Below, one piece after another: positions 1 to 64,000 of a DNA stretch of 64,000 nucleotides. A program made the position numbers and the translations under genes. The number at the start of each line of letters is the position of its first letter. Positions within the stretch are counted from its first letter, which is position 1. Source of the DNA: Owenia fusiformis (taxonomy: Eukaryota; Annelida; Polychaeta; Sabellida; Oweniidae); the NCBI GenBank assembly GCA_903813345.2, contig CAIIXF020000012.1:34546572-34610571 (forward strand), in the 5' to 3' direction. The notes below the pieces were generated by a model. It was not told the origin of the DNA and did not search any database. It saw nothing but the letters and a program-made list of their open reading frames with translations.

Positions 1-685
1 TAAAGGATTCATGGTACACAAGTTCTGTTAGTTCTCCCCATACGTGGTAGTCGCAGTTGATGGGTGATCGTGTGATCTGGTCTGGGGGAAAGCGATTGGG
101 TTGATGAATCTAGGCACATTTTCCTTTAAACATTTGACACTCTTGTGAGATCTATTGCTTGGACCCCCATCTTGTTGGAAAATGTAATGATTCGAGAATG
201 AGCTCATACCAGGATGGTCTAAAAACAACATAATTGGATTACCTGATGTCAACATCTGCGACTACCACGTATTGGGAGAACCACAGAATTGGTTTACCAT
301 GAACCCCTTACATCTACTCAGTCCCTTAATAAGGATAGACTTGTCGAGGAGTGGAATTCATTGTCTCAACAGAATATCAATGATGTTTTTGACCAGTTTA
401 GGCCAAAATTGAGGGCTATAATTGATCAAAATGGTGGACATATTGAATGTCTGTTTGTGTAAATAAAGTTCACAAAAAACTTGTTTTTTGCAAGTTTTGG
501 AAACCCGTTTTGAAATGAAAATGACGTCACTTATATAACAGACGCTTGATGACAGATATTATGATAAATTTGAACTTATGATATACCAAATTAAAGATAA
601 GTAAATTCCCTATCCACTGGTATATAATATGACATGTTTTCATCAAGAAAATCAACATTTATTTTTGAAGTATGGACCACCCTGT
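1..685. mobile_element. Rearranged mariner/Tc1-like transposon, truncated by the window edge
   Basis: The - strand of 255-1 encodes a transposase piece with FQQDGG, then (after a frameshift) CDYHVWGEL and VYHES. The + strand of about 255-460 encodes the same CDYHV region followed by the C-terminus (EEWNSLSQQNIND, FRPKLRAIIDQNGGHIEC, stop near 460). The two halves are head to head, so an internal inversion with a breakpoint near 250 is inferred. A non-coding tail ends at 683 in a terminal repeat reading ...GGACCACCCTG followed by TA, the usual mariner target. It is non-functional as it stands. The family-level call is firm; the subfamily is not. Confidence 0.75.
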
Positions 686-699
686 ACTTTTCTTGAAGA

Positions 700-1150
700 T
701 AATCAATGGATCTAAAAGATACACCCATGTTCACGATCAGAAAATATTCACAATCCAAGTTAGAATCGTTTAAAATTGTTTGCGATTACCTACGTGCTCC
801 TTTGTGTTCAATTTTGAACAAAATAGTCAATCTGCCGGGCGCCGTAGTGAAAATCGGAGCAAATGTGACCAAGGCACAAGTTATTGACAGTCTCATGCCT
901 AGGTCACATTTGCTTAGATTCATCGGCTGGCACATGGCTGATTGAGTGAGATCAAAATTGAAGGTCAAATATCAAATTTGAGGTCCCGAGAACTTGTACA
1001 TTGTTCCAAAAAGAGGTTTGGTTAATTAAAGCAAGTTGAAATCAGGTTTGGACAAAATAAAGCAATCGGCCCCTGACGCCGGCCGATGAATCGGAGTAAT
1101 TGTGACCCAGACATAAGCACCAATTCATCGACCAGCACCCAGAAGCACTC
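700..1150. repeat. Dispersed repeat with GCCGATGAATCGGA motif
   Basis: The stretch contains 'ggccgatgaatcgga' and 'ggtcacatttgct'. Related sequence recurs at 15540-15615 ('gccgatgaatcgga', 'gggtcatatttgctcag'). The open frame at 706-945 lies in this repeat and resembles no protein known to me, so it is not called a gene. Confidence 0.4.
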
Positions 1151-1154
1151 GATG

Positions 1155-1315
1155 CCGGATACACATCAAACACGTGCTAAAGTTTAGCACGTGTTTGAGG
1201 TTGATCAAACCCGTGCTAAAGTTTAGCACGTGTTTGAGGTTGATCAAACCCGTGCTAGAATTTAGCACAGGTTTGAGGTTCGATCAAACCCTGGGCCTCA
1301 GATCAAACCCGTGTG
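1155..1315. repeat. Tandem palindromic units (~49 bp)
   Basis: Three successive units carry 'cccgtgctaaagtttagcac' followed by 'gtgtttgaggttgatcaaa'. Each unit is itself palindromic around the 'gctaaa/tttagc' core. Related 'cacgggtttcgagagcta' units occur at 15370-15440, and 'aacccgtgcta' copies at 3450-3500. Confidence 0.6.
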
Positions 1316-1551
1316 TGTAAGCTCCAAGTGTTCCGGGCTACCCAAGTATTCCGACTCCTGCCGAAATATTCTGAATTGACCCAAGTATTCTGGGTTTACT
1401 TATTTTAGCAAATACACTCGATATGATGATTTTTCAATTTCTAATCCAATTTTAGATTTCTACAGAGATGACTGTTGAAATTAAGTTAATCAAATCACTT
1501 ATAATGTGGCTGTCTCATGCACAAAAGATTTTCCTTTTTTATATATAACTA

Positions 1552-2424
1552 CACTCCCCTCCATAAGTTTGGCAACCTTAGCTCCCCTATTGAACTACGT
1601 GTTAAAGCCTCTTTACGTTTGAATTTTTATTTACTTAACCGGCGATGAGATAACTTATAATATTAATGGAAACGTAACTTGACCTTATTTTCAATACCTC
1701 CAAAATTTCTCAATTTTTTCCTCAATTAGAATAGGTCGAAAATTGATGATAAATTTAATGAATTTTTGAAAATCGTCATTCCCATGTAATTCAATGGGAA
1801 ATGGAGGGTTCGGGCAAATCAGAAATCAGGATATATTTTCAGTAAAAGATTCAGCAAAAAAAATGTATATAGAAAATTGAATTGTCTAATTTTTTTGTAC
1901 ACTAAGTGTTTAGTTTATTTGATGAATACTAAAGTTACAGCGCTTCAAAGTCATTTTTGAAAATAATTTTTGGCCTCCTGAGTTATTTCAATGGGAAAGG
2001 TTTTTTGAAAAACTATTTTGACTTTAAAGCCCTATACCTTTGTTGAACCTGAAGAAACATATCAATTTTTTGTTAAATAAAGTTAACAAATTCAATTGCC
2101 TGCCTTATTCCTATTTTTGCAAGGACTCGGATGGATGGATATTCTGTCATATGACTTGCGGCAAACCTATCATTTCCCATTGGTTAACATGGGAATGTCG
2201 ATTTTCAAAAATTCATCAAATTTATCATCAATTTTCAACTTATTGTAATTGAGGGAAAAAATTGAGAAAATGTTGAGGTATTGGAAATAAAGTCAAATTA
2301 CGTTTCCGTTAATAGTATAAGTATTTTCATGGTAGGTTAAGTAAATAAAAATTCAAAGGTAAAGAGGCTTTTAACACGTAGTTCAATGGGGGAGCTAAGG
2401 TTGCCAAACTTATGGAGGGGAGTG
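1552..2424. mobile_element. Hairpin MITE with TIR CACTCCCCTCCATAAG
   Basis: The left end 'cactcccctccataagtttg' is mirrored at the right end by 'caaacttatggaggggagtg', each flanked by TA (1550-1551 and 2425-2426). The inverted match extends far inward: 'ctacgtgttaaagcctcttta', 'acgtttcc..attaata' and the 'aatttctcaattttttccct' block recur in reverse order near the right end. The length is 873 bp with no transposase. Ends of the same type occur near 37378, 39571 and at 48300-49092. Confidence 0.85.
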
Positions 2425-2429
2425 TAACA

Positions 2430-3780
2430 GGGCACCCATTGAGGAGTGTCAAATCCCCGGGTGTTCGACCTTTGCACCATTGAACACTCCTGAGCAATAG
2501 GATATTTGGACAGAATATATCGATATATGTAGACTGGGTCTCAGTTTCAGGAATACTAAGTATGTCTCAACTTGTTCAGGAAAATTGGCCTTTTGAAAAA
2601 AATGGGTGCGACATTTTCTGGCTCTCTTTCTTCATCGTGTGGCACTTTTAACTTTTGGCACCCTCTCTTGTGAATTTTAAGATATTATAAAATACACAGT
2701 CAGAGAGAATGTTTCTGGCGAAATTCTGGGATTTCAAATACTTGAAGTTGGGAAACCGGAAGGGCTTACCTTTTTTAATTCCCGAATCTCACCGAATCTC
2801 TCCCAAATTAGCTCATCTTGGTGACTGTAAATTGCACAGATGTATTCAATGGAGTCTCGTCATATTCAATCAGCCTCAATTTTAAAGCGTATATTTTATT
2901 TTCAACGTGATTTCATCGTTTTTTGTCGACTGGTAAGAATACGCTGGGCAAATGGCAAGATTGATGACTTTTGACCTGACCTACACCGATGGCGGTGACG
3001 TCATCAATTTTATCTATACAAATTCTATTTGGTCACGTGACCTTGTGCCAGAAGTCCGACTTTTTGGTCAGTCGACCTGTTCTCAAAGTACATTTAGTAA
3101 TAATTATCGCTTTTCAGAACAATTTAGGAAACAATATTTTCTATCTACGTCGATTACAAAGCATCTAAGGTACGTAAATTTATATGAACAACTGAGTCAA
3201 TAGGGATAAATAGCCCAACTAGAGTCGGCGGTCTAAAAAATACTTGGATCTGGATGCCAGTCCTGGTATAGATATAGTTCCAGGGCAGTTCGAAGAACGT
3301 ATTAGATGTCCGTGATAAAATATGTGAACTCGGAACACTTAGGTTGTCAGAACAGTTGGTCAAGAGACAGAACACTTGGGTAGCCCAGGACAGTTGGGCT
3401 TTCACACCCGTGCTGGAATTTAGTTCGAAGTCCAACCGATAGAGGCGCTCCTAACCCGTGCTACAAATCCAACCAATCAGAGCGCTCTTAACCCGTGCTA
3501 TTTTGCCGAAATATCTTTCTGGAAGTCTTGTACCGTTAGTTTATAATCAATATAGCCGATCTGAAGGTAAGAAGTTGCTCAAAGTGAACAAGACTAAGCG
3601 AGGATCAAACAGGGTAATGATTTTTTCTCATAAATTCAACATTAAACTTGTAATTTTCCCGTAAAGTGAGTATGATGAATTATCGCCCATTGATTTTGAT
3701 TTTCAAAAAATTTCACTGCGTCAGTTAAACCTAAAAAAAAGAAATTAAAATATCATTATGCAAAAATATATGGAAAATAT
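2430..3780. other. Non-coding stretch, no gene seen
   Basis: Apart from copies of the 'aacccgtgcta' repeat at 3405-3500, no exon with good splice sites and recognisable protein was found. The short open frames at 2952-3203, 3154-3435 and 3458-3664 overlap or oppose one another and look accidental. Confidence 0.5.
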
Positions 3781-3929
3781 ATTCCTATTGTACATAAATG
3801 ACTTTCGTTTATCTTGAATTAGTTCTAGTTTGGCTAATAAAGTGTGTGGCCTCTTATATGTTGATGCTTCTCGAGACCCTATCTACAAGACTTACATGTA
3901 TGACTGGCACAATCGTCACCATGTTATCA

Positions 3930-4960
3930 AGTATTTTTATGGAGACCCTATCTGTTGCAAGACCTATGCCTGGCACAACCGTCACCATGTTATTAAGTAA
4001 TTTTAAGTTTCGCAAGGATCCTGCTATGACCGTGGAAGTGTTATCGTGATAGCCTGGTATAACAGTGACAATGCTATATTATATCGCATGGTCTGTCATG
4101 ACCGTGGTCATGTTAAAGCCTGATATGACCGTGACAATACTATACTATATTGCAAGGCCTGACATGACCGTGGTAATGTTAAAGCCTGCTATGACGGTGA
4201 CAGTGGTTACAAGGCCTGTCATGACCATCATAATGTTAAAGCCTGATATGACCATGACAATGGTTGCAAGGCCTGTCATGACTGTGGTAATGTTAAAGCA
4301 CAATATGACCGTGACAATGGTTATATTAGTGACATTTAGTAGCATGAGAATACTGTAATCGAAAACGTTATCATTTATCTACCTTAAATATGTAAATCTA
4401 GGATACTACTACTACTTTAACTCATAATTCATGCTAGGCCAGTGTCATGACTGTGGTAATGTTAAACCCTGATATGACCACGACAGTGCTTTATTATAAA
4501 TAAGGCCTGATATGACTGTGACAATGTTTCTCGTTCTTGAATGAGATTAGAATTATATTGTTCGGAAATGAATTATGAGTTAAATGATTCTAAAATTTTA
4601 TGTATCAATTGTACGTGAGTACCATGTTCATGTATAGAAGTCTAGATTCACATATTTAAGGTAGTTAATCATTCTATGAAATTTGCAATGCTACTAAATG
4701 CTATTTAATATAACCATTGTCACAGTCATATTGTGCTTTAACATTACCACGGTCGTGACAGGCCTTGCAACCATTGCGACTGTCATATCAGGCTTAAACA
4801 TTACCACAGTCATGACAGGCCTTGCAATATAATATTGCATTGTCACGGTTATACCAGGCTTTCACGATAATACCACCACGACCATGGCAAGATCCTTGCG
4901 AAACTTAAAAACACTTAATAACATGGTGACAGTTGTGCTAGGCATAAGTCTTGCAATAGA
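3930..4960. repeat. Large inverted repeat whose arms are ~54-bp minisatellites
   Basis: The left arm (about 3940-4410) is a tandem series of 'ggcctgtcatgaccgtggta', 'atgttaaagcctgatatgac', 'cgtgacaatggttgcaa'. The right arm (about 4640-4955) is the same array in reverse complement, and the boundary order is conserved: 'ggcacaaccgtcaccatgtt' at 3970 pairs with 'aacatggtgacagttgtgct' at 4920. The 'ccttaaatatgtgaatctag' type sequence flanks the loop on both sides. The open frames at 4065-4358 (+) and 4145-4345 (-) are translations of this repeat. Confidence 0.85.
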
Positions 4961-5286
4961 TAGCATGTGTGCTTCTCTGCCATAGTATTTTCAAAAAGAT
5001 ACATTGTAACATGGCTGAAATTCATTATAAGAGGGCACAGGGTTATTGCACAAAAAAACTAAATAATCTGAAATATCCAAATGTCATTCATGTACAATAT
5101 CAATATACTTTTCCAAATATTATTGCACAATGGTCTCCTGATTTCTTATTTTTGGGGACGGGACCACGGACGGGCTGTCCACAAATTCAAGTAAAAATGT
5201 CAATCAGAATCAGTATTGTCGAGTTCCCTAAGAGATCTCTTGTCTTAACTTACGTCTTAACTTATGTTTAAGCTTATCTCCATAAT

Positions 5287-5370
5287 GTGGAGTTGATCAG
5301 CCAGCCACCCAGCAAGCCAGCCATCCAGCCACCCAGCAAGCCAGCCAGCAAGCCACTTACTCAGTCACTT
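5287..5370. repeat. CCAGCCA/CAAG microsatellite-like tract
   Basis: Short imperfect iterations of 'cagccacccagcaagccag', followed by 'cactta/ctcagt' iterations. The open frame here is only the translated repeat. Confidence 0.6.
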
Positions 5371-6189
5371 AGTAAGTCACTTACTTCCTTAGTCATTATC
5401 TCACTCTCAATCAGAAGTTCAGTAACTCATTCACTCTCTCAATCAGTCTCTCTATGTGAGAGTTCATATGTTGGAATATTGATTGAAATAATCCTACTTC
5501 ATTTGGAATTATTCACAATTGCTGTTTTCTACTTTTTGAGTTTAAAAGAGGAATCTAGTATAATAATTTGAGTGTTTTAGAGATCTGTTAATTTCAACAA
5601 ATGAATGGATTAATAGAGAGAAACATGTGAATCCATTGAGGATTGCATCAAAATACCAAGCATACATACTCAAACTTAGCAAGAGCTGCTCAAATGTTTT
5701 AGATCTAAATTATGAACCCCATTTTGTACTTTCAGAAGATGAATGTATGTCTGAGATGCGATGTCCTGGTGTTTAAGAAGAGGAAATGTACTATTATGTG
5801 AGTATTAAAAATATATATTCATTCTGAATTTTCCTACATTTTATGTTGATTTAATGTACTCTTTGGGTGTGCCTTAGTCCTTGATGTGTCCACCTTTCTT
5901 TTGAATGTATTGTTAGAAAGATATTTGTGTGCAATGATGATATGGAAATGATGACTGCATAAGGTTGCAGAGATTTTTGGGAAGATGTTCTCAGCTTGGC
6001 AACTCAACACTATTCAGTACATCTTTTAAAACTAAAAAATGGAGAGAGCTGTTAAATGTGATGTTGATTTTTTTATAAATCAGATGGTTTCCATAAAGTC
6101 ATGTTATTTTAAGTCATGTTTTTAATTGATCTGCATTTGTAACCATTAATTAAAGACCACAGTTTCTTCTATTTAATAGCATATTCAGT

Positions 6190-6830
6190 GTTCTCCCTAA
6201 TTTTTCAAAAGTGAGCGGTAAAATTTTGAATGAAAATTAATGGGTGGTGACAGTATTATTACAGTGGTGCAAAATTAAATAAAAAAGTGCCTTAAAAAAT
6301 CGGCCATTACAAACAGTAACAGAGTAAAGTTGCAAATTACTTAATTCCACTCATTAATAACGAAGAGTATCAGTTATAAGTTCTTTGAATTCGATATGTT
6401 ATTTTCTATCAATATAGCTAGCTTCAATTAAATCATCTGAAAAAGCTCAAGCTAAATCCCCATTTACACAATGTTGAAAAACCTTTAAAGATTAAAAATT
6501 CATTTACTCTTTTTAAGTCTCACAATTTTAATGTTAAATCACAATCAATATGTCAATAGGTTCATTTAATTAGATGCAACTGGCAGTGATCTCTCCAGCA
6601 TAAAGCAAGATGGGCGCAGCAACCACCTGAAATATGCTTGCACCCACCTGAAAATCAGTTTGCACCCACATAAAAATGAAAAAATCATTGGCATATCTCA
6701 CCAATTTTTGTCTAAATTGTGAAAATGAGAGTTTTTGCACCCACCTGAGTGCCACCCACTGAGATTAATTATGCAAATATACTCTAAGGCATTCAGTGAT
6801 CTTCCCAGCATTATTTTTCAAGCGGGGGGG
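6190..6830. repeat. CAGTGATCTC-family MITE copy
   Basis: The stretch contains 'cagtgatctctccagcat', repeated 'gcacccacctgaaaatcag' and 'cagtgatcttcccagcat'. The same family appears complete at 45386-45595 and as a fragment at 8700-8880. A poly-G tract follows at 6823. Confidence 0.55.
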
Positions 6831-7388
6831 GGGGTTATGAAGTGTTCCTGAGTTACTGAGTTTAATTATCAACTCACAAATTTGTGTAAAGGATGAGTCT
6901 GGATATATGCCCTTTTGGTCCCTCAGTTAAATGTATGTGATAAGTACGTGTATATTTAATTATTTTTCAAATTTTGAATTTCCCGCCAGTTTAATTTGAA
7001 GGGGATAAACAAGATAGCTGCCATTTGATGTAAGAAATATCAGAACAAAAGTAGCTTCACTTTCACAATGAGCAATGATATTTTCACAATGAGCACAGTT
7101 TTCTGGTTTAGGTTTAGACATATTACTCCCCCATCCATTCACCCCCCCCCCCCCCTCTGTTCAATTTTGATTGTAGTTTATATTAGAATTACTTTAATTA
7201 GCCAGCAATGACATTCTTTTTGTGATAATATAAGTTTTGTCAAAATAATCCCTGACATGGCATGTTATGACATCATCCTGAAACACTTAACTAGTCTTTA
7301 CCAAAGCTTTAAACACTTGTTGTTCAATTAGGATCAATTATTTTTTTCATAAGAGGTCCAAACAAGATGTATAATGTTTTATTTCCAG

Positions 7389-7513
7389 ACTGCATCAAGA
7401 GAGATGATAGTGTATGGATCAGAGCTTGACTCTTTGAGTGAGAATGGGTGGAGCCTATCAGTAAGCACATCTAACACCAGAGTAGCCAACCTTGCCTCAC
7501 AGATAATTTCCAG
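7389..7513 (+). pseudogene. Nesprin-like exon relic (phase 0 to 2)
   Basis: It is bounded by 'tttccag' and 'ag|gtattt', and open for 41 codons plus 2 nt. It reads TASREMIVYGSELDSLSE then TRVANLASQIIS, a spectrin-repeat helix A/B pattern. The split AG+G codon joins it in frame to 8250-8445. Confidence 0.6.
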
Positions 7514-7529
7514 GTATTTTACAAAGATC

Positions 7530-8030
7530 TGTTATCACTGGTAACCCACTCCGAATGTCCAAGGTACGATTTTTCTTTTTTCCTTATTTCACACATTATA
7601 GGCAGAATTACCACAACATTTTTATCACAAACCGACAACATATATCTATCACATATGTTTAAGAAAATGTACATATTTGCGAACAAGTAGTTCAGAAGAC
7701 AACTGAATCGTCATTTTAATTCCTCACTTAAGTTACAGAAACAATATTTTGAAAAACAGTTAAGATCTGCACTTTTAACCAATATCATTTCTGTAACTAA
7801 AGTGAGGAATTAAATCGACGATTCCGTTGTCTACCGAGCTATTTTTTCACAAACATGTACCTTTTCTAAAAAATATGATACACGTTTGTGTGAAAAAATG
7901 TCGTGGGGATTCTGCCTACAACGCGTGAAATTAGGAAAAAAGAAATATCATACCTTCGACGTTCCAACATTTTGTTACCGAAACGAACCTTTTCGGTAAC
8001 CATCGTAATCGAGTGATCACCAGTGTGTTA
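7530..8030. mobile_element. Hairpin MITE in a nesprin-pseudogene intron
   Basis: Inverted ends: 'ttatcactggtaaccca' near 7530 pairs with 'gtgatcaccagtg' near 8012. Inside, 'aaggtacgatttttcttttt' pairs with 'aaaaaagaaatatcatacct', and 'aattcctcacttaagttaca' pairs with 'tgtaactaaagtgaggaatt'. No transposase is visible. Confidence 0.65.
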
Positions 8031-8249
8031 TTAATATTTTGGATATAAAAATGTGTAAAATTGCAATATTAACACAATATTACTACATAATTCTTGTTTT
8101 ATATTCTCACTTTTTTGATGAATATGGAGTGCATTTAAAGACAACTAGCTTCAAACCCTCACAAAACTACATGCAACTGGGTCTTAGTCATCATAAAAAC
8201 ATGTCATTCCTCAAACACAATGAGTAACACTTAATTGTCCTATCTGTAG

Positions 8250-8445
8250 GTACCATGCACTACTAGTTAGTAGCTGTAAGAAACAGTGTATGAAACAGGA
8301 AAAGGCTGTGATTGAACATGAGGGCTATGGAAGACTATACAAGGCTTTGTAACAGAGCCTAGATGACCTCGAGGCCAAACTTAGAAGCAATACATTCACA
8401 CAGGGGGACAGATCACCTGTGCATGCTAAATTACAGAATGTCCAG
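8250..8445 (+). pseudogene. Nesprin-like exon relic with internal TAA
   Basis: The exon has good borders ('ctgtag|g' and 'cag|gtatg'). It reads RYHALLVSSCKKQCMKQEKA, then HEGYGRLYKAL, a TAA stop at 8350-8352, and QSLDDLEAKLRSNTFTQG. The frame is open on both sides of the stop, which is what a single disabling substitution would leave. Confidence 0.65.
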
Positions 8446-8531
8446 GTATGTTCAATGAAAGTCTGGATCTTTATTTCAATGAATAATTTTAATATTTAAT
8501 TTCCAAATATTTTGTTATGTATTCATTTCAG

Positions 8532-8613
8532 AACTTACTGTCCTACAAGGAAGAAGAAAATCATAATCTTAGAGCTAAATCACCCAAAGTTACATTAAAT
8601 CACAAAGTCTCGG
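8532..8613 (+). pseudogene. Nesprin-like exon relic
   Basis: After 'tttcag' it reads NLLSYKEEENHNLRAKSP then KVTLNHKVS, with a donor at 8614. The phase at its end does not fit the next block, consistent with decay. Confidence 0.45.
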
Positions 8614-8699
8614 GTATTTTCAATTAAATTTTTATTTTATACATATCTCACTGACATTATCCACAAATTAGTTCAAATCACTGCCATATGCAATGCATA

Positions 8700-8890
8700 C
8701 AGTCATCTGCTCCGAAGGCACAGCACCCATCTGAGAATTTTAAAACTGGCCTAATTACATCCTCCTTAAAATTCATTTGCACCCACTTAAAAATGAGAAA
8801 AATGGGCAAATTTTACCAGTTTTGGTCTGAATTGTGAAAAAGAGAATTTTGCACCAACTTGAGAAAAATGCCTTATCTGGTGCCTGATAA
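8700..8890. repeat. Fragment of CAGTGATCTC-family MITE
   Basis: Contains 'catttgcacccacttaaaaa' and 'ggtctgaattgtgaaaaaga', shared with copies at 6640-6760 and (inverted) 45410-45520. Confidence 0.5.
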
Positions 8891-9257
8891 TTAAAATCCT
8901 GAAAATACAGCAAATTGCCATGTTTCTAGTTTTATAGTCACTTCAACTGATTCAATGTTGCAATTTGTGACATTGATTGATAGGAATCAGATTTATGATA
9001 ATTATGTAAGTTTGGACGATCTTTCCAATGATATATTAAACTTTGTAACATATATTTTGGTTTTGGCTGTAGAGGGGGGGGGGGCAAGACTTATTTGACA
9101 GTTAAGAATAGCATTTTAGAGTCATATTACCATTTGAATTTTGGAAGCTACTCTAGCTATATCAATATACAAATCTAAAATTTTACAAATCATGTTTTCA
9201 CAGAACACAAGTAATTTTTTGAATGGAACCCCTGAAGGATTTCTCATATATTTTTAG

Positions 9258-9320
9258 ACTTTGAAGCTGACACTAATGAGTGAGAAAAGTTTGGTAGACA
9301 GAGAGAAAATTCTCAGAGTT
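9258..9320 (+). pseudogene. Nesprin-like short exon relic
   Basis: Between 'tttttag' and 'gtt|gtaaac', 21 open codons read TLKLTLMSEKSL then VDREKILRV, a heptad-rich helix. The assignment rests on position between better blocks. Confidence 0.35.
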
Positions 9321-9399
9321 GTAAACATAGAGTGGTGACCCTCATTTTACCTGAGAGAAGAACCTTGTTGGTGAGAGATACCACATGGTTCTCGACAAA

Positions 9400-9520
9400 G
9401 TGGAGGTATGATCTGGAGATACTTTATATGATGCACTGTTACATTGTGTATTTTTAATATTACTTTATATGATGCACTGTTACATTGGGTAATTTTAATA
9501 TTACTGGTACAAAAATAAAC
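9400..9520 (+). repeat. Short tandem duplication (~57 bp)
   Basis: 'tactttatatgatgcactgt' plus 'tacattg(t/g)gta.ttttaa' occurs twice in a row (9420 and 9463). Confidence 0.6.
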
Positions 9521-9757
9521 TTCAAACATTGGGGATTAGATGAGTATAGTATCAATTGTCTTAAGGATGAGTTGTCTTGGGGATCAATTGACTGGGATGA
9601 GTTGGTTCTTGGCAACCAGTTGTCTTGGAAATCAGTTGTCATGGGGACTAATTGACCCCGCAATCTATCGTGTACAAATGTAAATCTAAATCAGTGTGTT
9701 CCTCTGAGAAAGGGACATCCATTTGATCTCATTTCTTTGATCTCATCTCTCTTTTAG

Positions 9758-9902
9758 GATTTATTAAGGGAATGTGACAATGTATTGTCAAACCAGATTA
9801 TCTACCAGGAGATATTGGACCATGCCACAGAATGAATAGATGGAGAAACCACTGAATAACCTGGAGGGGGATATGCACACCACACAAGCTCAATTACTCA
9901 AG
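9758..9902 (+). pseudogene. Nesprin-like exon relic with frameshift
   Basis: It reads DLLRECDNVLSNQIIYQEIL then DHATE and a TGA at 9833-9835. The reading resumes in the +1 frame at 9840 with MEKPLNNLEGDMHTTQAQLL, ending at 'aag|gtaaat'. The 'tgaatagatgg' junction looks like a short insertion interrupting an E-W-M type helix start. Confidence 0.6.
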
Positions 9903-10342
9903 GTAAATTTTGGGATATTTTACAGCATGAAGCTGAAATTATACACAGGGTGTTCCATAAACATTGTATTCTCACATTCTTGAACCCTCAACTCTTATAA
10001 ACAGAGGTCTCAAAAGAAAATTGTAGAGATTATCCAAAGTTACATTTCTCTCTCATTTGTATGGATACTTCAGAAGATGAAAGCACAATGCAAACTCAAC
10101 TAGAACAAGTGAAGGTCCATTTATTTACGATTAAAAAAACCCTCCTGTAGTAATACAGTGCAAATGTATTTCTCTAATATATTTTACATTCAAAATATTA
10201 CAAGTTCAATGCCAACAGTGAATGAAAAATGCAACTCATTTAAAATTATCAGGTGTAATTGCTCAGATTATTAAAGCTCAAAGCATTACTAAAAGCAAAC
10301 ACAGTGACTGTATGTAAATGAAAATATAATTTCTCCAAAAAG

Positions 10343-10562
10343 GATATTCCTGTACAAATAGAGGATGGTCAGAGCCTGCTTCATACCATGCAGACACATG
10401 GAGCGAAAACTCTGACAAATTCCTTGGTATTGGGTCGAGACACCATCCGGCAAAGCCTTCACTACGATTATGAAACTTTGACAAAATGACTCGGCAGATA
10501 CCAAGGTCACATTAGAGAGCTGTCTCCTGGAGTTGTCACTGTATAGTGACCGCACAGATCAG
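10343..10562 (+). pseudogene. Nesprin-like spectrin-repeat exon with frameshift
   Basis: Frame 1 reads DIPVQIEDGQSLLHTMQ, THGAKTLTNSLVLGRDTIRQ and SLHYDYETLTK, then TGA. A shifted frame continues DSADTKVTLESCLLELSLYS and DRTDQ to 'cag|gtgaga'. The G-R-x-x-I followed by an LE-rich helix ending in W/L..Y is the nesprin spectrin-repeat signature. It is the best-preserved block of the locus. Confidence 0.65.
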
Positions 10563-11046
10563 GTGAGAATGAGTACATTTATTCCAAAAGGTTAGGATAT
10601 GATGCTTATTAAGTGAACTTTTGAACACTGAGGAAAAACAATTCAACACTGAAGATTTTTTATGTCTCAGAGTCCAACAATTTATGCAATTTTTAAACTA
10701 ACTCTTTAAATGACTTGAAATAAAACCAATTGAGGCACAGGGTGAGCCAACAAATGTTAAAAACTAAGTCCTTCAGCATTGTTTAAGCATTGTTTAAGAT
10801 CATATTTATTACCATTAAACCTTTTCAATTTTCTTCATCTTAGAAGTATGGCTATATTATACTAAGAGTATATTTAGAGTGGATCACAATAATGGTATTT
10901 TTTCTGAGAAAATTCAAAATGGCTGGAATAGGCCATAACTTAGACATATCTTTCAAGTATGGTTACGTGATACTACAGTGGTCTATTTATTGAAGGGAAG
11001 AGTACGATGGTAAACATTACATTGTGACTGTACAGTTCATGATTTA

Positions 11047-11864
11047 CAGGGTGTCCAAAAAATAGGACCGTAAGAAAGTTGAATAACTCAGTTAATTTTG
11101 CATAATTTGCCTTAAAATTTGCGAATTATTTAGTTAATTCAATGTGAATTTAGTTATGATAGGTTGATAATAATCTACGAATTGAGTCAAAAACTACAGC
11201 TTCTTACAAAACATGCCCCAAATGGGCACTTCTCCTCTCTATATGCACAATTCAATCCGGCGAACAAAGTTGATCAGTCCTTTTTGGTTCGAAGGTGACT
11301 GGGGACGTGCTATCACCATGAACAAGGAGCAGTAAGTTGTTAAATAAGTTTGGGAGGTCACTTAAGCACCAGAAGGGACATCAAAAGAGATAAGCAGTGG
11401 TTTCAACAAGCCAATACCACCCCAACACTGCAAATGATATGCTGAAATGGTTTAGGCAATGCTCTGGTGGTCAGCTCATCAGTTGCAGAAAGCAAACCAT
11501 ATGGGCAGCTCATTCGCCAGATCTAAATCCCCAAATTTTTATCTTTGAGGATTTCTCAAAGCCAATGTGTATACTGACAGGCAATAACTACCCCAATATT
11601 TACCATCCACATTAATGTGTATAGGTCAGGGTCATTAATAACTTTGTTTGCAGGATTCATTTGTGCATAGAGAGGAGAAGTGCCCATTTTGAGCATTTTT
11701 TGTAAAGTAATGTAGTTTTTGACACAATAAACAGATTATCATCAAACCTTCGAAGCAAAATTCACATTGAATGAACTAAATAATTCTAAAATTTCAAGGC
11801 AAAATATGCAAAATTGACAGAGTTATTCAACTTTCTTACGGTCCTGTTTTTTTTGGACACCCTA
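11047..11864 (+). mobile_element. Mariner-like transposon with long TIRs
   Basis: Left end 'cagggtgtccaaaaaatagg' and right end 'cctgttttttttggacaccc' are inverted. The match continues about 200 bp inward: 'taagaaagttgaataactca' against 'agagttattcaactttctta', and 'tgggcacttctcctctctat' against 'atagagaggagaagtgccca'. At 11400-11560 the + strand encodes a transposase relic with TANDMLKWFRQC, GGQLISCRK and the catalytic-region motif WAAHSPDLNP. The frame is truncated, so the copy is non-autonomous. Confidence 0.85.
11397..11615 (+). pseudogene. Mariner-like transposase fragment
   Basis: Internal relic of the element at 11047-11864. It retains the TANDMLKW helix and the SPDLNP motif that precedes the last catalytic acid in mariner transposases, then diverges. 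No intact start or DDE triad can be assembled. Confidence 0.7.
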
Positions 11865-11924
11865 GTGTTCGTTGGGATTTCCTACTCTGTGGAGTTGCCA
11901 ATTTATAGTTGTAAATTGTGAATT

Positions 11925-13130
11925 GCAGGTTCTACAACATGAATCAGAACATCCCCAGCTTCTGCAACAACATGAGTCAGAACATACTCAGGTTCTACAA
12001 CAACATGTGTCAGAATATCCCCAGATTCTACAACAACAGGAGTCAGAACTTCACTAGGTTCTACAACAACATGAGTCAGAACATACTCAGGTTCTACAAC
12101 ATGAGTCAGAACATACTCAGGCTCTACAACAACATGTGTCAGAATATCCCCAGATTCTACAACAACAGGAGTCAGAACTTCACTAGGTTCTACAACAACA
12201 TGAGTCAGAACATACTCAGGTTCTACAACATGAGTCAGAACATACTCAGGTTCTACAACAACATGTGTCAGAATATCCCCAGATTCTACAACAACAGGAG
12301 TCAGAACTTCACTAGGTTCTACAACAACATGAGTGAGAACATCATCAGGTTCTACAACAACATGAGTCAGAATATCCATCACTTGGTTCTACAACAACAT
12401 GGGTCAGAACATCATGAGCTAGAGGATCACCAGGTTCTACAACATGAGTCAGAACATCCCCAGGTTCTACAACAACATGAGTCAGAACATAATCAGGTTC
12501 TACAACAACATGTGTCAGAATATCCCCAGATTCTACAACAACAGGAGTCAGAACATCACTAGGTTCTACAACAAAATTAGTCAGAATATCCACCACTAGG
12601 TTCTACAACAACATGAGTCAGAATATCCACCACTAGGTTCTACAACAAAATGAGTCAGAACATACCCAGGTTACAACATGAGTCAGAACATCCCCAGGCT
12701 CTACAACATGAGTCAGAGCATCCCCAGATTCTACAACAACATGAGTCAGAACATCACTAGGTTCTACAACAACATGAGTCAGAATATCCACCACTAGGTT
12801 CTACAACAAAATGAGTCAGAACATACCCAGGTTACAACATGAGTCAGAACATCCCCAGGCTCCACAACATGAGTCAGAGCATCCCCAGATTCTACAACAA
12901 CAGGAGTCAGAACATCACTAGGTTCTACAACAACATTAGTCAGAATATCCACCACTAGGTTCTACAACAAAATGAGTCAGAACATCTCCAGGCTCTACAA
13001 CATGAGTCAGAGCATCCCCAGGCTCTACAACATGAGTCAGAGCATCCCCAGATTCTACAACAACATGAGTCAGAATATCATCAGGTTCTACAACAACATG
13101 AGTCAGAACATCAGCAAGAGGTTCTCAGGG
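11925..13130. repeat. 33-bp minisatellite with ~129-bp higher-order unit
   Basis: The basic unit is 'ggttctacaacaacatgagt' + 'cagaacatc(c/a)cca', with 30-bp variants lacking one 'caa'. Around 12057-12320 a four-unit block of about 129 bp is repeated almost unchanged, so amplification was recent. Because the unit is a multiple of three, several frames stay open on both strands: NNMSQNILRFY, LQQHESEHTQV, and TPVVVESGDIL on the - strand. These are not called genes. It directly follows the nesprin-like relic, and the QHESEHPQ frame could be an expanded helix, but that is only inference. Confidence 0.9.
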
Positions 13131-13139
13131 GTTGTCAGT

Positions 13140-15040
13140 TCATGATAACAGAACTACCGCTTGATGTTGAGTATAATAACAAAACTGTATGACAGGAATG
13201 ATTTTGAAGCTTTGTGTTTCCAGATGAAGAAGCTCTCTACATGTTTGCTATGTGTTACAAGAAGAACACCTTTTCAAAATCATCTTCATGTTCATTGGGA
13301 CAATGGCCTGGTAGTAGACAGGAAAATACTTTTGTTTTTTGTCTACTTTGGTTGTGTGCAAGCTATTGAAATATTGATGAAAAAGTGATCAGTAGAATTA
13401 ATTAAGTAAATTGATCAGAAGTCTTTGAATTTATAGTACCTATGAAAACATATATTTGGTGAAAAATATCACTCTTGATAGCTAATGCATTTTTATAGTC
13501 TCAGACTGTTATTTAGATGTTTGTTAAAAGGTTGCACCGAATGTGTGCAAACAATCTTTCGTAGAAATGCCTTGTTAACTTTATGTAAAGATATTCATTT
13601 GCAATAACTTTGTAAAGTACATGTAGTCGTTTGATAAGGGAAATCTTAAATGGATGAATTTTGGTGCCCCAATAAAAATGGTATAGAGTATAAGATTTCT
13701 GCTTGGGGAATGAACATGAATACTGTTATTTCAATACAGGATTTATCATATAAAAAAATTGGGGATTGGTTAACTCATTAGATTTGGAAGATCTTTAAGA
13801 TATTCAATTAATGGTTCTTACACAGTGAACCTCTGAGATCAACAAGGCGTCTGTTGTTGGTAAACATCGGATTTCTTCTAAAAATTCAAAAATTGAAGTA
13901 GCATTAAGCAGTTCTGGTGATTATTGTATTTTTGACTTTTTGAGGGCTTTCATTTTCATGGGGTTATGGAAATTGTTTTTTCTTGTCAAATTTAACCAGT
14001 AATTGCAATATTCATTATGTAGGCATTTTAGCTTATGTGGTGTTATTACCATATTCTCTTAATAAATCCACAGTGTGGTTTCCAAATTGAAATTTAAAAG
14101 TGTATGATGTTGAGAAAAATATCGACGATGATCCTTTTAGTTGTGATCACTTAGGTTCTCATTACTCTACAGCTACTATTTTTTTATCTGCATTAAACAT
14201 GTTGAAAATCATCAATCAATATAATATATCAATCAGTTCTGTTAATCAAAATCAATGTGTTAATATTGAGACAAAATTCAATAAAATAGTCACATTTGCC
14301 TCATTGGAATTGTGTGCTCATTAGATAATATGGTATATTGTTTTAGTGAACACCTCTCTTAGTTAGCACCACTTCAGATACATTTCACATCGAATCCTGT
14401 ATATCATGCCCTCGATAGTTAGAAAATACCTATAGTGGACACTTTTTGTGGCTCAATAGGTGTTCACTATTTACAGGTTTTACTGTATTTGAATTTATTG
14501 AATTTATCGATGTACAATGGACTTGATGTTTCAATACTAAATGCATACATTTTTGGCTTTTGCAAAATATATGTTGTCACTAGTCCACAGTAGGGTGAAC
14601 TGGAATTAGCCACACCCAAAAATGGAGATAAAGTTTGTTAATGTTCAAGATTGAAGTGAGTCAACAGGTATATGCATAATTATAATACTTTATAAATCGC
14701 TTGATAAAATGAATAGTCACATGGGTTGACTTTGAAATGGCATATGTAAATAGTTCTTTGCAATAGAAATAAATAAATTGTACATCAAACTTTCTTGATT
14801 AGTTTGTTTGGTCCAGACTTGAATACAGCATCAACTCCAAATACCTCAATGTAGTTCAAGGCCAGCTATTATCAGAAACTATAACATTAATTAAAACCTC
14901 ATCTAATCCCAAATACCTTCGAACACGTAAACTTGAACACATAAGGACCCTAACTCCTAATTGCTATAGCCAATTCACTTTTGAATTTTGAGAATAATGT
15001 TTAATTCTTATTTGAGAGCCTTTATCGACATGAATTCAAA
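13140..15040. other. Non-coding stretch, little structure
   Basis: No convincing exon or element end was found except the GTAAAACCTGT-type piece at 14340-14490. Open frames at 13161-13388 and 14100-14324 have no recognisable motifs and low-complexity AT-rich composition. Confidence 0.45.
14340..14490. repeat. Degenerate GTAAAACCTGT-family element
   Basis: 'agtgaacacctctcttagtt' and 'tgttcactatttacaggttt' + 'tactgta' face each other, as in the better copy at 40709-40893. Confidence 0.5.
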
Positions 15041-15359
15041 CTGGCAGAAAGGTAAAAGGTCGGGCAATTAATCCGATTCATGAATACCAAGGGATGCTAC
15101 ATCCCGTCAAAAGTTAAAATATCACTGGTTTCGAGACTATTTTAGTACGTGTCCACTTGAACCACTTGAAAACGTGTTCAGAATGGTGAGAAACTGCATG
15201 GTTTTGAATGAATTTTTGCAATGGTAGAGGGTCCTGGCTACGGGCCTGTTAATGGTAGATCCAAACTGATAACATGGTCATATGGGTGTCTTATATCCAT
15301 AAATACTCTGATAGGACGCCGTGCCCCGGGGTTTTCCGATCGTTTCGTTCAGTAAATAG

Positions 15360-15615
15360 CACTGGTTGCGAGACTATTCTAGCACGGGTTTCGAGAGCTA
15401 TTGGCACGGGTTTCGAGAGCTAACAGCACGGGTGCTAAAAACCCGGGTCCTATCAATGTTTGCCATCGACCCTTTCTCCCAGCACCCGTCCGATTGAGTA
15501 TTTTGTTCAAAACTGCATTCAATTTTGACAAAATATTCAATCGCACGGGTGCCAGCCGATGAATCGGACCCTGTGCGATGCCTGGGTCATATTTGCTCAG
15601 ATTAATCGGCCGGCG
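15360..15615. repeat. CACGGGT-rich dispersed repeat
   Basis: Iterated 'gcacgggtttcgagagcta' is followed by 'gccagccgatgaatcggac' and 'ctcagattaatcggccggc'. It is related to 700-1315. Confidence 0.5.
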
Positions 15616-15790
15616 CTATTCGCTGACGATACAAAACTCCATGGAAAAAGTAATTTCATTGATGACCAAACTTTACCACAGAGGATATCGACCTTGTTCA
15701 AAAATGGACTCAAGATTGGGAACTAAAGTTCAATACTAAATAATGTGGTGTACTACATATTGGAAGAAACAACAGACATTTCGACAATAA
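15616..15790 (+). pseudogene. LINE reverse-transcriptase fragment (CR1-like) with FADD box
   Basis: The frame from 15616 reads LFADDTKLHGKSNFIDD, containing the F-A-D-D catalytic box of non-LTR reverse transcriptases. After a frameshift it continues WTQDWELKFNTK, a stop, then CGVLHIGRNN, the usual 'W-LKFN--KC-VLH-GR-N' order of CR1/Jockey-type elements. It is broken by the shift and stop. Confidence 0.75.
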
Positions 15791-15844
15791 ATAAAACTCT
15801 GACCACATTAGGAAATGAAAATGGGAAGGAAGGTGTAGGAAGCA

Positions 15845-16050
15845 AATAAAAAGATTAAGTAACAACAAAACACCTGTCAGTGATGGCCTCACAAGTAAAT
15901 ACAAACATTTTGTAGATGATATAGTCGATCTGATGGTAAAAAGCTTTAACTACTCGCAAAAACATAAAATATGGCAACTGAACGGAAAAGGAATTATAAC
16001 ATTGATTCAAAAAAGGAATGAACAGGAATAAACTCAAAAACTGGCGACCT
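15845..16050 (+). pseudogene. L1-like LINE reverse-transcriptase start fragment
   Basis: It reads RLSNNKTPVSDGLTSKYK then SFNYSQKHKIWQLNGKGIIT and LIQKRN. In L1-like elements the block N-N-K-T-P-G-S-D-G-L ... S-F-N ... G-I-I-T-L-I-P-K opens the RT domain. Here P-G-S has become P-V-S. It belongs to a different LINE class from the FADD fragment just upstream. Confidence 0.7.
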
Positions 16051-16199
16051 ATTTATTTTAAATTTTTTTATTTTGACATACGCTTTTTTGACAGCGGCAT
16101 TAGGAGCGTCGGTGTTTGTAATCTACATATATATTTTATAAGCACTAAAATGTTTACATAAAATACTTCAATTTTCAAGGGTTAAAAATTGTTGCTAAA

Positions 16200-16500
16200 A
16201 ACATCTTCACATATTTGTCAAATATATAAAAATGTCATACCCCCATTCTATAAAAACCTTATCACCAAGTAGTGTAATTAACTTATTATGAATGTTCGAA
16301 GACAATAAACTGCCACTTAAAATGGGAGAAACATATTTCGCAACGTTAGAGTATAGTGATTTCAAAATCCTCCAGGTTTTACCTTGGATTCCTTTTCCCA
16401 AAGTTTAAAAAGAGCAAATCACGATCTAAAACGTCAAAGGCCTTAGAAATGTCAATAAAAGCTAAATAGGATTTGGGTCCTTATCTTTACGAAGGCTACG
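16200..16500 (-). pseudogene. LINE reverse-transcriptase fragment, reverse strand
   Basis: On the - strand, near 16470, it reads AFIDISKAFDVLDRDLL, the RT motif A region (A-F-D). Downstream comes WRILKSLYSNVAKYVSPIL, matching the 'KSLY-N-K--V' region that follows it in LINEs. A frameshift separates the two. Orientation is opposite to the neighbouring RT pieces, so this is a separate insertion or an inversion. Confidence 0.7.
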
Positions 16501-16739
16501 TGTACATGGTCCTTCTGGGAAAAGATATGATTTTCTATTGAAAACCTCTGGATCACCTTCCTTATGGATACTTAGGGACCCAGCCTGAATATTTTTGTTT
16601 TTGAATTTTGGAGAGTATTACGCGAGATTTTTTCATTTTCTTGTTGGAAAATATATTTATTTTATGATGTGGGGTGATATCTAGAGTTTGAGGCTTGCGA
16701 AAATAAGATATCCTCATCTTTATACCCCCCACCCTATAA

Positions 16740-18400
16740 TTTCAGGGGGGTCAGAAGAAAATAAACTTTAATTCATAACTTTGGAAGTAAATGAGATACA
16801 AACTTAATTTTTTCACCATAATTTATAGAATAACATCAGTAATGCAGAAAAAATATATCAAACGAAAATAAGCTAATTTGCATAATTTAACCCTTAAACC
16901 GCCATAAAAACTATTAAATAACGGAATGATAATAAACAACTTTTACTGTAATTGCCTTCATATGAAGTTATAACTTATGAAATAATTCCTAAAAATGCAT
17001 CTATATATGTATATTAGATGTGCAAAATATTAAAAGTGTATCTTACATAACGACTGTGAAAAATATTTCTCCCCTTACCCTAAAATTGAAGGGAGGGGGT
17101 CAAAAGAAAATAAACTTTAATTCATAACTTTGGAAGTATATAAGATACAAACTTAATTTTTTCACCAAAATTTACAAAATAATATCAGTAATGGAAAAAA
17201 AAAATTTTGAACAAAAATAAGCTAATTTGCATAATTTAACCCTTAAACCGCCATAAAAACTATTAGATGACGAAATGATAATATACGACATTTACTGTAA
17301 TTACCTTCATATGAAGTTATAACTGATGAAATAATTCCTAAAAATGCATATGTATAATAGATGTGAAAAATATTAAAAGTGCATCTTATATATAGATTGT
17401 GAAAAAATTTCTCCCCCTACCCAGATATTTCAGGGGGGTCAACTGAAAATGGACTTTAATTTATAACTTTGGAAGTACACTGAAGTATATGAGGTATAAA
17501 CCTCATTGTTAACCAAAATTTATGTAATAACATCAGTTACTAAGAAAAAACATTTTTGATATGCAAATAAGCTAATTTGCATAATTTAACCCTTATACAG
17601 TCATAAAAACCGTTAAATGACAAAACGATAAAATACGACATTTATTTTAATCGACCTCTCATGAAGTTATTACTTATGAAATAATTCATATAGTTGCATT
17701 TATATATGTATAACAGATGTGCAAAATATTAAAAGTGTATCTTACATAACGACTGTGAAAAAAATTCTCCCCCTACCCAGATATTTGAGGGGAGGGGGTC
17801 AAAATGAAAATGGGCTTTAATTCATAACTTTGGAAGTATATGAGGTACAAATTTAATTTTTCACCAATATTTATGTTATATCATCAGTAATTCAGAAAAA
17901 ATATTTTTTGATATGCAAATAAGCTAATTTGCATAATTTTACCCTTATAAAGTAATAAAAACCGTTAAATGACGAAGTGATAAAATATGGCATTTACTTT
18001 AATTGACTTCTTATGAAGTTATAACTTCGAGAAAAAATTTACAACAGATATGTACAATATAAAGAGGTTATTTTATATAATGAGTGTGAAAAGAATCTTA
18101 CACCCTACCTTAATAATTTTGAGGGCTCGGGGGGGGGGGTTAAAGAAAATAATAGACTTTAACTCATAACTTTGAAATAATTTAAGAAAGAGCTTATATT
18201 TCTTCGCTGAAAATTGAGAAATCACATCAATAATGAAACAAATATTACATGGGGACAATACTATATTTCAACTAATTTGCATAATTTGAGCTTCAAACAG
18301 TCATGAGAATCATTATAAGGCAAAGTGGTTCTATACTGAAATTGACTTCACATGAAGTAAGGACTTTGACAATATATCCTTTCTTAATACTAGCATTTAA
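16740..18400 (+). repeat. Left array of ~330-bp units
   Basis: Units begin near 16740, 17090, 17430, 17780 and 18110, each starting with a C-rich then G-rich stretch ('cccc..taccc', 'aggggggtca') and followed by 'gactttaattcataacttt'. Later units are more diverged, the fifth most. Confidence 0.85.
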
Positions 18401-18469
18401 AATGGAAAAATGATATCAACAATTATGAAGCTATATTTCCCAACTATTTCAATGCCCATGGAGATTTTC

Positions 18470-18660
18470 ATAGATATAATACTAGAGGCAAATCAAACTT
18501 CACCCTTCCTAAAGCAAAACTGAAAATTATGGCAAAAAACAATAGCCTTTAGTGGTTACTCCATATGGAACAATCTCCCAGAAGAAATAAAAAAGTCAAA
18601 TTCCATTTCTTTTCTTAAATCAAAACTGAAAAAGCATATTCTCTTAGCTTATTAATCATT
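18470..18660 (+). pseudogene. LINE ORF2 C-terminal end relic
   Basis: It reads TRGKSNFTLPKAKLK, then (after a frameshift) FSGYSIWNNLPEEIKKSNS and FLKSKLKKHILLAY plus stop. 'Y-S-A-x-x-W-N-x-L-P-x-x-I' followed by 'F-K-x-x-L-K-x-x-L' is the terminal signature of many CR1/L2-like ORF2 proteins. It lies in the core of the array-armed element. Confidence 0.75.
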
Positions 18661-19719
18661 AGTTGACTATATCATTTCTTGTTTCTTCAGTAAGAAGGGT
18701 AGGCTCTCAAGGGAGGTACATGGGCCAACCTGGGGGCTGCTCCAAACTACTTAAGGTCTAAAATAATAATTCTGACCATACCAACCTTGGGGAAGGTAAA
18801 ATAATAACTAATATTTTATAAGAATCACACTTTTAACGATTATTTGCGTCAATGCGGTAGCCTGGTATCTTTGAATAATAATTAATGAATCTACACATTC
18901 ATAAAATTTCCCCATGGCATATGGCACCTTCTTGGCTTCAAATGAAACGAGCATCATGGATCCCCCATACCTTTATTTATTATAATCTAACTTTTGTGAT
19001 TACATTCCGGTTTGATTCGTTGACAACATAATGATATACTTCATGATTTAACTACTATATGTACGGGTATTTAAGCATCACCTGTGGTGCCATCTATTAT
19101 TAATAATATGTGTACACATAATGATTAAATGTATGAATAAATTGAGTTTAATTGAACTTGCAATGTTTCAGAATAACCCTTAAAAAGGTAACCATAACAA
19201 TTCTAAAGTTTATTGAACCATATTCAGAGTCACTGTGGGGACTGGTGTCATATTCTAGGTTGTAGGTACCTGATGCAGTGAAAATGTCATCATATATGTT
19301 TGGGTTAACCCACTTATTCCCGTCCACACTCACTTTCCTTTGAGCCGCATGAACATGCAGCAAAACATTCTGTACCTGCAGTGGCACATGAGCAAGTGGT
19401 TTAACTTATTGCTTTGTCCTTGTATCGTTTGCATGTGCAAAATGACTTTGGGATTTTTGTTATATCAAGTTACGGTTTTTTGGTCATTTTAATGGTCTCA
19501 AGAGTAATATGAACCACTTGACATCCAAATCCATTCCCTGGCTCTGGAATCTCAAAAAGTGGTTTGTCAGCATTCATTGAAATGTATAATTGTTATAAAC
19601 CAAAAATGCATCCATAGTTAGTGGTAATGCTCTAATATCATTTTGGATGCTGCAAACAAGTGTAATACATCCAATGATAGTTTGTTTTTATTTTTGAAAT
19701 ATAAACAAAAATAACGCAA

Positions 19720-20080
19720 CTCCCCTAGACCAGAGATCGTGCCTATGTGGACAGTCAATAGAGACAGAAACTCACTTTAAAGTAGAATGTCATATGTTTG
19801 AAAATGAACGATTGAGTCTGTTTGCCTAAATGACTGATATCCATAGTGACTTTTACATGTATACAAGTCTAGGAAAATATTGTATAATAATGAATGAAAA
19901 AAACTGTTCAAAGGACACTTGGAAAATGTATGATAAATATGTTAGTCAAAAGGCGTGAAATAGTTACATTGTATGGTCTCTAATAGGTCGGCATCAACCA
20001 GGAATTGTCTTAATTCATGTATGTATCTTAATGTAACATCTTTAGTGTGTTCGACTTTAATTAATAAATTTACTACTACT
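19720..20080 (+). pseudogene. LINE ORF2 C-terminus relic, zinc-knuckle-like
   Basis: It reads CLCGQSIETETHFKVEC followed by HMFENERLSLF. The C-x-x-C-x(12)-H-x(4)-C pattern is the conserved C-terminal motif of many LINE ORF2 proteins. It is closely related along its length to 34110-34490, including the 'ataggtcggcatc.accag' tail. Confidence 0.7.
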
Positions 20081-20089
20081 ACTAGTATA

Positions 20090-21260
20090 ATATTGTTTCC
20101 ATGTAATATTTGTTTCATTCTTGATGTGATTTCTCAATATTCTGGCGAAGAAATACATGTATAAGCTCTTTCTTATACGATTTCAAAGTTATGAATCCAA
20201 GTTTATTATTTTCTTTTAACTTCCCCCAACCCTAAAATATTAGGGTAGGGTGTGAGATTTTTTCTCATTACATACAATACCCTTTTTATATTGTGCATAC
20301 CCGTTGTAAATGTATTTCTAGGAATTATTTCACAAGTTATAACTTCATAGAAGTCAATTAAAGTAAATTTTGTATTTCATCACTTTGTCATTTAACGTTT
20401 TTTATGACTGTATAAGGGTTAAATTATGCAAATTAGCTTATTTTCATATCAAGATATTTCTTCCGAATTACTGACGTTATAACATAAATTTTGGTGAAAG
20501 AATTAAGTTTGTACCTCATATACTTCCAAAGTTATGAATTAAAGTCCATTTCCATTTGACCCCCCTCAAATATCTGGGTAGGGGGACAATTTTTTTCAGC
20601 GTCGTTATGTTAGATACACTTTTAATATTTTGCACATCTGTTATACATATATAGATGCATTTTTAGGAATTACTTTATTTGTTAAAACTTCATGAGAGGT
20701 CAATTAGAGTAAATGTCGTATTTTATCGCGTCGTCATTTAACAGTTTTTATGACTGTATAAGGGTTAAATTATGCAAATTAGCTTATTTGCGTATCAAAA
20801 ATATTTTTTCTGAATTACTGATGTTATTACATAAACTTTGGTGAAAAAATTAAGTTTGTACCTCATATACTTTTAAAATTATGAATTAAAGTCCATTTTT
20901 ATTTGATCCCCTCCCCTCAAAAATCTGGATAGGGGGAGAATTTTTTTCACAGTCTTTATGTAAGATACACTTCTAATATTTTGCACATTTATTATACATA
21001 TATAGATGCATTTTTAGGAATTATTTCATAAGTTATAACTTCATATGAAGGCAATAACAGTAAATGTGATATAACATCATTTCGTCATTTACTAGTTTTT
21101 ATGGCAGTTTAAGGGTTAAATTATGCAAATAAGCTTTTTTTCATTCAAAATATTTTTTTCTTCATTACTGATGTTATTTCATAAATTTAGGTGAAAAAAT
21201 TAAGTTTGTATCTCATTTACTTCCAAAGTTATGAATTAAAGTCTATTTTCTTCTGACCCC
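20090..21260 (-). repeat. Right array of ~330-bp units (inverted)
   Basis: Reverse-complement units lie near 20180-20560, 20560-20920 and 20920-21260, with 'taaattatgcaaattagctt' and 'tacttccaaagttatgaatt' in each. The innermost piece, including 'tgatgtgatttctcaatatt', matches 18200-18260 in reverse. Confidence 0.85.
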
Positions 21261-21449
21261 CCTAAAATTATAGGGCGGGGGGTATAAAGATGAAGATATC
21301 TTATTTTCGCAAGTCTCAAACTCTAGATATCACCCCACATCATAAAAGTAACTTATTTTCCAACAAGAACTGAAAAAATCTCGCGTAATACTTTCCAATA
21401 TCCATTTTCACTTTCTAGCTGTTTCTCAGAACTTGGGTCCCTGAGTAGG

Positions 21450-22440
21450 AGGGGTTTGACAATACTCTGTTGCCAATCACGTAGAATTATTTCAAACATT
21501 CTGATATAAATCACAGTATTCTGCATCAGTATGTTGCAAACAGGGTCTAATTTAGACGTTAGAAAATCGTTGAAATCATTTTTTTAAATATAATATATTA
21601 CCTTGATAATTCCAGAAGTATCATCGCAGGAAAAAAATTGGCATCATGTTCTATCTATGACTAAATCTATCAGAACACTTATTAACAAAATCTGACATTC
21701 AGTAAAATTGTTTTAAATATTATAGCATATTGTCTTCGTTTACACAACAGTAAAAAGTTTAGTGAAAATTAACTTTGTCTTGTAGAAATAAGACAAAATA
21801 AAAACGGAAAACATTTTTTTGCCAAATATTTGTTGCACTTTCTTTTTTCATATTGTTTGTTACTTGGGCTTTCAAAACAATTTTTATGAAAGGAGAGGAC
21901 TTATCTCCTCTAAATGAAATACAAATTGGTAGCAGTATATGGTCCAATGCATTGAAATAATTTTGTGCAGAACAAAAAATGAATCTGATTACGGATGTGA
22001 CACATCAGTTCAAATGTTACCGTGATGGAAATAATGTCACAGTTAGTTTAAAAAGGCGCACAAGCTAAAACAAATTTTGAGTCTCAGCTTTTGTTCCGTT
22101 TGTTGTTTGCCATCACAAGTTGAAAAATACATTTATGGTGTGAAAACCTAAAATATATTGTTTTCTCTATTTTTACAACTTTTCTCCATCTTTTTAAAAG
22201 TAAAACGAAATGAAGATCCTTTTACCAGAACCCTGTGACGTGTTTGTTATGTGTATGTGCTATGTTCAACTTTAATTTGCTTGAATAAGAGAGGGACCCA
22301 TACGATTTCAACATGAGTGTAAATGGAGAATCGTAAGATAGGAGTCCATTTTATAAGGTCCCTTTTACAGGTTCCAAACCAAACCTCATCTAAGGTCCGA
22401 CATTAACCATCGCGTGACACATTGCTTTATTTTAATTTTT
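21450..22440. other. Non-coding stretch before the SLC13 exon
   Basis: AT-rich DNA with no element ends recognised. I looked here for upstream SLC13 exons (first sodium-site SNT motif, first membrane spans) and found none. The frame at 21759-21947 has no recognisable motif. Confidence 0.45.
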
Positions 22441-22443
22441 CAG

Positions 22444-22539
22444 AAGCTTGTGTGGCTGTTGTCTGAAGACCCATAAAATTGATGGAAATGCAGTGAAAGC
22501 AGTACTAAGAAGACACTATGAAGCTCTTGGGAAATTCAC
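22444..22539 (+). CDS. SLC13: SLC13 exon a (cytoplasmic loop)
   Basis: After 'tttttcag' it reads CCLKTHKIDGNAVKAVLRR and HYEALGKFT, the charged loop preceding the mid-protein membrane helix in SLC13 carriers. It ends 'ttcac|gtaagt' (phase 2), completed by the first base of 33001-33105. The acceptor could be 3 nt further in, at 22447. Confidence 0.8.
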
Positions 22540-25500
22540 GTAAGTAATTTCAACTAAAGACAAGGCATTGACATACAAAATCATAATGTCAACATCTGCC
22601 ATTTGTTACAGACCACGAAAGCCGACTGCCGAACGCCAAACGCATAACATCGTTCACATAAAAGTTGGAGAGTAAGAATTTTATATGCATCACCACTTAA
22701 GTGGTGACATAAAATCACGGCGAAGCACCTGACATGATAAATCGCATTGCTATCCCTACCCTCTCCGGACGATATGTACGTGCGCTTATGAAAACTTGAG
22801 GAATCTTAAACATATATAAAGGCATATATATAAAGGCCTCCTCATACTCAAACGAAACCCCGCCAAGTCAGCTTGCATGTATTGGCGAATAGGAGTTTGG
22901 TGAAATTCGGTGTAAAAGGGTAGGGTAGGTCCTATCAAATTATGGTCCTACTCTCCATTGATTTATATGGTGACCTAAATACAACTCTTTTCCTTATTAT
23001 CTTGTACGCAATCAGGGCCAGTTAAGAAAGAGGGCCATAATCCCTGGGGGACCATCATTTCTTTCACACCGGGCGACACTGATAAGCATTTTCCCATTTT
23101 TCTGTTCGTAACCCTAATTTACATATCACGCATTTAAATTGTGTAGCTAAACTATTTGAACAGATCGGAATTAAATAGAGTAAAAGCACAAAACAGTGCA
23201 GAAATAGGCATATTATCCACGGATAATAAGGACCATGCAAAGCCCCGATGTCGTATCGAATCGTTTCGTTTAGTACATATACTAAACCCCCCGGTATTTA
23301 ATAAGCCTTTGCCTCAACATATAAATGGGACGGTGTAAAATGGTAGGTGGTCCTATCAAATTTTGGTCCTACTCTCTGTTGATTCATATGGTGACCTAAT
23401 TACAATTATTTTCTTTATTATTTATACACAGTCAGGGCCAGTAAGGGCCGTTAGGAAAGGGGACCATAATCCCGAGTGGACCATAATTTCTTTTACACCG
23501 TCTTCGGGAATCCCCAAAACAATCATAACTATGGCGTGACATATGGTCACGTTTATGCAGATGAGAGAAATACATTGCAATTCGATAGAACAACCAAAGG
23601 CAAATGGGGACAATCCTCGTTTTAACTGTTGGTTTTTAACATTTCGAGACGAAAAGTCACAAAACTATCACAAATATGCTACATTATGAAGATAGATTGA
23701 TTTACTTACCAATCAGAATACCCTTTCGGAAAGTTTCGGACGGCTTCGGCAGCATGCACAAATCGCCATAACTGAAAAATTTCCTCAATTCACAAGCCAG
23801 AGTTTTGTAGATTCGTTCATGTGTGAGAAGGAGGCCTTAACGCCTAGATCCTTACATTTTCAAGTGTGATAGCAAAACAGTGTCATTATTATCTTTCTCA
23901 GATCTAAAGGTTACTAGATATACAGGGTGCGCACTTATATGCACCCCCCCCTTAAACTCATACATGTAGCGTAATATTGTAAAGTTTCAGAATCCAAGGA
24001 TGTCCTTGAAAAATATGTGGGGGGTACGGGGTTATTTAGAGGGCAATTTCTGGTCAGCTTGAGGGCAATTTGAGTTTCCGTATTGCATATACATTTCTAG
24101 AAGTTGCCATCATGGCAGAGCTCAGTACACATGTCTGTGACAGTTACACGTAGCTTATGCACCTAGATACATAGACATAGACTGGGTTCGTACAATGGCA
24201 TATAGGGAGGCCGGGGACCATGGTGCCACCTAAAGGATGTCCTTGAAAATATGTGGGGGGGGGGGTACGGGGTTATTTAGAGGGCAATTTCTGGCCAGCT
24301 TGAAGGCAATTTGAGTTTCCGTATTGCACATACATTTCTAGAAGTTGCCATCATGGCAGAGCTCAGTACACATGTCTGTGACAGTTACACGTATGCACCT
24401 AGATACATAGACATAGACTGGGTTCGTACAATGGCATATAGGGAGGCCGGGGACAATGGTGCCACCTAAAGTTATCACTGAGAAATGGGTAGTAGACAGG
24501 CCCGCAACTAGGGGGGGGGGGGGGGGGGCGCTGGGGAACGGAAACTCACCCCAGCTAGAGACTCTTTCAAAATCATGCTGTTTTTGCTATTCTGAGCACT
24601 TTTCACAAGATTTTTAGCCAAAACCGTCAAAAAGCTCCCCCCTTGCCAAAAGCCCCCACTAATGTAATGGAAAAGAGAAGATTGCCATAAGATATGCAAA
24701 GAAATACAACTTGTAAATAAACAAAATATAATTTCTGTGCTACCAACTTACTATAATTCTTTAAAACGTTTTTCATCATTATCTAATATCGGTACCCACA
24801 CTTAAGTATACCATTAGAAAGATATTATTTACGATGCTTTTGATAAGAATGAAATTAAATAACTGAGAAATCAAACCTTGCGTATGTTATTTAATATGTA
24901 CCTCTAAAATGATGAAGCAATTTTACAAGGCAAGTATTCGCCGAAAGGTTCCCAATAAAGTACTCAAGGAATTAAATGTACTCAATAAAGTACTCAAGGA
25001 ATTAAAGGTACTCAATAAAGTACTCAAGGAATTAAATGTACTCAATAAAGTACTCAAGGAATTAAAGGTACTCAATAAAGTACTCAAGGAATTAAATGTA
25101 CTCAATAAAGTACTCAAGGAATTAAAGGTACTCAATAAAGTACTCAAGGAATTAAATGTACTCAATAAAGTACTCAAGGAATTAAAGGTACTCAATAAAG
25201 TACTCAAGGAATTAAAGGTACTCAATAAAGTACTCAAGGAATTAAAGGTACTCAATAAAGTACTCAAGGAATTAAAGGTACTCAATAAAGTACTCAAGGA
25301 ATTAAAGGTACTCAATAAAGTACTCAAGGAATTAAAGGTACTCAATAAAGTACTCAAGGAATTAAAGGTACTCGATAAAGTACTCAAGGAATTAAAGGTA
25401 CTCAATAAAGTTCTCAAGGAATTAAAGGTTCTCAATAAAGCTCTAATATGTCAGAATCGACACCAAATTGAACTATTATACATTTTGAAAAAGTATGTAC

Positions 25501-28500
25501 ATTAAAATAAAAACATTTAAACTTAAAAGGCCAATGCTATATATCTTAACCCTTAATGGATGGATGCCTCGACAGTTTAGTTTCTCTAAAAAAGAAATAT
25601 GTCTCTCTTAAAATATTGGAGACAGAAACTGAAATCTAATCTTGAACTTTCATGTGTCGTTATTTATGATTGGACGTTTCGTTTGCAAAGATTATTTTAT
25701 GCGATATAGAGACTTGGATTGTAGACTGCGGACTATTCTGTAGAAGTGCTCTAGAAATGGATCTCGCTTTTCATGGAAGGTCACACATTCCAACATATTT
25801 CAAACAATTTGTATGATTATAATATACACTTTCTGGGTAGTTGGACTTCATGTAGGGGTGGCAGAAGGCCCTCAGGCCAATTTATACCCCTACCCCAACA
25901 AAACCTTGGGGGTACTTTAATACCACCCAATAAAAATAATACTAATGCATATCAGATATTCATCGTTTTATAGTGGGTAGGGCATGCCATGGTTAGTCAG
26001 TGCCAGAAATTTCCAATCTCTGACTTATATGGTTACCATGGAAAGAGTATTTATATCTCACAATCTTCTCAATTTGACCCCGTCCCAAATGTGTCCTTAA
26101 GTTCTCAAAGTGAAATATTTGCAAATCTGTTTGGATTTTGTGGCTGCAACTTTGTCAAAAGTTGAATTAATATGTATGTATTCACACTAAAGCACTAAAA
26201 ACTTGATATAATGATCTCATAAATTAATAATATTTATCAAATATAGTCACACACAACTGCGTTTAGGGAAAATTGGGCGTGGCACTTTTTGGTACTTGTG
26301 TAATTGTTGCAGCATTAAATGAAAAATACTTATTACACTAACAACAATTGACATTTAATTAGCATCTACTAACATTGTGTAACATTGTAGTATGTTCATT
26401 ATCATTATTAGATACTTTAAATATTTTATATAAGTGTTATCATGACCCTTCCCTATCATAGGTCATTAATGGTCAAATTAACTTTTAAGTCCTAGAGGTC
26501 CTTAGTCTTTTTAGCTTGTCAAAGTCGTATTCATTGACTTGAAGCTAGATTATAAATAGTTTCATTGATCAAGAGCTATGAGTTAAAATTGATTAATACA
26601 TTTGTCAGGGTTAGAGCCATTTTATGCAATTGAAAAGTAATGGACCGACACTGATCAGTATAACGGCCGTAACCTTCGCATCTAAGATGGTGGACAGTAA
26701 TTGTCGATTTTGATATTTTTAATTTTCATTGAATTAAACTACTTTAGAGTTGATGTTATGCTTTGACATTTGCACCAAATCAGGCTTAAATGACATTGGA
26801 ACCATAGATGTAGTAAACATGAATAAACGATATGTGAAATGTTATGCCCTGCCTTAATACATAACTAAGATTTTCTCGGATAAATGGTGTCTTACAATTG
26901 ACTAACTGATTCTATTATCAACATCAGGTAATGCATGATCTATCCAATGGATTAATGAAAATACTTGATTCCAATATGGCAAAATAAATTATTCCATGTA
27001 TGAATTGCATAGTGCATCATTTTGCAGATATTACATAATGCATTCATTGACTCATGGTCAACAAGGTACGGGTAAAACTCCTTTTAGTATTTCACAAAAT
27101 AATGAAATATAAACAATTTACACATTTCTGAAATGCTGTACCTTTAGTGATTCCTTCGACCTGGAAAGTGGTTTGTTATGTTAAAACTTAAAATAATATC
27201 TAAACAAATCTGTTTAGTGTATAAAAACAATAAAAGTTAATATGTTTAATATCAAATATTATTAGACATATGAATATAACCTAAAATAAGAAATTTTGTT
27301 CTCGTATTCCATTTTAAAATTGGTTGAATGATTTTGGCACAGTAGAAATGATGGTCATGATTAAATATTATATGTAATATGCCCTGATGCTGTAACATCA
27401 ATGGTCCTTTATAATCAGGTATGACTGAAATACTGGACAAGATCTTATAAGGTTACAGTTTCCATATAACGTATGTTCCATATTACTACCCCAAATCTCC
27501 ATTGTGTAAGTTTATGAGTCATTATCCCACATAGTTTATTATGGCAAATGCCTATCCTTGTCTAGAATATGTCATTTTATCAATTTTATAAACAAGTATA
27601 CAATTACACGCCCCCCCCCCTCCCACACCAAAACTCCATTTTCTTTATCAAATCTATCTACCTCTATCTGTTATGATTCTCTGTCAGGCTTCCCCAATTT
27701 TCTATACTGTCAAGTAAACATCTAAATAGGATAGTTCTAGCTATTGCTGTTGTTTCGAAATGTTGACTTTTCTTGGGGAAATATTGTTTCAATTCTGACA
27801 GAAGTTTTTAGCCAATATCATTCAATTTATCAATATCCAAACGCAGGGTTTCAGAAAGTATGCATTTTGTTTGTGCCTGTATTTTCATCATGTGTACTTA
27901 TTAAGACAGCAATATTTAAACGTAAATACATTAAAACATGATACATATAATCTTTTGACAATTTCTTCAGTAAAGTGGCCATTTTGAGAAATGATATATA
28001 GCTTGTACCTTTGTTTGATGCTCAACAAGATGTTCGACTTGATTTGCCTTTGTCTAATTCATATATATATACCAAATACAAGAATCAGAATCATATTCTA
28101 CAAAACGGGTGTTCATGGAAGTAGCACTAATTATTGTATCATTGCTATAAATCGTGTGATTTGATTGGCTAATTCAGAACCATGTGACTAAAAATACCAG
28201 CGTATTTCACAGCTCACTGAATTATTTCCATATTTAAAAGACGTATTGTCCAGCGTATTGCCCGCCTGGGGATTCTGACAACTGCACTCTCAATGATTTT
28301 TGCAACATGTATTACCATCGCCCTACGGGCTGCGGGCAATACATATTGCAAAAATCATTGAAAGATGAACAGGTATTGCCCTCCATAGAATGAAATATTT
28401 GCTTAACATTTCTTACTGTTTCGGGCTTAATATCAATTTTGTTATAAACTGAACAAAGCGGCACCTTTAACATGCAGCTAATTCTCCCATCTAACCAAGA

Positions 28501-31500
28501 GAGCCTCTTTTAATATATCGAAATTTAAAAATTGCCTCTGATTCAATTTGTTCAATCAAATCTAAAATGGTAATACCTTTTTACTGCTTCGAACTTCCTT
28601 ATATTTTATACCATTGGGGTAGGATGTTTGTCTCTTTCAATTAATGCTTTCACCAGAAACATGGATATCACTAATTTTGATTCATATTTAAAATGGTGTG
28701 CATGAATAGACCTGTGTATTTTATACCAAATAGAGACACTTCCCTGGAGAGTTCTAAATCTCTATATGTTAACAGCCTAGTTCCCACATCCCTTGTTGAC
28801 TTTGCTTCCATATTTACAGTGAAGCCGTGGAACAGTTCTCTTGTTCTTCACAATTTTCCATTTTAATGTAACTCAATGAATAAGGCCAATTCATATCACT
28901 GGCTTCCCTAGGTTATTTGAATTCCTTGCAATTTTTAAATCAGCAATAAAGAATAATGGGTTAAATTATCAAATAATGAAAAAGTTGCAAATTATGAGAT
29001 TTGTTATATAGCTTCGAAATCTTGCTGAAGTGTACTTTAACTATAGGTTAACAGGCTAAATTGAAAATTCTCATTGAGATAATTTTAAAGATTCTTAAAC
29101 ATTGACTTATTGTTTCAGTGGTCCTATTAAAGTTCATGTGTACACAATCTGAACAACATCCAGTTTCAAACACTTCTGATTATCATCAAGTTTCAAACAC
29201 AATCTGAACATCATCAAATTCAATGCAAATGCAGTTTTACTTTAATCCAACAGAACGAATATGGTAAATCAATAGACTAAGTGACACATGTCAAGTCAAT
29301 GGTAAATACTTGTATCTAGCCCAACTAGCACAAGTGCTGCCATCTACCGACTAGTATCAATCCATCTATCCATATACATAGCACCTAATGAGGTCACGAC
29401 TTCAAGTTAAGCTTTTTCCCTTGTCTATGGTAAAAAATAAGTTAAACAGAAAAGTTAGTTTGACACCATTGGTGATGTCCACCTTGTATGGTATAGGGAT
29501 AAAAGGAAAGTTCATGATAACACTTACATAAAATAATTTAAGTATCTAATAATGATAATGAACATATTACAATGTTACACAATGTTAGTAAATGATAATT
29601 AAATGTCAATTATTGTTAGTGTAATATGTATTTTTTGCTTAATGCTGCAACAATTACACAAGTTCCAAAAAGTGCGACGCCCACTTTTCCCTAAAAGTAG
29701 TTGTGTGTGACTATATTTGACAGATATTATTGATTTATTGGAGCATTATATCAACTTTTTAGTGCTTTAGTGTGAATATATACATATTTATACAACTTTT
29801 GACAAAGTTGCAGCCACAAAATCCAAACAAATTTGCAAATATTTCACTTTGAGGGCTAAGGGACATATTTTGAAGGAGGTCAAATTGAGAAGATTTTGAG
29901 ATATAAATACTGTTTCCATGGTAACCATATAAGTTAGAGATTGGACATTTCTGGCACTGACTAACCATGGTATGCTCTGCCTACTATAAAACTATGAATA
30001 TATGACATGCATTAGAATTCTTTTTATCAGGTGGTATTAAAGTACCCCCAAGGTTTTCTTAGGGTGGGGGTATGAATTGGCCTGAGGGCCGTCTGCCACC
30101 CCTACATGAAGTCCAACTACCCAGAAAGTGCCTAGCATAATCATACAGACTGTTTGAAATATGTTGGAATGTGTGACCTTCCATGAAAAATGGAAGTTGC
30201 AATTATCAGAGTAGTCCACAGTCTATTGATGATATTTGTATTAAACAATTGCTGCTCTGAAAAAATATCGCATCTTTTGTATATAGTAGCCCGGACAGAA
30301 TTGTTCAATGGTCACCTTTTGAATAAATTAAGAGATGTTCCTTAAATATTTTTTGGATGTCAAAATTTTACTTTAGTTTTCAAACATGTAATTAGATTTT
30401 GATAATACTGACAATTAAAAAAAAATATTAAAGAAAAGGTGACCATTAAACAATTCTGTCCGGGCTACAATATGATGGCGGAATAATTGAATAATTTGAA
30501 GACCCGAATCTGTTTTTATGACCATGAATTATTAGGTTAGTGACTTGACTGAAAAATATGAGTAGCAGTTTTTTTTACCTACATCATTCGAATAAACCTA
30601 TAATTCTTCGTGTCGATGAGCATTTTTATAAATGGGGAGGTAAAATACTTTTTTTGCTTGATAAGTATGTTTTCGGTCTCGGTGTCCCCCGGCGATAAAA
30701 AATTGACCTTCAAAATGCATGTATTTTATTAAAAACGTAAAGATTTACGAAGATGCGAATATCTAACTGTATAAAGAAAATATTATCTGGTAGCTATAGT
30801 TTATTGGACTTTCGTACTGAGTTTTATTTTTGGTTAAACTATTTATTTTTATTTTTACAATTTTTTGTTGATGACATTGCACCTTTTTAATTTCTTAATA
30901 AATGTATTGGTCTCTTGAACTCATTTAAGGGACATCGAGATATAAGTCCGTTGAAGCAAATATCAAATAAAACATTCATGTACATGCATGGCAAAACATA
31001 ATAATTGCAATCTGATTTTAACAATCACTGGGTAGCATAGCAATTTTGTTTAACAACTCTTTGTTAATATTATGAACCCTTGCAAAATAATCACCTATTG
31101 TTTCATTAATTGTATCATCGGACGCTAACACGGAGTATAAAGATAGACTTCTTTCATTTAAATGAGAAAAAACATTGTTTATACTATTTATTCTACTGAC
31201 ATATAGCGATCGAACATTTTGAGGTCTGATTGAGAACAACAAAAAAGAACGTGTTCTTTATCGCTTATTATGATTTTAAGATTTCGGAAGTAACAAAATC
31301 GTTTCGATTTTCTACTTGAAAGTATCGATGATGTTATAATTGACTATATAGATCTGCATCTTTAACCATAACGAGATATGTTGTATAGAAATCATAACTA
31401 TAGCAAATATTTATAATCGATAATAACAGAATGATTATTTAATACCCCCTCAAAAATTATTCCAAGGCGGTAATAATGCTCAAAATCCTTCGTCCACCAA

Positions 31501-34500
31501 CTAAATAGAAGCAGACATATATGAATTGATGCTAAATAAGTCATCTTTTAGAAAATTCATGTCTACCAAATGGCCCTCTGACTTCCCAAAATGATTGCTA
31601 TAGACTGGCCTATATTTTACCAAAGAATGCGAACCTATTCATTTTTTTGATTCAGTAGCAAAATTGCTCTCGAAAATTCTCCGAGATTTGTGGTATTTTC
31701 TAGCAGAAATCGCCATCTATTTTGTCATTGTCAATGGCGGGAGATAAAGGTTAATATACGCAAATGATATATGGAACAATGCAGAGGGTAAATGACCTGA
31801 GGTTTGGGTAAATTGAATGTCATAAAAACGAATATTTTCTGCATGCACGATGCATGTTTTTTAAAGCTGTCATAAAAAAAGTTATGGTGCAAATGAGATA
31901 TGGAGCAAAACAAAGGGCAAATACTGTAACTTATATTTTACTAAGGATGATATGTCATAAAAATTAATGATTCAATTCTGCATGCATGTTTTCTAAATAT
32001 GTCATGAAAAGGGTTGAATTATATGCCGTAACTTTGAACTATGAATTTATTCACATTTAAAAAACGCGTCATCAATTAATTTAGGTTATAATCATAAATT
32101 CAATGGGACCGTGTTTAATAAAAGGTCAGAGACCGAACAGTCACCTCTGAATGTAAATTTTATTCAATAAATCACATTTAAAACGTAAGGCATCCCATGG
32201 CCAATCCCAGGATCAGATCATCTCATTGCCAAATCATATTTTCAATAAAAAATTATCGCTAAGAAGAAATAAATCAAAGTGATCTAAATGTTCAAACATC
32301 GTGTGTAGTGTCTACCAAGTTTAAGTAATTTTAGAATTAAAATACGTTGTGTAAGACTTCAACGTTCCTATTAAGCCGCTTTATTCATGTTTTTAAAATT
32401 TTTAAAGTAATAAACTACCGATCTAATGTAAGTTAGAAAATGGAACAAAGTAAATCTACATATATTAATCTATAATATATTATATATATATAGTATAATG
32501 TTAATATTGATGTGTGAAACCACTGTGGTTTCACATCAATTAATTTAATTAATTAAATTTAATTAATTTACTGTCTTTCACATGCTTCTCTTCTCTGAAA
32601 TGATTAAATAATTTAAATTAATAAATAAATAAATACTCTACATTTCTTATGAATGTTTGTCAACACTAACTTTTCCATTTTGCCGTTTTATTTATGTTTG
32701 GCGATTCTCAAAGTTATGAATTTCCTACCTAAAGTAATTCAGAAAAAGGAACGCAGGCATTGGAGTATAGGATGACATTGTACAACGGTTAGCTGCCCGT
32801 CTATTTACACATTTGTCACTAGTGAGCAGACTTTTTGGGGGAATACTCAAAGAAAGGAGAGTGTTCAAGAAAATTATTTTTATCTTACATTTATTAAGTT
32901 TTTAAGTATATCTTTTTAGACGGGACTAATGTTAAACAGGGATGCTGTTAGATAAGAAGTATTAAATGAGAATACCGTGATATGCAATCATTATTTCCAG
33001 GTTCGGAGAGTGCGTTGTTACAGGACATTTTGTTATTTTGATCCTATTGTGGCTTACTCGAGATCCCAGATTTGTACCAGGATGGGCAATCGCTTTTAAA
33101 CAAGGGTAAGTATCTATAACAGAAAATAGTTTTCGATAAAATACATCTAGGGTTCGTCACATTTGGCCTTCGGCAAGTCTACGTCGAAATTGAAAAATAC
33201 CGTCTTGCGTTCCCCAATTTTTAACAGGCCACGTGGGTTCGCTGTCCGAATTATAATAAGTTTCCGTTACACTTTAACAGGGCAAAACCAGGAACAGGAG
33301 TTTTGATTTATGTCGCGGTAACTCTTGTTAACAAAACATTTAATTCACATTTTATTCTGATGAAGCTATGTCACCGATGCTACGGCAGCCATGTTGCTGG
33401 CATTTTCTTTGTTCGTCTGGCCAGCACATATCCCAACAATATTCAAGAGAAATAGTAAGTGAAAAGTATAATTTACTATTACTATTTATTCAATATTGTA
33501 CCACTGATTTAGCGCATTTTATCGTGTCGCATCGTAGATCACATTACATTGTACACTTTTCATTGTAATGTCTGAATTCCCTTGAATTATTTTGTGTTAT
33601 TGTATTTTATGTCGTGCTATGCTATGAGTATTGTACTGTCGTATGCACTGCATAGGGTTCTACTGGGCCGATATAAAGATGGCAGCACCAACAATATTTC
33701 TACACAGATCGATTACCATGCCATCTTTATTTTAAAAGTATTTCTATCGACTTATTGTCGTATGATATTGTTGTGTTACGTTTTTCTTTATGTATAACAT
33801 TTTTGCTGCATTTGTTTTTCGTGTGATAGATCCCAAGCTTGATCAAGTAGCCTCAATCCTTGACTGGGAGACGGTCCATAGCAAGATGCCTTGGCACATC
33901 ATTTTGCTAATAGGTGGCGGTGTTGCGCTTGCAAAAGCAGCTCAGGTAGGTATTACCCAAAAGATGGCGCTGTCGAATGGTTGAAGAGAAAAATTAAAAA
34001 TTTATTGATCAGATGGTTGATTGAAATCAAGTTTTATCAGTGCAATCACTCATGGGATTGTCCAAACTTTATGTTTCGTCTTGTTTATCCCTGCCCATAA
34101 AGATTGAAACTGGGAGATATACCGCAACTCACCTAGACCAGAGGTTGTTTCAGTGTGGTCAGTCAGTTGAAACAGAAATTAACTTTTTAGTAGAGTGTCA
34201 ATTATAAAACTGAACGATCTAGTCTGTTTGCCAAAATGTTAGATTATAATGACTTTGATATGCAAACAAGTTTAGTGAAATACTGTTAGATAAAGAATGA
34301 AAAGACTGTTTAATGAACACTTGGTAAAACAATTATAAAAATGCAAGCCAAACGGCGTAGCATAATGTAACACTCCACTGTCTCTCATAGGTCGGCATCG
34401 ACCAGACACTGTTTAATTTTTATGTATTGTTTAATGTTATATTATGTGTACAGTATCTGTTTTAGTGCGTGGAACATAAATAAAGAAAAATACTACTATA

Positions 34501-37500
34501 CAGGGTGTTCAGGAAATAAAGATAATAATGTCATAACTTTTATTTGTTCATGTATTGCATTGAAAGTTTCAGAGATTATAGTTTCAATTTATTTTAACTC
34601 ATTGTTGGAGTTTCAGTTTCAGGTGATTTGATTGGTCGATTCTGTGGTTGTCATAGCATAGCGAGTAGCGCTAAGGCGGGGCAGGTGGAATAACTGCAGT
34701 ATATTTGCATGTTTTAAATGTTTTAAAAAGAGATTCTATCATGTTTATGACTTAAAATGGATGCTTAAAGATAGTTATAACTATAAGCCTGAAATTCTTT
34801 GCCAATTTTTCAATTTATTCTACATAATTTCCTCCATTTTAGACACAAACTCTTTGCCTCTTGAACCTTCTTCAAATACTTCACAGAATTCTTCTTGACT
34901 CATTTCCTGAAATCTGTTTAACACATGTGAACGTATGGCATAAGTATTCTCAAATGCATGTCCTCTTAAGTACCGTTTTGATTCAGCGAAGAAGTATAAA
35001 TCATTTAGCGCTTGGTTGGGTGAATAAGGTGGATGCTTGAGTTGCTCTAATCGCAGCTGCTCAATTTCTTAGTGGTTGTGGCAGCAGTATGGGAGGGGGA
35101 ATTGTCCAAGTGGAAGAGAAATTGCATCCCGGGTCGCTTTCTATGTAATGCCTGCATTAAGTCATGAAAATCACATTGAATATCATTAAAAGAGCATTTA
35201 TTTGACTTTTATATCATAAATCAAAACAATAGAAGAATTTTATCATGGAGATGCACCAAGAAAGCTTTAAATATGGAGTCAAAATCGGTTTGCCATGCTA
35301 AATGTAACACAGAAACTACTGCAGTTATTCCATGTGCACCGCCTTAGCGCTACTCGCGTTGCTATGCCAACCACAGAAATGACAAATCAAATCGCTTGAA
35401 GCTGAAACTACAAAAGTAAGTTTAAATATATAATCCCTATAATCCCTGCAAATTTTAATGAAATCTATGAATAAATAAAAAAGTAATGACATTATTATCT
35501 TTATTTCCTGAACACCCTGTATATAGCTACTACTATATGTGTATATAATTTTATAAAGGTATGACGAAATAGTCATGTCGTTGATGTACTATGTTTGCCT
35601 CTAGATTCAATGTTTGTATTGCAGGCAATATTTACGACTTGAATTACATAATACATTTTCACAAAATGCAAACACAGTAATTAACAATTCATCAACGCTG
35701 GTGTGCCACAAGGATCTGTTCTTGGAGCCTTGTTCTTTCTAAATGGCATTTATTAACCTAACGTATATGAGTTTGATTAAACTTATTCAATTCTGCTACA
35801 GTTGCATCACGTATACACATTATCAAATAAGGGGACATCTTTTATTTTGAAATGTCCCACTTCTTTGGTGAGACACGGCATCGGTAAATTGGGGTGTCAG
35901 TGTACACGTTGATTGTTTGTTCCCTTACGATTGCTTTCATTATGTACGAATCCTGGAAATCATCCCTCGTTGATTTAATGTTCAACATAGTCTTACACTT
36001 TCATTGACAAACATGCAAAGTTTGCTTCGACAAATTTAGCCAATGTACCATCGATTCTTCGTTCACAAAAATGGATCGGGATTTTTTGAGTGTATTAAAG
36101 TAGAAAGATATATTTCTATTACCCGAGCATGCAGAGTACCTCTAATCTGAATTCCTCTCAATGTGAACACCATTTGTGATCTGATTTGCAATGTTCTCAA
36201 ACCTTAAAATACGAACATCTGCCAATCCGAACACTTTCGGTTGGCCCTAATGGTGTTCAGATGACACTGGTTTACTATATATCAAATCTGCCTTCTTATA
36301 TAGGTTTCTGGACTTTCGGATTGGCTGGCACTAGGCTTGAGAATGCTGACACACCTGCCCCCATGGGCCATGGTACTCATATTGTCAATGTCGGCCTCTA
36401 TGATGACTGAGATTATTAGCAACACAGCTACATCTACGCTATTAATGCCTGTTTTGGGAGCACTGGTAAGTCAATATACTCCATAAGTTTGGAAATCTGA
36501 AGTTTACATCTGGATCATCGCGAGCCTGATTTTGTTTGCCGAGTGGAATAAATTCATCAACTTTTTCAAAGATTTTCGCAAAAAGGATCAGTTTAAAGAT
36601 TGAACCATTAACAGGTTTTATCATGCTAGAAAATAGTACGATTCAAGAATTGTCTTCTTTTCAGTCTTATTCTTGTTATACGCATGATATAGACTAATAA
36701 TGGAAACATAAATTCAAACTCACGCCCAACAATGGCACAATCAGTGATTATGTTGATCGATATCCTTAATTGAGCCATGAAAATAGCGGGTAACCAGGGT
36801 AACACAAATTTATTTAGATGGTAATTTGCCTTCAGGTTGCTTCGAGCTGAATTAATTAATCATCTGGAACACAACAGCGACTTAAATACAGCCATTTTCA
36901 TAGAAACCACTTGCAATCCATTTCAGGCTGTCGAAATTAAAGTTCATCCCCTGTATATTATGTGGCCGGCTGCCATGGGAACCAACCTTTCCTTCATGTT
37001 ACCAGTAGCAACAAGCGCGAATGCTTTTGTTTTCGCCTTTGGCCGACTCAAGATTATGGACATGGTAAGAAATATTGTCATTATTCTGAGATGGGGTTAG
37101 TTCAACAAGTTAAACTTAATCCGGCTTATTCATTAATCTGATCTTACTCGGGGCTGGAAGACATGTCGGATAAGAAACGAGGCCCCTGACTGGGTCTAAT
37201 GTTGTTGGACTAATACGGAGTGTCCATAAACGCTCTTTATAATACTAAGTCTGTGTAAAATGTAGAAACATTATGGACACCTTGTATATCATGTAATGTA
37301 AGGTGAGATCGAGATGATCTGATTTCACGAGACTATTAACAATTCTGACTGATTTTACATAATGGAATATGATTATACACTCCCCTTCATAAGTTTGGCA
37401 ACCTAAAGTTTTCTTTGGATATTATATTAGAGGCAATGAGTGAATCTTAATTTTATACCTTAATCAGGTGCACAATATAGAGGCTCTGATAGCTCAAAAT

Positions 37501-37823
37501 GACTTTTTGAACTTTTTGAATTGCCAAACGTAAACGGGCTTTGATACATGTATGTGATCCAAAAGGGATTTTCAGTTCACAAACTTACGAGGGAGATCGT
37601 ATCTCATATTTTATATTAAACCTTGTTATTGTAGGTGAAAGCTGGTTTCATGATGAACGTAATCTGTATATTGGTGATTAATTTGGCGATTAATTCCTGG
37701 GGTTACGCCGTATTTGATCTTGGTACCTTCCCGTTCGCGCCAACACACAACCTAACACAGGTGGATACGGTGCAGAATATGACAACCGGTGACAATACAA
37801 CAGCTAGCTATGGTATATACTGA
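22444..37823 (+). CDS. SLC13: SLC13 sodium/dicarboxylate-citrate cotransporter, C-terminal half (7 exons)
   Basis: Exons 22444-22539, 33001-33105, 33366-33454, 33830-33945, 36304-36465, 36927-37064 and 37635-37823 join in phase to give about 297 aa ending at TGA 37821-37823; family members are near 570-600 aa. SLC13 proteins are plasma-membrane Na+-coupled carriers for citrate, succinate or sulfate. Visible landmarks: a cytoplasmic helix RRHYEALGKF; LLLWLTRDP..VPGWA; the KMPWHI..LIGGGVALAKA helix; TEIISNTATSTLLMP, carrying the second SNT sodium/substrate motif; MGTNLSFMLPVATSANA; and a C-terminal membrane span with NLT, NMT and NTT glycosylation sequons. No stop or frameshift occurs. Missing are the N-terminal half and first SNT motif, whose exons should lie upstream. 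Family call very firm; the substrate (A2/A3/A5-like) cannot be decided. Confidence 0.92.
22908..23071. mobile_element. 165-bp MITE, copy 1 (CGGTGTAAAAG)
   Basis: Ends 'cggtgtaaaaggg' and 'ctttcacaccg' are inverted; 'aaattatggtcctactctcc' and 'ggaccatcatttctttcaca' lie just inside. The same element is present at 23331-23500 and 57693-57863. Confidence 0.8.
23331..23500. mobile_element. 165-bp MITE, copy 2
   Basis: Ends 'cggtgtaaaatggtag' and 'aatttcttttacaccg'. It is the same internal sequence as copy 1 ('cagggccagtaagggccgtt'). Its inverted ends are almost exact over 11 bp. Confidence 0.85.
23985..24475 (+). repeat. Tandem duplication of ~236 bp
   Basis: The block from 'ggatgtccttgaaaa.tatg' through 'aggccggggacca' and 'tggtgccacctaaag' occurs twice back to back (about 23997 and 24235), with only small indels such as the G run at 24255-24265. 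Confidence 0.85.
24510..24529. repeat. Poly-G tract
   Basis: An uninterrupted run of about 18 G. Shorter G/C homopolymers occur at 6823, 7141, 9074, 18129, 27610 and 59608. Confidence 0.9.
24951..25445. repeat. 30-bp minisatellite, open on both strands
   Basis: About 16 copies of 'aataaagtactcaaggaatt' + 'aaaggtactc'. The first half alternates 'aaatgta' and 'aaaggta' units (60-bp dimers); the second half is uniform. The + strand translates as (LNKVLKELKV)n over 24909-25505 and the - strand as (STFNSLSTLL)n. The + frame would form a perfect amphipathic heptad-like helix, but there is no conserved start, splice site or flanking domain, and it lies in the SLC13 intron. Treated as a repeat, not a gene. 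Confidence 0.92.
25690..30250. mobile_element. 4.5-kb inverted-repeat structure with ~800-bp arms
   Basis: The left arm (about 25690-26520) and right arm (about 29440-30250) are reverse complements over most of their length: 'ggaaggtcacacattccaac' against 'gttggaatgtgtgaccttcc', 'agttggacttcatgtagggg' against 'cccctacatgaagtccaact', 'gtcacacacaactgcgttta' against 'taaaagtagttgtgtgtgac'. The 2.9-kb interior has no recognisable ORF. No transposase or clear target duplication was found, so it is either a non-autonomous transposon or an inverted duplication. Confidence 0.7.
28140..28400. repeat. Palindromic repeat with TGCAA..CGGGCAATACATA
   Basis: 'aatgatttttgcaacatgta' at 28292 pairs with 'tacatattgcaaaaatcatt' at 28340 around the 'ccctacgggctgcggg' centre. 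It lies inside the 4.5-kb inverted-repeat structure. Confidence 0.6.
30287..30467. mobile_element. 181-bp hairpin MITE (TAGCCCGGACAG)
   Basis: Near-perfect inverted ends: 'tagcccggacagaattgttc' with 'aatggtcacctttt', and 'aaaaggtgaccatt' with 'acaattctgtccgggcta'. Flanking TA/TAC sequence is compatible with a TA target. Confidence 0.8.
30480..33000. other. AT-rich intronic DNA, no gene seen
   Basis: A hairpin-like 'aattaatttaattaatt' tract lies at 32540-32580 and dinucleotide AT at 32470-32500. A - strand frame at 31018-31242 (LASDDTINETIGDYFARVHN) faintly resembles the end of a LINE ORF2, but is not secure. Confidence 0.4.
33001..33105 (+). CDS. SLC13: SLC13 exon b
   Basis: Bounded by 'atttccag' and 'ggg|taag' with GT at 33106. 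It reads FGECVVTGHFVILLLWLTRD then PRFVPGWAIAFKQG, a membrane helix followed by the family's conserved W-x-T-R-x-P-x-F-x-P-G-W segment. It ends in phase 2 (GG|C). Confidence 0.92.
33366..33454 (+). CDS. SLC13: SLC13 exon c
   Basis: It reads YVTDATAAMLLAFSLFVWP then AHIPTIFKRN, with donor 'a|gtaagt'. V-T-D-A-x-x-A and F-x-x-P are family-conserved. Phase 1 out. Confidence 0.92.
33830..33945 (+). CDS. SLC13: SLC13 exon d
   Basis: It reads PKLDQVASILDWETVHSKMP then WHIILLIGGGVALAKAAQ, with donor 'cag|gtaggt'. W-x-x-x-x-x-K-M-P-W...L-L-x-G-G-G-x-A-L-A-K is among the most conserved SLC13 segments. Confidence 0.95.
34110..34490 (+). pseudogene. LINE 3'-end relic in SLC13 intron
   Basis: Colinear with 19720-20080: 'aactcacctagaccagag', 'ctcataggtcggcatcgacc' and 'tatgtattgtttaatgtt'. 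It is more decayed, so the C-x-x-C motif is no longer in one frame. Confidence 0.65.
34501..35519 (-). mobile_element. Mariner-like transposon in SLC13 intron, reverse orientation
   Basis: Ends 'cagggtgttcaggaaataaa' and 'tttatttcctgaacaccctg' are exact inverses, flanked by TA. Inside, 'tagcgctaaggcgg' and 'ccgccttagcgcta' also pair. The - strand of about 34840-35140 encodes transposase pieces FHLDNSPSHTA and (after a frameshift) LKHPPYSPNQALNDLYFF, then FEEGSRGKEFVSKMEEIM and a stop. It is the L-D-N-x-x-x-H-T-A / H-P-P-Y-S-P region of mariner transposases. It is disabled. Confidence 0.88.
35640..35760 (+). pseudogene. LINE reverse-transcriptase fragment (GVPQGSVLG)
   Basis: It reads NAGVPQGSVLGALFFLNGI then a stop. 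G-V-P-Q-G-S-V-L-G-P-L-L-F is the hallmark RT motif before the catalytic box in CR1-like LINEs. The upstream piece NTVINNSS is one frame off. Confidence 0.8.
36130..36270. repeat. Degenerate GTGTTCA-rich repeat before exon e
   Basis: 'aatgtgaacaccatttgtga' and 'aatggtgttcagatga' resemble the interior of the GTAAAACCTGT-family elements (compare 40760-40880). Confidence 0.35.
36304..36465 (+). CDS. SLC13: SLC13 exon e (second SNT motif)
   Basis: Phase 0 to 0. It reads VSGLSDWLALGLRMLTHLPP, then MMTEIISNTATSTLLMPVLG. S-G-L-S-x-W and T-E-x-x-S-N-T-A-T are diagnostic; the S-N-T binds sodium and the substrate carboxylate in structurally known relatives. The acceptor is 'atatag|g' and the donor 'ctg|gtaagt'. 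Confidence 0.95.
36927..37064 (+). CDS. SLC13: SLC13 exon f
   Basis: 46 codons in phase 0: AVEIKVHPLYIMWPAAMGTN, then LSFMLPVATSANAFVFAFGR and LKIMDM. V-H-P-L-Y-x-M-x-P and S-x-x-F-M-L-P-V-x-T-x-x-N-A are conserved. Acceptor 'ttccatttcag' and donor 'atg|gtaaga'. Confidence 0.95.
37216..37290. repeat. Short inverted repeat in last SLC13 intron
   Basis: 'gagtgtccataaacg' and 'cattatggacaccttgta' face each other over about 74 bp. It may be a remnant of a MITE. Confidence 0.4.
37378..37540. mobile_element. Left end of a CACTCCCCTCC-type MITE
   Basis: TA + 'cactccccttcataagtttg' + 'gcaacct' matches the end of the element at 1552-2424. Only one end is evident here; a right-type end occurs at 39571 beyond the SLC13 stop. 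Confidence 0.55.
37635..37823 (+). CDS. SLC13: SLC13 terminal exon
   Basis: It reads VKAGFMMNVICILVINLAIN then SWGYAVFDLGTFPFAP and a polar tail with NLT, NMT and NTT, stop TGA. The family's last membrane helix and the W-x-x-x-x-F-x-L-G-x-F-P motif are intact. The extracellular tail of about 25 residues is longer than minimal and carries three sequons. Confidence 0.93.
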   Translation: MKAGFMMNVICILVINLAINSWGYAVFDLGTFPFAPTHNLTQVDTVQNMTTGDNTTASYGIY

Positions 37824-37844
37824 GTCCCTCATGATACTGCACAC

Positions 37845-38400
37845 CATAACATAGACTAGGTCCTGGCCACGATATTACATGCAATGACATAGACTAGGTA
37901 TAGCCACAATATCACATGCTATGACAGAGACTAGGCCCTAGCCAACAATATTACATGCTATGACAGAGACTACTAGGCCCTAGCCAACAATATTACATGC
38001 TATGACAGAGACTAGGCCCTAGCCAACAATATTACATGCTATGACATAGACTAGGCCCTAGCCACAATATTACATGCTATGACAGAGACTAGGCCCTAGC
38101 CAACAATATTACATGCAATGACATAGACTAGGTCCTAGCCACGATATTACATGCAATGACATAGACTAGGTATAGCCACGATATTACATGCTATGACAAA
38201 CACTAGGTATAGCCACGATATTACATGCTATGATACAGTCCGCGTAGAGCTTAACCACAATATTGAATGCTATGACAAAGAATAGAACCAAAATATTGCA
38301 TGCTATGATGAAAGTCTAGTCCTTATCACAATACTACAGTAAATGACATAGACTAGGTCCTAGCCACAATAGTATATGCTATGATGTAGACTGACACACC
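37845..38400 (+). repeat. ~48-bp tandem repeat after SLC13
   Basis: Ten or so imperfect copies of 'atgacatagactaggtccta' + 'gccacaatattacatgct'. It starts about 20 bp past the stop codon, so it probably lies in the 3' UTR of SLC13. Confidence 0.9.
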
Positions 38401-39000
38401 ATTGCATGCTATGACAAAGACAAGGTCATAGGCAATAATACGCTGTGTCATATCCAGCCAGATCACAGCCTCTAATTGGTTGTTGATATCATTTAAAAAG
38501 TTGTCATTTTCTGTTTGTTTTGGGTACAATGGTTTCTCCATTACAACTGACTTTGGTTTTTCTGTTTTATACTGTACAGTTTTAATACTTTTTTATATAA
38601 TATACCATTGTGCTTTCAATGTAAAATAATGACTAACACGTCATATAAATGCTTTGTGTCACATAGTTTACCGAATAAACTTTTGTATCTATTTCATCTA
38701 TGAAATAAAAAACATTATAAAAAATTGAAGAAAATGGTGTTAAATTTTTTCATCAATGGAATACCTTGTCTACTGACAATGATTCCGAGGCTGTAGATTC
38801 CAGGTAGTAATCATTCTCCATCATCATAGCAACCACAACTTTTTCAAGTTTCTATGATATATTATCAGAATTTCATTGTGTAGTTTGTTGGAACAACTAG
38901 TTACTCTGTGATTCTTTTTTATCAAGTTTGGATAATTTACTCTTACTTACATAATTCATGGAGTATACTCATGCAAAAACGTGCATAAATAAAATAAATT
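38400..39000. other. Likely SLC13 3' flank
   Basis: AT-rich, no ORF of interest. Several 'aataaa' signals (38674, 38702 region) could end the transcript. Confidence 0.35.
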
Positions 39001-39128
39001 AAAGGTGCAACAATTAGTGCAGGGGGCCATTCAACGATCATCAACCAGTGTCAAAATATATTTAAGGTGCAACAATTAGTGCAGGGGGCCATTCAACGAT
39101 CATCAACCAGTGTCAAAATATATTTAAG
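39000..39128 (+). repeat. Two-copy tandem duplication (65 bp)
   Basis: 'aaggtgcaacaattagtgca' + 'gggggccattcaacgatcat' + 'caaccagtgtcaaaatatat' occurs twice without change (39001 and 39066), so the duplication is recent. The frame at 39067-39333 starts in it and is not a gene. Confidence 0.9.
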
Positions 39129-39539
39129 TTTGGATATTTCATCAAGACTAACATATATTTCTATTATCTACAAAGAAACCCCCTGGATGAACTTTATTTC
39201 AGCTGATATTCCTCTTGAAACGTGGTGGATCTTAAAAATCTATAAGTGGGACTCCCTTTATAGAAGCTTTAAACTGAATTTACACTTCTTAATGGTGAAA
39301 TTGATAGTTTATCCATACATTTTAAGAAAATAGGTATGTCAAAGAATATGTTAAGTCAAATATTGACCTTTTTCGAAATTTCTCTCTACAGTCTTTGTTG
39401 CCCCTTTAAACATTTCCTGGACACCTTTTGGTTAGCTAAGGAAACAATGGTACAGGTTGAGCCACAAAAGGTTATCCAAACAAATCTTAATAACTCAAGT
39501 CATTCAGTATGGGTTTTAAGTCATATTTAGCAAAATAGA

Positions 39540-39850
39540 ACCTTGATGCCAAACTTTTGGAGAGGGGAGTGTACATTGTTGCCAAACATTTGGAGGGAAG
39601 TGTACATGTTGTCAAACGTTTGAGGTGTACATCATTGCCAAACTTTTGAGGGGAGTGTACATCGTTGCCAAACCTTTGGAGGGAAGTGTACATGTTGTCA
39701 AACATTTGAGGTGTACATCATTGCCAAACTTTTGAGGGGAGTGTACATCGTTGCCAAACCTTTGGAGGGAAGTGTACATGTTGTCAAACATTTGAGGTGT
39801 ACATAATTGCCAAACTTTTGAGGGGAATATACATCATTGTTATTGTACAT
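39540..39850 (+). repeat. Tandem array of MITE-end sequence
   Basis: The unit is about 60-120 bp: 'gccaaacttttgaggggagt' + 'gtacatcgttgccaaacctt' + 'tggagggaagtgtacatgtt' + 'gtcaaacatttgaggtgtac'. The core equals the right terminal repeat of the 1552-2424 element, so transposon-end sequence has been tandemly amplified. Confidence 0.8.
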
Positions 39851-39974
39851 GACTCTTATTGGAAAGTATTATCAACAAAAATCAGAATTTAATGTATAAA
39901 ATACACAATAAATTTATTACAGCTGATAATATTGCCATGCGGCTATTTAAGCATACTACATTTCAAAACATGAG

Positions 39975-40050
39975 ATAAGATGGGAGAATATCATGAGATG
40001 GGAGAATATCATGAGATGGGAGCATATCATGAGATGGGAGCATATCATGG
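39975..40050 (+). repeat. 19-bp tandem repeat
   Basis: Four to five copies of 'atgagatgggagaatatc' and 'atgagatgggagcatatc'. Confidence 0.85.
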
Positions 40051-40700
40051 CTGTAACATCACAGAATTACCTCCAATTTTAAGAGCGTTGTGTTCAAAAT
40101 AAAAACTCTTTTTTGTTTTAGTTTTGTATTTTTATAGCCTATATTTCATGATATACTCCTGGTAGATTGATAATCTACATTTATATATTAATCAATTTAC
40201 TAATGTTTTTTTCATGAGTGCAAAAACTATAAATTGGGTCAATTTAGCGGTATTTTATTTGGTGTATGTGTACTATTTACTGATTACTAGTGTCTATCTT
40301 GTTTCATATTTTCACCATTTACCAAATATTGGAGTTTTTTTGATTTGTCAAATTCTTGCTGAAAGCGATTTTTGAGGAAATGTTGAATAATCACCAAATA
40401 AAATAGGCGCCAAATTCAAGTAATTTACAATCTATAAGTTAACGATACATGATTCTCAATTGGTCTTGCTAACTAATATCAGACGTTGAAATTGTAAACT
40501 TTATCAAAACACATTCCTTTATAAATAATGTAAAAATCCTGATCCACAATATAGGAATGTACATGTGTAGAATATCACTGTGGGAATGTTTAAATATATA
40601 GCAAAAGCCTACTTGTATATGTTATAAAGGTCCCAGAAGTTTTCAACAGAGCAACATTGAACGATCAAAGACTCCTAATATAGCATGTGCCAATGGATAT
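40050..40700. other. AT-rich spacer, nothing recognised
   Basis: No exon, repeat unit or element end identified. Confidence 0.4.
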
Positions 40701-40708
40701 TAAATCAA

Positions 40709-40893
40709 GTACAGTATAACCTGTCTACATCAGATACCACTCAAACCAGCCAAAAATGTTCTGATTGAACGTGTTCACATTTTGTTTTTTCCATCAATAG
40801 CCGATCTATAGCCGATCAAAAAGGGACCAAGAAGTGTTCACATTGAGAGGTGTTCAGATTAGAGAGGTGTTCGGATATACAGGTTTTACTGTA
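40709..40893. mobile_element. GTAAAACCTGT-family MITE
   Basis: Left 'tacagtataacctgtctac' and right 'acaggttttactgta' are inverted; internal 'gtgttcacattgagaggtgt' iterations. Related pieces occur at 14340-14490, 46512-46640, 47695-47830, 53605-53824, 59148-59290 and 61025-62443. Confidence 0.7.
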
Positions 40894-40899
40894 CATATG

Positions 40900-41800
40900 A
40901 TGGTACTATATAAGAGGAGGGAAAACCCATGATTCAATTGATGACATACGATTTCCTCCTTTGCGCACCTCCTTTCCCGGAAGTATGTATATCTATACTT
41001 CCCTCCATCTTGGTTTTCAAAGTTTTCAAATTGACCTAGATTTAAACCAATCAACGATCGACTCGCTAAACCAATCAGCGACGATGTCATCTCAATACAG
41101 ATTTACATTATAAGGGCGTGTCATCTTTGAACCCTGGGGTTTCTCCCCCTCTTGTTCTATATAAAGTTTATAAAAGCATTTGCAATGAATACATTAATCC
41201 TACTCTATGTTCTAAAATGACTATGGATTTGATAATACCACATCAAAAATGTACACAAAATATTCAATTCCTATTTTACAATTACAGCCACAATTCAATG
41301 TACACTACAAAATATATTTTACAATTATTTTCATTATTTTTACATTACGATTATCTACATCTTGTTGTATGTTAAATTCACATCTATTATCATATTAAAA
41401 TTGTACTTATTTATTTCTTTAAGTCATATGTAGATGTTTATCACAATGTAAATTCAAGTTGATGTTTTACATTTCAAAATTTAAAAACTTCCGCATAATT
41501 TTGTTTAAAACTTTGTTCAAAATGCTTAAAGTTAAACAAAACAAACAAAAAAATGCACCTTTTTCACCCTGTCAACATATATCCGAACACATAATAATGT
41601 TTCTCATAAAAAATCAATCACTATAACATGAAATAATTCATCTAAATGATGTATCAGAAACTGTTACCTCTTCACAATTTCTTCATACTCAAATATATAG
41701 AAATGTTATGTAGTTTCGCTTAACCTCTTGAACCCAGGCTTTAAAATCAGTTGAAACCAGAGATTTTTTCATTTTTGCCAGCTTTTGATATTTTACTCCA
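40900..41800. other. Intergenic spacer, no gene seen
   Basis: Short frames at 40854-41090 (-) and 41118-41375 (+) have no motifs. AT-rich. Confidence 0.4.
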
Positions 41801-41802
41801 TA

Positions 41803-42425
41803 TACAGGGTGGGCCAAAAAAACGCCACTTTTTTTTCAAAACGCTATAACTTTTTTAATTTTTGATATTAAATCATAATTTGCATACCAAATGAAACTTG
41901 AGGTTGTTATCTAGCCATTGATCATGAATTATACACTTTTACTTGACTAAAATATGTCACCAGCGTCTCACTTAAACATGTGGTGTGCCATGAGAAATAA
42001 GCATTTGCAAAATGTTCCTGATCTGATACGGCCTGATGATCGCCAAGCTAATAGCCCTGATGCAAACCCCAGTGAGTGTAGGGTATGGGAAGGTCTCCAG
42101 GAGATTGTATGAAGGCACCCAATCTAGAAAATTGCTCAACTAAAGCTGGCAATTAAGACAGGTTGAAAAAACTTAGCGAACATTTCATTGATACTGCAAT
42201 ATCAGCAAGGCGACTAAAACTAAAATTCATCATCAATTATGGTGACGGACCAATTGAACTCCCCTTTTAGATCAACTATAATCCAAGTTGGAGGACTTGT
42301 TACATTATATTATTACTAAGAACCGTTGGCACTATATAACTGCAAAATTTGGGGTATGTAGGTTGGAAAATAAAAAAGTTGTAGTGTCTTGAAAAAAAGT
42401 GGCGTTTTTTTTGGCCCACCCTGTA
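41803..42425 (+). mobile_element. Mariner-like non-autonomous element (~620 bp)
   Basis: Ends 'cagggtgggccaaaaaaacg' + 'ccactttttttt' and 'aaaaaaagtggcg' + 'ttttttttggcccaccctg' are near-perfect inverses flanked by TATA. At 42051-42110 the + strand keeps the transposase motif NSPDANPSECRVWEGLQEIV followed by a stop, corresponding to S-P-D-x-N-P-x-(D/E)-x-x-V-W. Internally deleted. Confidence 0.88.
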
Positions 42426-42849
42426 TATACAATGATATACAACAGATGATGCTCATTTAAGTAAAATTAGACGACAGAGATCATTTATACACATTCTAAA
42501 TCAATTTCTGTGTAAATTGGATAAAAATTGTTGAAATAAGAGCAATTTTAGTGCAAAAATTGTGATAGATTTTCTCGTCACTCTGAGTTTCAAGGTCTTG
42601 TCACTCTTGGTCATCAAGAGGTTAGCATTTAAAAGAGATGAATACCCTCATGCATGGCCATTCATTTATGGAGAAAATGGATAAAAAAGATATCCTCACA
42701 AAAAGATGTTCTTCAAAAGGAACATCCCTACAAATCATACCTTTGCTAAAATGATATACTGTAAATGCTTGATAAATAAATATTGAAATGAATTTTCCAG
42801 TGTATCTAAAACACGTTTACATCTGCGATACCTTTAGCTGAGGTACATC

Positions 42850-43110
42850 TTAGAATATTAAACAAGAGGGTACATGTTATGTATATTCTAACACTTGAGG
42901 TGTATAGTCAAACATATGTTGAACATAACATGTAAATAGTCTTACACTTGAGGTGTATAGTCAAACATATGTTGAATATAACATGTAAATAGTCTTACAC
43001 TTGAGGTGTATAGTCAAACATATGTTGAACATAACATGTAAATAGTCTTACACTTGAGGTGTATAGTCAAACAACTGTTGAACATGGCATGTACAGTCTA
43101 AAAGTGTACA
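42850..43110 (+). repeat. ~61-bp tandem repeat past the Ig gene 3' end
   Basis: Four copies of 'cttacacttgaggtgtatag' + 'tcaaacatatgttgaacata' + 'acatgtaaatagt'. It lies just downstream of the Ig gene stop (43209), possibly in its 3' UTR. Confidence 0.9.
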
Positions 43111-43208
43111 ATCCAATGAATTTTTAACAAAGTGAACAGGTCATATGACATTCGTAGGTGCTTGGCACTTTCTCCAAATATGGTCTCCATGTCCTTATAT
43201 GGCAAGTT

Positions 43209-43309
43209 CTAATGATTCAAGATGGAGGCTGCAACCATGGCGATGACAAATGTAAGTGAGGCTGCAACTTGAGATGATGCTGCTTTTGTTTCGTCAGCTT
43301 TCGGCTTTT
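43209..43309 (-). CDS. Ig-protein terminal exon (GPI-like signal)
   Basis: It enters in phase 1 and reads EKPKADETKAASSQVAAS then LTFVIAMVAASILNH and TAG at 43211-43209. A small-residue cluster (A-A-S-S) as candidate attachment site, a spacer and about 16 hydrophobic residues to the end fit a GPI signal better than a membrane anchor with a tail. Confidence 0.85.
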
Positions 43310-46300
43310 CTGAAAACAAAGATTCATACAAATGAGACAAACATAAGATTTATACAATCTAGAAAATGTTGACATTTTGTTGGGTTGGAGATGTGGTCAT
43401 TTCAAGTACAAAATGTACCATCTACATGATATATACATTTTTCTTCAACAACTGACTCACAGATGTCAGATACATCAAGAAAGGTAAGTTTTTACAGAAC
43501 TTTCTTTGAATATTGAACTAGAACTTCAATTTACAGCAGATGTTCAGAAGGGTAAAGATGATGGGTACAGAGAATGGGGGCAGACATGGGAAATTAGGAC
43601 ATACACACCTAGCAAGTTATTTATTCAAACACCAAATGGAGCATAAAACTATACCCAATTTGGGGCATACAAACACAGTCAACAAGGGCATACAAAACAG
43701 CTAATGAGTGCATACGAACATAGCCAATAAGGGCATACACAAAAGTTAGGTATATGTTAGAGGGCATACAAATACAGCCAATTAGGGTATACATGTATAA
43801 CAAATTAGGTATACAACCAGAGAGCCAATAAGAGCTTACAAACATAGCCAATGAGGACAAATAATAACAAATTAGGTATAGAATACAAAGTCAATGAGAG
43901 CGTACATACACAGCCAATGAGGGCAAACAAACACAGCCACTGAGGGCATACAAACAGCCAATAAGGGCATATAAAACAGCCAATGAGGGTTAACAAATAT
44001 AGCTTATGGGGTATGGGGCAAACAAGTTTAGCCAGTGAGGGTATATATAGCCAATAGGGGCATACAAAAATAGCCAAATATGCTCAGTAATAAACAAAAT
44101 AAAACTGGAGAAACATAAGTAAAGGAGAATGATGCAAATAACAGGGTTCCAGTGATATCGTGCTTTTAACCTGATTCATGTGTTGTTGTTAAAATCTCTG
44201 TCAGAAAGAAAAACCCAGAAGCTACAAATAATAGTAAACAACATTATAATAGTGGATGCATATTCTAATCAAAGACAAATAAATATTGATATGTCTCTAA
44301 ACATCAAAACCAAAAACCAAAAAGTGCCTTATACTATAGTCCTCAAAAAATGTTCAGGACCAGTCTTTTTCAGTTTCTCTTTCGTTTCGTGCTTAGAAAA
44401 CAGAGTTCAAACATACGTACAGGGGGTTTAACATGTAAACCTATGAGGAAAAAGACTGGTCCTTAACCTTTTTTAAGATGCAACGTAAACAAAAGAACCA
44501 GCCTGGTCATACATTTCAAAGTTGTGTCATTGCCATGACAATCACTTTTTACTCTTAGCCAATAATAGCAAACAGAAATTTATATTTATCTGGGAGAACT
44601 GGTTTAACCAACTGATCAATGGAAATAATCCATCCTTGCAAATTGGGCAATCATGTTTCAAATGTAGAATACTCATGGGTCGGTTACTTTATATGAGCCC
44701 ATTTTTCAGCATAAACAGGATAATAGCATGTCAACTTATGCTTCATTCAATTCTGACCAGAAATTTGTATGACCTGTACACCACAAAATAAAAATAAAAT
44801 AAACATTTAAGGAGCAAATAAATAATAAGTGTGAGTGTCTTAAAACTAACTCCTAAATAAAGTTGATGCATAAATCATAAGTGATATACATGATCTTAAA
44901 GAAGCAGCAAAGACTAGTGAATGTAGCATTCTTTTAGAAACACAATGCCGAAATTCCCCTTCCAATCTAATAACATTATTTTCTGAAATATCCAAATTCA
45001 TTAGAATTGCCATAAAATAAAATCAGAACTGCTTTATTTTTTAGGAAAGACAAGGATTGGACACTGGTCCCCACGTGGTTTTAGAGAAAAAATACTGAAA
45101 AATTGTGACAACATTTAGCTAGAACCTATCTCTTAATTTGTCATTAGTCTTTGCAGCCCCTTTGTGGTAAACTAAGTATCAGACAATGCTTAGCTATATG
45201 AAAAGCTACATAACGCAATAGAAGATATCAAATCTCAAGCAAGAATTAACCACCTACATTATCAAATGTAGATTAACTCTTAGCAGTTTGGTGGACATTT
45301 TTAAGTGACTTTGCTCATCATAATAATCATGTTTTGGATGAATAATCTCACAATCAGACCACCGAGAAGTTTGGATTGGTGATATACAGTGATCTCGCTA
45401 GGATTTTTTGTCAGGTGGGTACAAAATTCTCATTTTCACAATTCAGACCAAAAATGGCCAAAATATGACAATTTTTCATGATTTTTCTCATTTTCTAGAA
45501 GTTGCAAATGGATTTTCAGGTGGATGTAAGCCTTTTTCAAAATCTCAGGTGGATGCTGTGCCCACTTGCTTTAATACTGGGGAGATCACTGTATGTTAGG
45601 CTCAAACTGCTAAGAATTGTGGTATAAGTTAGTTCAAAATAAAGGAGACATCAGCATTTTTCTAGCGTAGTCTTATTGTATCAGGCCTTTATCTCACCCA
45701 CATTCAACTTAATCTGCCTTCCTACCAAACATGATTTGCCTCCCTAATCTATCAAATATAATATTGAATATTTCAGCAAACATGATTTGCCTCCCTCATC
45801 CAATAAGATTTGCCTCTCTCAATAAACATGATTTGCCTCCCTCATCCAACCAATTTGCCTCTTTCAGCAAACATTATTTGCCTCCCTCATCCAATAAGAT
45901 TTGCCTCTCTTATTAAACATGATTATCCTCCTTCATCTATACAATTTGCCTCCCTCATCCAATAGGATTTTACCTCCCTCATCTATCCAATTTGCCTCTT
46001 TCACCCAGAATTTGCCTTCCTCATCAAACCTGATTTTCATTTGCCTGTCCAAAATGATCGCCAGAAAGAAACAATTTATGAATAATTGAATTGGGAAGGG
46101 AATGATGACACTTACATGGCTAGGGTCAAAAATAGGTGAGGCTTTAATAATGATCAAATAAGGTGAGGAAAAACTTCTTTAATAATTACAACAGTATAAA
46201 AATTTTAAAACCAGATACATTTTTTAGATAAATTTTATAATTTTGGGGGGTAATTATTCCTAGCCAACTACTGATGATGTCAACTTAGTGATGTCAGTTT

Positions 46301-49300
46301 ATAAGTGTCAAATTATTAGTAGCAGAAGCAAGCACTCGGCACACATTAACTAGGTATACTATAGAATCCCTTGATTAGGGAAAAATACCTTCTTTAACCT
46401 CAGGGTCTTCTGTTGGCTCTAAAATACACATAGTAATAAATCCCAAGTCATCTATGATCTATGATCGCTATTGCATAGAAAATATCAAGATCATGAAAGC
46501 ATCTAATAATTGCAGTACAGTTCGACCTGTAAAAGTGGAACACCCTTGGTATCTCGGAAACATGTTCCAGTTTGGAGGTGTTCACTTATAAGAGGTCCAT
46601 TTAACATTATGTCAGTTGGTCATCGGACTCTGAAGTGTTCAGGGGCGTAGCTAGCTTTCAGATTTGGTTTTCACTCAGGGGCCAAAAAATATATAAGTAA
46701 TACTGAATCCATTCTTAAAATGCATTCTATAAGCATTCACATACACAGTGTATGCTAGTTTTCCATTTTTGCATACAGCAGCAGAAATGTGGTCATTTTA
46801 AAAATCCTGCAAGTATTTTCTACAGTTTGTTAAAAGAACCGAAACGGCAACAGTTGATATTTACAGAATTTGCTACTATTGCTTGCAGAATTTGGATTTT
46901 CCCTTGCAGTGCAGAAAACTAGTAGCATGTATGTATTTATAAGTAAGTATCACAATTATTGCTTGTAAAAGCCTGTTTATATTTGGCATTTAAAAAAGGA
47001 CCAAATTTTATCAGTTAATTTTCTATCTATTGGTATATCCTTATAAAGAAATTCAAATTCAAAGAGAAACAGGCTTTAACATGCTAGCCAATGGGGAGTT
47101 AGTATTTCCATATTTGGAGAAGAGTGTATCTTAATTCAAACGCATATAGCAGCAATGTATACAACTAGTGACATCTATAAAAGTGACAAAAATCACTAAT
47201 TAGTCATAGCCCTTAACTCTATGCATCGTTTAAAGATGTCACTAGGGGATAAAACTCACTTTTATGTACAGGGGATGTACAAAAAGTTGTAGAAAAACAA
47301 TGTAAATTTCAGTATGTTTAACCCAGTCATTGCCAAACAACAAAATCTGTCTACTTTCTCTATTGAATCAATTATTTACTTCCTCCTTCAAACGAATTTA
47401 ACTTGTTCTCCGCCAAATGTAGACATTTCGACATCATCCCCACCATAGGCATTTTCTAAAAGCTGACACAATCCCAAAATCGTAAAAATGAAACATCGAC
47501 TTACCTGGCTTAGGCTCGACGCTTTTATCCTGTAGTAACATGATTTCCTGGGATTCTATGGCAACGCCATTAGAAACCTCTAAATGGTACATGACGTTGA
47601 CATCTTCAGGTGAGACGTTTGAGATTGATAGACCAAAGGGTGTTTTTGTTCCATCAGCCTACAAAATAAATAGTGAAAATATAAATAATTTAAAATGCGG
47701 TCAAACCTGTGTAAGCGAACACCTTTGGTACCTCTAAAAAATCCTCCATTCAAACAATCTGTATCCCATTATCATTATATTATTGAGAGCCATTCAAAAA
47801 GTCAAGTTGACCCGTTTAAAAAATGATAGTGAACAGAGTACCTCTCCTACATTAGCTGTAAATCTACCAGTAGAGTCTGTGAATGCAACTTCTGTTCTGT
47901 TGTCGGGAGGCCCCCAATACCTGGAATAGGTGAATAAAATATTAAAAGCTAAGGGAAGGATGGAGTAAAGCAGGGGGAACAGAGTTGTTTTCAGCCATGC
48001 TTTGTTTTTCTTTAATTATATGAGCTCTTGTGGAGGACCATTTATATTTTATCAAAAAAATCATCACTTTTAGGATAAATAAACTCATTAACAAATTAAG
48101 AGAAAGCTAATCCAAAAGGGTGCAAAATAAATATATACATCAATAAAATAAACATAGTTATTACTACCATTTGGCAAAGACAGCGGCTGCTGGTTTCATG
48201 TCTACTTCACACATCAACTCAAAATTGCTGCCAAGTTTGGCAGACTGCTCTTTCTTGCAGGTGAATCTAGGGGCATCTGAAACAACATAAAGCATTTTAC
48301 ACTTCCCTCCATAAGTTTGGCAATGAGAAATCCCTTTTAAATCACTTATTATAAAATACTGTGTTTGGCAATTTTAAAAAATCATCAAAGGACGATTCTC
48401 GGTTTGGAGAACAGTCTCCTGGGCTAATATTTTTTTCATGAAAAATATAGAAATATTACCCAAATTAAACTATGAATATTCAAAAGAGGACATTTAAATC
48501 TACAAGATGTAAAAATATCAAGTTGGTCTGGAGCAGGGATAACGCTCAATTAGACCGATTTTAATAAAATACAAGTCTCGATTTGGGGAAAGAAGTTCAT
48601 CAGTGTACTGTGCTAATATTTTTTTGAGAAAAATCTAGAAATATTACCCAAATTAAATTATGACTATTCAAAAGAGGACATTCAAATCTATATTATGTAA
48701 AAAAATCAAATTTGTCCGAAGCAGGGATAATGCTCATTTAGATTGATGAACTTCGTTCTCCAAACCGAGAATCGTCCTTTCTTGTAAATTACTGAACTAC
48801 ACACCCAAAATGCAATCTCATTTTCGACGCCGTTTCGGTGCCAAATTTTGGTGCCATTTCAGCACCAAATGGACTGACTAGTCCGGTGGCAAATTTTGGT
48901 GTCGAAAGGTTTCGGTGCCGGAACGGTGTCGAAACGGTACCGAAACAGCGCCGAATGTTTTCGATGCCAAACGGCGCCGACTTATATAGGCTGTGAATTG
49001 TAATTAAAGAACAAAATTAAGATTGAAACAATGACAGGTTTTGATATGCTCTACAATAAAACTTCCAGTTGCCAAACTTATGGAGGGGAGTGTATTTTTT
49101 ATTAAATGAAGCCAATCAGTTCGATTCAATATTTTTCATATTTAAATATTCTTTTTAATAAATACAGATAAAGCGTATGCAGCATGTATAATATCAGATT
49201 ATTCTGGTTCATTTCCAAATACCAAGTTGGAATATAATTTTTATATTTCATATTGATATTTTCAAAGCTACAATTCTAATTTCATTTCATTCATTTTTTT

Positions 49301-52300
49301 ATTTTATAAATAAAAATCTTTTACAAATTTTGAGAACATCCCTTACTCTACAGGCAGGGCTTTTGTTCAAAGAAAATTGATACAAAGGTCATCATCATCG
49401 CGCAGAGAACAAGGTTCAACAGGATCAACCCATTAAACCAACCTGATGCACATTTCAGCGGTTGTCATGGTAACCTCAATGCAATTATGCACCTGTATTA
49501 ATATTAACAATAAACGAGTGTAAAATGTTTCTTGAATGAAGAATGATAGCTTGTTTTTCAGGTAGAGGTTTTTTAAATATGGTACATTAAACTATGGGTA
49601 TTTCACATTAATTTAAGAGCTGTAAAGATAGCATGTACAGGCTATATTAGTTCCATTCACACTGAAATATTATTTTTATGTCCTTGATCTTTCCTGAGCC
49701 CTACAACCAATTTAATGGGTTAACGATCAATTTAAATGTGTGTTCTGTATTTTCTGTATTTTTAGAGTAAGATATTGTATAGTAATTATTCAGGACTGTA
49801 AATAAAATTTAGTTTTCTGAATATTTTAATAACTTTTCCAAAATACATTTTCATTGATTTAATTGCTCACTCTTTAAAACAGTGGCCATGGATCATGAAA
49901 TCCCATTTTAGCATATTACATTTGTATTACATATCAATATCACTCTACTATACCTTGCTTTGAATGTTCACGAGCAACCCATTTGGCTTATTAGTAATGA
50001 TTATGTTATTTGTTTTTATTTGTCTGTTCTTTATAAATGGTTTATCGGATGACATTAGATACTAATAAGGTACTTTCAAATACTAAACAATACAATTGGA
50101 CAAACAGAGCATCTTATGCATTTCTAGGGGTTAGGTATAGTAGAGTGAATATATGCAGATTAAAACATTTGGATGTGCATGAAATGCTTGAGTACATGCA
50201 TCGAAAATCCTCTTTCAAATGTAGCATTAAATGTTAATTAGACAGAATTTTATATTTAGCTAGTTCAGCTGATTTTAAATTATCGAAAATTTCAATTAAA
50301 GTGATTATTTATAGTCTACTGGAACGAAAATCAATAATGATGTTCAATGCAAGTACAAAGCTTAATGATACACTATTCTAATTTCTAAATTAATTCGAAT
50401 GAAAACAATATTGAATTTCAGCAGAGACATTAAAAACAGATTTTATATGTCTCTGATTTCAGCATATTGAAGTTTGAAACAAGCAGTGTCTTTATCAAAA
50501 CAATATGATGCGATGCCCTCCCATCTCAAAAGACAATCAAAAGAGCTTGCAAAATAAAATTGCAAGTGTGAATTCAGATCATTGATATATTACACGACTA
50601 TAAAAAGAAGACTTTTGAAAATGAATTTTTTAACAAAACCAGTTTCCTTAAAAAATGCTTCAAACGTGTAAAACCCTCATTCTCAAGGAAATTGGGAGCA
50701 TGTATAATATACTACAAAAGCATAAGACCAACATCTAAATGGATAACTGCTTCAGTTAAGAATTCCAAAAGACCAACGATCACTAACTATGATGTCATTG
50801 TTTCCAAGGTTACAGCAAATGATTAATATAAGAATTCTTAAGTAAACAAAGTTTCCGTTAATATGCCTGGTTGCTATACTTACATTGCATTTCTACAACA
50901 GCTTGAGCCGAGACTGTTTCGTATCCAGGTACTTTAGCCTCACAGCGGATGACGTCACCATTTAGCGTCGTATCCCAGTCGCTTTTTTGCATCTTAAGCT
51001 CTGATTTATAAGTGGTCTGAATAAGGGCTCCAAGTTTCACCTGAAAGAGAAATGGAATGCTTTAAGGCCAGGAAAGCTGAAGGTTCTGAATTACAGGGCC
51101 CCCCAAAAACTTTTTGTATAGAGAAATATGTAACTTTTTGTGTAACATTCTAGGATTACCTAATTTTTTATTGTACGATTTTTGGAGGTACATTGAATTG
51201 TATTGAATTGAAACATTTTTATTTTGCCGAAAATTTTTATTTTTCAAATTTTTCTTGACCATGGTATGAGGTTGTTATTCACCTGCGGGGATGATATGAG
51301 GAATATCCCTTGGATGATATCAATATTTCCCTCGGCCATTGCGTTCCCTCAGGAAATATTTATATCATCCTTGTGATATTCCCCATATCAAATCCCTCCT
51401 GGTGAATAACTTTATATTGCCCGATTACACTAATATATCCCTCTTTCCTTAATAACCATGACAATATCCTATGTCACGTTTCATTCACATATGTGACATC
51501 ATTAATAAAACTAACCATGTCACTATGCGAAATATACCCTTGTTCTTGCCTAATTATAATACCTCCCAAGATTGGCCAATATTGGCAGGACTTGGGCATT
51601 CATTTCATGTAATAGTTATATTAGTAAATACCTGTTCTGGGTCGTGATGTAGGTGATGTTTCATCTCATCAGTGACATCTTTATCTCCAATGAAAGCACG
51701 CACTTCAGCACGACTGTTACTATCTTTCGCAACACATGCAAATCCACCTTTGACATTCTCTTTTAACACAATAGTGTCGCCATCTACTGGTCGATATTTA
51801 TCAGCATCGGGGGCATATTGTTTCAAAATAATATTCACCGGAACTGAAAACAGAAAAGATAGAGTTATAGAGATGGGGTTACTTAAGAGATATTGACTAA
51901 AGAGCAGGGGTAATATCGTCGAATACACCCCACAGGGCTAGGCACAAACATGTTTTTGAGCCTATCCCTAATTCGACGATATTACCCCTGAGGTCTATAT
52001 TACGATTCGAACATGAAAACTCACCAAAATGTTTAGAATATTCATTATGGTCCGCCATTACTATGGCCCGTCGTCATGACGTCACACATTACTCGTATTA
52101 CCAGGGGTATTGTTCACGAATATACCACTGGTGAAATGTTGACATCGTTTACAGTTTATAGAAGGCATGAATACAGTCATGTTCGAATAATATATACACC
52201 CCCCCTCAATAAGATTGGTCTCTTTTTGGATCACTTATCAAAGCCTATTTATGTATGGTGATTTGAAAAATATGTCAAATATGAATTAAACTGTTTAACT

Positions 52301-55300
52301 GAATGTCTAACTTATCCTTCACCAGGCCAAACATTTTTCATTTCAGGAATGGATTAATCAGAACACTTTTTTGGTCCCATTTTTCCTCCCATTTACTCCC
52401 ATGTTAAAAAAAAGTTAAGGAAAAAATACAGATCCAAACAAACAATGAAATGTTCTATAATATGTGAAAATGGCTAAAATTGTAAAGTGAAACATGTGTC
52501 AAATAAAAAAATTGTGTTGGGAGTTACATTCTCATTGCTGAGCTACATGCATGTAAATTTTTATATTTTTTATAGGGGTCTCTTACCATTAAGCTTTACA
52601 TTGGTGTATGTTGGTACATCTTCCTTTGGTCCAGGTAGGGCCTGACATCCTATCTCCCCATCATCTCCGTTCTGAGCATCTACAATGAGAAACAATGGAA
52701 TACAATGGATGTAATGAGTTAAAACAATGGATATAATGAGCTAAAACAATAGATGTAAAGAGCTAAAACAATGGATGTGATGAGTTAAAACAATGGATGC
52801 AATGAGCTAAAACAATGGATGTAATATTAATGAGTTGAAACAATGGATGTAATGAGCTAAAACAATAGATGTAACGAGCTAAAACAATGGATGTGATGAG
52901 TTAAAACAATGGATGCAATGAGCTAAAACAATGGATGTAATATTAATGAGTTGAAACAATGGATGTAATGAGCTAAAGCAATGGAGCTAATGAGCTAAAA
53001 CAATGGATGTAATGAGCTAAAACAATGGATGAATTGAGCTAAAACAATGGATGTAATGAGCTAAAACAATGGATGTAATGAGCTAAAACAATGGATGGAA
53101 TGAGCTCATAAATGGATGCAATGAGCTAAAACAATGGATGGAATAAACTAAAACAATGAATGTAATGAGCTAAAATAATGGATGTAATGAGCTAAAACAA
53201 TGGAGCCAATGAGTAAAACCAATGGATATCAAAACAAATGACAACGAATTTGCATTTCAAAATTCCCTCCTCTTGGAACAATGTACCATATCGAATTCCC
53301 ACCCAAGGACAATATTGCTGCCATGTATACCGTCGAATGGTGTATTAAAATAACATAAAATTGACCCCAAGCAGAAGCAATCACTGGAAGTATTGATCAA
53401 AATAATTTTATTTAATTTTATACACTACTATATCCGGATAACATCCTTATTAATTCCTGAATTAACTTACTTCTGAGTGTACCATAAAGTACCCTTGAAA
53501 TCCAAATTCCAATAAAATGCAAATAGTCACAGGAAGTTATACTCATAATTTAATTGTGTGATTAAGTTAATGAAAACACAGAATGAAATTCTGCACTATT
53601 TAGAAAAGTTAAACCTTTATAAATGGAACACCTTTTGTAAATCAAAATAGTGTTCCACTTTGGGCCGAAGTTCCACTTTGGGCTGAAGTTCCACTTTGAA
53701 AGTGCCTCTGTAAAAGAGATTCATCTTATATCAAGTTGTGTTATTACAGTAAACTGATTTGGAAAAGTGTTCCACAAATAGAGGTGTCCTACTTAAGTGT
53801 GTTCTACAATACAGATTTTACTGTATAGTCTAATGTGTGAGGGTTGATTTGATAATAAGTTTAACCGCAAATAAAGTTACTCATATATTTACAGTGGTGT
53901 CACTTTATTCAATTTGATCCAAATCAACATGTGACCCCAGCTCTCCGCCTCCGCCTTTTAATACGTATCCCCACTTAATAGAATACTGTGGGAATTCAAA
54001 CTGAGTTATTTACCAACTAACGACCTTTATTTTTCAATGACAAAACTAAATACATATTCCTTTAACATTTTGTATGCTTGGTAAATAGCCTTTATCAATA
54101 GAACTATTTGAAGTGCATACTATTTATTCTTAAAATACTGCACTATGACAAACCATTTTCAGATATGTTTTATGGTGTATTTTTCAGAATTGAGATTTTA
54201 GATGTGGTACATACAGTAAAAACATGAGGTTCATCCACATTTTGTATGTCTTAAATGTTATATTGAATTTTGATATATAAATGAGTTGAAAGTGTTTCTA
54301 AATGTTTCTTATTGTGCTTGAAAATGAGCTTCTATTTTTGAGCACCTTGGATGGTCATATCTACTGACTCTTCGCCTCTAACAGACCACCCCCCCCCCTA
54401 CCTCATGCAAGATGAAAAATATACATAGCAATATACAGCCAACCTACAAAAGTACCATTATAGCACCATACTCAAATGGTACAGTAGGGCACCATACTAT
54501 TGATGTTCTGTATGTTGTTTGCAATATAAAGCCAATCTGCAAAAGTACCATACAGCACCATACTCAAATCATACAGTAGGGCACCATACTCATGTACTGT
54601 ATGTTGTTTGCAGATTACAAGGTGTTGTCAATATAGGTAATAAACTCTACTAAAATTGGAGAATTATGATACTGAAAAACATGTTGAAGCATTTATGTTA
54701 ATTGAAGCATTTATTTTAATTGAAGCATTTGTTCTAATTGAAGCATTTAATGATGTTACATCAAACCTTCAAAGAACATGGTGAATATGTTGTTTGTAAT
54801 AATATGACATTATCCAATCTAAATTCAGGCAATTAGAGTTATGTGATAATTAATTAGGACAAGTTGTTAATTGAAACAACTAAAATTATGCCAACACCTT
54901 TTCTGTACATTGAACTTATTTTCAGTTTCTATTTTAGCAACATGTGGTTCAAACTCATAGACAGTGCATCAGAGTATTGCAGCTTTATACCATCTATTAA
55001 ATGCTTTATATCAGCCTCTGGATCGTATATGGTACTTCTTTAAGGCCTCGTATCCCCCTCCCTACATACCCCTCATCTTCAGCAAGGAGAAATGGGTCAG
55101 GAGGAATGGGGGGAGGGGTGCTCAAAAATCTATAGTTCTCATTCATAAGGTAATTCTGTCATAAGGGATATTGGGCTTTGACTACATACATGTATAAACA
55201 CTTTGAGTTAATTTTATACCAAGGACAGGTAAACTAACTATGGGATAAACAAACTTAAAAAGCATAAATAGTACCTTGTATAGTTAGAATCACGGTCCCT

Positions 55301-55535
55301 ACATCAGCAGATTGGGAAAATTCTGTTTTATAACGTCCAGTGGCGCCGAATTCTTCCTTCACAACATGATTGGTCGAAATCTCAACAGCCTTGCCGTCGA
55401 CCTTCTTGAAGAACCTAACAAAGTAGGCGTTACTGTCGAAGCCATCTGAGGCAACGCACGTTACTCTTATTTCTTCACCCTGCAACTTAGGCTGATCTGG
55501 CCCCGTGATCTCTATGACTATTCCATTTACTGCAC
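43209..55535 (-). CDS. GPI-anchored-like three-Ig-domain surface protein (9 exons, 5' end missing)
   Basis: Exons in transcription order: 55535-55275, 52679-52587, 51843-51632, 51040-50884, 48276-48168, 47920-47842, 47658-47505, 46418-46389, 43309-43209. Phases match at every junction, giving about 397 aa. Ig1 (exons 1-2) has cysteines in IRVTC and GEIGC; Ig2 (3-4) in GGFAC and DVIRC. Ig3 (5-7) has LMCEVDM, FAKWYW and MYHLEVSNG, where the expected second cysteine is Leu. A D/E/K/P-rich stalk precedes SSQVAASLTFVIAMVAAS + ILNH-stop: small residues then a hydrophobic run with no cytoplasmic tail, as in GPI signals. A role in cell adhesion or recognition is inferred from this architecture; I do not recognise the specific family. 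NRT and NVS are N-glycosylation sites. The signal-peptide exon is expected beyond 55535 but was not found. Confidence 0.85.
43620..44095. repeat. ~24-bp degenerate minisatellite in Ig-gene intron
   Basis: About 20 degenerate copies of 'acacagccaatgagggcata' + 'caaa'. The - strand frames at 43621-43860 and 43805-44077 (LIGCVC, CPYWL iterations) are its translation. Confidence 0.9.
44356..44464. repeat. Short hairpin
   Basis: 'aggaccagtctttttc' and 'gaaaaagactggtcct' are perfect inverses about 75 bp apart. Confidence 0.7.
44470..45380. other. Intronic DNA, nothing recognised
   Basis: The frame at 44522-44791 has no motif I know; the rest is AT-rich. Confidence 0.4.
45386..45595. mobile_element. 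CAGTGATCTC MITE, complete copy (~210 bp)
   Basis: Left 'acagtgatctcgctagga' and right 'actggggagatcactgta' are inverted, flanked by TA. The interior 'ctcattttcacaattcagac' matches 6715-6735 and 8828-8850 in reverse. Confidence 0.8.
45710..46040 (+). repeat. TTTGCCTCCCTCATCCAA minisatellite
   Basis: A dozen imperfect copies of 'tttgcctccctcatccaa' with spacers such as 'taaacatga'. Frames at 45731-45916, 45901-46089 and 45933-46157 are translations of it. Confidence 0.85.
46389..46418 (-). CDS. Ig-protein microexon (30 bp)
   Basis: Between 'tattttag' and 'g|gtattt', in phase 1 on both sides, it adds EPTEDPEVKE to the acidic stalk. Its symmetric phase means it could be skipped without shifting the frame, so alternative splicing of stalk length is plausible. 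Confidence 0.75.
46512..46640. repeat. Partial GTAAAACCTGT-family element
   Basis: 'tacagttcgacctgtaaaag' + 'tggaacacccttggtatc' and 'gaggtgttcacttataagag'. Same internal wording as 53620-53820. Confidence 0.55.
46640..47500. other. Intronic DNA, nothing recognised
   Basis: Dispersed 'ggggcgtagctagc' type sequence at 46643 suggests more repeat debris, but no element ends were placed. Confidence 0.35.
47505..47658 (-). CDS. Ig-protein exon 7 (end of Ig3)
   Basis: It reads ADGTKTPFGLSISNVSPEDV then NVMYHLEVSNGVAIESQEIM and LLQDKSVEPKP. S-I-x-N-V-x-P-E-D is the E-F loop of an Ig domain, and the F-strand reads M-Y-H-L rather than x-Y-x-C. Phase 0 in, 1 out. Confidence 0.88.
47842..47920 (-). 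CDS. Ig-protein exon 6
   Basis: It completes the W codon from exon 5 and reads YWGPPDNRTEVAFTDSTGRF then TANVGE. It contains the NRT glycosylation site. Acceptor 'attccag' and donor 'gag|gtactc'. Confidence 0.88.
48168..48276 (-). CDS. Ig-protein exon 5 (start of Ig3)
   Basis: It reads APRFTCKKEQSAKLGSNFEL then MCEVDMKPAAAVFAKW. Two cysteines sit close together (FTC and LMC). The acceptor lies about 20 bp from the end of a MITE at 48300. Confidence 0.9.
48386..48780. repeat. Nested palindrome with direct duplication
   Basis: Outer inverse pair 'aggacgattctcggtttgga' / 'tccaaaccgagaatcgtcct'. Inside, 'aaaatatagaaatattaccc' + 'aaattaaa' + 'tatga.tattcaaaagagga' occurs twice (48440 and 48628). 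Confidence 0.8.
48820..48990. repeat. GGTGCCGAAACGG short iterations
   Basis: Repeated 'ttcggtgcc', 'ggtgccaaattttggtg' and 'cgaaacggtaccgaaacag', locally self-complementary. Confidence 0.6.
49100..50880. other. Intronic DNA, nothing recognised
   Basis: No exon or element ends were found between Ig-protein exons 5 and 4. The frame at 50037-50237 has no known motif. Confidence 0.4.
50884..51040 (-). CDS. Ig-protein exon 4 (end of Ig2)
   Basis: It reads VKLGALIQTTYKSELKMQKS then DWDTTLNGDVIRCEAKVPGY and ETVSAQAVVEMQ. N-G-D-V-I-R-C-E-A is the F-strand. Acceptor 'tctctttcag', donor 't|gtaagt'. Confidence 0.9.
51264..51415. mobile_element. Hairpin repeat (~150 bp) in Ig-gene intron
   Basis: 'ggttgttattcacctgcggg' faces 'ccctcctggtgaataac', and 'gatgatatgaggaatatccc' faces 'ccttgtgatattccccatat'. 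Nested 'gatatcaatatttccctc' and 'gaggaaatatttatatcatc' complete the stem. Confidence 0.7.
51632..51843 (-). CDS. Ig-protein exon 3 (start of Ig2)
   Basis: It reads VPVNIILKQYAPDADKYRPV then ENVKGGFACVAKDSNSRAEV and HLHHDPEQ. G-G-F-A-C-V-A is the B-strand. Phase 1 in, 0 out. Acceptor 'tgttttcag', donor 'cag|gtattt'. Confidence 0.9.
51900..51992. repeat. Hairpin with GGGGTAATATCGTCGAAT arms
   Basis: 'aggggtaatatcgtcgaat' and 'attcgacgatattacccct' are exact inverses around an imperfect 'ggctaggcacaaacatg' loop. Confidence 0.8.
52000..52560. other. Intronic DNA, nothing recognised
   Basis: No exon or placed repeat apart from a short C run near 52199. Confidence 0.4.
52587..52679 (-). CDS. Ig-protein exon 2 (end of Ig1)
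   Basis: It reads DAQNGDDGEIGCQALPGPKE then DVPTYTNVKLN. D-D-G-E-I-G-C-Q-A is the F-strand with its cysteine. Phase 1 on both sides, 31 codons. Confidence 0.88.
52690..53225. repeat. 22-bp minisatellite in Ig-gene intron
   Basis: About 24 copies of 'aatgagctaaaacaatggat' + 'gt', with a longer block 'gatgtaatattaatgagttg' repeated at 52817 and 52938 as part of a higher-order unit of about 121 bp. It starts about 10 bp upstream of exon 2's acceptor in transcription sense. Confidence 0.92.
53605..53824. repeat. GTAAAACCTGT-family element
   Basis: 'aaatggaacaccttttgtaa', several 'gttccactttgg(g/c)', then 'gtgttctacaatacagattt' + 'tactgta'. Confidence 0.6.
53825..55260. other. Intron 1 DNA with short local repeats
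   Basis: Short duplications only: 'gcaccatactcaaat' blocks at 54460-54600 and three 'ttaattgaagcattt' at 54690-54750. No exon seen. Confidence 0.45.
55275..55535 (-). CDS. Ig-protein exon 1 of the readable part (Ig1)
   Basis: Enters in phase 1: AVNGIVIEITGPDQPKLQGE, then EIRVTCVASDGFDSNAYFVR and RYKTEFSQSADVGTVILTIQ. V-T-C is the B-strand. Reading through the acceptor gives a possible start MTSCILCVLGAV, but the 'tgtgttttag|g' acceptor and phase-1 pattern favour an upstream exon. Confidence 0.9.
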
Positions 55536-55757
55536 CTAAAACACATAAAATACAAGATGTCAAGATTCAGGCTAAATTAAGTATTTTTTAGTCTTGATTC
55601 CAGACCTTCAGTTCCTGTTGTTGATGTAGGATGGGGGAATCTTGAAGCAAAACAAAGTATTTTATTACCTTTGGATATCATTTTCAGTTTTAGTTAAAAC
55701 ACATCTGAATATTATTGTAATGACCTTCGATATCATATTGCTAATACAATCTTAGCT

Positions 55758-55990
55758 GTGGTGGCTATCCTTTATGGCTCAGGGGTAGAGCATGTGACTC
55801 AAGAGCGGAAGGTCCTGGGTTCGATTCCCGTACGGGGCGTTGAATTTAGCACACTCTCTGAGTCTAGTATCTGGCTCGGTTCACTACAGCACCCAAACGG
55901 ATGTGCCCAAGGGTCGTTACATTATAGGTTTGGTGAGGCTAGTGAGGTATAAAAGTTGGTGAGGCTAATTGCCTCGCCTGGCTCATGTTC
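55758..55990 (+). mobile_element. tRNA-derived SINE, copy 1
   Basis: A-box-like 'tggctcaggggtagagc' at 55775-55791 and B box 'ggttcgattcc' at 55818-55828 are 26 bp apart, with the tRNA T-arm 'ggtcctgggttcgattcc'. The non-tRNA body 'gaatttagcacactctctga' + 'gtctagtatctggctc' is shared with copy 2. No intact cloverleaf, so not a tRNA gene. Confidence 0.8.
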
Positions 55991-56611
55991 TAGTACCCGC
56001 ATATCATGTCAAATTCTATTTCTGCTTGATATTAGCATATGTGTCAAGTCATACAGAAGTTCTGACTATTTTTGAACACTCAATCAATCAAACTTTTCTA
56101 ATTAATCTTAAGCATGAAACTGGAAATGACTTCCAATGCAGATGCTACATAGATATGATATGGAATATTAGACTCTGTTGAGAAAATTAGTTTGCTAAGC
56201 AGGGCTGTGTGGAGCTAACTTTTGCCAAGGGGGTTTCAGTTTTTGAAATACACATGTATCTAGGGGTTTCAAATTTGACAATTTCAGCTCAAAATTACTA
56301 ATAAAAAAGGCTGTATGGTTATATGAAAAAAAAATTGGGCCAGGGGGTCACTTAACTCTCCCTGGCTATGGGGCTGCTAAATGAGAAAAATTGTATTTGT
56401 TTCTTTTTATGGATTAACCCCTCTGTCTCCCCAAATGTCAGAGCCTAGTATATTAAATGAAGCTCTCTTTTAAGAACTAAAACCAAACTGTTGAAAAAGG
56501 TTACATAATTCAAAATAACTGGCATTTTTACAATAAGTTTCTGTAAATTGTGTCAACTCAAAGTTATATGGGGCATAGTGCACTACATTGGATATAACTG
56601 ATGTCAGTTAT

Positions 56612-56800
56612 TCAAACAAACAAACAAACAAATATACAAACAAACAAACAAATGAATATACTAACAAACAAATATACAAACAAACAAACGAACAAACACA
56701 AACAAACAAATGAATATACAAACAAACAAACAAATATACAAACAAACAACCAAACACATATACAAACAAACAAACAAATATAGATAAATAAAAATGTGGG
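56612..56800. repeat. (AAAC)n / ATACAAACAAAC microsatellite
   Basis: Iterated 'acaaacaaacaaatatac'. The long frames on both strands (KQTNIQTNK; CLFVCIFVCLF) are its translation. Confidence 0.95.
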
Positions 56801-56899
56801 AAAACAGATAAGAAAACATAGATAGATAACCATACATTTTAATAAAATCACTTAAAAAATACAGCCCATCAAAAATCATGTTAGCAATCCGCCTCCTGC

Positions 56900-57690
56900 A
56901 GTCTATAATCAAATTTCCGCCACAGATACCTATCTAAAGATACATTAAGTGAAACAATAGAATAATATATGGCAAGTCAGGATTTGTGTTAGAACTCTCA
57001 TATCAAACATACATTTACATTGCTGATAAGGTTATCAGTGAAAAACCACATCAATCTCAAGTCCTAGTAGTTGTATTCACAAATAGAGAGATAGATTAGA
57101 ATCTACAGTACAAGTTGTTTTTGGGCATACAACTGAAATTCATTTGGATTTAAGGCTATGTTCAGGTTCAGATTCAGATATTTATTACTTATAAAATTAT
57201 ATATTACTGCATGGTCATACATTAATAAAACTGAAATTCATTTGGATTTAAGGCTATTATATGTTCAGATTCAGATTCAGATATTTATTATTTTGAAAAA
57301 ACATACATGACATTCAATACAACATGACTCTCTCAAGAGCTCTGAAGAGCATATATGTGGAGTAGGGTTGTGATATTTTATTACTTGTGGAATAATTAAA
57401 ATCTTCTTAGCATGGTCATTCATTTCAATCTTAGGCTATGTGGAGTGGGATTGTGGTTACATGGAATGATTATAATCTACCAGTTTGGGCATCCATTCCA
57501 TTTGTAATGCATACCCATTTTTAGGATAGGTGGAGCCAGGATGTATTTATAGCACTTATGGCTTTATTCACTAATATCCACTTATGATGAGAATAATTAT
57601 GTGTCAGTCATTTTTCTCATTTTCTTGTCATACATAAAAATCACACATAATCAAATAAGTAATATGTAATTGAAACTCATATAATCATAT
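56900..57690. other. Flanking DNA with a partial ~110-bp duplication
   Basis: 'actgaaattcatttggattt' + 'aaggctat' and 'ttcagattcagatatttatt' occur twice (57130 and 57230). Otherwise nothing recognised. Confidence 0.5.
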
Positions 57691-57692
57691 TC

Positions 57693-57863
57693 CGGTGTAA
57701 AAGGGTAGGAGGTCCTATCAAATGATGGTCCTACTCTCCATTGATTTATATGGCGACCTAAATACAACTCTTTCCCTCATTATCTTATACGCAATCAGGG
57801 CCGGTAAGGGCCGTTAAAAAAGGGGACCATAATCCCTGGGGGACCATCATTTCTTTCACACCA
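57693..57863. mobile_element. 165-bp MITE, copy 3
   Basis: 'ccggtgtaaaagggtaggag' and 'accatcatttctttcacacc', the same internal sequence as 22908-23071. Confidence 0.8.
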
Positions 57864-57869
57864 GTAGTG

Positions 57870-59145
57870 GCCAGAAATGGAGAAAATCATACATGCCTAT
57901 AAAATGTTGGGGTAGGGAATATGATGAAGGGTAGTGGGGGTCTCACTGCACTATTAGGTTTCAAATTGGTACTGTATTTATATTTTAATGGCAGATGTGG
58001 TCTATTGTGACCCATAGAAGAACCCTTTATAATAGGGTAATATTCCGCCCCATTTACCAAAATAAAAACACTCCAATTAGGCAGTAATTTTCAAGACTCA
58101 TATATCACCTTCCAAAATTGAAAAGAAATATTAGAAATTTTAAAGACAACTTTTGATTTTATCTTACATTTTTGGTATATGGCGGAGTTCAAACACTCAA
58201 GTTCAATTCATTAAAAATTTCAAATTGGGTTAAATTCTCTGAACCACCTGTTGAACCTTAAAAAAATTAATGATTTTGACATGTTCCCTTTCTCTCAGAG
58301 CATTTACATGAAATGTTGTTCACAAAAGAGAGCTGTTCATTTGGACAAGTTTTGTTGTTATCATAAATTATAGTACAATTATATAATATGCAAAATATAA
58401 ATCTGTGTTAAATCATCTGAAACACCTGTTGTACCTTAACGAATATATGATCATTAATGTTTTTGAGATGTTCCCTTGGTCTCAAAACAGTTAAATTAAC
58501 CTCTTCAGTACCAGAGCATTTGAATTTTTTGCCATTTTTTGCCATTTTGCCATCTTAATTTACAATTGTTTGTGTTCATTTTGATATACATGTAAGTGAA
58601 GATTGCCAAATTATACACTTTTATTAATATTTATTTACTATAATTATCTAGCATTTAGTACATAATTTTTGGAAATCAATCAAAATTTGTCAAAGGTTGA
58701 GCCATTTTAATAAGAAATTCTGTGACTGATTTATCCAAATTGCATTGGATATCCAAAGGGGTAAAGTCACTCATGGGTAGTTTAAAACCATTGATGTTTC
58801 TACATTTTCTGCTTGGCCAAATAGTAAAACGTTACCCTTTGCATTTTTTTGACTACATAACCCATCTTTAATTATATCAAATTAGCCTCTGTAGACATCC
58901 AGGCCTTGAAACCAGAACATTTTAAAATAGTCATAAAGTTAAAGCAATTTTTGTGAAAATTATGTTAAATTAAGTCATATGACAGACTGTCTTGTCTCCA
59001 GGGCTCAGTTGACTCATTCTGTACCATGCGTGTAGGGTCTAGGTATAAACTACGACGAACCTCACTTTTAAGCATCGAAATCGAGTTATTAAGAGGTGAA
59101 TGTTAAAAAGTTATCTCGCAAATTATCACTTATGTAGATATGTTT
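57870..59145. other. Intergenic or intronic DNA, nothing recognised
   Basis: AT-rich; 'gttaaat..tctgaaccacctgt' occurs twice (58230 and 58408) as a loose duplication. No exon found. Confidence 0.4.
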
Positions 59146-59147
59146 AC

Positions 59148-59290
59148 AGTAAAACTTATAAGTGTTCACTGTCAATTGTAGGTGTTTACTACAAAGAGGG
59201 TGTTTATATGGTGTATATGGAATGGTGCTAATTACTATGGACACTAGTGTTTACAGAGAGCCGTTCGCGAGGACAAGTTTTATTGTAATC
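59148..59290. repeat. GTAAAACCTGT-family element, degenerate
   Basis: 'tacagtaaaacttataagtg' and 'aggacaagttttattgta' face each other; 'gtgttcac', 'ggtgtttac' inside. Confidence 0.55.
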
Positions 59291-59599
59291 ATAAAGTGTA
59301 TACATTATATAATATATATACAAAATATAGATCTACTTTTACACATAAAAATAGTAATCATTCAATTATATCAAACTGTGAGTTGGACCAAACATGAATT
59401 TCTTATTTTACCTTAACACATTCACAGTTAAATTAATACAAAATGGGACATGGGGTTGACATGTTGTGTCATTGCGTTTCATCACTGCATGTCTTCACAC
59501 TCCAGAATGTCAATCACTCATGTGAACAATTGAGTGTAAATATGATGCAGTGGTCAAATTCAATGACATATGATTAAGCATGTAACGACCACTGGGTAT

Positions 59600-59765
59600 G
59601 CACATCGGGGGGGGGGATATAGTGTGATGAGCCAGATACTAGAACTGAAAGGGAATGTGCTAAATTTAATGCACCGTGTGGGAATCGAACCCAGGACCCT
59701 CTACTCACAAGACTGACACTCTACCAATTTAGCCAAAGGGGCTAGACACTATAGTCGAGGTAGTA
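59600..59765 (-). mobile_element. tRNA-derived SINE, copy 2
   Basis: On the - strand: A box 'tggctaaattggtagag' (59735-59719) and B box 'ggttcgattcc' (59691-59681), then 'attaaatttagcacattccc' and 'gttctagtatctggctc', colinear with copy 1. Confidence 0.8.
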
Positions 59766-59789
59766 GAGACTTGCTATTGAGGGTCATTA

Positions 59790-61020
59790 CAACCATATTC
59801 CAACTCAGTTTGTATTGAAGCGTTTACAACAATATCAAATATTAAGACTCAAAATCATGAAAGTTTGAGACACTTTTCCAGCTACCTCAGAGAACTTGTG
59901 ATCGACACAATTTGCAACTCACAAGGAGAGCTTCTATAAATTACTACAACCCTGGACCCCAGGGTAAAAGTGATATCCAATGGTCTGTAAATTCAACTAA
60001 TAACATAATTACTAGCTAAACTCAGAGCTAATTGAAAACATCATGAACATTGGCAAAGTCCCATAAGACTATAATTTCCTATAGTTTATGAGCTTGTAAA
60101 ATTCTTAGTTAAATATCAAGGTAGAAAAATTGCACTTTTAACATACAATTAAATCAAGATATTTCTAACTTAAACTCAATGCCTATATTTTTCTTCCTGT
60201 CTTTTGCAAGTGTTTTCTGAGGCATTAAGTTCTTTTGAGATTTAATTCAGCGATGTTGGACACATTTCATTTTTAAACAATATCCCAGTGTATGACACCA
60301 AATGTACATTATAATTTGGGGACACATCTATGAAATGGTCTTTTAGTTAATGATTTACAAGCATGCATTTTAGCTTTTAACAAATTCTGTTTTATTTTCA
60401 TGAGTTTTTTTTTTATTTTCAAATTCTCATGTTATGCAGGTCAACCTACTACAAATGTAGTAATGAAATATGTTAACTAATAACTACAAGTATAGGACTT
60501 GATCATCATTGAATGTGAATTGGAACAGCTTCTCAAGTAGATCTTTATTCATAATGATAGCATAAAACCTGTCGGGTGATCAAAACACCTTTGTATTTAA
60601 AGTGGAGCGCTTTCAAATTATTTATTAATAAGTTATTACTACATTCTTTAACACAAGGATATTTACCATGATACTCTCTGCATCTATCATCAATAGAGAG
60701 AATACTGAAATACTGAATATTGAAAGCATGAAGGCTGATTTTAATTGGATAGATCAGGATCTTATCTTTATTGCAACTATTGGAAATGATTTGGACAGAG
60801 ATGGAGAAGGGATGGATTTACCAAGATAAAAACCAGCTCTAATTATAACATTCAGACCTCTAACAAGTTTACATTCATCCAGTAGTTCAGAACTTAAATA
60901 CAATATTCCATTCAAAAGCAAAATGCTCCAGAAAATGGATTTCCATGAATAGCATACAATTCTTGTATTTACTTCTGTCAAATCCATCAACCGAGATAGA
61001 ACTATTATAACTAATCACAT
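59790..61020. other. Flanking DNA, no secure gene
   Basis: The - strand frame 60754-60990 (ELLDECKLVRGLNVIIRAGF, then YLGKSIPSPSLSKSFPIV) is less AT-driven than its surroundings, but matches no family I know and lacks clear splice sites. It may be a repeat tail. Confidence 0.35.
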
Positions 61021-61024
61021 TTGT

Positions 61025-62443
61025 ACAGTAAAACCTGTGTAAATGAACTCCTTTGACATATTAATAGGAGTGTTCAATTTTGGAGATGTTCAAGTAACAT
61101 AAATTAAGTTCAATTCATAATATGAGACTTAGAAAAGTGTTCTCCTGGTAGAGGTGTTCAACTTACAGAGTTTTCATTTTGAGTTTATGCATTTTAAAAA
61201 GTGTTCCACTTATAGTGTTCCACTAACCACCCTATGCAGACAGAGCCTGTGGGAAATATTGGGTGTGGAGCAAATGAGCGGAGGGTGCGGAGCTAACGGT
61301 TATTTTTGAATTTAAATTTGGGATATTTCTGAAACTAAGCCGTTTTGGGACTTCAAATATACCAAGATATGTGTATTTGACACCAAATATCAATACAGTT
61401 GTGAAAATAGTAGTGCAATTCATTCTATAGCGACGCAGTGTGCCTTAAACCTTTCCCAGACCTATATATTTTGAAATTATCCTTTTAATACTGAGTCCCC
61501 AGCATTCATAAAAAATGGTGTTCAAGGTGCACTATCTATACAAATTATTTTTGCATCTTGGAAGCCAGGCAGTATCTGTGTGATTTTATAAAAATTCGGA
61601 ATTTTTTTCAGATATGAGCCCCCTCTAAATATTGGGTGCGGAGCAGCTCCATAAACGTAGCTCCGCACCCAATATTTAGAGGGGCTCATATCTGAAGAAC
61701 ATTTCCGAATTTTTATAAAATCACACAGATACTGCCTGGCTTCCAAGATGCAAAAATAATTTGTATGGGTAGTGTATCTTGAACACCATTTTTTATGAAT
61801 GCTGGGGACGCAGTATTAAAAGGATAGTCTCAAAATATATAGGTCTGGGAAATGTTTAAGGCATACTGCGTCGCTATAAAATGAATTGCACTACTATTTT
61901 CACAATTTTATTGATATTTGGTGTCAAATACACATATCTTGGTATATTTGAAGTCCCAAAACGGCTTAGTTTCAGAAATATCCCAATTTTAAATTCAAAA
62001 ATGACCGTTAGCTCCGCACCCTCCGCTCATTTGCGCCGCACCCAATATTTCCCACAGGCTCTGTCTGCATAGGGTGCTAACAGAGGTTCATTTTATATTT
62101 AAGTATATCAGTAGTGGGACTTGGAAAAGTGTTCCATTTATGGAGGTGTTCTACTTTATGCATATTGCATAATAGACTTAGAAAAGTGTTCCACTTATAG
62201 TGTTCTACTAACAGAGGTTCATTTTAAATTAAGTAAATCCGTAATGGGAGTTGAAAAAGTGTTCCACTTATGGAGGTGTTCTACTTTAAATGCATATTGC
62301 GCCTCTAAAATGGGCCTTTTGGGTTTGGGGGTTTGGGCCCCTCTTGCTAGCTTCTGAATCCGCTGGTAAATGCATATTGCAAAATGATATTTGGAAAAGT
62401 GTTCCGCTTATGGAGGTGTTCTACTTTGTTAGTTTTACTGTAT
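61025..62443. mobile_element. Composite GTAAAACCTGT element split by the palindrome
   Basis: Left end 'tacagtaaaacctgtgtaaa' at 61025 and right end 'tttgttagttttactgta' at 62443. Between them are tandem 'aaaagtgttccacttat' + 'ggaggtgttctacttt' units. The 849-bp palindrome is inserted in one such unit. Confidence 0.65.
61228..62076. mobile_element. 849-bp near-perfect palindromic element with 5-bp TSD
   Basis: Ends 'caccctatgcagacagagcc' and 'ggctctgtctgcatagggtg' are exact. The two ~420-bp arms pair with only scattered mismatches to a centre of about 20 bp near 61655 ('gcagctccataaacgtagct'). 'ctaac' flanks it on both sides (61223-61227 and 62077-62081). The related unit at 62204-62225 reads 'tctactaacagaggttc' with a single 'ctaac', i.e. 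an empty site. The mirrored frames (MNCTTIF.., 61423-61232 and 61881-62072) are a by-product of the palindrome. No transposase. Confidence 0.92.
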
Positions 62444-62689
62444 ACATGATATTATAAGGTCAAGAAGAATTGATTTTTCGTCAGATGCATTATTTCAAAG
62501 GAATCACCTACTCAGAAACTCCTGCCCAAGGGCTATACTTCACAAGATCTTACATATTATGTCATTACGAATCAAGCCTCTGTGTTTGAATTGGATATTC
62601 TCAAATATTACCCAAAGGCTCAAAGGAGGAAGATAAGGCTCAAATTGGTACTATTGACAAAAACACAATGTTAATAAGCAAATGCATAT

Positions 62690-63175
62690 TAGCATTTCTA
62701 ATAACCACTGTATTTAACCACATGTAAATATACACATGTACATGAGAACTGTACATAAGCATATGTTAATAAGCACTGTACATAAGCACATGTGAATAAG
62801 AATTGTACTTAAGCACATGTTAATAACCAGTGTACCTAGTAGGCACATATTAACACACATATGTTAATAAGCACTATACATATGCACATGTTAATGAGAA
62901 TCGTACTTAAGCACATGTGAATAAGAATTGTACTTAAGCACATGTTAATAACCACTGTACCTAGTAGGCACATATTAACACACATATGTTTATAAGCACT
63001 GCACATGAGCACATGTTTATAAGCACTGTATATAAGTATATGTTTATAAGCACTGTATATAAGCACATTTTATTAAGCACTGTATATAAGCACATTTTAT
63101 TAAGCATTGCAAATAAGCTCATTCTATTAAGCATTGCACATAAGCACATATTTAATGAGCAGTGTTTAAGTGAAT
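62690..63175. repeat. ~27-bp minisatellite AAGCACATGTTAATAAGCACTGTACAT
   Basis: About 18 imperfect copies; an ~110-bp higher-order segment ('cacatgttaataaccactgt' + 'acctagtaggcacatattaa') occurs at 62813 and 62938. Frames at 62836-63149 (-) and 62986-63207 (+) are its translation. Confidence 0.9.
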
Positions 63176-63179
63176 TGCA

Positions 63180-64000
63180 CTTAATGACAATACCTACAAT
63201 TTGTTAAATGAGGAATATTTGGCTTAATATTATTAATGGTAGATTTATCATCACATTTTATTAGAGTTTGCAACCATAATACTTGGCAGTTGCGGAGATA
63301 AGGGCTGGAATTATTCTGCTACATTGAGAATTGTAATTTTATGATATTGAAATGTTTCCATGTTTCCTGATCAAGTATTGTGATATTAAGGTAGACACAG
63401 TACATAATGTTTTTGAACTAAGGCAGGAAATATGCAACAAATTGTGTAAAAATGTATATAGTTGTAAGATATGGAACTAGATTGATGGATATCAGGAACA
63501 GAATTTCTCACTTACATTGCTCCAAAATGTGGAATTTTGCATAAAACAACAGTTGGTCATAATTCACACAAATTAAATAGTTAATACAAGCCAAAATGTA
63601 AAATGTTCTGTAATTCAAGAGTGAGTTCCCTAAGCAGGCATTGGGGTATACAGGACTCTAAAAGCAGGGTCTTCAGGGGTTTCATTAGCAGGAGGCAACA
63701 GCCCATTTTCCCCAGCTGTTTTCACAAAATCGCCTGTTGTTTTTAGAGATTTTTCAACTTTACTACATGTTAAATTTGTGATTCCCTTTAATTTTGCCTG
63801 TTGTTTTCATTCATTTAGCCTGTTGTGAGAAATTCTAGTAAAATCCCTGGTCTTCATCCTCCGATCACAGGGCTTCAAAATCCAGAATATATTCTTTCTT
63901 TTTACTCCCTGCGATAAGCAGTTACCATTTCCCCGATTAAGAACTCACAATCTGATTGGCTGTCGCAACACTGCAACTGAAATCATGCATTAGTCATTGC
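63180..64000. other. Window end, repeat debris
   Basis: 'gcctgttgtttt' iterations at 63680-63830 look like a dispersed repeat. The Ig-gene signal-peptide exon was sought on the - strand and not found. Confidence 0.4.

Follow-up and report, generated by a model that had tools for sequence, protein, structure and literature searches.

An 849-bp near-perfect palindrome lies at positions 61228-62076 of the window, by which we mean the whole 64,000-nucleotide stretch of DNA that was analysed. Its left arm (61228-61644, plus strand) runs to a 15-nt centre (61645-61659, the strict loop), and its right arm (61660-62076, minus strand) is an inverted copy of the left. The terminal sequence is CACCCTATGCAGACAG, giving the element CACCC...GGGTG ends. 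Alignment of one arm with the other yielded 398 identical bases out of 416, with 18 mismatches and 2 gap columns; the first mismatch occurs at position 39, counted from the element end, and the centre is enclosed by 25-nt stretches with 100% complementarity. The initial annotation had proposed these coordinates and this end, together with near-identical arms and a tiny loop, all of which was borne out. Exact inverted repeats spaced within 1 kb reach 78 nt in the window, which exceeds chance, as 8 Markov-resampled windows reached 15-19 nt.

The arm mismatches comprise 12 transitions and 6 transversions, corresponding to a K2P of 0.045. If the arms were identical at insertion, this value represents the summed change of both; an age drawn from it would shift in either direction if the arms had undergone gene conversion or had been unlike from the start. 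The palindrome had also been described as young, which held in a relative sense only: among the 11 pairs of at least 100 nt in the 25 longest of 56 inverted pairs, it shows the highest complementarity (95%, versus 81-90% for the others), whereas its arms have already diverged to the extent given above. Among the same 25 longest pairs, a 57-nt inverted pair exceeds the palindrome, with 98% complementarity.

The palindrome splits a host repeat (61024-62443) with TACAGTAAAAC at its start and GTTTTACTGTA at its end; this repeat is TA-ended and contains two tandem units of ~131 bp, one of which is broken by the palindrome. CTAAC is found on either side of the insertion, at 61223-61227 and 62077-62081, and the intact neighbouring unit (62182-62300, plus strand), a paralogous empty site, holds a single CTAAC at 62208-62212. 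Once the insert and one CTAAC were removed, the interrupted unit and its neighbour shared 109 of 117 aligned bases, and the alignment had 3 gap columns. Because CTAAC flanks the palindrome and occurs once in the neighbouring unit, the borders and the 5-bp target duplication (TSD) are fixed; given the symmetric ends and this same unit, 5 bp is the sole duplication length that fits, as determined from one insertion. The CTAAC duplication claimed by the initial annotation was thereby confirmed at both flanks, and the in-window empty site that it reported does exist as an uninterrupted unit, albeit a paralogous tandem unit and not the allelic site. The host repeat is older than the palindrome insertion. 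Its relatives in the window include sequence resembling a unit at 53688-53804 and similar ends at 40709-40894, the matches of these ends being weak by themselves (E 0.03). The host repeat also harbors a 66-bp piece (62301-62366) flanked by the 14-bp direct repeats TAAATGCATATTGC (62287-62380), which resembles a second, retroposon-like insertion, and an array of 27-bp tandem units lies just downstream, at 62665-63174.

Fourteen open frames of at least 30 aa touch the palindrome, the longest of which (97 aa) spans the centre. Ten frames of the window, two from the palindrome and eight from elsewhere, were scanned against Pfam: nine gave no match, and the match of the remaining one fell below its cut-off (E 0.088) and was disregarded. 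The two palindrome frames scanned, out of the 14, showed no match at E 0.1, and Rfam returned no match inside the palindrome at gathering thresholds. Elsewhere in the window, tRNA-like matches were obtained at 59670-59742 (minus strand) by Rfam and at 55768-55838 (plus strand) by ARAGORN, each missed by the other tool; these may be tRNA-derived repeats. Several frames at 47434-55566 (minus strand) appear by eye to be exon-like and to belong to a secreted, perhaps immunoglobulin-like protein, with no acceptable Pfam match among the four tested.

The motif GGGTGYGGMGC is present in six copies in the palindrome, three per arm. Two subterminal copies of the form GGGTGYGGAGC are located in the left arm at 61261 and 61283 (61261-61293, plus strand), with two subterminal copies in the right arm at 62011 and 62033 (62011-62043, minus strand); the inner GGGTGCGGAGC copies start at 61634 in the left arm (plus strand) and 61660 in the right arm (minus strand), together covering 61634-61670. 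A search that allowed up to one mismatch to GGGTGCGGAGC detected no further copies in the rest of the window. By the same measure, a three-member 11-mer family was also observed in 1 of 30 shuffled arms, so the clustering of the motif is modest relative to chance. Because one shuffled arm in this set equals the motif family, a role of the repeats as transposase-binding sites is only a suggestion. For Galileo, a reference cited in the excerpt of PMC4079207 indicates by its title that binding sites are repeated in long arms.

Long inverted-repeat elements are common in this window. We examined seven other such structures. Four of them have TA at their ends, the ends being of the CAGGGTG type in three and CACTCCCC in the fourth; for three of the seven, ends or duplications were not settled, and inspection by eye revealed no 5-bp duplication at any of them. 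The CAGGGTG-type structures, whose ends adjoin TA, lie at 34497-35523, 11048-11863 (right end imperfect) and 41800-42428, and two of these three contain frames that resemble mariner transposase remnants by eye, with no Pfam match. The 877-bp structure at 1550-2426 has TACACTCCCCTCC...GGAGGGGAGTGTA ends, of the form CAC...GTG, with 98% complementarity over the outer 57 nt and apparently a TA target. Further inverted-repeat structures are located at 3948-4963, 7553-7964 and 17356-20993, one of them ~3.6 kb in length. The palindrome at 61228-62076 differs from these elements in its ends and its TSD, and the previous statement that it is unlike the TA-flanked elements of the window stands, CTAAC being its flanks in contrast to TA at four other structures. 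We rejected a TA-target element as the identity of the palindrome, since its flanks are CTAAC and its ends differ.

Searches for relatives covered the window itself and prokaryotic and viral collections. Within the window, blastn of the palindrome revealed no second copy, and the 16-bp end, at up to four mismatches, occurred at three other sites, each with four mismatches. In IMG/VR, the 19-bp end, the centre with a variable loop and three inner pieces all gave zero hits; the 16-bp end was found in two contigs with similarity limited to 16 and 17 bases, which we took as chance matches. Among GTDB contigs, the 20-bp end gave zero hits and the centre pattern gave 75 loci, all with bacterial record titles. 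A blastn comparison of the whole palindrome with 77 pattern loci yielded none better than E 0.11 among the best 20 matches listed, and plasmids and phages provided no match at E 0.01. No coding partner of the palindrome was found in the prokaryotic and viral collections, and the 12 bases CACCCTATGCAG were not found in the literature searched. Because the collections searched were prokaryotic or viral, the lack of hits in them carries little weight for a family of eukaryotic elements. With its CpG ratio of 0.49 and its many repeats, the window appears to come from a CpG-depleted eukaryote, and we suspect a mollusc.

The palindrome, its exact ends, the 5-bp duplication and the single CTAAC of the neighbouring unit can all be read directly from the DNA, and we regard the palindrome as a real, well-delimited, ordinary insertion of a known structural kind. 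With a probability of roughly 0.9, it is a non-autonomous cut-and-paste DNA transposon of the palindromic (foldback/MITE) type. Inverted repeats fill nearly the whole element, a TSD is present and no transposase was recognised in the two of its 14 frames that were scanned against Pfam, as in foldback elements and palindromic MITEs. In the mechanism that we propose, a transposase made elsewhere in the genome, probably of the DDE/D type, would have recognised the two identical ends; the palindrome would have moved as DNA and been joined to the target with a 5-bp stagger, and gap filling would have produced the CTAAC duplication. The palindrome itself may have arisen when one end of a longer parent was copied in inverted form, for instance through template switching in gap repair. 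Two copies of that end, made in opposite orientations by such repair, would be expected to leave a palindrome with almost no loop. We do not claim mobility as a family, the palindrome being a single copy across the window and the prokaryotic and viral collections.

Three other explanations were weighed against a non-autonomous transposon. Missed hairpin adapters are a source of near-perfect palindromes with a tiny centre, and the palindrome could accordingly have been created during sequencing or assembly, for example from a read turned back on itself. We consider this extremely unlikely because such a read would carry inverted flanks as well, whereas here the inversion ends exactly at both element borders and the flanks are direct, rejoining the host repeat; moreover, the 5-bp duplication sits at these borders, and the 18 arm differences are spread along the arms. 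Alternatively, the palindrome might be transcribed and fold into long double-stranded RNA, with pairing maintained, thereby acting as a source of hairpin RNA or small RNAs. The predicted RNA fold of the plus strand reached -721.2 kcal/mol, far below the mean of -201.5 (sd 6.35) for 20 shuffles, which agrees with the earlier proposal that a transcript would form one long double-stranded RNA. In such a plus-strand transcript, 10 of the 12 arm transitions lead to G-U and 2 to A-C (one-sided p 0.019), a skew that was noticed post hoc among few changes and that may stem from chance, from a strand bias in mutation or from selection that maintains pairing. However, the same fold would result from any transcribed near-perfect palindrome, and the Rfam result described above also speaks against this possibility, as does a mollusc survey that reports no sign of a dedicated siRNA pathway and counts only if the host is a mollusc (PMC12479628). 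A small-RNA source, which the initial annotation had suggested and for which the predicted fold is the support, is unlikely, and it could be compatible with the transposon reading.

The remaining explanation, that the palindrome is a non-autonomous derivative of a Transib or RAG-like transposon mobilised by a RAG1-like transposase, draws on its CAC ends and 5-bp TSD, both of which are features of protostome RAG-like transposons in the excerpt of PMC7204232; the same excerpt describes non-autonomous RAG-like elements from an oyster and several deuterostomes. Beyond CAC, the resemblance does not continue. The CACCCTATGCAGACAGA end agrees with the RSS heptamer at 4 of 7 positions and likewise with the ProtoRAG heptamer at 4 of 7, and with the protostome RAG-like consensus at 6 of 17, a score matched or surpassed by 98% of random sequences that start with CAC; positions 4-17 therefore fit this consensus no better than chance, and its A-rich positions 8-10 are absent from the palindrome end. 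The TSD contains 2 G+C out of 5, in contrast to the G+C bias published in PMC8289069, and a mollusc survey reports a single Transib element (PMC10294476), which counts only if the host is a mollusc. Because the end beyond CAC fits poorly, we do not claim Transib or RAG-like membership, and we judge it very unlikely.

With regard to superfamily, the non-autonomous transposon that we favor is best compared with known elements by its ends and TSD. The ends of hAT elements usually start with CAG, whereas the palindrome starts with CAC. Within hAT, the excerpt of PMC12730594 assigns a 5-bp TSD to hAT5, as in the palindrome. The same excerpt describes the CMCT clade (EnSpm/CACTA, Mirage, Chapaev, Transib, Plavaka, ESTA and Lanisha) as having CA...TG ends in most cases and TSDs of 2-5 bp, both of which the palindrome shares; transposases that carry C(2)C and H(3-4)H motifs are what define this clade, and the palindrome is likened to it by its ends and TSD. 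Affiliation with the CMCT clade, of which Transib and RAG-like elements are one part, is a possibility that we consider appreciable but less likely than not. In overall architecture, the palindrome resembles palindromic MITEs and foldback elements such as Tetris and Galileo of Drosophila: the inverted arms are long, a middle domain is small or missing and no coding capacity is recognised. Tetris is likewise reported in the excerpt of PMC4079207 to be without conserved ORFs or a known coding partner; it is ascribed to Mutator, as are most foldbacks in that excerpt, and its TSDs of 8-10 bp differ from the 5 bp of the palindrome. No tandem array comparable to TIR-220 was seen inside the palindrome arms. 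A Mutator-type foldback was rejected, the TSD being 5 bp and not 8-10 bp.

The initial annotation had suggested that the palindrome may belong to an undescribed superfamily, a suggestion that we do not uphold. TSDs of 5 bp are already known in Transib and RAG-like transposons (excerpt of PMC7204232) and in hAT5, the range of the CMCT clade fits, and one copy cannot set the TSD length of a family. Under the Repbase rule, as given in the excerpt of PMC4455052, two non-autonomous elements belong to one superfamily if their TSDs are of equal length and positions 1-11 of their ends align with at most one mismatch; because the palindrome is a single copy, a new superfamily cannot be argued. It is conceivable, and about as improbable as a Transib or RAG-like derivative, that the palindrome represents a lineage in which the ends are CACCCTATG and the duplications always 5 bp, and that the transposase of this lineage would fall outside the named superfamilies or form an undescribed CMCT branch near Transib/RAG; pairing of the arms may then have been maintained because the plus-strand transcript is of importance.

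In summary, the palindrome exemplifies cleanly a type of element that is already known. Having exact ends, an exact duplication and an intact neighbour in one window, it provides a good seed for a genome search that could name its superfamily. If its coding partner were RAG-like or of no known superfamily, the finding would bear on the diversification of transposase families; otherwise, it would represent routine annotation of a repeat-rich genome.
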